DNA of 34,268 bases from Syntrophobacterales bacterium (lineage in GTDB: Bacteria; Desulfobacterota; BSN033; WVXP01; G020346125), in contig CP070774.1 in the NCBI GenBank assembly GCA_020346125.1, positions 1,123,745 to 1,158,012 on the forward strand. The letters run 5' to 3'. The notes below the pieces were generated by a model, which was not told the origin of the DNA, made no database searches, and worked only from the letters and a program-made list of their open reading frames with translations. Of the stretch, positions 1-34,268 are shown piece by piece. Numbering within the stretch: position 1 is the stretch's first letter; each line of letters opens with the position of its first letter. Made by a program: the position numbers and the translations under genes.

Positions 1-3
1 ATC

Positions 4-654
4 ATGGGAAGAAAGAAAGTGGCCGAAAATACTGAAATTGCTCATTTCCGAATTGATGCCCAGGATAAGAAAATCCTTGAACGCCAAGCCAAAAAGATTG
101 GTAAAAAACTAAAATTCTCAGATTTAGCAAGGGATGCCATAAAGGAGTATATTGCAAATTTGCAAAGGGAGGAAGCAATTAACAGGCTCCGGCATGAGTG
201 GAAAGAATTTGTGGAATTATATGATTGTGTAAAGGATTTTGGAGACAAACCCTTTGATTTTATGCTATTGGTCCAAGCCAAGGAAAGAATCAAGGTGCTA
301 TTAGAGTATATTGTGACCGACTTTGAAAACTATCGAAGCGCCTCCCCCCCTAATTTACCCGATTTTTTTCAACCCACCAGCCCCCTGCCCCAAGATGAAG
401 TTTTGAAAGATTTCAACATAATAACCAGAACATTGGCAGAGCAATATAGGAAATCAATCTTTGATGTGTTTCATATACTGCTCAGTTATATTGCTTGGAC
501 CAGAGATTGGAAAAGAGAACTTAAACAATTCATGGATCTATTAAGCGAAGTCGTCAAAAAAATGGAATCATCTATGAAGGCCAAAGAAATTCCCCTTCCC
601 GATATAAATGGAAAGGGGAATGACAATAAATACAAGAAAGGGGGTGATGATTAA
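4..654 (+). CDS. Ribbon-helix-helix-like protein next to an integrase
   Basis: A 216-residue protein that I do not recognise as a named family. Residues about 12-50 have a short strand (AHFRIDAQ) followed by two helices (KKILERQAKKIG, FSDLARDAIKEYI). This fits a CopG/Arc-type ribbon-helix-helix DNA-binding fold. The rest looks mostly helical and charged and ends in a Gly/Lys/Asp-rich tail; no membrane segment or signal peptide is seen. The ATG lies three bases from the window edge, so its ribosome site cannot be judged and a longer start is possible. The next gene on the same strand is a tyrosine recombinase 63 bases away, so an accessory DNA-binding or transfer role within a mobile element is likely but inferred. 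Base composition is more AT-rich than in the genes to the right. Confidence 0.7.
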   Translation: MGRKKVAENTEIAHFRIDAQDKKILERQAKKIGKKLKFSDLARDAIKEYIANLQREEAINRLRHEWKEFVELYDCVKDFGDKPFDFMLLVQAKERIKVLLEYIVTDFENYRSASPPNLPDFFQPTSPLPQDEVLKDFNIITRTLAEQYRKSIFDVFHILLSYIAWTRDWKRELKQFMDLLSEVVKKMESSMKAKEIPLPDINGKGNDNKYKKGGDD

Positions 655-661
655 TTTACGT

Positions 662-698
662 GAGGCCTTTATATTCGGCCTCTAATAAGACTTTTTGA
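662..698 (+). terminator. Short hairpin between the element genes
   Basis: GAGGCC (662-667) pairs with GGCCTC (677-682) around a 9-base loop. A run of five T follows after a 10-base gap, so this is a weak terminator or attenuator. It sits between the ribbon-helix-helix gene and the integrase and would reduce read-through into the integrase. Confidence 0.35.
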
Positions 699-717
699 GG
701 AAAGGAGGAAATACTCT

Positions 718-1851
718 ATGGGAATCTATTCAGTTGTAAACCCAAGCGGCAAAAGGCGTTACGGCATTAGCTATTCTTACTTTGATGAGAATGGCGAAAA
801 GAAATGGAAGCGAAAAATCATTGGTACAAAGAAGGATGCCGAGGCCGAGCAAGAAAAGATTAAAAGGGGGGATTTACTACGAGGCATTTTCGCTGATCTA
901 ACTCGGCAAAAAATCCCCAGCATGAACCAAATGTGCGATCAATTTTGGAAAGGATATGGAAAGGAATTGAAGGCTGTTTCAACTACCAAATCATTCCTTA
1001 AAGCCTTCAAAAAGCAATGGGGGGATAGATCCATTAATGAAATTGACCGGGCAACGGTTAGTGCCTATGCAAAGAAATTACTTGATAATGGCAGGGCGAT
1101 AGGTACGGTAAGAAGGCAACTAGGGCTATTGCGATTTATCTACGCCTGGACTGCACAGCAACTAAATATTGAACTCGAAAACCCAGCTGAAAAGGTTCTG
1201 AAATTTCTTTCCCCTGAGGTTAGACGCAAACTCAGGAATGAAACCAACCAACGGATACTCCAATATTTCACGGAAGATGAATTTAGGCGAATGGTTGAGG
1301 TTTGTAATGATGATGAGCGAAGGGTAATCTTGTGGGCCTATCTCAGTTTGATGCGAAAATCCGAAATTCTCAATGCTCGTTGGGAAGATATAGACCAAGA
1401 TAGGAAAGTCTTGCGTATTCCTTTCACTAAAACTGAAATTCCACGGGAAATCCCTTTCAGGGGAGAATTACACAATATCCTGGATGAATTGGGATGGAAG
1501 GATGCAGGCCCCATCTTTAAGAGGGTTTGGTTATTTAGGCCGGAGGGATTCTACAGGTTGTTAAAAAAAGCTGGCATCGAGAAAGCACCGCAAAAGGGAT
1601 TTCATCGCCTAAGGCACAGCGGAGCAACACACCTTCTAAAAATAGGAGTAAATCCGTTGGTTGTGCAAAAAATTGGAGGGTGGACCGACCCAAAGATTTT
1701 GTTTCAAACTTATGCACACCTTGGACAGAATATTGGCGATAAGGCAGCCGCCATTGAAGCCCTCGGAAATTACTCATTGCAGATTTTATACAGATCCTCA
1801 GAAGAGCCAATCACGCAACCCACCGAAATTACAAGTCCTTTCCCCTCATGA
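718..1851 (+). CDS. Tyrosine recombinase / phage-type integrase
   Basis: 377 residues. It catalyses site-specific strand exchange through a covalent 3'-phosphotyrosine. Residues about 1-60 resemble an arm-type DNA-binding domain, about 70-165 a helical core-binding domain, and about 180-345 the catalytic domain. The catalytic set is complete: R213 (LMRKSE), hairpin K238 (FTKTE), H296 and R299 (HRLRH), W322 in the His/Trp position (GGW), and nucleophile Y332 (TYAHL). The start follows AAGGAGG nine bases upstream. The 3' end overlaps the convergent DHH gene by six bases, so the element probably integrated at or within the 3' end of that gene. The residues after Y332 form a tail of about 45 residues ending in a proline/threonine-rich stretch. 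The function is certain; the att site is not. Confidence 0.95.
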   Translation: MGIYSVVNPSGKRRYGISYSYFDENGEKKWKRKIIGTKKDAEAEQEKIKRGDLLRGIFADLTRQKIPSMNQMCDQFWKGYGKELKAVSTTKSFLKAFKKQWGDRSINEIDRATVSAYAKKLLDNGRAIGTVRRQLGLLRFIYAWTAQQLNIELENPAEKVLKFLSPEVRRKLRNETNQRILQYFTEDEFRRMVEVCNDDERRVILWAYLSLMRKSEILNARWEDIDQDRKVLRIPFTKTEIPREIPFRGELHNILDELGWKDAGPIFKRVWLFRPEGFYRLLKKAGIEKAPQKGFHRLRHSGATHLLKIGVNPLVVQKIGGWTDPKILFQTYAHLGQNIGDKAAAIEALGNYSLQILYRSSEEPITQPTEITSPFPS

Positions 1852-2841
1852 CTGCTGTTCCCATAACCGGAAGATCCCGTTGATGATCTCCCCTTTTTTC
1901 TTCAGCATCTCCGCCTTGGAGGTACAATAGGCCGTTCCCCCCGCCGCTCCTCTATGGCCATCGCCGAGATTGAGGGACCTCATGATCTCCCCCACGTCCT
2001 TTTCATACTCCTTCGTATTGATGTTGAGCGAAAGGGATAAGGAGAAGCTGAGATGGTTGGTCTTTACGCCCCTATCATGGAGGTTATGGACTTCCAGTAC
2101 CGAAAGCACCTCGGGAAAAATGAGGTAGGCCAAGTTCTTGACGATATCAGGTCTCCGCTTGTAACGGGTCAAATCGAGGATAACCATTTCCCTATTTCGG
2201 TCCGACGGCAAAAAGTGAGCAGATTCCTGAATGATTTCGCTCATCCTTAGCTCTTCCTGAGCATACCGATCGAATCGCTTCCTGACCTCGGGAAGGAGGG
2301 CGACTTTTTCCAATGGATGATCTCGAATTTGAAAAACCAAATTTCTCATATAGGCATTTCGCTCCCTCAATGATGGGTCGCTGATCTTTAGGGTCCTGTC
2401 AATGATCCTTCCCGGCGTTTCCCTCCTCCACTCCTCGATGGAGGAATAATTGAAACTATCGATGATATCCGCCTCCGCCACAGTCTCCTCGTACCAAGAT
2501 GGAAAGGTAACTCCTTGGCCGAAAAAATCGAATACTACCCGAGCACAGCTCGGCTTTAGATCGAACCGTCCTGGCAAACCGGAGGGGTCGATATTGCGAT
2601 ACTCCAACGCCTGATAATTCCCCTCGTGGTGGTCAAACCACAGACCGCATTCAAGTGGATACGGCAGGTCGCATACCACATCGGCCCCGGTAATACTGAC
2701 GAGGGTTCGTTCGATGCTCGAAGGACCCGTAAAGATAACTTTGTCCACATGTAATACAAAGGAGCAGAGAGAAGCGCTTACGATTCCATCGAAATCGTTA
2801 TGGGTGACAATCTTCTCATACTGTCGATGCAACTGTTTCAA
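1846..2841 (-). CDS. DHH-family phosphoesterase
   Basis: 331 residues of the DHH/DHHA1 superfamily, metal-dependent hydrolases of phosphodiesters or phosphoanhydrides (nanoRNase, exopolyphosphatase, RecJ relatives). Metal-ligand motifs are visible: HNDFDG with D16 and D18, D58 in CDLPYP, and the signature D70-H71-H72 in WFDHH. The glycine-rich GDGHRGAAGG near residue 300 matches the substrate-binding DHHA1 part. The start is a TTG with AGAGGA six bases upstream; no ATG/GTG/TTG start lies between it and the preceding in-frame stop. The gene lies behind the rpsA terminator, so it should have its own promoter, which I could not place. Its 3' end overlaps the integrase. The exact substrate cannot be assigned. 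Confidence 0.85.
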   Translation of the reverse strand: MKQLHRQYEKIVTHNDFDGIVSASLCSFVLHVDKVIFTGPSSIERTLVSITGADVVCDLPYPLECGLWFDHHEGNYQALEYRNIDPSGLPGRFDLKPSCARVVFDFFGQGVTFPSWYEETVAEADIIDSFNYSSIEEWRRETPGRIIDRTLKISDPSLRERNAYMRNLVFQIRDHPLEKVALLPEVRKRFDRYAQEELRMSEIIQESAHFLPSDRNREMVILDLTRYKRRPDIVKNLAYLIFPEVLSVLEVHNLHDRGVKTNHLSFSLSLSLNINTKEYEKDVGEIMRSLNLGDGHRGAAGGTAYCTSKAEMLKKKGEIINGIFRLWEQQS

Positions 2842-2954
2842 GAATATCCTCTGTAAAGGGTCGCCTCTCTCAGTCCCGAATCCGTCATTTTCATAAAACC
2901 GATACGCAAGGGAAAAATCGGATGCCCAGATAAAATTTCATTCAGCCCTCGCGT

Positions 2955-2991
2955 AAAAAGGGGCTATGATTTCGTCTTCCTCATAGCCCCT
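2955..2991 (-). terminator. Intrinsic terminator of the cmk-ispH-rpsA operon
   Basis: On the - strand AGGGGCTATGA pairs with TCATAGCCCCT (11 perfect base pairs, 11-base loop) and TTTTT follows. It lies about 35 bases after the rpsA stop codon and separates this operon from the DHH gene. Confidence 0.9.
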
Positions 2992-3024
2992 CACTAGGCC
3001 ACACTGTAATGGGGGTGATATGTC

Positions 3025-4869
3025 TTACGCTTCCCCCTGAGTCCCTTGATTGGAAGGCGTTTCGTCCACATCAATGGTGGGCCCTTCTGCCTCCTGTCCC
3101 TTATCTTTCTCCTCCTTTTTGGCCTTCTTCTCCATCTCTTCCTGGATCAACCGTCCAAGGCTTGGAGTTGCTGATTTCTGGGCGGCCATGTACTTCTCGA
3201 CTTCTTCCTTTTCATCCTTCTCCTTTAAACTCTTCACGCTCAGGCCGATTTTTCGCTCCTTGGAATCTACGTTGATCACCATGGCAGAAACCGGCTCACC
3301 CACCTCTACCACATCTGAGGCATTTTCCACCTTCTCCTTGCTCAGCTCAGAGACATGGATCAGGCCCTCGATACCATCCTCCAGCTGTATAAACACCCCG
3401 AAATCGGTGATATTGGTGACCTTCCCCTCCACCCGGTCACCAATATGGTACCGTTTCGGAATCTCCTCCCATGGATCCTCGGTAAGCTGCTTAATCCCCA
3501 AGGAAAACCTCTCGTTCTCCCGATCGATATTGAGGACAACCGCCTCAATCTCCTGGCCTTTTTCATACATCTCTGCGGGATCCTTAACCTTCTTCGCCCA
3601 TGACATCTCCGAGATATGAATTAGGCCATCAATGCCCTCATCGAAGCCGACAAATACCCCGAAGTCGGTAATAGTCTTCACCTTTCCCTTCACCCTAGTT
3701 CCCACCGGGTATTTTTCCTCAATGAGTGCCCAGGGATTGGGTTCAACCTGTCTCATGCCCAGGGAAATCCTCTTCTTCGGCACATCCACATCCAAAACGA
3801 CGGCTTCGATAATATCCCCCACATCCACTACCTGTGAGGGGTGTTTTATCTTTTTGGTCCAGGACATCTCCGAGATATGGACGAGCCCTTCGACTCCCTC
3901 TCCCAGTTCAACGAATGCGCCATAATCAGTTATGCTTACCACCCTTCCCTCCACCTGGGAATCCAAGGGGTACTTCTCCTTGACCTCCTCCCAGGGATCC
4001 GGGGAAATCTGCTTCAGTCCCAGGGAAACCCTTTCCCTTTCCCTATCAAAATTCAACACCTTGACTTTTATCCTCTCGCCTACTGAAAGCTTTTCGCTGG
4101 GATGATTGATCCTTCCCCATGAAATGTCCGTGATATGGAGGAGTCCATCGATTCCTCCCAAATCTACGAAGGCTCCGTAATCGGTGATGTTCTTGACCAC
4201 ACCCTCAAGGATTTCTCCCTCTCTTAAATGCTTGAGGGTCTCCCCCCTCAATACCTTCCTCTCTTCTTCCAAGAGAGCCCGACGGGATAATACGATGTTA
4301 CTCCGCTTCTTATTAAACTTGATGACCCTAAATTTAAATCGTTTTCCAATGAACTTGTCCAAATTCCGGACCGGGCGTATATCGACTTGGGAACCGGGGA
4401 GAAATGCATTGATGCCAATATCTACGGTCAATCCGCCCTTTATCCTGGAGGTAATCGTGCCGTCGACAATCTCTCCCTCTCTGAAGGCCTTGCTGACACT
4501 TCTCCATGCCTTGAGCTTATCCGCCTTTTCCTTAGAAAGCGTGATCAAACCATCATCGTCCTCCTTTTTTTCCAAGAGCACATCTATTTCATCGTCTACC
4601 CCAACACCGACATCCCCGTCCTGATCCCTGAACTCTGAGATCGGTATTTGGCCCTCCGATTTATAACCGATATCGACGGTCACATATTCATCGTCAACGG
4701 CCATTACAACCCCTTTAAGGATATCGCCCTCTTCAATGGTCCTCAAGGATGCCTCATAAAGCTTCTTGAAGTCTTCGACCTCTGCTCCCGCATCCTCTCC
4801 CCCAAGGCGATTATCCCCTTCGGGGTCCTCGCTGACTTCCTTATTATCTCGCCTTTCCTTCTCCTCCAT
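3025..4869 (-). CDS. rpsA: 30S ribosomal protein S1
   Basis: 614 residues. S1 binds mRNA and helps place it on the 30S subunit. Six S1 OB-fold repeats are visible at about residues 48-115, 132-198, 217-287, 303-372, 390-459 and 477-546. The last four carry the typical ITDYGAF/ITDFGVF and G(L)xHI(S/T) signatures. The N-terminal 40 residues and the C-terminal 65 are acidic or charged linkers. The start is set at 4869 because GAGGGGG lies 11 bases upstream. The ATG at 4923 would add 18 residues and has no such site. Order on the transcript is cmk, ispH, rpsA, followed by a strong terminator. The length is slightly above the roughly 560 residues of the E. coli protein. Confidence 0.97.
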   Translation of the reverse strand: MEEKERRDNKEVSEDPEGDNRLGGEDAGAEVEDFKKLYEASLRTIEEGDILKGVVMAVDDEYVTVDIGYKSEGQIPISEFRDQDGDVGVGVDDEIDVLLEKKEDDDGLITLSKEKADKLKAWRSVSKAFREGEIVDGTITSRIKGGLTVDIGINAFLPGSQVDIRPVRNLDKFIGKRFKFRVIKFNKKRSNIVLSRRALLEEERKVLRGETLKHLREGEILEGVVKNITDYGAFVDLGGIDGLLHITDISWGRINHPSEKLSVGERIKVKVLNFDRERERVSLGLKQISPDPWEEVKEKYPLDSQVEGRVVSITDYGAFVELGEGVEGLVHISEMSWTKKIKHPSQVVDVGDIIEAVVLDVDVPKKRISLGMRQVEPNPWALIEEKYPVGTRVKGKVKTITDFGVFVGFDEGIDGLIHISEMSWAKKVKDPAEMYEKGQEIEAVVLNIDRENERFSLGIKQLTEDPWEEIPKRYHIGDRVEGKVTNITDFGVFIQLEDGIEGLIHVSELSKEKVENASDVVEVGEPVSAMVINVDSKERKIGLSVKSLKEKDEKEEVEKYMAAQKSATPSLGRLIQEEMEKKAKKEEKDKGQEAEGPTIDVDETPSNQGTQGEA

Positions 4870-4962
4870 TAAATTGTAAACCCCCTCGAAGAAAGTTTTC
4901 AAAAATTTCGGATATAATAGCACACTATCCCAAGAAACACAAACCTTTTAAGCCCCTCATGT

Positions 4963-5811
4963 TCATGAATCTTGCGATACAATGCAACGCATTCCTTCAA
5001 CGATCTCCTCGATGACCCAGTTCGGTGTGGAAGCCCCGCCAACTACCCCAATCCTCAGCTTCCCCTTAAACCAGAGTGGATTCAATTCCTCAATCCCTTC
5101 GACATGGTGCGTATCACTCAGAATCCCTCGGCAGATCTCCGCCAACCTTTTTGTGTTGGCACTCTTGTGTCCCCCTATGACGATCATGCAGTCGACCTTG
5201 TGAGCAAAATCGAGGGCCTCCCTTTGGCGCAAGGCCGTGGCATCACAGATGGTATTATATACCCTGATTTCTCCTGCCTTTTCCAGGCAGACAGCCACAA
5301 TCGCACGAAAATTTTCCAGGGACTGTGTTGTTTGAGCCACCACACCAACTTTCCTCCCTCCCGCCAAATCCGCTAATTCCCTGGGGGAGCTCACCACCAT
5401 GGCTTGGCCCTCGACATAGCTCTTGAGGCCCTCCACTTCCGGATGTGATTGATCCCCCACAACGATAACCAAATACCCCTTCCGGCTCAACATTCCGGCA
5501 AATTTATGTGTCCTTTTGACGAACGGGCACGTGGCATCGACGATTCGGAGCCCCTTCTGCCTTGCCCTCTCAGCCAAATGAAAGGGAACACCATGGGATC
5601 GAAAGATGACTGTCCCTTTAGCAATATCCTCTATTTCCTCCTTAACGATGACTCCCGCTTCCTTCAACTGATCGACCACCTGAGGATTGTGAATAAGAGG
5701 CCCTATGGTATACACGTGATTCCGGTATTTTCGGGCCGCCTTGAAGGCCATATCAATGGCCCTCTTAACACCAAAACAAACACCGGCATGCTTTGCAATG
5801 ATCACTTCCAA
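4963..5811 (-). CDS. ispH: 4-hydroxy-3-methylbut-2-enyl diphosphate reductase
   Basis: 282 residues. IspH is the last enzyme of the MEP isoprenoid pathway and reduces HMBPP to IPP and DMAPP with a [4Fe-4S] cluster. The three cluster cysteines are C12 (GVCFGVKRA), C95 (DATCPFV) and C189 (NTICDAT). The catalytic Glu region HPEVEG (residues 123-128) and the diphosphate-binding GGHKSANT motif are present. The start is a TTG preceded by GGGGGT eight bases upstream; the nearby ATG is out of frame. It is 37 bases behind cmk and 93 bases before rpsA. With two dxs genes in the same window, both the first and last steps of the MEP pathway are encoded here. Confidence 0.97.
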   Translation of the reverse strand: MEVIIAKHAGVCFGVKRAIDMAFKAARKYRNHVYTIGPLIHNPQVVDQLKEAGVIVKEEIEDIAKGTVIFRSHGVPFHLAERARQKGLRIVDATCPFVKRTHKFAGMLSRKGYLVIVVGDQSHPEVEGLKSYVEGQAMVVSSPRELADLAGGRKVGVVAQTTQSLENFRAIVAVCLEKAGEIRVYNTICDATALRQREALDFAHKVDCMIVIGGHKSANTKRLAEICRGILSDTHHVEGIEELNPLWFKGKLRIGVVGGASTPNWVIEEIVEGMRCIVSQDS

Positions 5812-5847
5812 ATGGAGTTACCCCCGATAATCATGAAATGAGGTATT

Positions 5848-6543
5848 TTATTTTTGGCAATTCCCCCCTTGAGAAATTCGGCGGCGTGCCTCCTCGAGCA
5901 TCTTCTCCACCACCCCATCGATAGTCATATGGGTGGAATCGATCACCAGGGCGTCCTCGGCCTTGTGGAGCGGGGATAATTTTCTCCTCCGGTCCCTCTG
6001 ATCCCTTCCCTTCATCTCGGCAACGGTTTCTTCAAGGCTCACCCGTATTCCCTTTTCCATGAGTTCCTCAAACCTCCTCTTTCCCCTCTCCTCGGGCTTG
6101 GAATCGAGAAAAAATTTCAATTCCGCCTCTGTAAAGACCACCGTTCCAATATCCCTTCCTTCCGCCACAACCCCACCACCCGCTCCCATCCTCCTCTGCA
6201 TTTCAACCAAGATGTCCCTCACGGCCTTTTTGCTGGAAATCTCCGAAGCCAATGCGCTGATTTCGGGTTTCCGGATGGCCTCGCTCACGTCCTTGCCGTT
6301 ACAAAAGGTTTTTATTTCATTCCCATCGTGGACGAATACAATTTCCATTCCCGCACATACCCTGGCCAGCTTGTCCTCGTCATCACTATCTATGGAAAGC
6401 TCTTTTGCCTTAAGGGCCGCCACTCTATACATGGCCCCCGTATCAAGGTAACGATATCCAAGCCTTTTCGCCAAGCGCCTTCCCACGGTGCTCTTTCCCG
6501 ATGCCGATGGCCCATCAATGGCGATAACGATTTTCCTCGTCAT
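5848..6543 (-). CDS. cmk: Cytidylate kinase
   Basis: 231 residues. It phosphorylates CMP and dCMP with ATP in nucleotide salvage. The P-loop is GPSASGKS (residues 11-18), followed by DTGAMYR, which contacts the acceptor base, and a DRRRKLSPLHKA segment that fits the lid/substrate region near the C terminus. The start at 6543 is chosen because it begins directly at the P-loop strand and has GGGGAG just upstream; the 38-residue upstream extension does not look like cmk. First gene of the cmk-ispH-rpsA unit, with a promoter at 6587-6615. Confidence 0.96.
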   Translation of the reverse strand: MTRKIVIAIDGPSASGKSTVGRRLAKRLGYRYLDTGAMYRVAALKAKELSIDSDDEDKLARVCAGMEIVFVHDGNEIKTFCNGKDVSEAIRKPEISALASEISSKKAVRDILVEMQRRMGAGGGVVAEGRDIGTVVFTEAELKFFLDSKPEERGKRRFEELMEKGIRVSLEETVAEMKGRDQRDRRRKLSPLHKAEDALVIDSTHMTIDGVVEKMLEEARRRISQGGNCQK

Positions 6544-6586
6544 ATCGCTCCCCGCAAACCTCGGGACACTCCCTGAAACCCCAAAA

Positions 6587-6615
6587 CTCATAACAATTGC
6601 TATCTGGAATGTCAA
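6587..6615 (-). promoter_or_regulatory. Sigma-70-type promoter for cmk-ispH-rpsA
   Basis: - strand TTGACA (6615-6610), a 17-base spacer, then TATGAG (6592-6587). The -35 is perfect and the -10 is weak. Expected transcription start is near 6580, giving a leader of about 37 bases. The rest of the gap to the next gene (6616-6812) shows no gene or strong hairpin. Confidence 0.55.
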
Positions 6616-6812
6616 GGCGAACCGAGAGTAAAAGGCGGCTAGGACCCAAAAACGCAAAATGGAGAAGTTGGTCCACCCTTGGAAAAAGCAATTGGTCCCT
6701 TTAAAGGAAGCTCAATAAGTGATCGTTTTTAGGAGGAAAAGGTGGCAGAGAGAGGGAAGTAATAAGGGGATCCTCATTTCACCTGGCGTCACATAGCGGG
6801 TCCCCCATTTCC

Positions 6813-7310
6813 CTACATTTTATATTTCCCGAAGTCCTCGGGGGAAAGATCCTTGAGGATGTCCTCCAATTTTTCATCGGTTACCCCCTCACCTTCTTCC
6901 CGTTGAGTCAAATCGACCTTTCTCGACTTTTCGATAACCTGTTGATGAACGAAGATGGGAGATTTCGTCCTCAAGGCAATGGCAATGGCATCACTGGGGC
7001 GAGCATCGATAGCAAGATCCATTCCGTTCCAGTTCAAATGGATAATCGCGTAGAAGGTATTATTCCGGAGGTCGTTCACCTCGACTTTTGATACTACCGC
7101 GTCCAGGTGATCCAAAATGCTCTTCATTAGATCATGGGTCATGGGCCTGGCGAGCTTGATACTTTCCAGCTGGGTGGCGATGGAACTTGCCTCCAACAAT
7201 CCAATCCAGATGGGAATTACATCCTGGTTCTCCTTGTCCTTCAGGAGCACGATAGGCGTGTGGGTAATTGGGTCGATGCTCAAACCTGAAACCCTTACCT
7301 CATTTAGCAT
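6813..7310 (-). CDS. Bifunctional nuclease family (DUF151) protein
   Basis: 165 residues. The BFN/DUF151 domain covers residues about 1-130, with the family hallmarks IPIWIGLLEA near residue 35, the R-P-T/M-x-H-D-L segment (ARPMTHDL) and the DARPSDAIAIALR motif near 103. Members have been reported as nucleases, but the role in this lineage is unproven. The C-terminal 30 residues are acidic. GGAGG precedes the ATG. It starts 13 bases after the miaB stop; adjacency to miaB recurs in related bacteria, from general knowledge. No terminator is evident after it. Confidence 0.9.
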   Translation of the reverse strand: MLNEVRVSGLSIDPITHTPIVLLKDKENQDVIPIWIGLLEASSIATQLESIKLARPMTHDLMKSILDHLDAVVSKVEVNDLRNNTFYAIIHLNWNGMDLAIDARPSDAIAIALRTKSPIFVHQQVIEKSRKVDLTQREEGEGVTDEKLEDILKDLSPEDFGKYKM

Positions 7311-7323
7311 GATCTCCTCCCCT

Positions 7324-8649
7324 TCAAATGATCTTTCCTCTCAAGGAATTCGCGTATCCCTCCTCTATCCTCACCTTCACCAGTTGACCTATCAAATCAG
7401 GGTTTCCATTTAAATTGACCACCTTATTCGAACTCGTCCTCCCGGTTATCTCCTCTTCCCCCCACTTGCTCAGCCCCTCAACCAATATCTCCTCATATCG
7501 CCCCTCAAGGGCTTGATTCCTCTTCAGGGTGATTCCCTTCTGCAATTCCTGGAGAACCTGCAAGCGATGGCTTTTGGTGGATTCACCGATTTGGTCGAGA
7601 AGATGGGCAGCCCTTGTCCCCTTCCTGGGCGAATATTTGAAGGAAAATAGGTTATCGAATTGAACCCTTTGGATGAGGTCGAGGGTGTCGTGAAATTCCC
7701 GCTCACCTTCCCCGGGGAAACCCACCATTACATCAGCAGTAATCCCAATCTCTGGACAGACTTTCCTCAGTTGCTCTGCTTTCTCCATATACTGCTTTCG
7801 AGTGTAGCCCCTGTTCATCCTCTCGAGGACCCTATCCGAACCGGATTGGAAGGGCAAATGAATGTGTTTGCAGACCTTTTCTAACTTCCCAAAGGCCATG
7901 ATAAGCTCTTCTGAGATATCCTTCGGGTGGGAGGTGGTAAATCGAATCCTCCAAATTCCCTGGATTTCATTAATATGAGCCAAGAGCTGGGGAAAGGTGA
8001 ATCCGCCGGAGAGGTCTTTCCCGTAGGAATTGACGTTTTGCCCAAGCAGGGTAACCTCCCTTATGCCCCTTTTCGATAATGCCTTGATCTCTCCAAGGAT
8101 GTTCTCGCTGGGCCTACTCTTCTCCCTGCCCCTTACGTAGGGAACGATGCAGAAGGAACAAAAGTTTTCACATCCTTGTATGATGGTTACGTAGGACTTC
8201 ACCTTTTCACCATCCAAGGGAATCGGAGAGATATCCAGGGATCTCACCTCATCGTAGAATTCCACGGCACACATCGGCCTCCTCGAGGCCTGGACATCGC
8301 GTATGAGATCAGGTAGCCTATGGAGGTTGTGTGTTCCGAATACCAAATCCAAATACCCGATGCGATCGAGTAGCCGCTCGCCCTCTTGCTGGGCAACACA
8401 CCCGCCTACCCCGATAATCAGATGGTGGTTTTTCTCCTTGAGCCTCTCTAGCCTTCCCAGAGCACTATAGACCTTCTGCTCTGGTTTTGCCCTGACACTA
8501 CAGGTGTTGAGCAGGATGATGTCGGCCCGATGAATATCTTCAGTGGGCCTATAATTGTGCTCTGCTAAAATGCTCAGCATCTTTTCGGAATCATGTACGT
8601 TCATCTGGCAGCCGAAGGTCTTGAGGTAAACGAATTTTCCGTTGGGCAT
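7324..8649 (-). CDS. miaB: tRNA-2-methylthio-N6-dimethylallyladenosine synthase
   Basis: 441 residues, a typical length. MiaB methylthiolates i6A37 in tRNAs that read U-starting codons. The N-terminal UPF0004 domain has the three auxiliary-cluster cysteines C14, C50 and C84. The radical-SAM domain has C160-x3-C164-x2-C167 (CENFCSFC), and the C-terminal TRAM domain (about 375-441) binds tRNA. The motif set fits MiaB rather than RimO or MtaB, though the subtype call is by overall pattern. It follows the FBP aldolase/phosphatase gene by 113 bases and runs directly into the DUF151 gene. Confidence 0.95.
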   Translation of the reverse strand: MPNGKFVYLKTFGCQMNVHDSEKMLSILAEHNYRPTEDIHRADIILLNTCSVRAKPEQKVYSALGRLERLKEKNHHLIIGVGGCVAQQEGERLLDRIGYLDLVFGTHNLHRLPDLIRDVQASRRPMCAVEFYDEVRSLDISPIPLDGEKVKSYVTIIQGCENFCSFCIVPYVRGREKSRPSENILGEIKALSKRGIREVTLLGQNVNSYGKDLSGGFTFPQLLAHINEIQGIWRIRFTTSHPKDISEELIMAFGKLEKVCKHIHLPFQSGSDRVLERMNRGYTRKQYMEKAEQLRKVCPEIGITADVMVGFPGEGEREFHDTLDLIQRVQFDNLFSFKYSPRKGTRAAHLLDQIGESTKSHRLQVLQELQKGITLKRNQALEGRYEEILVEGLSKWGEEEITGRTSSNKVVNLNGNPDLIGQLVKVRIEEGYANSLRGKII

Positions 8650-8762
8650 TGTTAAACCCTTTGATCCAGGGGATCAGAAATAGTCCGGATCTCATCATAG
8701 ACCGCTTTGGAACTCAATGTCAAGGTCTCCATAAGGGGGCCTGTGCACCTGTTTCCAAACCT

Positions 8763-9863
8763 TTACCCCTTTACCCTAAACTGAGTATCCAGCTTCTTCA
8801 TCTTTTCGACGATACCGCCATACTCCAATTCGCTATAGGGAAGCATAGCCGCCCCGGAAAATCCCTGTTCCCTAATGTCCGTTGCCTTTCTGGCAACTTT
8901 CTCCCGGATATGATCCCAATAGGGATGATCGAAGGCATCCGCGGGCTCGGTAAAGGTGCCATTATGAACGCAGAAGGCGAGACAGCTAACCACGGGGGGA
9001 CCATCGAAAAAGGAGATAGATGAATTCCGCTTCACGGGCATCAGGGGACCCGTATGGCTCCCCCTCATAAATCCTGCGACGAGATGCCCTATGCTAAAAG
9101 GAGAAAGCACCTCCCCTGTTGCCGGAAAAGCTCCCTGGACCCTTACCAGCATGACCGGATCATCTTTTCCGGTATATTTTCCCGCAATGTTGTGGAGACG
9201 GGTCGTGCTCACGACTGCCGCGATTTCCCCGTTATTCCTCGAGTGAATGGATTCCACGACGAACCGCTGGTTGTCCCTCAGGAGTGCCGCAATGTCATAG
9301 AGGTCCTCGGGCGCATTGAGCTCAATGGTCCTATCCCCCTCCGTATAGGAGACGTCCATGATGGTGAATGTAAAGCCCTTGTTCATTGCGGGGCTCAAAA
9401 TCAACCCGGCGTTATGCATAGGATCCGTAAAACTCAAATAGAGGGGAAGGTTATACGCCCCTGGATCGGTCTTGTCCGCCGCGAAAAAGAGGAAGGGTTC
9501 GTTGGGCCTCTCTTCAATTTCCATTTCGGCTACCGCAGGCCCCATCCCTTTCACATTGCCCGAAAAGGAATCCTTCAAGAGATCCTGCCCCGCTCCATAG
9601 AGGCCCTGTTTTTTAGCCACTTCGGTACCGACGATAAATGTATCCCAGGCCAATTTGTGGATCTTCTCCGCACCCACCCCTTCATTGTGGGAAAGAAGCA
9701 GTGCGACATCATCTCCGGTGTGCCCTACATAGAAGTTGTTCATGAGGTTCTTCCCCTCAATGCGGAGGAAGTTCTCGACCGCCTCTAATAAGTTCTGGCT
9801 TGGCTTAATATGGCCGCCAATACTGCCGATATCCGCCTTTATTATGCTTAACGTCGTCTTCAT
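8763..9863 (-). CDS. fbp: Fructose-1,6-bisphosphate aldolase/phosphatase (archaeal type)
   Basis: 366 residues, full length for class V FBPase. This bifunctional gluconeogenic enzyme condenses DHAP and GAP to FBP and dephosphorylates it to fructose 6-phosphate. Visible motifs are the N-terminal KADIGSIGGH, GDDVALLLSH and the acidic metal-binding segments. Y230 and K233 (KYTGKDD) have the same Tyr-x-x-Lys spacing as the Schiff-base lysine site of characterised archaeal enzymes. Y348 (LEYGG) lies where the phosphatase-mode tyrosine is expected. GGGGGGTGAGGT precedes the ATG. It lies 32 bases after surE. The family is known from archaea and from mainly thermophilic or autotrophic bacteria, so its presence points to gluconeogenic or autotrophic metabolism. 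Confidence 0.95.
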   Translation of the reverse strand: MKTTLSIIKADIGSIGGHIKPSQNLLEAVENFLRIEGKNLMNNFYVGHTGDDVALLLSHNEGVGAEKIHKLAWDTFIVGTEVAKKQGLYGAGQDLLKDSFSGNVKGMGPAVAEMEIEERPNEPFLFFAADKTDPGAYNLPLYLSFTDPMHNAGLILSPAMNKGFTFTIMDVSYTEGDRTIELNAPEDLYDIAALLRDNQRFVVESIHSRNNGEIAAVVSTTRLHNIAGKYTGKDDPVMLVRVQGAFPATGEVLSPFSIGHLVAGFMRGSHTGPLMPVKRNSSISFFDGPPVVSCLAFCVHNGTFTEPADAFDHPYWDHIREKVARKATDIREQGFSGAAMLPYSELEYGGIVEKMKKLDTQFRVKG

Positions 9864-9895
9864 ACCTCACCCCCCTGAAAGGCTATTTCATTCAA

Positions 9896-10633
9896 TTACA
9901 ATTTCCATTTCCTCATCTCCTCGAAGGAGGAATAGTCGGTCAGATCCAAATGAAGAGGTGTGATTGAAATATGATGGTTCGATATAGCCTCGAAATCCGT
10001 GCCTTCCATTAACTCAAACCCTCTATGCCCCCTGATCCAGTAATACTTTTGCCCAATTGGATTGACCTCTTCCACCACTGCGTCCCCATAAATTCTTCGC
10101 CCCTGTCTGGTGATCCTATGCGATTTCACCCCGTCTTCATCTAGGTTGGGGACGTTGATATTGAGAAATGTGTCCTTGGGAAGGCCGTTTTTCAATACGT
10201 GTCGGGCGACTCTCAGGGCAATAGAAGCCGCCGTCTTAAATTTGAAATCATCTTTTGAGACCAATGATATGGCAAAGGATGGGATTCCATAAAATGCCCC
10301 TTCAAAGGCTGCGGAAACCGTACCCGAATAGGTGATATCTTCTCCCAGATTTCCCCCCTTATTGATGCCGGATGCGATCAGATTTGGCCTTTCGGGTAAG
10401 AGGCAACAAACCGCCAAATTGACGCAATCCGCGGGAGTCCCGTCCACGGCAAAATAATCCTCCCGAACCCGCTCTACCCTCAGGGGACGATGGAGAGAGA
10501 GTGAATGAGCCATGGCGCTGCTCTCCTTATCCGGTGCAACAACATATACCCTCCCGAGGGCCTTCAGTGTCTCGGCCAAGATTTGAATTCCTTGAGAATC
10601 AATGCCGTCGTCGTTGGTTACCAAAATAGTCAA
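9896..10633 (-). CDS. surE: 5'/3'-nucleotidase SurE
   Basis: 245 residues. SurE is a metal-dependent nucleotidase that dephosphorylates nucleoside monophosphates. The metal-binding signature TNDDGI (N7, D8, D9) opens the protein. SGINKGGNLGEDITYSGTVS follows around residues 88-107 and contains the conserved Asn and Ser/Thr of the active site. The start is TTG with GGAAGGA about ten bases upstream; no ATG lies in frame before it. First gene of the likely unit surE - fbp - miaB - DUF151, with a promoter at 10666-10694. Confidence 0.95.
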   Translation of the reverse strand: MTILVTNDDGIDSQGIQILAETLKALGRVYVVAPDKESSAMAHSLSLHRPLRVERVREDYFAVDGTPADCVNLAVCCLLPERPNLIASGINKGGNLGEDITYSGTVSAAFEGAFYGIPSFAISLVSKDDFKFKTAASIALRVARHVLKNGLPKDTFLNINVPNLDEDGVKSHRITRQGRRIYGDAVVEEVNPIGQKYYWIRGHRGFELMEGTDFEAISNHHISITPLHLDLTDYSSFEEMRKWKL

Positions 10634-10665
10634 CGGGGCCCCGTCCTTCCTTGCAGTGTCTATTC

Positions 10666-10694
10666 AATATAGCGCAAATCCCTTGCTTATTCAA
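10666..10694 (-). promoter_or_regulatory. Sigma-70-type promoter for surE operon
   Basis: - strand TTGAAT (10694-10689), exactly 17 bases, then TATATT (10671-10666). The expected start is near 10659, about 25 bases before the TTG codon. The remainder of 10634-10929 holds only the 22-base repeat copy and the terminator of the next gene. Confidence 0.6.
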
Positions 10695-10826
10695 GTTTAA
10701 TACCCGAGGGAGCACTTATAAGTTTCCGGAGAACACCGTTGTCCATGAGCGTAATATGCCGGAGAAGTGGGGTACCCATAGAGGGTAAGCAGGCTTCGTC
10801 GTGAGTCCTCAACCCTGAGATCCATC

Positions 10827-10848
10827 CGGCCCGAGCGTTCGACCGAGC
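10827..10848. repeat. 22-base dispersed repeat, copy 1
   Basis: CGGCCCGAGCGTTCGACCG plus AGC matches the reverse complement of 12558-12579 at 21 of 22 positions, including 16 consecutive bases. Both copies lie in non-coding DNA of higher GC than their surroundings. Confidence 0.6.
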
Positions 10849-10890
10849 TCACGCCGAGGGCAGACCGAAGGGATCAGTTGAACAGTGAAC

Positions 10891-10920
10891 AAAATGGGAA
10901 AATCAGGCCTTGGAGGCTGA
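10891..10920 (-). terminator. Intrinsic terminator after the 166-residue gene
   Basis: - strand TCAGCCT pairs with AGGCCTGA with one bulged base around a 3-base loop, followed by TTTTCCCATTTTG. It begins ten bases after the stop codon at 10930. Confidence 0.55.
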
Positions 10921-10929
10921 ATGCCATTT

Positions 10930-11430
10930 TCACTCCTCCTCCAAGATTTTCGCCAATGTATCTCCTGCGGCTTGCGGAGCGTCTTGAGGGAGGTAGAGCA
11001 TAGCCCCGCCTTTGACAGGCCTCGTAATAATCTTTCCCTCTTCGGCCAGTCGCTGAGTCCTTTCAACGGGATTTGTGCCGAAATATTTCTTAAAAGCCTG
11101 GTTGAATCCGCTATAAACGCTGTGAATCCCCTTATACGGTGGCTTTCGCAATTTCTCAATCGCCCGAACCACAAATTCCTCTTCCGAAAGTTTTGGTTTT
11201 CCTTCCTTAGCCATGTCAACTCCCTCCAAATAGGCTTTGAAATTATCCTCTAGCCCTTCTTTTATCCTCTTCCAACCCGACTGCTTGCCGATCTTAAATG
11301 GGGTCCGCCCCTCGTCTTCTTTCTTGACTACCGTCAGAAGGGATGGATCGTTCCAATCCAAAACCTTCATGATCCCTAAATCCGGGTGATATATTTCGTC
11401 ATCAACTTTCATATGCCAATAACCATTCAA
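10930..11430 (-). CDS. Uncharacterised 166-residue protein, sigma-54 unit
   Basis: I do not recognise the family. The protein is soluble, charged and mixed alpha/beta, with no signal peptide. Residues about 75-140 have a helix-rich part followed by GKIITRPVKGGAMLYLP, which looks like the wing of a winged-helix fold (a weak suggestion only). It ends in an acidic helix. The TTG start at 11430 has no clear ribosome site; an ATG at 11412 is equally poor. Translation may instead be coupled to a short leader ORF (11427-11471) whose stop overlaps the TTG and which does have AGGAGG. A sigma-54 site at 11514-11529 and a terminator at 10891-10920 make this a single-gene unit. The overlapping open frame at 10809-11219 is rejected on composition. 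Confidence 0.7.
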   Translation of the reverse strand: MNGYWHMKVDDEIYHPDLGIMKVLDWNDPSLLTVVKKEDEGRTPFKIGKQSGWKRIKEGLEDNFKAYLEGVDMAKEGKPKLSEEEFVVRAIEKLRKPPYKGIHSVYSGFNQAFKKYFGTNPVERTQRLAEEGKIITRPVKGGAMLYLPQDAPQAAGDTLAKILEEE

Positions 11431-11471
11431 TGAGAGCGAATCCGTTGGAAGTCAAAAGCAATACTCATCAT
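11427..11471 (-). CDS. Possible 14-residue leader ORF
   Basis: It encodes MMSIAFDFQRIRSH and starts 12 bases after AGGAGG, downstream of the sigma-54 start predicted near 11502. Its TGA overlaps the TTG start of the 166-residue gene, so it could couple translation. It may equally be the true N terminus of that gene if a frameshift or sequence error is present. Confidence 0.3.
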   Translation of the reverse strand: MMSIAFDFQRIRSH

Positions 11472-11513
11472 CTTACCACATTTCCTCCTGGTTCGCCCAT
11501 AGCCCGGATTTTA

Positions 11514-11529
11514 GCAGGATTTATGCCAC
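11514..11529 (-). promoter_or_regulatory. Sigma-54 promoter (-24/-12), site 1
   Basis: - strand GTGGCATAAATCCTGC followed by T. GG and GC are ten bases apart and TGGCA is intact at -24. The expected start is near 11502, about 72 bases before the TTG of the 166-residue gene. Confidence 0.65.
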
Positions 11530-11870
11530 CTCATTCGATCTCGATGGGAATTCTCATGGTCTTTCACAAGGGGGGATAAAACGAAGGGATCTTCGGTGGG
11601 GATAAGATCTCAATTCTTGAATAGCGTTTTTTAGAATCCCTCTCAACCCGCTACCCCAACACGAGAGTTGGCGCCAGGAAAACCAGACCTGTTACAGCCC
11701 TCGCGATGACAAAACACATAGTAAAAGTCTCTTTCGCTCAAATCAACACCCCAGAGGAGGTCTCCCCTTGAAATCTTGCCCCACCAAAAGATCGAGGAGA
11801 CTAAGGCTAAAAAATGCTCAGAAGATGGGTAAAAATCATAGTATTGAGTTCATTGCCCTGCCCAAGGGCC
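11530..11870. other. Intergenic stretch without a gene
   Basis: About 340 bases with no open frame that looks coding on either strand. It holds a weak GG-N10-GC match near 11664-11680 lacking TGGCA (rejected). It is the natural place for an upstream activator site for the sigma-54 promoter at 11514, but no clear palindrome stands out. Confidence 0.5.
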
Positions 11871-12023
11871 CTATCCTGAAGGGAAACCAACTTTAGGGTA
11901 ATAAAGAATGAATTCCACGATAAAGGCGATAAGGATGAGAAACATCACCAATCCAAAGGGCTTTATGGTCGTATTACATTTATGTGATGTCCCTCCTCCA
12001 TTCTCGCAGCTTCCCATAGGCAT
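11871..12023 (-). CDS. Small single-pass membrane protein
   Basis: About 50 residues starting at ATG 12023 (or the second ATG at 12017, eight bases after an AGG). The first 20 residues are hydrophilic with two cysteines (GSCENGGG, HKC). A clear hydrophobic segment, LVMFLILIAFIVEFILYY, and a short tail follow. It begins 13 bases after the stop of the two-helix membrane protein upstream, so the two are probably co-transcribed. The family is not recognised and its reality rests on composition and position. Confidence 0.4.
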   Translation of the reverse strand: MPMGSCENGGGTSHKCNTTIKPFGLVMFLILIAFIVEFILYYPKVGFPSG

Positions 12024-12036
12024 AACCTGACGAGTA

Positions 12037-12369
12037 TTAAGCCTCTTTTTTCTTGGGGCCACCCTTTCTGGGTGCCCTCGCGGCCCTTGGCCTCACGGGC
12101 TTCTTCTCTTCGGGTTTGTCAGAAGCCACTTCCGAGGATTCGGTTGAAGTCTCTGCCGTTTTTGTCTCAAAGGTGGATTCGAACTTCTCTGGTTCAGCCG
12201 TCAACTTCTCCTTTATTTCGTCATAACCACTATAAGCCGCAAACCCTCCTCCGACCAAGAGAATGACGGGAATCAAACCCTTTATCATCGTGATGAAATC
12301 CCACCACCAAAAGACTAAAAGAATGATTCCAACGACCAATGCAGCAATACCGCCGAGAAATATTTTCAT
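12037..12369 (-). CDS. Small membrane protein with basic tail
   Basis: 110 residues. Two adjacent hydrophobic segments (about 4-24 and 28-46, with GLIPVILLVGGGFAAYSGY) are followed by an acidic/serine linker and a strongly basic C terminus (RPRAARAPRKGGPKKKEA) that could contact nucleic acid or membrane lipid. No named family is recognised. AAGGAGG lies eight bases before the ATG, and a good sigma-70-type promoter lies at 12438-12465, so this unit stands outside the sigma-54 set around it. Confidence 0.75.
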   Translation of the reverse strand: MKIFLGGIAALVVGIILLVFWWWDFITMIKGLIPVILLVGGGFAAYSGYDEIKEKLTAEPEKFESTFETKTAETSTESSEVASDKPEEKKPVRPRAARAPRKGGPKKKEA

Positions 12370-12437
12370 ACCTCATACCTCCTTACATTAATTATTTATT
12401 TTAGACCGATCATCAGTTTATGAGTATACCTATACTA

Positions 12438-12465
12438 TTTATAATGGAAAAAATGATCATGTCAA
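12438..12465 (-). promoter_or_regulatory. Sigma-70-type promoter for the 110-residue membrane protein
   Basis: - strand TTGACA (12465-12460), a 16-base spacer, TATAAA (12443-12438). The expected start is near 12431 with a leader of about 60 bases. This is among the best sigma-70 matches in the window. Confidence 0.65.
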
Positions 12466-12557
12466 TGGGTAACTGGAGTTTTTTGATTTTTTGGGTGATT
12501 ATGTCGTCCCTGAGTGAAATTCGTTGGAGAAGTGGATTACCCTTGGAGAGCGAGCAG

Positions 12558-12579
12558 GCTCGGTCGAACGCTCAGGCCG
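12558..12579. repeat. 22-base dispersed repeat, copy 2 (inverted)
   Basis: Inverted copy of 10827-10848 with one mismatch. It is embedded in a GC-richer patch (about 12540-12680) that differs from the A-rich DNA on both sides. Confidence 0.6.
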
Positions 12580-12719
12580 ATTGGCTACGCCGAACGGAAG
12601 GGGCAAGCCAGCCCGGTATCCCGCAACCTCCTACCTATCAGCCTTGACCTGCTGCGGGCCAACAGACCCCGATGCAAACGGCCATGGACAACGCAATCCA
12701 AATAAATCAGATAATTAAA

Positions 12720-12782
12720 AAACCAGATAAACGAGATGAACCAGACAAACCAAAATAACCATATAAACCAAACAAATCCCGT
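12720..12782. repeat. Imperfect 9-base tandem repeat (AAACCAGAT-like)
   Basis: Seven consecutive 9-base units: AAACCAGAT, AAACGAGAT, GAACCAGAC, AAACCAAAA, TAACCATAT, AAACCAAAC, AAATCCCGT. Phase is kept while the sequence drifts. On the - strand it is a T/G-rich tract directly after a hairpin. Confidence 0.7.
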
Positions 12783-12792
12783 GAACTCGGGA
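12777..12792 (-). terminator. Terminator-like hairpin after zinc-ribbon gene
   Basis: - strand TCCCG pairs with CGGGA over a 6-base loop, followed by TTTGTTTGGTTT. The T-rich tail is supplied by the 9-base repeat. It lies 28 bases after the stop at 12820. The stem is short, so strength is uncertain. Confidence 0.4.
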
Positions 12793-12819
12793 ATTTCCAA
12801 ATTGAGTACGGGGGGAAAA

Positions 12820-13422
12820 TTACCTCCACCCCGTAAAAATCCACCGTTTTGGATTCCAGAAATGGATCATCCGCTGGGAAAATTGAACACCGCTAACATT
12901 GCTGGCGAGTTCTCGTAGTGCCTGCCTGTTCTTCTCTATTTCCTTATCCTGAGCCCTCTCCAACCCACCATCGGCAATAAAGGTCCGAATTCGCTCTAAC
13001 TCACCTCCGTCGAGCCAAACCCCATGGGCCTTACATTCGTCAATAATGACACCTGATATTTTTGCGAAATTTTTCCGGTTCATTAAGGCTCCACATCGAA
13101 TGCAAGGGATGTATTGTATCGAATCTCTTATGGGCCCTCGAATGTATCCCTTGGGTACTACCTGGCTTTGGTAAACATCGCCTTCCCTGGTTAAGTCTTT
13201 AAATTCACCCCGATCCAGCCATACCCCCCCACACTGGGGGCATATATCCAAATCGCGGTTTCGATATGAAAAATGGTTTAGGAAAACGTTGCACCGAGGG
13301 CACATGGGCTTTCGCTTTTTCCCCATAAGAGATGGCCGCCTTCCTCCACAATGGGGGCATATGGTGCTCTTTACATTAACCTTGCCCCCACAGTGGGGGC
13401 ATTTAACGAGCTTCAATTCCAT
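12820..13422 (-). CDS. Tandem zinc-ribbon (zf-TFIIB-like) protein
   Basis: 200 residues with three zinc-binding modules: C8/C11/C22/C25, then C41/C44/C61/C64 with the zf-TFIIB signature CPQCGGVWLDRGE, then C107/C110/C130/H133 with GVWLDGGELE. The third has His in place of the last Cys. A charged helix (about 150-185) follows. Proteins of this type are common, but their function is unknown; nucleic acid or protein binding is inferred. The start at 13422 is fixed by GGAGG upstream; the ATG seven codons earlier lacks one. Probably co-transcribed with the membrane gene upstream, from the sigma-54 site at 14330-14345. Confidence 0.85.
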   Translation of the reverse strand: MELKLVKCPHCGGKVNVKSTICPHCGGRRPSLMGKKRKPMCPRCNVFLNHFSYRNRDLDICPQCGGVWLDRGEFKDLTREGDVYQSQVVPKGYIRGPIRDSIQYIPCIRCGALMNRKNFAKISGVIIDECKAHGVWLDGGELERIRTFIADGGLERAQDKEIEKNRQALRELASNVSGVQFSQRMIHFWNPKRWIFTGWR

Positions 13423-13632
13423 AACACCCTCCATCTTTATCATCGGTTGGGAACACTTCTTAATTTGCTTCCGTATCTATAATGCTGGGTCGCCATATAT
13501 CGATGCTCGCCTGACGGCGCCTTGGAAGGCCAAATCATATCCCACGTGTATCATATATCAAAGACCACTTGCCCTATTTTGATTTTCAACGCCTCTGGCA
13601 AGACAAAACGCCTTAGCTCCTTTAAGCGAAAG

Positions 13633-14052
13633 TTAATATCGCGAATACCGTATAGGTTGGGGCCTTCCGTATTGAAAGGCCGCGAAGAACAGGAAGGTCA
13701 ATATGATGATGGACACGGTCCAACGGGTATCCCACGAAAAGCTCACGGATTCATCATTGCGGAAGAAAACAAATGAGAATTTGTAATGTTCGATTTTATC
13801 GCCCTTTTTGAATCTCTTATAAATGGAATATGTCACTGGAATCCGTTCATAGCGAACTACCAGCCTTTCTGGTTCCTTCTCCATCGGTTCCTCATATTTT
13901 ATAACCAGACGCCTGCTTGTGGGCAAGCCCCACATACGAAAGGTTTTTCTCCCAACCACCATCCCTTCCACATCGGTAAAAAAACCGGCCTCTCCAATGG
14001 TGATGAGAAGGAATAGGATCGCCACAACCCAATAAAGGAATCTTGCCTTCAT
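13633..14052 (-). CDS. Small membrane protein with two hydrophobic helices
   Basis: 139 residues. Hydrophobic segments at about 5-24 (WVVAILFLLITIGEAGFF) and 112-128 (TVSIIILTFLFFAAF) flank a basic, strand-rich middle part. The topology resembles small DUF3592-like envelope proteins, but I cannot assign a family. GGGGG lies a few bases before the ATG. The nearest promoter is the sigma-54 site at 14330-14345, which leaves an unusually long leader of about 265 bases. Beyond the stop, another reading frame (13551-13697) stays open and looks coding for about 45 codons, so a frameshifted C terminus or a lost neighbour is possible. Confidence 0.75.
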   Translation of the reverse strand: MKARFLYWVVAILFLLITIGEAGFFTDVEGMVVGRKTFRMWGLPTSRRLVIKYEEPMEKEPERLVVRYERIPVTYSIYKRFKKGDKIEHYKFSFVFFRNDESVSFSWDTRWTVSIIILTFLFFAAFQYGRPQPIRYSRY

Positions 14053-14329
14053 TTGTTACCCCCAGAATTGTTTCCCAGTTGTTCTCCTCCTATCGAGGTT
14101 ATTTTCGGCCATCAACGATTGTGCCCCTCATATTACCTCTATCGCCTTTCCCGAATGGCATTTTACTTCTTTTCCCCAAAAACCGCCAGCCTTCTTTCGG
14201 GCTTAACGAAACCTCATGTTAATGATTAATGTGCCGCTCGGTCAAACTTCATTTATCTATTCGGCAAGCTCCCTCGGCGAAAAAGTTCGGTAGACGGGAG
14301 GTAAATTTTTATGATACTCCCGTATTTTA

Positions 14330-14345
14330 GCATTTTGTATGCCAA
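14330..14345 (-). promoter_or_regulatory. Sigma-54 promoter, site 2
   Basis: - strand TTGGCATACAAAATGC followed by T, spacing GG-N10-GC. The expected start is near 14318. The downstream genes are the 139-residue membrane protein and the zinc-ribbon protein. The long leader makes the assignment less sure than for sites 3-7. Confidence 0.65.
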
Positions 14346-14528
14346 ATGGGAAATCAATCGAATGATTAACTGGTTTTGCCAAGAGAACGAAACTCAAAAA
14401 GGAAGCGAGTAGATATACATCCTTGCCGGATTCAGGTTTTCACATGACGAGGTTATTCACATAAGCCATCACTTCTTTATACTGATTTGTTCACTGAAAA
14501 GAATGAGTTTCTAATGCGTAAGCCGGAA

Positions 14529-14565
14529 TAAAAAAAAACACTGGATGACCCCCAATCATCCAGTG
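14529..14565 (-). terminator. Strong intrinsic terminator of the PilZ unit
   Basis: - strand CACTGGATGA and TCATCCAGTG form a perfect 10-base-pair stem over a 7-base loop, followed by a run of T (14538-14531). It lies about 55 bases after the stop at 14619. Confidence 0.92.
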
Positions 14566-14618
14566 CTTAATATAGAGGAGGTCAGGGTTCCGGGTTGCCA
14601 GGGCTTATAGAAAATTCC

Positions 14619-15044
14619 TCAACTAGAGGACAATACGTTCCTCAGATGGAATTCTCGAGCGAGCTGGCCTAAAAGGCCTTTAAAATCCCAAAAAACGCGT
14701 TCGCTTATTCCAATCAACCTTAACCCATATCGATATCTTCCCCAAAAGGCATGGTGCACGATATTGCGCCAGACAACAACGGCATTTGCACCGATGGTCT
14801 TGAGTTGGAAACCCTGGGCGAAGACTAATTGTATCCTCAAAGGGGTCCCCACCTTAATCTGATCATGCAGGCAGACCAATATTCCGCCCTGGCTAATATT
14901 GGCGACGATACCTACATGCATTTCGCTCTCGCTGGTGATACAGTCAATGGGAAGCTCACATTCGAACCTGGGGTACTTACGGCGCTCTGCGAAACCGATT
15001 TTGGGGTGAGGCGGCTTCGATTGGGCAAATTTCCCTTCTTCCAT
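14619..15044 (-). CDS. PilZ-domain protein (cyclic-di-GMP receptor)
   Basis: 141 residues. A single PilZ domain spans about 20-125. Both ligand-binding motifs are intact: RxxxR as RKYPR after ERR, and NxSxxG as NISQGG. PilZ proteins bind c-di-GMP and pass the signal to partners; the partner here is unknown. The N terminus of about 18 residues is flexible, and the C terminus after GRYRYGLRLIGI is a helix. AAGGGTT precedes the ATG. It forms a complete single-gene unit with sigma-54 site 3 (15140-15155) upstream and a strong terminator downstream. It belongs to the same subfamily as the PilZ parts at 15569, 18329, 19128 and 21260. Confidence 0.93.
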   Translation of the reverse strand: MEEGKFAQSKPPHPKIGFAERRKYPRFECELPIDCITSESEMHVGIVANISQGGILVCLHDQIKVGTPLRIQLVFAQGFQLKTIGANAVVVWRNIVHHAFWGRYRYGLRLIGISERVFWDFKGLLGQLAREFHLRNVLSSS

Positions 15045-15139
15045 AACGCAACCCTTTGGGATTGATCGGATTTGTTTGATCTTGATCCCATAGGTGGTTC
15101 GATTTATTGGATTTTACCTAAAGATACTTTGATTTCATT

Positions 15140-15155
15140 GCATTTTCCATGCCAA
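15140..15155 (-). promoter_or_regulatory. Sigma-54 promoter, site 3
   Basis: - strand TTGGCATGGAAAATGC followed by A. It is nearly identical to site 4. The expected start is near 15128, with a leader of about 84 bases to the PilZ start at 15044. Confidence 0.75.
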
Positions 15156-15568
15156 CCAGTGCTATCTGGGAAAATCATCAATGATCTCAGTAAATTGTAT
15201 CAATTCCCCTTTTTCTTCAAAGAGTCATTTTTTGTCAATTTGATGAATTTTTTACATAATTACCCCCATTTTACGGCGATTTATAGGAATTGATGCTATT
15301 TTACAGTGGTTAATTAAGAAAAATATGGGTCAAAAGGAGTTTTGTGAGGTGAGGAAATGATGCCTTCTCTCGTTTAAGGCGATGGTTGAAGTATTGGAGG
15401 GCTCAGCGTTTTCGTGAAATTTTGGCAATTCCAAGAGTTCGGAAGATCCGCTCTGCATGCATTGATCTCTTTTGGCTCGATCCAGTGGGTCACTTGGACC
15501 TTAACCACTTCTCCTCTCGAGCCAGTTTTCCATGACGAAGGATCCGCCAAAGAGATAAGTCCCCCCAA
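15156..15568. other. Intergenic stretch upstream of a sigma-54 promoter
   Basis: About 410 bases. Positions 15200-15330 are strongly AT-rich and lie 80-200 bases upstream of the predicted start at 15128, the usual place for an activator site. The open frame at 15374-15568 directly after the HTH-PilZ stop is not convincing. A GGGGG/CCCCC hairpin overlaps the HTH-PilZ stop codon (about 15562-15583) but has no T run. Confidence 0.5.
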
Positions 15569-16108
15569 TCAGGATGGGGGAAGTTTACTCAGCACTTGGC
15601 CGCCTAGCCTCCTCAGGTTAAGGACATCCTCTCCGCGGATATCCACAAATTGAAGTCCATACTTATAACGGGATCCTCCGGCTACCACTCCAACGTCCCT
15701 CCAGACGACTTTACAAGTAGCCTTGAGCCCTATGGCCTCTGAATCCAAGATGAAGGGAACGAAAACATTCATTTTGGTTCCGACATCCATCCTCTCGTTC
15801 AGAAAGACCATCAATCCCCCTTCACTGGCGTTGGCGACGCCTCCCACATCAGTTCTCCCATTCTCCATAAGGGTATAATCGATCGGAAGATCGACGGGAA
15901 ACCTAGAATATCTGCGCCTCTCCGGTATGAACCTCTCCCCCCTGAGAAACCTGTCTAACTCCGACTTGAGGACCTTCCAGCCCTTCCCAACCTTTTTTGC
16001 CCGGATTTTTCCCTCGTAGACATACTTTAGGTAGGTTGGCCTGGAAATTCTCAGGTAATGGCAGGCTTCGCGGGTTGTGAACACGGTATGGGATTCCGAT
16101 TGGGTCAT
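15569..16108 (-). CDS. Excisionase-type HTH fused to a PilZ domain
   Basis: 179 residues. Residues about 8-58 form a MerR/excisionase-like HTH (FTTREACHYLRISRPTYLKY, then GKGWKVLKSELDRFLRG). Residues about 62-170 form a PilZ domain with RRYSR and NASEGG intact. The layout predicts a DNA-binding protein controlled by c-di-GMP. The HTH shares most of its residues with the separate protein at 21954, and the PilZ part resembles the one at 21260 in the same operon as that protein. Its ribosome site is weak. Sigma-54 site 4 lies 44 bases upstream. The fusion is read directly from an uninterrupted frame; regulation by c-di-GMP is inference. Confidence 0.92.
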   Translation of the reverse strand: MTQSESHTVFTTREACHYLRISRPTYLKYVYEGKIRAKKVGKGWKVLKSELDRFLRGERFIPERRRYSRFPVDLPIDYTLMENGRTDVGGVANASEGGLMVFLNERMDVGTKMNVFVPFILDSEAIGLKATCKVVWRDVGVVAGGSRYKYGLQFVDIRGEDVLNLRRLGGQVLSKLPPS

Positions 16109-16151
16109 TTATTTAGGCTCTTTTCCCGCCCGCTGTAATATACCGTTAACA

Positions 16152-16167
16152 GCATTTTCCATGCCAG
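16152..16167 (-). promoter_or_regulatory. Sigma-54 promoter, site 4
   Basis: - strand CTGGCATGGAAAATGC followed by T. The expected start is near 16140, with a leader of about 32 bases to the HTH-PilZ start. A perfect palindrome TGAAATTATTTCA (16285-16297) lies about 150 bases upstream of the start, a plausible activator site. No gene lies between 16168 and 16347. Confidence 0.75.
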
Positions 16168-16347
16168 GCCTGATTAAAGGGAAATAATTGATAATAAATT
16201 GAAATAAAGGGATATTTTTTCTTATTTCCTCGAGGCAGAAAGGATGGATGTTGAAATTTTTTCCTATTCTCCGAGTAAAAAGTATGAAATTATTTCAGAT
16301 TATTAAATGTCCTCCAAGCGGACCTGACCTTACTACTCGAGCAACTG

Positions 16348-18324
16348 TTAAATCGAGGGAATAACCCTATTCTCCCTAGCCCTCATCATTCTTAATCTCG
16401 GTTTTTTCGGAACGACCTCCCCCATGAGAAATGATCTCACCCTTCTCAGGATTCCCTTGAAATTGAGGCCGCATTTTCCCCTGAGAACTCCTTGGGGACC
16501 ATGTTCCAAGAATTGATCCGGTATTCCGAGGCGAAGCACCTCCACATATGAAAGCCCCTTCTCTTGAAGCAACTCCGTCACAGCACTTCCAAACCCTCCT
16601 GCGAGAACATTCTCCTCGATGGTAACGATTTTGCCTATTTTTTGGGCCATACCGCACAATAACGGACTATCAAGGGGTTTAATGAAACGGGGATTGATCA
16701 CCGCGGCATAGATGCCCTCTTCCCGCAGTTCCCTTGCAACCTCACAAGCCCGATAAACCATGGAGCCCACCGGGAGCATAAGGAGATCATCCCCATCAGC
16801 TAATACCTCCCCCTTTCCCATCTCCAAAACCATCAATGTTTCGTCCATCGTTATCCCCTCTCCCTTTCCCTTGGGATAACGAATAGCAACGGGTTGGGAC
16901 AACTGGATTGCTGTATTGAGCATGTGTTGAAATTCGTTCTCATCCTTAGGAGCCATAAGAATCAGATTGGGAATGTGGCGTAAATAGGAGATATCGAAAA
17001 GGCCGTGATGGGTGGGACCATCTTCTCCGACAATCCCGCTTCGATCCAATGCAAATACTACCGGGAGCCTCGGTAGACAAACATCGTGGACAATCTGGTC
17101 ATAAGCCCTCTGAAAAAAGGTTGAATAAATGGCGACAACCGGCCTAAACCCTTCTGAGGCCAAGCCCGCTGCAAAGGTGACGGCGTGTTGCTCAGCGATT
17201 CCCGTATCGAATATGCGATTCGGGAATTCCCTGGCGTAGACATCAAGGCCAGTCCCGTTTTGCATGGCAGCGGTGATAGCGACGATCCTGGGATTGGTAT
17301 GCGCTAGCTTCACCATGGTCTCTCCGAATACGCGGCTGTAACTTATGGGGGTGGTCGCCTCGTTATTTTGCCTTCCCGTTTCTATGTTAAAAGGGGCCAC
17401 TCCATGGAAGGAGGGCGGATCGAGTTCTGCCGGCCCATACCCCTTTCCCTTTTTTGTAATCACATGGATCAATATGGGACGGTGCCATTCTTTCACGTTT
17501 CTAAAGGTCTCAATAAGATGGTCAATATGATGACCGTCAATAGGACCCACATATTTAAATCCAAGTTCTTCGAACAATATGCCAGGTGTCAAGAACCCCT
17601 TAAATGACTCCTCCGCCTGTTTGATTATTCTTACCATGGAGTTACCGATCCCGGGGATGGTCTGAAGGAGGGACTTCAATTGCTGTCGGAATCGGTTGAC
17701 CAATTGGCCGGTCATTATTCGGTTCAAATAAGCTGAGAGCGCTCCCACATTAGGGGAAATGGACATCTCATTGTCATTGAGTACCACGATGAGATCCTTT
17801 TCCAGGTGCCCCGCCTGGTTCAAGCCCTCAAAGGCCAAGCCTGCAGTCATGGAGCCATCTCCAATCACGGCAATAACCCTATTACCATCGCCCTTAAGGG
17901 ATTTAGCTACGGACATTCCCAGAGCGGCAGAAATGGAGGTACTGCTATGTCCGGTATTGAATGCGTCGTGGGGACTCTCCTCCCTTTTGGGGAAACCGCT
18001 CAAGCCATCATACTGCCTCAACGTATGAAAGGAAGCCCTTCTCCCCGTTAAGAGCTTATGAGGATAGCACTGATGTCCCACATCCCAAATTATTTTATCC
18101 CAAGGGGAATCAAAGACATAATGAAGGGCGATGGTCAGTTCCACAACACCCAAATTCGAGGCCAGATGCCCTCCAGTGATGGAAACGGTTTGAATGATTT
18201 CCTCCTTGATCTCCTCAGCTAGGTGGTATCGTTCGCCTCTGCTCAATTTCCTCAAGTCTTGAGGACTATGGATCTTCTTTAAAAGGTTTTGTTCTCCCTT
18301 TCGCTCCACCCCCAGCACCCCCAT
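16348..18324 (-). CDS. dxs: 1-deoxy-D-xylulose-5-phosphate synthase (second copy)
   Basis: 658 residues, complete. DXS condenses pyruvate and GAP to DXP, the first step of the MEP pathway. Thiamine-diphosphate motifs are intact: H53 (GGHLASNLG), DVGHQ with H84, GHSST (125-129), GDGSMT (155-160) paired with NDN (183-185), and the [10 protein letters not shown] segment of the pyrimidine domain. It has a basic C-terminal extension of about 25 residues. It starts four bases after the stop of a PilZ gene and has no strong ribosome site of its own, so it is probably translated by coupling and transcribed from sigma-54 site 5. It is clearly diverged from the other dxs at 32829, which sits in the standard dxs-tlyA context. 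Confidence 0.96.
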
Positions 18325-18328
18325 CTAT

Positions 18329-18700
18329 TCAGACCATCTGGTCCTCTGTATATGTCTTCAGTCGCTTCAATTTCGATATGTCATCTTTATTGATCTCGAG
18401 AAATTTGAGCCCATATTGATAACCCGGAAAATCCGATACTAATCCCACGTCCTTCCAGATGATCTGGCATCGTGCCTTGATCTCTGTGAGTTGGTAGCCA
18501 AGGTTAAACAGCATGGAAACAACCACCTTCGTCCCGGTATTCATGCTCTGCTCAAAACAGACCATCAGTCCCCCCTCACTGGCATTGACGGCTTTTCCCA
18601 CAAAGCTTCTGCTTCCATCCTCGCAATGGTAATCAATGGGAAAATCGATGGGGAACCTGGGATGTCTTCTTCGCTCATAAAGTCGAATCTGGTCTTCCAT
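18329..18700 (-). CDS. PilZ-domain protein, co-transcribed with dxs
   Basis: 123 residues, almost entirely one PilZ domain with RRHPR and NASEGG intact. The C terminus is a lysine-rich helix (LKRLKTY). GGAGGG lies close before the ATG at 18700. Its TGA is four bases before the dxs start, so the two genes form an operon behind sigma-54 site 5. A direct link between c-di-GMP and isoprenoid synthesis is suggested by position only. It belongs to the main PilZ subfamily of this region. Confidence 0.93.
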   Translation of the reverse strand: MEDQIRLYERRRHPRFPIDFPIDYHCEDGSRSFVGKAVNASEGGLMVCFEQSMNTGTKVVVSMLFNLGYQLTEIKARCQIIWKDVGLVSDFPGYQYGLKFLEINKDDISKLKRLKTYTEDQMV

Positions 18701-18840
18701 ACGCCCTCCAATTTAGGATCGGTTTCGGTCTTGCTTTCTTTCGGCCGAGAAACCAGATAAGACTCAGCATTAGGATCTGTTTGGGGATAAAGATGCGGTG
18801 ATGTTGCTGTATGATTTCCTTGCCCCCAATGGGCAGTTTT

Positions 18841-18856
18841 GCATTTTTTGTGCCAA
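18841..18856 (-). promoter_or_regulatory. Sigma-54 promoter, site 5 (PilZ-dxs)
   Basis: - strand TTGGCACAAAAAATGC followed by A. TGGCAC matches the consensus fully. The expected start is near 18830 with a leader of about 130 bases. The stretch 18857-19127 upstream holds no gene; a + strand AAGGAGG followed by a 17-codon frame near 18965-19034 is probably chance. Confidence 0.75.
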
Positions 18857-19127
18857 AAACTCGGCAAACGGAGCCCATCGATCCATATCTTCAGTCCAAT
18901 AAGACCTATCGGTAATGAGAGGGACTTCTCCTGCTTTTTCGATTTATGTAATTCTTAGATTAAGGAGGCAAGGAAGTACAATGAGAAATATCTTGAATGG
19001 AAAGGGCCTAAAGATAATGGCATTCGTGAGGTAAATCAATATGGCCACGAATTACATGTTTACGTATTGGAATGAGCTTATATGATGGCAAAGGAAAAAG
19101 CTAAATTCCAATTCCCCGGGGATGGAT

Positions 19128-19502
19128 TTAGGATTGGATCGCTAAATCTGCTTGGAGCTTCTTCAATTTGTGCAGGTCTTCATCGGCAATTTTCAAGAAC
19201 TTCAACCCATACTTGTATCGACCCCAACCCTCTTCTAATCCAGCATCTTTCCACATTACCTGGGATAAAGCTTTAACTCCGGTAAGCTCGAATCCCATGG
19301 AGAAAAGAAGGGCAACATAGAGTTTCGTTCCGATTTTCATTCGCTCTTGCATATATACCATCAAACCTCCTTCACTGGCATTGCCCGCTATGCCAGCCTT
19401 AAGCCGCTTCCTTTCTAGCCGGGCATAATCCAATGGTAACTCTATCGTAAATCGCTGAAACCTCCTCCTCTCCATATCTGAAATATCGATCCTCTCTTCC
19501 AT
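19128..19502 (-). CDS. PilZ-domain protein
   Basis: 124 residues with RRFQR and NASEGG intact and the subfamily end GRYKYGLKFLKI plus a basic helix. The start at 19502 is the third of three adjacent start codons (GTG ATG ATG) and is preferred because GGAGG lies six bases before it. It follows the putative lipoprotein gene by about 27 bases and is probably transcribed with it from the sigma-70-type promoter at 20236-20264, not from a sigma-54 site. Confidence 0.92.
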   Translation of the reverse strand: MEERIDISDMERRRFQRFTIELPLDYARLERKRLKAGIAGNASEGGLMVYMQERMKIGTKLYVALLFSMGFELTGVKALSQVMWKDAGLEEGWGRYKYGLKFLKIADEDLHKLKKLQADLAIQS

Positions 19503-19529
19503 CATCACCCTCCCTCAGTAGCCTGGAAT

Positions 19530-20024
19530 TCACCGATAGCGGATAGCAAGACCCCGTAGGAGAACCTTCTCCTCCTCTGTTTCAGGACTGGATATGTCCA
19601 ATGGTTGATGTCTGGCTTTCCTCTTTATGGGTTCGGAAAAAACCCCGGGGACCAGCATCTCAACTGCTTCCTTCTTAAAGCCAATAATGGCATCTGCTCC
19701 AAGTCCTTGGGACACTTCCTTCATCCGATTTACCATCTCCTCATTACTAAGCTCAGGTGAGAAAGTAATCTTCAATTCCCCGATAATAGTGTAAGGCTTA
19801 TCCACATCTTGGGAAAATACTTCCACCCTCGGTGTTTGGGGAAAAGTTTCTTTCGTAAATCTGGTAAAGTTAACGGCTTCATATGGGCCTTCAGAGGCAC
19901 AACCTACAAAGTGGAGGACAAGCCATAAGACTAAAAATGGTCTCATTTCATTATAAAAGAACGGAATAGAGGGCAAAATGCCTATCCAGCGAGGATGTCG
20001 AGTTTTTAACCTACTATATCTCAT
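19530..20024 (-). CDS. Putative lipoprotein
   Basis: 164 residues from ATG 20024 (GGAGGT 11 bases upstream), or 138 from ATG 19946 (no ribosome site). Either way a hydrophobic segment FLVLWLVLHFVGC ends in a lipobox-like Cys, so the mature protein is probably lipid-anchored outside the inner membrane. Residues after the Cys include YTIIGELK and a helix ending QGLGADAIIGF, a pattern shared with YbjQ/RcsF-type domains (weak). The long N-region of the 20024 form is unusual for a lipoprotein signal, so the true start is open. It overlaps a small upstream frame by 11 bases and precedes a PilZ gene. Confidence 0.65.
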   Translation of the reverse strand: MRYSRLKTRHPRWIGILPSIPFFYNEMRPFLVLWLVLHFVGCASEGPYEAVNFTRFTKETFPQTPRVEVFSQDVDKPYTIIGELKITFSPELSNEEMVNRMKEVSQGLGADAIIGFKKEAVEMLVPGVFSEPIKRKARHQPLDISSPETEEEKVLLRGLAIRYR

Positions 20025-20112
20025 GAGAAAGGGGGACCTCCTTAAGCTTCCTCTCCCAGAATGGACAAGGCCGTCCCTCTTGAATCAATATTTCCCTCAT
20101 ATTATTCAACAT
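20014..20112 (-). CDS. Small 32-residue ORF, possibly a frameshifted remnant
   Basis: It encodes MLNNMREILIQEGRPCPFWE and 12 more residues ending PLSHEI, with natural-looking composition. Its stop overlaps the start of the lipoprotein gene. The ATG has no ribosome site. Coding-like sequence continues upstream (LQILDDED) to a stop. A well-placed ATG at 20196 (CAGGAG nine bases upstream) opens only after a one-base shift, and a second shift is then needed to reach this frame. It is therefore either a short coupled ORF or what remains of a gene spanning 20014-20196. Confidence 0.35.
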   Translation of the reverse strand: MLNNMREILIQEGRPCPFWERKLKEVPLSHEI

Positions 20113-20235
20113 ATCTTCATCATCGAGAATCTGTAAAACGATATTAGAATGGGATTTTCAATTATATCCCCTATAAGGAAAGCTGCTTTAACTCATGAAC
20201 TTACTCTCCTGCTCCTCCTTATAAATTGAACCTCA

Positions 20236-20264
20236 ACTTTACAAGAAATGAATCTATTAGTCAA
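20236..20264 (-). promoter_or_regulatory. Sigma-70-type promoter for lipoprotein-PilZ unit
   Basis: - strand TTGACT (20264-20259), 17 bases, TAAAGT (20241-20236). The -35 overlaps the stop codon of the upstream PilZ gene. The expected start is near 20229. Confidence 0.5.
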
Positions 20265-20608
20265 GCATTTTTCTCCCCTTTCATTCGGGATTGAACGATT
20301 TCCTTTAGAACCTTACGGGCAGCCGGGGATATCTTTTTGTATTGGATCCCCATTCCCGAATGGGTTCCCTCCACGACCCAAACCACCTCTCCTATGATCA
20401 CTATAGGTTTGGCATGATTCGGGAAGGAAAATTCCAGGGGAATTTCCGTCCTGGGGGGCAACAACTCATCCGTCTCGACAAAACATCCTCCTTCGCTGAT
20501 ATTATCCGTAAACCGATGGAGATATGAATCAATCTTTTGGTAACCCACCTCTATCCGTAACTTCACTCTAGGGTGTTCCCTCCTCTCCTCTGCTTTAGAT
20601 GCCTTCAT
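20261..20608 (-). CDS. PilZ-domain protein (TIGR02266-like)
   Basis: 115 residues, compact PilZ domain with ERREHPR and NISEGG intact, then PPRTEIPLEFSFP and the end GMGIQYKKISP with a C-terminal helix. This is the subtype abundant in myxobacteria and their relatives, different from the main subfamily here. GGGGGG precedes the ATG. It begins 38 bases after the stop of the PilZ gene at 20647, so two unlike PilZ proteins are probably made from one transcript. Confidence 0.92.
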   Translation of the reverse strand: MKASKAEERREHPRVKLRIEVGYQKIDSYLHRFTDNISEGGCFVETDELLPPRTEIPLEFSFPNHAKPIVIIGEVVWVVEGTHSGMGIQYKKISPAARKVLKEIVQSRMKGEKNA

Positions 20609-20646
20609 AACGCCCCCCTTTCCAAGGTATTACTCATATACGTCAG

Positions 20647-21090
20647 CTATTTCACATGCTGGATGAAATGGTTCCACTTCTCCCTCTCCCCGGGGGCCAT
20701 CTCCTCGAGAAAAACCCCAATCTTTACACGGTACATCTTATTGGTTGCCTTCAACTCGCTCCAAATCACCTTACCCAAGGCGATTACCTTCCCCTTGCGC
20801 GATAGTAAGTCAATTTCCACTTCCAACTGCCGTTCTTTCATCACCAGAAAGGGCAATACCTTTACCCTCTTGCCACCGTTCGATTCTGAGAAAGTCATCA
20901 CGCCTTCCTGCACTTCGGCATCTGTCTCAATGCATAAACCATCATAAGAAACGTCCCATGTTCTTCCCGCTATGAGCATCGAACTCTGTTCCTTGCTCCA
21001 AAGGTCCACAATTTTAAAGTGGACCTCCAAGGGCACATGGAGCCGGGTAAACAAACGCCGCTCAACGGCGCCGATCTTTTTCGCCCTCAT
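20647..21090 (-). CDS. PilZ-domain protein, long-loop subtype
   Basis: 147 residues. RLFTR follows ERR, and DxSxxG is present as DVSYDG. A longer insertion (about 65-90, FSESNGGKRVKVLPF) precedes the last strands, which end in KVIWSELKATNKMYRVKIGVF and a helix. The only close relative in the window is the protein at 27661, which shares the same insert and the C-terminal WxxF pattern. Its promoter was not found; the terminator of the preceding unit (21163-21241) ends about 70 bases upstream, so it should start its own transcript. Confidence 0.9.
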   Translation of the reverse strand: MRAKKIGAVERRLFTRLHVPLEVHFKIVDLWSKEQSSMLIAGRTWDVSYDGLCIETDAEVQEGVMTFSESNGGKRVKVLPFLVMKERQLEVEIDLLSRKGKVIALGKVIWSELKATNKMYRVKIGVFLEEMAPGEREKWNHFIQHVK

Positions 21091-21162
21091 CTCCCCATTC
21101 CTCTTGAAACGTTATCTCAAGTGTGAGTCTCATAGCGAGTAAATACGCCCTTTTCCTTCCCC

Positions 21163-21241
21163 AAAAAAACCAGCTCTATAGATTTACCGTTGTATAATCT
21201 TGGGCTCCTATTCCCCCCAGGATAGGTAAAAATAGAGCTGG
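21163..21241 (-). terminator. Branched intrinsic terminator
   Basis: - strand CCAGCTCTAT (21241-21232) pairs perfectly with ATAGAGCTGG (21179-21170), and TTTTTTT follows. The intervening 52 bases contain an inner hairpin CCTAT/ATAGG. It lies 18 bases after the PilZ stop at 21260 and closes the HTH - 70aa - PilZ operon. Confidence 0.8.
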
Positions 21242-21259
21242 CGGTTAATTTCTTTCAGT

Positions 21260-21661
21260 CTACGCGGCAAGGCTATCGAGCAACCATTTCAATTTAGAAA
21301 AGTCCTCCTTCCCAATGTTCACGAATTTCAATCCATACTTAAACTCGCCCCAATCCCCGGGCCCTCTAATATCCGCCCAAACGATTTCCGCCATTAACCG
21401 TATAGGCGTGAGACGAAATCCATGGGAAAAGAAAACTTCGATCTTGAGCTTGGCACCAATGGGGAACCTCTCCTGCAAATAGACGAGAAGTCCTCCTTCG
21501 CTGGCATCGTGGGCAATTCCTCCCTGCTTTTTACGTACCTTCACCTCGGAATATTTCATGGGGAGGTCGACGTTGAACCTGGGAAATCTCCTCTTCTCAA
21601 TGCAAACAACCCCTGATTTTCCCTCTAAATCTTCCTTCTTTTTCTCTTCACTCATAGACAT
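21260..21661 (-). CDS. PilZ-domain protein in an operon with a separate HTH protein
   Basis: 133 residues. The first 20 are charged and variable, then a PilZ domain with RRFPR and DASEGG intact and the subfamily end FKYGLKFVNI. Two ATGs (21661 and 21655) are possible; GGGT lies seven bases before the second. It is the third gene of the unit HTH (21954) - 70 aa (21745) - PilZ, read from sigma-54 site 6 and closed by the terminator at 21163-21241. The same HTH type is fused to PilZ at 15569, so a working partnership between this protein and the HTH protein is likely. Confidence 0.92.
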   Translation of the reverse strand: MSMSEEKKKEDLEGKSGVVCIEKRRFPRFNVDLPMKYSEVKVRKKQGGIAHDASEGGLLVYLQERFPIGAKLKIEVFFSHGFRLTPIRLMAEIVWADIRGPGDWGEFKYGLKFVNIGKEDFSKLKWLLDSLAA

Positions 21662-21744
21662 TACCCGTAAAGATCTCTTGTTGGTATTCCTTCAATTATT
21701 ATTCTACCCACTGGACGGATCATCTCATCGCGACACATACCCTT

Positions 21745-21957
21745 TCACATGACTTCGTAAATATCTTCGAATATTTTTTCATTCCAGTCAACTAAATCTT
21801 TCTCGTCTTTGGCTTTACTACCGGACTGGTATCGTTCCCATTTTCCTTTACTCCCTTTATTTAACATCATCCCCAACCTCGAATGGATAAGGAAGGGATT
21901 TGAGTCATTGAGATGCTGGCGTTGTGCAGGCGAAAGTGGATGCCGTGAATGATTCAT
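21745..21957 (-). CDS. 70-residue protein coupled to the HTH gene
   Basis: The ATG overlaps the TGA of the HTH gene (ATGA) and follows GAGGGGAG by four bases, a strong sign of translational coupling. The protein is hydrophilic: a His/Arg/Ser-rich start, a central basic part (NKGSKGKWERYQSGSKAK) and an acidic end (DLVDWNEKIFEDIYEVM). No family is recognised. Its place between the HTH and PilZ genes suggests an adaptor or antagonist, which is inference. Confidence 0.55.
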   Translation of the reverse strand: MNHSRHPLSPAQRQHLNDSNPFLIHSRLGMMLNKGSKGKWERYQSGSKAKDEKDLVDWNEKIFEDIYEVM

Positions 21958-22154
21958 TGATCTCCCCTCAGGAAACGATCCAGCTCCGATTTGAGCACTT
22001 TCCAACCTTTGCCAGCCTTTATGGCCTTAATTCTCCCCTCCCGAATATATTTGAAATAAGTCGGTTTCGTAATACGAAGGTAAAAACAGGATTCCTTGGT
22101 TGTCAGTACCTGATCTTCTATGCTGTAATTATTTTTCTTCGTCATATTCACCAT
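21954..22154 (-). CDS. Excisionase-type HTH DNA-binding protein
   Basis: 66 residues. A winged MerR/excisionase-like HTH: LTTKESCFYLRITKPTYFKY then a basic wing and GKGWKVLKSELDRFLRG. It is nearly the same as the N-terminal domain of the HTH-PilZ fusion at 15569, with identical GKGWKVLKSELDRFLRG. The in-frame start further upstream (22220) lies ahead of the promoter and is rejected; ATG 22154 or 22145 is used. Despite the family name, a transcription-factor role is more likely than excision, because the operon contains PilZ and no recombinase. Confidence 0.85.
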   Translation of the reverse strand: MVNMTKKNNYSIEDQVLTTKESCFYLRITKPTYFKYIREGRIKAIKAGKGWKVLKSELDRFLRGDQ

Positions 22155-22185
22155 GATTAAAAAAAGGGGTATCTTTATCAATTCT

Positions 22186-22201
22186 GCATTTTTTATGCCA
22201 A
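22186..22201 (-). promoter_or_regulatory. Sigma-54 promoter, site 6 (HTH-70aa-PilZ)
   Basis: - strand TTGGCATAAAAAATGC followed by A. The expected start is near 22174, only about 20 bases before ATG 22154, which fixes the HTH start downstream. The gap 22202-22466 is AT-rich and holds no gene. Confidence 0.75.
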
Positions 22202-22353
22202 TGGAAGTAAGGCAGGTCATGAAGTGCTCTTGTTTAACTTTCTGATATTATTAATGAAATTTTATACTACATCTCTAAAAAGGTGCAAGTTGTTCATGAG
22301 AATTGACTTTTTTTCATAGTGGGGGAAAGCCTCTGAAGGAGAAGAGGGAAAGT

Positions 22354-22379
22354 AAAAAAGAGCCTAAATGCTTATTAGG
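22354..22379 (-). terminator. Weak terminator after DUF4124 gene
   Basis: - strand CCTAA pairs with TTAGG over a 7-base loop, then CTC and TTTTTT. It lies about 90 bases after the stop at 22467. The stem is short. Confidence 0.35.
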
Positions 22380-22466
22380 AGGTGAGAAAAAAGGATGGAC
22401 TGATACCAAGAGGGGTCGATTTTCCTCAAAAAATTGATTCCTTTCGGCACCAAATCCATGTGGCCT

Positions 22467-23009
22467 CTATGGCCGGAGCCACGACGGGTCAGCTCCTGCC
22501 ATCCTCGCCTCATCCAATAAGATGTCATTCAGCATGTGTTTCGCTTCGTCTATCTGGGCCCTATATTGCTCGTCTTCCTTCTGGAGGCGTTTAATCTTTC
22601 TCCGGAACCTTCGCCTCTTTCCATCGTTGCGGGCCTTTTCCAGAACCTCCCTTGCTTCTTCGACCTCCTTGGTAATCCTTTGGTGTTGAGAAGTCGCATT
22701 CTCTAGTTGCAACCACCACTTGGAGGCCCTGTCCCTCCACCAGGATTTCCTTCGTCCAAAACGATCCGTAGGCTCCCTTTGGACCCGTCGCTTCGGCGAT
22801 TTCCCTTCATCGAGGGGTTTTCGGCCTTCCTCCTTAATGATTTTTTTCTCCTCAAGCCGATCCCAATATATCTCCGGTACGTTTGCCGGATCATCAGTAA
22901 AATGGACTGTTCCCGAATCGTCAACCCATTTATATACTTGGGCATGTGAGAAGGAGACTACCAAAAGGCAATAAAGCCCAAGGAGGATTTGGAGAGATCT
23001 CATATTCAT
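22467..23009 (-). CDS. Secreted DUF4124 coiled-coil protein
   Basis: 180 residues. An N-terminal signal peptide (LQILLGLYCLLVVSFSHAQ) is followed by a DUF4124 domain with its hallmark VYKWVDDSGTVHFTDDP, then a basic linker and a long charged coiled coil (about 95-170). It is predicted to be periplasmic; the function of DUF4124 is unknown. It is a paralogue of the protein at 26396, which has the same order of parts and a similar end (PEEAERAGAPAEWVK there, LDEARMAGADPSWLRP here). A sigma-70-type promoter lies at 23082-23110 and a nine-codon leader ORF just ahead of the start. Confidence 0.88.
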   Translation of the reverse strand: MNMRSLQILLGLYCLLVVSFSHAQVYKWVDDSGTVHFTDDPANVPEIYWDRLEEKKIIKEEGRKPLDEGKSPKRRVQREPTDRFGRRKSWWRDRASKWWLQLENATSQHQRITKEVEEAREVLEKARNDGKRRRFRRKIKRLQKEDEQYRAQIDEAKHMLNDILLDEARMAGADPSWLRP

Positions 23010-23013
23010 ATCG

Positions 23014-23043
23014 TTACCCGAGTTTTAGGGGAATTTGGCTCAT
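23014..23043 (-). CDS. Possible 9-residue leader ORF
   Basis: It encodes MSQIPLKLG, with AAAGGAGG seven bases before the ATG, a better ribosome site than that of the DUF4124 gene, whose ATG lies four bases after this stop. It could feed ribosomes to the main gene by re-initiation. Confidence 0.3.
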   Translation of the reverse strand: MSQIPLKLG

Positions 23044-23081
23044 TCGCCTTCCTCCTTTGGCTCATCCTTTTTTCTTTTTTC

Positions 23082-23110
23082 ACTTTACCCTCTCCATCGC
23101 CAATCGTCAA
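23082..23110 (-). promoter_or_regulatory. Sigma-70-type promoter for DUF4124 gene
   Basis: - strand TTGACG (23110-23105), 17 bases, TAAAGT (23087-23082). The expected start is near 23075. Confidence 0.45.
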
Positions 23111-23627
23111 GGATCCTTTATTCCTCTGATTCACCATCTAATGCATTCCTATCCATTACTGAAAGATGCTCCCTCCGATGACTGAACGAAATTTCTGATC
23201 CGTTCTATGGCTCGTACGTTCGAATTATGCTTATATTTTCGCGTGTTGCAAATGTAGACAGTGGATTGAATCTTCTCATTTGGAGGATTTTGATAAAATC
23301 TCTTTGATGTACCGAGGACCTCTGGAAAAATTATTCCACAGGCCGAAGTTGCTCTTTTTATCCTGAGGGAGCAGAGGGGAAGAAAGGATACGTGGAATTT
23401 TCCAAGGAGAATGTGATTGAGGCGTTGATTCAAATGGAGTTAAGAGGGACAGAGGGATCGAGGAAATCAAAAGTTATTGAGGTTATTGGGGCGGGGGTTT
23501 TTTTTACCTTTATAACTCGATCTCACCGGCCCCTCGTCCCTCATTTTTCACAAAAGCTAACCCCTTGGTGGTGAGCTACCCTGATATTTCATTTTCCGGT
23601 CCTCATGACGTTTCCTTCCCGGGAAAA
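23111..23627. other. Intergenic stretch with possible decayed coding sequence
   Basis: About 515 bases without a convincing gene. On the + strand two adjacent frames look coding in succession: one ending ALFILREQRGRKDTWNF near 23400, and one from 23392 with YVEFSKENVIEALIQMEL. This could be a short gene broken by a frameshift. A run of G then eight T near 23490-23510 has no matching stem. Confidence 0.35.
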
Positions 23628-23879
23628 TCAGTTCGGACGAAAATCAGATCCCGCCGTTGCAGTCGAATCATTGTCTTTTTCTTCGATCGGTGATGCTCCA
23701 ATACAACAATTAATGCAAGGGACGAACGGAGAAAACCCCGAGTCTCTCACATCCTCCCCCTTCTCTACCTTGGGGGGAATCATATTCACCCTCTCCTTGA
23801 TTCCTTGGGCTGAATCAGACCGAGAGTCCACAGTTGATTTGAGGTAATATAGGAAAAGCCATCCGAGCAATTTAAGCAT
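23628..23879 (-). CDS. Small protein with N-terminal hydrophobic segment
   Basis: 83 residues. GGAGG lies four bases before the ATG. The N terminus MLKLLGWLFLYYL is a short membrane segment or signal; the rest is polar, with CINCC in the middle. The general plan (short hydrophobic start, a GEDVRD segment, then FVP) recalls small membrane-anchored proteins of the PP0621 type, but their PVCG motif is absent, so this is a weak resemblance. A palindrome-like CCAGCATCTGG (23926-23936) lies about 50 bases upstream. It may be a real small gene or a decayed one. Confidence 0.4.
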   Translation of the reverse strand: MLKLLGWLFLYYLKSTVDSRSDSAQGIKERVNMIPPKVEKGEDVRDSGFSPFVPCINCCIGASPIEEKDNDSTATAGSDFRPN

Positions 23880-24033
23880 CCTTCCTCCTTCTCCATTACC
23901 GTTTTAATTTCTGGGCTTTTTATATCCAGCATCTGGTATATCCACACTACATAATGACCTCATACCCATCGTTCATATAATGTGAGCCCGCTCGATTTTC
24001 TCTCTCGTGGATAATCCCCCTCCTGCCCGGGCC

Positions 24034-24312
24034 TCATGGGGAACTCACGCTCCTGGGGATCCTTTTAACCCTTCTTTGATGGTTATTTAAATAGGGATCC
24101 TCCCTTTCTCTCATCCTCCCCTGGAGGTATTCCGTCCTGGTTATCTCCTGGATCAGTTTGACGCCTTTCCGATTCCCCTTCTTCTTCACCCGTGGGAAAT
24201 GAGAAGCGGAGAATAACACTGAAAAGATATCCCTTCCCTTGAGGTACCTCACCATCTCGTAACTCTTTCCTGCACCCACATGACCGTTCTCCAAGATGAG
24301 TTTAAAGAACAT
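24034..24312 (-). CDS. Small basic protein of unknown function, sigma-54 unit
   Basis: 92 residues. It begins FFKLILENGHVGAGKSYEMVRYLKG, has a central basic stretch (FPRVKKKGNRKG) and ends with EITRTEYLQGRMREREDPYL and a basic tail. GAGKS resembles a P-loop fragment, but the protein is too short and lacks the other nucleotide-binding parts, so NTPase activity is not claimed. AGGGA lies a few bases before the ATG. Sigma-54 site 7 lies 43 bases upstream, which supports the gene being real. Confidence 0.65.
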   Translation of the reverse strand: MFFKLILENGHVGAGKSYEMVRYLKGRDIFSVLFSASHFPRVKKKGNRKGVKLIQEITRTEYLQGRMREREDPYLNNHQRRVKRIPRSVSSP

Positions 24313-24354
24313 CGCTTATCCCTGATATGGCTGATTTGATTGATTTATTTTTTA

Positions 24355-24370
24355 GCAAGAACTATACCAA
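24355..24370 (-). promoter_or_regulatory. Sigma-54 promoter, site 7
   Basis: - strand TTGGTATAGTTCTTGC followed by T. The -12 part TTGCT is a full match; the -24 part has TGGTA instead of TGGCA. The expected start is near 24343, about 31 bases before the ATG at 24312. Confidence 0.7.
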
Positions 24371-24420
24371 GACCAGTTGAACCATGGAATTATGATAACT
24401 CCGGATCAAGAGGAAGGGGA

Positions 24421-24469
24421 GATACGGCCTGAATTTAATGTCCAATAAGGGATAAACTCAGGCCGTATC
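24421..24469. repeat. Perfect 12-base inverted repeat
   Basis: GATACGGCCTGA (24421-24432) and TCAGGCCGTATC (24458-24469) with a 25-base gap. Its centre is about 102 bases upstream of the start predicted for sigma-54 site 7, and it lies 106 bases after the stop of the 603-residue gene. No T run follows on either strand, so it is a poor intrinsic terminator and could be an activator site. Confidence 0.7.
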
Positions 24470-24574
24470 GATAGAGGGAAGGAGATTGATAGTCCACCGT
24501 GAACGGTCTAAAAAGAGCATTAATAAATGATTAATCCCCCAGACTATGAAAACTTTTCATAAATTCCCATTCAT

Positions 24575-26386
24575 TCATGATAGGGAACAATGCTCGCAAT
24601 TCCCATCCTGACAATAGTCAGCTCCAAGGAGGTAGAGATAATCGAAGGCCAAGGGATCATCGGATAAGAGTTCTATGATCTCATCGAAGAGGTGGAGACG
24701 TCCCCCTAATAAGGGGAATTCCAACCTCTCACCCCAGTCGCTCGTTCGCCACTCCTGCCTCAGACAACGGGCAATGGGCTCAAACATTTCAGGAGATGTC
24801 CTCCCGGCGCCCAATTCCCTCATAGCGTACGCGATGCATCGAGCCGAGATTGGGGCATTAAATCCATGGATATTCATGATATTCTGGTGGAGGAGCATTA
24901 TATCGGACTCTTTGGAGGCCGATTTCATTGAGGAGGCTATCTCGCCGACGTGGAGCGATAGCTCCTTCAACGTCCTGGCAAATCGAGTCTTCCCACCATT
25001 TGTATAGAGCCACAGCCCCCCTTTCAATACGCACTTGCGTAACGTTGATTCGATTTCATCCAAGGAGGCCCTTCGAATCTCCCCTGCATGAAACAGCCCC
25101 TGGTTCTTCAACAATGCATTAATGGATCCACCGTCCTCCTCCCAGACCATTTCCCAGGGTTGAAAGGGCCATCTATCGAAAAGGACGAGCGATAGGAACC
25201 TAACAAGGGTCTCTTCTTCGCTGACCAAGGATTTGGCATTGAAACCCAGATGGTTAAAATTCCTCACGTCATGGGGAATTTTTTCCTCGTTATATCCCTT
25301 GATGAGGGCCTTTACGATGCTCGATGAGCTTTTTTGGCTAATCTTGGGGCATGCGAAATTTCTCAGGGGGGATTGCCCGTCGAATTCGGTGAGAGAAACG
25401 CGTTGGGGTGGAGGAAAATTCGACGCACCCTTCTTATATATCGCCATCTTGGGAACTCCCCAGCCTGGTGGACCTTCCGCAAAGGTTCCTGTGTATTGAA
25501 TAGAGCTCCCCTGCTCCTGAGCATACCACGAGAGAATACCGGCCAGGTATTGCCTTCCCGATCCACCTGCAACACCCTCATATTTCTTCTCTAGTAAGGC
25601 CCATTTTTCGGGGAAAAATCCCCTCATTACTTCCTCGACATCGACCTGGGTAAACTCATCTTTCGAAATCTTAGAGAACACTTCGTTCAGAAACAAAGAG
25701 ATGGCTTTTGAACTGGAAACCCTCTGCTTCAAGATCGTTTCATTGTCGGCACGGGGTCGATTGTTTCCCCCCGAAGGCACCACCTTTTGCGGGGATGCTT
25801 CCTCAAACCGGACATTAATCATTTCCCCGTCCTCTCCCTTAAAGGCAATGGAAATACGCCTGATCCAAGTATTTCCTTTCCCTCGTACCTTAAAGGGAGA
25901 AAATTGATCCGGATGAAGGAAACTAAAGGCAATGGATGATTCCTCATAGGAGATGAATTGATTGCGGAAGTTGAAAAATTGAGCAACAACCTTCACACCA
26001 CTAAGGGGATGGGGTGAGATGTTCTTCACCCTTCCGATCACCTCTATCCTCTCTCCTTCAGAGGATGAAGTGAGGGATTCCAGTTGGAGAAGGGGCGGTT
26101 TACCGGCCTCGAGTTCTAGCTCCAGCAAAGGCGTTTCCTCCTCCGGTATGAATTGCGCCCTTCCCCCCAAGGATTCGAGCTCATTTACGAGGGCCTCTGC
26201 CTTGGCTAAGGAAAGCCCCCTCTTAAACAAAATGGGAGTTTTGCTGATCAGGCAGTCGGCTTTTTCAGAGGAGATCCGGAAGCGCTTCGAAATTCCCACA
26301 AGGCAGTTCCTCCTGCCCTGCGCCGAATTGTCGACAATACCGAGAAATAAGACTTTATAGGTATTTTGATCCCTTGTCGGAACCAC
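24575..26386 (-). CDS. Uncharacterised 603-residue multidomain protein
   Basis: No full-length family is recognised. Residues about 8-80 look like a small alpha/beta domain ending AKAEALVNELESLGGRAQFI, similar in pattern to the ribosomal L7/L12 C-terminal fold. Residues about 112-185 resemble an FxLYD-type beta domain (GRVKNISPHPLSGVKVVAQF). A low-complexity link (198-220) follows, then a large alpha-rich part (about 225-585). The last residues carry C592-x4-C597-x2-C600, a possible metal site. There is no signal peptide or membrane helix. The start is GTG, in the same frame as the DUF4124 gene just upstream and three codons after its TAG. It is the last gene of the YbjQ/zinc-ribbon - DUF4124 - 603aa unit. 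Confidence 0.85.
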   Translation of the reverse strand: MVPTRDQNTYKVLFLGIVDNSAQGRRNCLVGISKRFRISSEKADCLISKTPILFKRGLSLAKAEALVNELESLGGRAQFIPEEETPLLELELEAGKPPLLQLESLTSSSEGERIEVIGRVKNISPHPLSGVKVVAQFFNFRNQFISYEESSIAFSFLHPDQFSPFKVRGKGNTWIRRISIAFKGEDGEMINVRFEEASPQKVVPSGGNNRPRADNETILKQRVSSSKAISLFLNEVFSKISKDEFTQVDVEEVMRGFFPEKWALLEKKYEGVAGGSGRQYLAGILSWYAQEQGSSIQYTGTFAEGPPGWGVPKMAIYKKGASNFPPPQRVSLTEFDGQSPLRNFACPKISQKSSSSIVKALIKGYNEEKIPHDVRNFNHLGFNAKSLVSEEETLVRFLSLVLFDRWPFQPWEMVWEEDGGSINALLKNQGLFHAGEIRRASLDEIESTLRKCVLKGGLWLYTNGGKTRFARTLKELSLHVGEIASSMKSASKESDIMLLHQNIMNIHGFNAPISARCIAYAMRELGAGRTSPEMFEPIARCLRQEWRTSDWGERLEFPLLGGRLHLFDEIIELLSDDPLAFDYLYLLGADYCQDGNCEHCSLS

Positions 26387-26395
26387 GACTTCACC

Positions 26396-26920
26396 CTACT
26401 TCACCCATTCCGCAGGGGCTCCTGCTCTTTCCGCCTCTTCGGGCAAGGTCTTTTCCAGCAACTGCTTTGTTCTCTCGGTATCCTCTCTCCGGCGATTTAA
26501 CTGCTCCTGGAGCGATTCGATCTGTTTTTGGTACTGCCTCTTTTTGGCACGGGAACGGGTAGCGTTGTATTTGGCAACGAGATCATTGTATTCCAACCTA
26601 ACCCGCTCGTACTCCCTTTGTGCCTGGTCCAATTGGTCCTTTATCTCGTTTGCCCTTTTGGCCCAATAATCCTCTCCCCGGCCATACCGGTCTTGTGGCC
26701 CCTCCATTACCTCTTTGGCCTCCTGAGCAGTTCCCGACACTGACTCCCTCTCCCCGGGCAATTCCCTGCGGTCTATTTGTTCTCTGTATTTCTCCGGCAC
26801 TGAAGCTGCATTGTCCGTGAAATGAACGACTCCCCGCTCATCCACCCACTTCAAAACCTCATCCGTTCTTCCCGCTGAGGCAAAAAGAAGGAATGCCATG
26901 ATCATCAAAATCCCCTTCAT
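26396..26920 (-). CDS. Secreted DUF4124 coiled-coil protein
   Basis: 174 residues from ATG 26920, which has GGGGGAAGAG upstream; the TTG at 26941 is rejected. It has a signal peptide (GILMIMAFLLFASAGRTDE), a DUF4124 domain (VLKWVDERGVVHFTDNAASVP) and a coiled coil (about 85-160) rich in Gln, Glu and Arg. It is a paralogue of the protein at 22467. It lies 23 bases after the zinc-ribbon/YbjQ gene and nine before the 603-residue gene, so all three are co-transcribed. Confidence 0.9.
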   Translation of the reverse strand: MKGILMIMAFLLFASAGRTDEVLKWVDERGVVHFTDNAASVPEKYREQIDRRELPGERESVSGTAQEAKEVMEGPQDRYGRGEDYWAKRANEIKDQLDQAQREYERVRLEYNDLVAKYNATRSRAKKRQYQKQIESLQEQLNRRREDTERTKQLLEKTLPEEAERAGAPAEWVK

Positions 26921-26943
26921 CTCTTCCCCCTTCGTGAACAAGA

Positions 26944-27411
26944 TTATTCAACGATGACCGCCGTTCCCTTGGCGTATACCAGAACCATCAAAACATCCTC
27001 CTTTACCCCGAGGGATTCATAACGGATATCGATGCCCACAAGCCCGTTTGCCCCCATGGCAAGGGCCTCATCGGTGAGTATCCTGATCGCCCAGCCCCTT
27101 CCGTTCATCAGTTTGTCCACCAGGGAAAGGGCCATTCCCCCATTGAATTTACTGAGATCTAATTCGCCGGATATTTTGAATCCGACTACTTGTTCCGTCG
27201 TCACAACCCCGAGGGATTTTACCACTGTTCTACCTCCAACCTCTGGTGTACTCACTGCCACGAATTCCCTTCTTTTCTTCTTATCCTCGAAAAATTGGAG
27301 GACATCGGGATTATCCCGTTTTGTGCAAGAAGGACAGGAATCCGGCATCGCCTCCCCCCCCTCAATGGTGAAGGAATTATGACAGAACTTACATTGAACC
27401 ATCCACTCCAT
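26944..27411 (-). CDS. Zinc ribbon fused to a YbjQ-type domain
   Basis: 155 residues. The N-terminal zinc ribbon has C7, C10, C26 and C29. A YbjQ/UPF0145-type domain (about 50-155) follows, with the typical ALAMGANGLVGIDIRYES near residue 118. YbjQ-type proteins form ring-shaped oligomers and have been annotated as heavy-metal binding, though their role is not settled. GAGGGG precedes the ATG. First gene of a three-gene unit behind sigma-54 site 8. Confidence 0.88.
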   Translation of the reverse strand: MEWMVQCKFCHNSFTIEGGEAMPDSCPSCTKRDNPDVLQFFEDKKKRREFVAVSTPEVGGRTVVKSLGVVTTEQVVGFKISGELDLSKFNGGMALSLVDKLMNGRGWAIRILTDEALAMGANGLVGIDIRYESLGVKEDVLMVLVYAKGTAVIVE

Positions 27412-27587
27412 TTCCCCTCATCCCATAGTCTGATCCTCTCAGCGTCCCTCGCTGCCGGTATCAGTTAATATCCATTCCCCTCCGGATAAAGTATACTACC
27501 TCTTTCTGCAAAAAACCAATTGTAGCGAAACTCCCTGCCGAGGTCTTGGATAATCCCCCGTATGGGCCTAATGAATGGTTAAACAAA

Positions 27588-27603
27588 GCAATTAGCATGC
27601 CAA
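27588..27603 (-). promoter_or_regulatory. Sigma-54 promoter, site 8
   Basis: - strand TTGGCATGCTAATTGC followed by T, the best overall match in the window with TGGCA and TTGC both intact. The expected start is near 27576, with a leader of about 165 bases. A possible second, sigma-70-type promoter (TTGGTT, 18 bases, TATACT; 27519-27490) lies within that leader. Confidence 0.8.
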
Positions 27604-27660
27604 TAATGTCTTTGTCGGGGTAACGAAATGGGGGGAATAGAAGGAATAGAAACCGATGAC

Positions 27661-28065
27661 CTATTTCCTGAGGGCAGTGAGGAATCGTCCCCATATCTCC
27701 GTGGCGTTCTCATCCATTTTCGTCAAATAAACGCCAGCCCGAAAGCGGTAAGGGGAGCCGGACGAGCTGAGATCATACCAAACCACCTTCCCCATGGCCA
27801 CTATCTTCTCCGATTCGGCGGGCAGATCTATCTCCAGTTTTAGCCTCTTCTCCTCCGTCATCGCCTCGGAGAATAGATGGGAACCATCTATCAAGACCAC
27901 ATTAGTCTCAAGACAAATCCCCTCGTGGGAAACATTGGAAATCATCCCTCCCAATTTCCTTGAGGTTTCTCGTTTGCCGAGCACATGATACAGGTTGAAC
28001 CAGACGGGCAGAGGGGATTTCAAGCGTAAAAATTTCCTCCTCTCCATTCCTCTCCATCTTTTCAT
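27661..28065 (-). CDS. PilZ-domain protein, long-loop subtype
   Basis: 134 residues. RKFLR follows ERR, and NVSHEG matches NxSxxG. It has the same internal insertion and C-terminal pattern (KVVWYDL, RFRAGVY, then WGRFLTALRK) as the protein at 20647, so these two form a second subfamily. GGAG lies five bases before the ATG. No clear promoter is seen; it may be read with the GTPase gene 122 bases upstream. A poor sigma-54-like match just ahead of the start was rejected. Confidence 0.92.
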   Translation of the reverse strand: MKRWRGMERRKFLRLKSPLPVWFNLYHVLGKRETSRKLGGMISNVSHEGICLETNVVLIDGSHLFSEAMTEEKRLKLEIDLPAESEKIVAMGKVVWYDLSSSGSPYRFRAGVYLTKMDENATEIWGRFLTALRK

Positions 28066-28187
28066 CCCTTCTCCTCAATGCATCCAGAAAACCATTCTAT
28101 CAGGGTTCTCGTAGATACTTCGGTCGGCCCGAAATAAAGAGATCTTCCAAATTGTCTTTCATACCCATAGCCATCTCGGTGCCCTTA

Positions 28188-29183
28188 TTAAGCGTGGAAT
28201 TCGATTACATCCCCATCCTGCAGCATGTAATCCTTTTTTACCATCTGCCCTTGGTACTTTTCAGATCCCCATATACGGGCAAACTTCATCTTCCTCACGA
28301 AATCCTTGTGAACCGAATAGGCTGCATCCTCAACGGTGCTCCCCTTCTTGAGGATGACGGGTTCACTGAAGTCGGGCTCTTTCCCAGGGGGTTTCGTATA
28401 AACCCGCATAATATCCAGGGCCTCAAAAATTCCCCTCTTCAAATCTTCCATGCCAATCCCCCTTTGGGCAGAAAGCGGAAAAACCGCAAAGGAGCGTCCA
28501 AATCTTTCCCTCAACATCTCGTACTGCCCCCGAACCCCATCAAGATCCAGCTTATTTGCCGCAATCAGGGCCCTTTTTTGTTCGAAAAACCTCTCTTCCC
28601 CCGCATGAATTATCTCGTCTCCGAAGCCAATAGGCTTGATTCGCATTCCCTCCAATTTGGCTAAAACCTCCTCCATTTGAGCCACTGGATCGCCATCCAA
28701 ATCCACCATAATGATGAGGGCATCGGCGTTCCTCACCATAGGGGATAACCAGGCTTCGCCGATCTCGAAATTGATTGGTGGCGCGTCCACCAACTGAATT
28801 TGAATGTTTTCAAAGGGCATCATTCCGGGAATGGGCTTGCGCGTCGTAAATTGATAATCGCCTACTTCCGCATTTGCATTGGTAAGGGCCAAAACTAATT
28901 GGGACTTCCCCACATTGGGAAATCCAAGGAGCAGAACCTGGGCCGTTCCCTCCCGTTTCACATTGAATACATATTCCCTCCTTCCAATTCCCCCCTTCTT
29001 CTCCAATTCCAATTTCAACTTTGAAAGCTTGCTCCTGAGCTGCCCTCGAAGTTTGTCCGTTCCCTTATGCTTGGGCATTATGGCCAACATCGATTCCACG
29101 GCCTTGATTTTTTCCGGGATTGACCTCGCCTCTCGATATTGCCTTTCCGCCTCAAAGTATTGTGGCGGCAAATTTGCCGGCAT
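28188..29183 (-). CDS. DRG/Obg-type GTPase with TGS domain
   Basis: 331 residues. After a helical N terminus (1-70) comes the G domain: G1 GFPNVGKS (87-94), G2 around T113/T114, G3 DAPP (133-136, where DxPG is usual), G4 NKLD (210-213), G5 SAQ (238-240). A C-terminal TGS domain (about 258-330) ends DYMLQDGDVIEFHA. The arrangement matches the DRG branch known mainly from archaea and eukaryotes rather than bacterial ObgE. Such GTPases associate with ribosomes or translation factors. GGAGGGG precedes the ATG. The 290 bases upstream hold no gene I can support. Confidence 0.9.
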   Translation of the reverse strand: MPANLPPQYFEAERQYREARSIPEKIKAVESMLAIMPKHKGTDKLRGQLRSKLSKLKLELEKKGGIGRREYVFNVKREGTAQVLLLGFPNVGKSQLVLALTNANAEVGDYQFTTRKPIPGMMPFENIQIQLVDAPPINFEIGEAWLSPMVRNADALIIMVDLDGDPVAQMEEVLAKLEGMRIKPIGFGDEIIHAGEERFFEQKRALIAANKLDLDGVRGQYEMLRERFGRSFAVFPLSAQRGIGMEDLKRGIFEALDIMRVYTKPPGKEPDFSEPVILKKGSTVEDAAYSVHKDFVRKMKFARIWGSEKYQGQMVKKDYMLQDGDVIEFHA

Positions 29184-29463
29184 AACCCCTCCGAATAAAA
29201 AAGGACCCTCCTATTTCGCCTTCCCCCGCCGGACTATCCGTCATAAGAATTCATTTGGTCTGTGGAATCAGCGATAAAGCACATCTCATCAAATACATCA
29301 CATAAAAGCCTTATTACCCATAACCCATACAGTAGTAAATATCACGATATCACAAAAGCGGGATTATGTTAAGATGAAATGAAGAGGGGAGAAGTTCGAT
29401 GATAAGGGAACTGGGAAGCGAAGAGGGAATCAAGGTGAGAAGCAATTGGGTGCAGAGGATCAG

Positions 29464-29490
29464 AAAAAAGATTTATTCCTTAATCTCTTT
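29464..29490 (-). terminator. Weak terminator overlapping the rpoZ stop
   Basis: - strand AAAGAGATT pairs with AATCTTTTT (one mismatch) over an 8-base loop and leaves a T-rich tail. The stem is AT-rich and includes the last rpoZ codons. Confidence 0.35.
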
Positions 29491-29706
29491 CCCGTCGCCC
29501 TCTCCATGATCCTCTTCAGGCGGCTCAACGAAGTAAACCTTCCCCGCCGCCACTTCCCTGAGGGCAGTTACAATGGCCCGGTTGTTTGATTCAACCACGG
29601 GCTTTGCCCCTCTCATGAGCATCTTTGCTCGCCTCGCGGCCAACATCACCAGTTCGAAACGGATGCTCACCTTCTTTAAACAATCCTCAACGGTAATTCT
29701 CGCCAT
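29473..29706 (-). CDS. rpoZ: RNA polymerase omega subunit
   Basis: 77 residues. Omega stabilises the beta-prime subunit. The protein opens [20 protein letters not shown] followed by LAARRAKML, and the [17 protein letters not shown] segment is typical. The tail is acidic. GGAGGAG lies a few bases before the ATG. It begins 15 bases after gmk, the usual gmk-rpoZ order, and is the last gene of the dxs-tlyA-...-rpoZ block. Confidence 0.96.
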
Positions 29707-29721
29707 GTGTCTCCTCCAACG

Positions 29722-30327
29722 CTAAAGCTTGCGAAGGCCAATCCCTTTCAAAACCCTGCTCCGCCGGCATCGTTCAGCGATGATGATGGATTTCAGCTGT
29801 TCGGCGGCTTCCTCGACTCTCTCGTTGACAATGATGTAATCATACCACTTCGCTTGCTTCATTTCATCCCTCGCATGAGCCACCCGAAACTGAATCACCT
29901 TCTGTCCATCGACCCCTCTGGCCTTCAACCGCTGCTTCAATGCCTCAAGGGAAGGGGGCATTATGAAGATAAAAATTCCTGCCTTGAATTGTCCCTTTAT
30001 CTGAATTGCCCCCTGGCTGTCAATATCCAATATCATATCAACCCCTTGGGATCGGCTCTCCCGTATGGAATCCATGGAGGTACCATATCGGTTTCCCAAA
30101 ACCTCTGCCCATTCCGTAAAAGCCCCCTTCTCCACCATCTGCTGAAATCGTTGTGGGGAGATAAAATGATAATCCTTTCCATCCCTCTCGCCAGGCCTTG
30201 GAGGCCTCGTGGTATAAGAAATGGAAAACCTTATCTCGGGGAAATAACCCATTACCCGCTTCAGTAGAGTCGTTTTCCCAGTCCCTGAGGGAGCCGAAAC
30301 AACATAGATCAATCCTTGATTACTCAT
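29722..30327 (-). CDS. gmk: Guanylate kinase
   Basis: 201 residues. It phosphorylates GMP to GDP. The P-loop is APSGTGKT (12-19). The GMP-binding SYTTRPPRPGE and the DYHFIS segment follow. The ATG at 30327 is preferred over the TTG two codons upstream because GGAAGGA lies seven bases before it. It follows remA by 18 bases. Confidence 0.97.
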   Translation of the reverse strand: MSNQGLIYVVSAPSGTGKTTLLKRVMGYFPEIRFSISYTTRPPRPGERDGKDYHFISPQRFQQMVEKGAFTEWAEVLGNRYGTSMDSIRESRSQGVDMILDIDSQGAIQIKGQFKAGIFIFIMPPSLEALKQRLKARGVDGQKVIQFRVAHARDEMKQAKWYDYIIVNERVEEAAEQLKSIIIAERCRRSRVLKGIGLRKL

Positions 30328-30345
30328 CACCAAGTCCTTCCGAAA

Positions 30346-30600
30346 TCATCCCTCCTTTTCATCGGAGATGAAGCGCTGGGTCACCGTCTCCGCCTGAACA
30401 GCCGACAGGATAATGTGATTACTATCGGTGATGATAATGGAACGGGTCCTCCTTCCCTGGGTTGCATCCACCAGCATCCCAGCCTCCCTTGCCCCCTCTT
30501 TTAGCCTTTTCATGGGAGCTGAACTTGGGGCGACGATGGCGACCACCCTTGAGGCCACCACGACGTTACCAAAACCGATGTTTAATAGTTTAGGGATCAT
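30346..30600 (-). CDS. remA: RemA/DUF370-family DNA-binding regulator
   Basis: 84 residues from ATG 30600, with GGAGG seven bases upstream. DUF370 hallmarks are [10 protein letters not shown] at the start, RVVAIV, then [12 protein letters not shown]. In Bacillus subtilis RemA activates biofilm-matrix genes as an oligomeric DNA-binding protein; outside Firmicutes the gene usually sits between yicC and gmk, as here, and its targets are unknown. A role in surface life would fit the c-di-GMP genes nearby, but this is speculation. Confidence 0.93.
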
Positions 30601-30633
30601 ACACAACCTCCATAGTGAAAAGTCATCGCCCTT

Positions 30634-31512
30634 TCACTCTATATTCTGAATCTGCTCCCTCATCTTCTCCAGTTCCGCCTTGATCTCTACCACCTTCTGA
30701 GAGATGATGACATCGCTGGCTTTGGCGCTGATGGTATTTACCTCCCTATTGAGCTCTTGGAGCAAAAAATCCATTTTCCGGCCTATGGGTTCATCCGACT
30801 CCAACATTTGGCCGAATTGCTTCAGATGGCTCTCGATCCGAACTACTTCCTCTGTTATGTCGCTCCGCTCTGCGAAATATGCCACCTCTTGATGAAGCCT
30901 CCAGCGGTCAATTTCCATTCCATCTATCATCTCGGCAAGTCGCTCCAAAAGCCTCTTGCGATAAGCCTCCAATACCGATGGAGATCGGCTCTTGACCTCC
31001 TCCATTTGGTGGATAATCCGTTTCAGCCTCTTCTCAAGATCGAGGGCTAAGTTTTTTCCCTCGCTTCTCCTCATCGCCTCAAGTGCCTCCAGACAGCTCA
31101 GCAAAACCCGCGATATCTCCTCCCAAGAGGGGTCGATATCGCCCTCTACCTCCTTCGCCGTGATGACATCCTTTTCCCGCGAAATCAGATCGAGGCTGAC
31201 CTCCCCTGTGAGCTTGAGCTTTGATTTTAAGGTTTCAAGGACATGAACGTACATCTGGGCCACCTCGATGTTGGGCTCGAGCTTGAATTGACCCTTCCCC
31301 TCGGAATCTATCTCAATAGAGATATCGAACCGTCCCCTGGAAAAATGGGCCTTCACCATTTCCTTAATCCGAGTCTCAAGGGACAATAACTTCTTGGGTA
31401 ATTTCAAGCTGATATCGAGATATCGGTGGTTATTTGACCTCGCCTCGGCAGTAACCCTTCCCAACGAAATAGCCTTCCGTCCTATTCCGTAACCAGTCAT
31501 ACTCCTGATCAT
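30634..31512 (-). CDS. yicC: YicC-family endoribonuclease
   Basis: 292 residues, full length. It opens with the family start MIRSMTGYG and has the YicC N-terminal domain (about 1-155) and the C-terminal DUF1732 helical domain (about 205-292, ending EVNTISAKASDVIISQKVVE). YicC proteins are now described as endoribonucleases. It starts one base after the DUF4416 stop, so the two are translated in succession. Confidence 0.94.
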   Translation of the reverse strand: MIRSMTGYGIGRKAISLGRVTAEARSNNHRYLDISLKLPKKLLSLETRIKEMVKAHFSRGRFDISIEIDSEGKGQFKLEPNIEVAQMYVHVLETLKSKLKLTGEVSLDLISREKDVITAKEVEGDIDPSWEEISRVLLSCLEALEAMRRSEGKNLALDLEKRLKRIIHQMEEVKSRSPSVLEAYRKRLLERLAEMIDGMEIDRWRLHQEVAYFAERSDITEEVVRIESHLKQFGQMLESDEPIGRKMDFLLQELNREVNTISAKASDVIISQKVVEIKAELEKMREQIQNIE

Positions 31513-31513
31513 A

Positions 31514-32047
31514 CTACACCCTTTTCCTCTTCAACTGGCTTAAGTAGTTCCTCCTCAGTCCATTCATCAGTTCGATAACCTCCCCTTGACGGTAGTCGGG
31601 GTATGTCCACTCAAGAGGTCTGAAGGAACGGCTTCGAAAAATGAGCGTCAGATCTGCAAAAATACCATCCCGAAGGTAGGGACGATGAGCATAGTCCTTG
31701 GTAGTGGCTAAGACCACGTTCTCCGCTGAGAGAATCCCCGGGTCTATGTTCACCCTCCTGCATCCATTGAGAGAATATCTCTCCTCAATCCCATTCGTCC
31801 TCATCTTGATGTCCACGAGGGCCTCCCTTGGAACGAGTTTCTTGAAGGCGATAAACCTTCTGAAGAGCGGGGAGCCCATCTCCTCATCATAATACCTCGT
31901 TAAATTGAAGGGAAGTAAATCGCTGAGAAGATCTACTTCTCCAAGGAAGGACTTCAAATCCTCAATGGCCATCATCAATAGTTCATCCTCTGATGAAATC
32001 AAACTCATAACCAGCTTAGCGGGCTTCGGAACCTGTGGCTTCCCCAT
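31514..32047 (-). CDS. DUF4416 family protein
   Basis: 177 residues, function unknown. Recognisable family features are the start KPAKLVMSLISSEDELL, a central FNLTRYYDEEMG, and near the C terminus FRPLEWTYPDYR. The family is found mainly in Desulfobacterota and related lineages, usually in the tlyA/yicC/gmk neighbourhood as here. AAAGG overlapping the tlyA stop serves as its ribosome site (five bases between genes). Confidence 0.88.
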   Translation of the reverse strand: MGKPQVPKPAKLVMSLISSEDELLMMAIEDLKSFLGEVDLLSDLLPFNLTRYYDEEMGSPLFRRFIAFKKLVPREALVDIKMRTNGIEERYSLNGCRRVNIDPGILSAENVVLATTKDYAHRPYLRDGIFADLTLIFRSRSFRPLEWTYPDYRQGEVIELMNGLRRNYLSQLKRKRV

Positions 32048-32052
32048 AACCT

Positions 32053-32832
32053 TTACCCGAAAGGATGAATCCGCATATGTCCTTTTTGTACCTTCGGAAT
32101 CTTCTCCAGGTAGATGAAGAACTCCCTATTCCCCTTTGGCCCTAACAGGGGAGATCCCATCGACCCCCTAACCTTTAGACCAATTGACTCTGAAAAACGG
32201 GAGATTCGATCGAGAACCTGCTGATGTTTTCGCTTATCCCTCACCACCCCACCTTTTCCAACCTCCTCTTTTCCCACCTCGAATTGCGGTTTTAATAAAA
32301 CCACTATCTCCCCTCCCTCCCTAATCATGGGAACTACATTGGGGAGGAATTTTTCCACCGATATGAAAGAGGTATCGATAACCACCAAATCCACCCTTTG
32401 CCCTATCTCTTGGGGCTTTAAATAGCGGATATTTTTCCTTTCTATATTCACTACCCGGGGATCGTTCCTCAGTCTCCAGGCCAACTGCCCGTAGCCCACA
32501 TCTACGGCATATACCCTCTTCGCTCCCTTTTGGAGCAAACAATCGGTAAATCCACCTGTTGATGCTCCTATATCCATGGATACCTTCCCCTTCGGGTCTA
32601 CGTGAAATCCACGGAGGGCCTCTTCCAACTTGAGTCCTCCCCGGCTGACATAGGGATGATCACCCCCTTTGACCCGAATTTGGGAATCTGAATTCACGAG
32701 GGTTCCCGCCTTGTCAACCACTCGATCGCCCACCATGACCATGCCAGCCAGAATAACGGTCTTTGCCCTCTCCCGGGATTGGACGAGTCCCTTGTCCACC
32801 AGCAGCCTATCCAGCCGTTCCCGCCTCTTCAT
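32053..32832 (-). CDS. tlyA: TlyA-family rRNA methyltransferase
   Basis: 259 residues. An S4 RNA-binding domain (about 4-60) is fused to a FtsJ-like methyltransferase (about 62-245) with the SAM motif [11 protein letters not shown] (87-97). TlyA 2'-O-methylates ribosomal RNA; some members are called hemolysins by history only. The ATG overlaps the dxs stop (ATGA), so the pair is translationally coupled, as is common in the dxs-tlyA arrangement. Confidence 0.95.
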
Positions 32833-34268
32833 TTTAGGACAATTCCCTTTCCAAATCCCATCGCGCCGTGCCTCTCCCTCTGGACCCCCAAGACCATCTC
32901 TCTTGCCTCTTCCGCAATTCCCTCCTTATTAATGCTATACATTCCCCTGAGAGTTTCCTGTTGACCATGCTCCACAAATCGGTCAGGGATCCCTATACGT
33001 CTTACCCTCACCCAGGAAAGCCCCCTTTCCTGGAAGAGCTCCAGGACCGCACTGCCAAATCCACCGTCCAATACATTCTCCTCAACGGTGAGGACTTTCC
33101 CCAATCTTTCAGCCATGGGGCAGATGAGCTCTTTATCCAGGGGTTTCACGAAACGGCAGTTGATTACCGAAGCCCCAATACTATGCTCTGATAACATATG
33201 GGCCGCCTCCAAGCTCGGGTATACCGTAGATCCGATGGCCAGGATGAGCACATCGTCCCCCTCCAACAGAACCTCTCCCTTTCCCACCTCCAACGCTCTC
33301 AACTCCGGGTCCATCTTCACCCCGTATCCAGCCCCCCTTGGATAGCGAAAGGCGATAGGCGTTTTCCATGCGATAGCAGTCTTGATCATATGTTGAAACT
33401 CATTTTCATCCTTCGGGGCCATCACCACCATATTGGGCAGGTGCCTGAGATAGGAGAGATCGAAGAGTCCGTGGTGGGTTGGCCCGTCACTGCCCACGAT
33501 TCCTCCCCTATCCAAGGCAAAGACTACGGGCAGGTTCTGCAGGCAAACATCTTGTTGAACCTGATCATATGCTCTCTGCAGAAAGGTGGAATAGATGGCC
33601 ACCACCGGTTTGAAACCCTCGAGGGCCAAACCGGCCGCAAAGGTAACGGCGTGCTGTTCGGCGATACCAATGTCGAAGAACCGCTCGGGGAACCGCGTTG
33701 AATATCCCCTCAACCCCGTCCCGTCCTCCATCGCCGCAGTGATGGCAATGATCCTATCGTCTTCTTCAGCCAATCGAACTACGGTATTCCCAAAGATCTC
33801 GGTATAGGTTGGGGGGACATTTTCCTTCTTATGCAGTCTTCCCGTCTGAATATGAAAGGGGCCGACGCCGTGGAATCGAGCTGGATCGCGCTCTGCAGGG
33901 TAGTACCCCTTCCCCTTATGGGTCAGAATGTGGACCAATATCGGTCCCTCCATTTTGGCTACATTGGAGAAGGTTTCAACCAGGTGATCCAATCGATGGC
34001 CCTCTATAGGACCAATATATTTAAAGCCCAATTCTTCGAAGAGCACCCCAGGGGTGAGAAATCCCTTAAAAGATTCCTCCGCCTGCTTGGCAATTTTATA
34101 CATTGACCTTCCAATTCCCGGAAGGGTTTGTAGAAAAGCTTTCATCTCGCCACGAAATCGGTTCACGAATCGTCCCGTCATAACCCGGCTCAGGTAGGAA
34201 GCCAAGGCCCCTACATTGGGAGAGATGGACATCTCATTATCATTGAGTACTACGATGAGGTCCTTTCC
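32829..34268 (-). CDS. dxs: 1-deoxy-D-xylulose-5-phosphate synthase (5' end outside window)
   Basis: About 480 C-terminal residues are present; the frame runs open through the right window edge. The last visible codons encode [13 protein letters not shown], the second half of the thiamine-diphosphate motif. [10 protein letters not shown] and the transketolase C-terminal domain are intact. This is the copy in the standard context, coupled to tlyA. It is clearly diverged from the complete copy at 16348. Compare [16 protein letters not shown] here with [16 protein letters not shown] there. Confidence 0.96.

Follow-up and report, generated by a model that had tools for sequence, protein, structure and literature searches.

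Whether a single polypeptide can connect the second messenger c-di-GMP directly with promoter DNA is the question raised by an open reading frame near the middle of the window, that is, the whole stretch of 34,268 nucleotides analysed here. An earlier note on this DNA had proposed that the frame joins an excisionase-type winged helix-turn-helix (HTH) domain to a PilZ domain with both ligand motifs intact. The gene and the relevant parts of its product are as follows.

15569..16108, minus strand: HTH-PilZ fusion gene, a 179-codon open reading frame with Pfam domains and full-length orthologues
15941..16084, minus strand: winged HTH of the HTH_17/excisionase family (BldC-like), residues 9-56, assigned by Pfam, TIGR01764 and Foldseek to 6ama
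15608..15925, minus strand: PilZ domain, residues 62-167, assigned by Pfam and by Foldseek to 4xrn, 4rt0 and 4rt1
15902..15916, minus strand: RxxxR motif, R65-R69 (RRYSR), with R65 and R69 unchanged across three orthologues
15815..15832, minus strand: [D/N]xSxxG motif, N93-G98 (NASEGG), with N93, S95 and G98 unchanged across three orthologues

The frame starts with an ATG at position 16108 and encodes a product of 179 residues, in which HTH_17 (PF12728; E 3.9e-12, 46.7 bits against a Pfam cut-off of 27) and PilZ (PF07238; E 5.3e-13, 49.6 bits against a Pfam cut-off of 22.5) are separated by a linker of about 6 residues. The HTH domain also matches the NCBIfam family TIGR01764 'excise' (E 1.1e-11, 44.9 bits against a cut-off of 28.8). 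The two significant domain matches in a single conserved frame bear out the proposed fusion, and both ligand motifs are indeed intact, with invariant key residues in RRYSR (65-69) and NASEGG (93-98). The description of the HTH as excisionase-type stands in so far as it matches TIGR01764; since its structural resemblance is to BldC, 'excisionase' is a family label only.

Full-length orthologues, 82-83% identical over all 179 residues, occur in a further two genomes of the genus; the gene order is the same, each orthologous gene having dxs1 on one side and the same PilZ gene on the other. The presence of the fusion was judged in three of the four genomes of the genus, because the contig of the fourth stops within dxs1 and so is uninformative in this respect. 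A scan of genome contigs detected two fusions and one stand-alone HTH, and copies of the fusion are found in the metagenome-assembled genomes CSMAG_2168 and Hel238_bin70, the latter recorded as Thermodesulfobacteriota. The same region also contains adjacent stand-alone genes for an HTH and for a PilZ protein, as would fit a frameshift or an assembly artefact joining two genes; however, the identical, stop-free junction in the same gene order in three independent genomes makes such an origin hardly credible, and it was rejected on the strength of the two orthologues. A sequence error, which the earlier note had named as a refuting condition, is therefore excluded. The dN/dS ratio is about 0.12 for the HTH half and 0.27-0.34 for the PilZ half (two wider comparisons); both halves are under purifying selection, the PilZ half being the faster-evolving of the two.

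Structure prediction, one of the checks proposed earlier, recovers both the winged-HTH and the PilZ-barrel topology. The AlphaFold2 model, built from a 16-row alignment, has a mean pLDDT of 80 and shows a winged HTH at the N-terminus, followed by a C-terminal beta barrel that ends in a helix; how the two domains are placed relative to each other is uncertain (pTM 0.57, with pLDDT falling under 50 at linker residues 62-64). In this model the RxxxR motif begins about 10 residues past the final HTH helix (residues 48-55). Foldseek matches the PilZ half to the c-di-GMP complexes 4xrn and 4rt0 with a TMt of about 0.8 and also to 4rt1, as well as to structures of MotI and MrkH (5kgo). The HTH half is aligned with the BldC-DNA complex 6ama over 52 columns at 1.7 Å with a TMt of 0.77 but an E value of 0.08, in agreement with a BldC-like winged-HTH fold. 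A profile search of PDB sequences found only the PilZ protein YpfA (E 0.0012), whereas the fusion sequence alone gave no match in the PDB and the HTH profile alone gave nothing significant.

The region upstream of the fusion gene contains a promoter element and three repeats.

16151..16166, minus strand: sigma-54 (-24/-12) site TGGCATGGAAAATGCT, the same in three species and 43 nt ahead of the ATG
16285..16301, minus strand: palindrome-centred element AATCTGAAATAATTTCA, a possible upstream control site, its palindromic core conserved in three species
16252..16268, minus strand: second copy AATAGGAAAAAATTTCA, 33 bp from AATCTGAAATAATTTCA, its core conserved in orthologues
16210..16226, minus strand: third, degenerate copy AATAAGAAAAAATATCC, 42 bp beyond the second, weak at 82% identity

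The site TGGCATGGAAAATGCT, which fits the sigma-54 pattern when one mismatch is allowed in the search, lies within a 21-nt block that is identical across the three species. Between 10.6 and 28.2 kb of the window, TGGCAYN6TGCW is found at seven intergenic sites on the coding strand and at none on the other strand, against 0.008 expected from first-order Markov simulations. The seven sites precede PilZ genes, a stand-alone HTH gene, ybjQ and others, including genes without a known function, and sigma-54 sites recur ahead of HTH, PilZ and DUF4124 genes in relatives. RpoN is encoded in the genome, so that the fusion gene combines an upstream -24/-12 site with the cognate sigma factor, as a sigma-54-dependent gene should. 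The sigma-54-type promoter that had been proposed for this gene thus agrees with the invariance of its site in orthologues, the regional excess of such sites and the presence of RpoN.

Two copies of AATNNGAAAWAATTTCA are located upstream of the fusion promoter, 33 bp apart. This pattern has three exact matches in 2.07 Mb, one of them elsewhere than the fusion promoter. None of the window's other sigma-54 promoters was found to be preceded by a GAAA-N-TTTC element, and dyad counts showed nothing strong. The copies of AATNNGAAAWAATTTCA may be bound by an enhancer-binding protein or by the fusion regulator itself.

The positions 10600-28200 of the window form a PilZ-rich sigma-54 regulon, in which the following genes are related to one or the other half of the fusion.

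14619..15044, minus strand: stand-alone PilZ gene, preceded by a sigma-54 site of its own (15139-15154)
18329..18700, minus strand: stand-alone PilZ gene adjoining dxs1, with a sigma-54 site at 18840-18855
19128..19508, minus strand: stand-alone PilZ gene, the closest paralogue of the fused PilZ domain in the window (46-47%)
21957..22154, minus strand: stand-alone HTH paralogue of 66 residues with a sigma-54 site at 22185-22200, upstream of a PilZ gene at 21260-21661

The 2.07-Mb assembly encodes 21 PilZ domains, two GGDEF proteins (diguanylate cyclases) whose sites, GGEEF/GGDEF, retain intact active-site motifs, and HD-GYP-type proteins represented by two near-full-length homologues and seven partial matches; since the assembly is estimated to be 76% complete, these counts are minima. 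The GGDEF proteins, the HD-GYP-type homologues and RpoN indicate that both the signal and the sigma factor exist in this organism. PilZ matches number 26 and 31 in the related order members G004 and G005 and mostly 2-7 in the sister family, one genome of which has 15.

The survey of the same architecture in other genomes, which had also been suggested, placed all orthologues within the genus among the class and phylum genomes searched. Profile searches found no HTH-PilZ fusion outside the genus in a class survey of 23 genomes in which all candidates were scored, none among 395 phylum genomes with no more than 10-15 candidates per genome considered, a depth at which distant or rare fusions may escape, and none in the eight-genome class of G040. 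Six longer HTH_17 frames from other genomes contain no PilZ domain; by eye, one of them looks like an HTH-receiver protein and another like an HTH-nucleotidyltransferase protein. Plasmid and phage collections gave only weak partial matches to the HTH in tblastn searches.

The closest homologues of the fused HTH in the sister family are stand-alone proteins of about 65 residues. Stand-alone relatives of the HTH carry its helix-turn-helix and wing segments, YLRISRPTYLKY and GKGWKVLKSELDRFL, almost unchanged. At each of the nine sister-family loci that were read (L063-L071), the stand-alone HTH gene is followed by a gene for a HEAT-repeat protein and then by one for an HD_5 (HD-GYP-type) protein that keeps the GYP triad, and a sigma-54 site lies 34 nt upstream of two of the nine operons. 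The genome of the window has a HEAT/HD-GYP-type operon behind a sigma-54 site as well (L132), and no HTH was found there. Since the stand-alone HTHs share an operon with an HD-GYP-type protein, they provide an independent tie of this HTH to c-di-GMP. In an HTH tree of 51 columns, the root of which is arbitrary, the fused HTHs stand apart from the other paralogues with modest support (93/89 and 88/78); the tree does not contradict a kinship between the fused HTHs and the operon HTHs. The identity of the fused HTH to the operon HTHs is at least as high as, and mostly higher than, that to the stand-alone HTHs of its own genome. The tree and the identities together suggest that the HTH may have changed its partner from an HD-GYP-type neighbour to a fused PilZ domain, and its most likely origin is a stand-alone regulator heading an HTH-HEAT-(HD-GYP-type) operon of the sister-family kind.

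These observations lead to a plausible reading, to which we give a probability of roughly 0.68, that the fusion protein is a single-chain transcription regulator responsive to c-di-GMP; ligand binding, DNA binding, their coupling, the targets and the direction of control are all what we infer for such a protein. The N-terminal BldC-like winged HTH would bind AT-rich promoter DNA, and the PilZ domain, which is probably an intercalated dimer as in PilZ domains of the Alg44 type, would bind c-di-GMP through R65/R69 and N93/S95/G98. In two-domain PilZ proteins of the YcgR/VCA0042 type, c-di-GMP is held by the RxxxR loop, where the barrel begins, and alters how the domains are placed relative to each other. 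Because the RxxxR motif of the fusion protein follows the last HTH helix by about ten residues, c-di-GMP should on binding turn the HTH to a new orientation with respect to the PilZ barrel, which may alter its DNA affinity or oligomerisation. Transcription of the fusion gene by RpoN would place the regulator itself under an enhancer-binding activator. Sigma-54 polymerase requires an AAA+ activator, and the fusion protein has no AAA+ domain and therefore cannot alone activate the surrounding sigma-54 promoters; more likely roles are repression or modulation of its targets, or action at promoters of the sigma-70 class.

Well-preserved ligand motifs are also compatible with PilZ domains that act on proteins, and HTH_17 domains are sometimes architectural rather than gene-regulatory, as in Xis and RacA. 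It is thus conceivable that the HTH binds DNA constitutively and that the PilZ domain is a docking module for another PilZ protein, an enhancer-binding protein or RNA polymerase, with c-di-GMP not acting as the switch. The many co-encoded PilZ proteins, which form a run in the window, could pair in this way, and the faster evolution of the PilZ half would fit such a role, but all three orthologues fully keep both ligand motifs, which a purely docking PilZ domain need not do, and an HD-GYP-type protein is encoded next to a stand-alone HTH homologue, so that docking is an unlikely explanation. Conversely, the HTH may serve for protein-protein contact or dimerisation, making the fusion protein a PilZ adaptor rather than a DNA-binding regulator. 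Winged HTHs can take on a protein-contact role, and no operator shared with the other promoters of the window was found; nevertheless, the HTH is more strongly conserved than the PilZ half, its segments YLRISRPTYLKY and GKGWKVLKSELDRFL are hardly changed in the stand-alone relatives and its fold superposes on that of DNA-bound BldC, all of which makes an adaptor improbable.

The excisionase family label, together with the phage-type integrase gene at 718-1851, raises the possibility that the HTH is an excisionase or an architectural remnant of a mobile element and that the fusion protein has a role in recombination or in the chromosome. This seems very improbable, as the integrase gene is 14 kb away among housekeeping genes, the HTH relatives are conserved through the class, beside an HD-GYP-type gene and behind sigma-54 sites, and the phage and plasmid records match the HTH so poorly. 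A regulator that couples c-di-GMP to DNA binding remains the preferred reading.

Regulators that bind both c-di-GMP and DNA are already known. In a 2025 review, MrkH is the only PilZ-based transcription factor named, and it is said to use a novel DNA-binding domain, not a canonical HTH (PMC12564702), with which the statement of the earlier note that most PilZ proteins lack a DNA-binding domain agrees. Like the fusion protein, MrkH of Klebsiella pneumoniae is one protein with a C-terminal PilZ domain, and it activates promoters in response to c-di-GMP. In contrast, MrkH has no obvious HTH (PMC3161979), its N-terminal half being a beta-barrel resembling PilZ/YcgRN domains (PMC12943098), whereas the N-terminal half of the fusion protein is a canonical winged HTH in place of such a barrel. 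The fusion protein is best read as functionally comparable to MrkH, but built differently. BldC of Streptomyces is a 68-residue MerR-like protein that forms head-to-tail oligomers on AATTxxxxC direct repeats (PMC5859096). Its winged HTH is similar in size and fold to that of the fusion protein (6ama, 1.7 Å), and the stand-alone relatives in the class, at about 65 residues, consist like BldC of a winged HTH only; BldC has no sensor domain, unlike the fusion protein with its PilZ domain. BrlR of Pseudomonas aeruginosa resembles the proposed regulator in being an HTH protein of MerR type that responds to c-di-GMP, but it does not bind its ligand through PilZ, and the 2025 review places ligand binding in a GyrI-like domain (PMC12564702). 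HTH_17-REC proteins carry the same kind of HTH together with a signalling domain, which is receiver-like rather than PilZ; an example from a genome of the same genus is L165 (G002:C218), with an HTH_17-type domain and an apparent response-regulator receiver.

A combination of PilZ with an excisionase/BldC-type HTH was not found in the open-licence literature, where the relevant PilZ/BldC work concerned BldD, and the novelty of the fusion applies within that literature and the surveyed phylum. If the preferred reading is true, the protein would be a compact example of a second-messenger switch combined with a DNA-binding domain, and could find use as a simple genetic part that responds to c-di-GMP. 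The link between the HTH and the HD-GYP-type operon leads to the wider hypothesis that the whole HTH family is dedicated to c-di-GMP output. In its fullest form, which is speculative and rather doubtful, one BldC-like HTH family would be the dedicated c-di-GMP transcription output of this uncultured Thermodesulfobacteriota class, with an HD-GYP-type neighbour in the sister family and a fused PilZ domain in the genus; the fusion protein would then be the first PilZ-based regulator to use a canonical winged HTH, and possibly a c-di-GMP-gated oligomer that coats DNA.

Several other genes of the window deserve mention. No tRNA was found within the window, which carries the integrase gene near its start. 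Two dxs genes, at 16348-18324 and 32829-34268, are about 65% identical, and one of them lies inside the PilZ cluster. The small membrane protein encoded at 12037-12369, which has a basic tail, gives a weak NCBIfam match to the magnetosome protein MamI, with 38 bits against a cut-off of 80, which is probably due to chance. The gene at 24575-26386 encodes a 603-residue protein without a Pfam or NCBIfam match, and in the sister family a protein that resembles it over about 190 residues near the N-terminus is encoded between PilZ genes.
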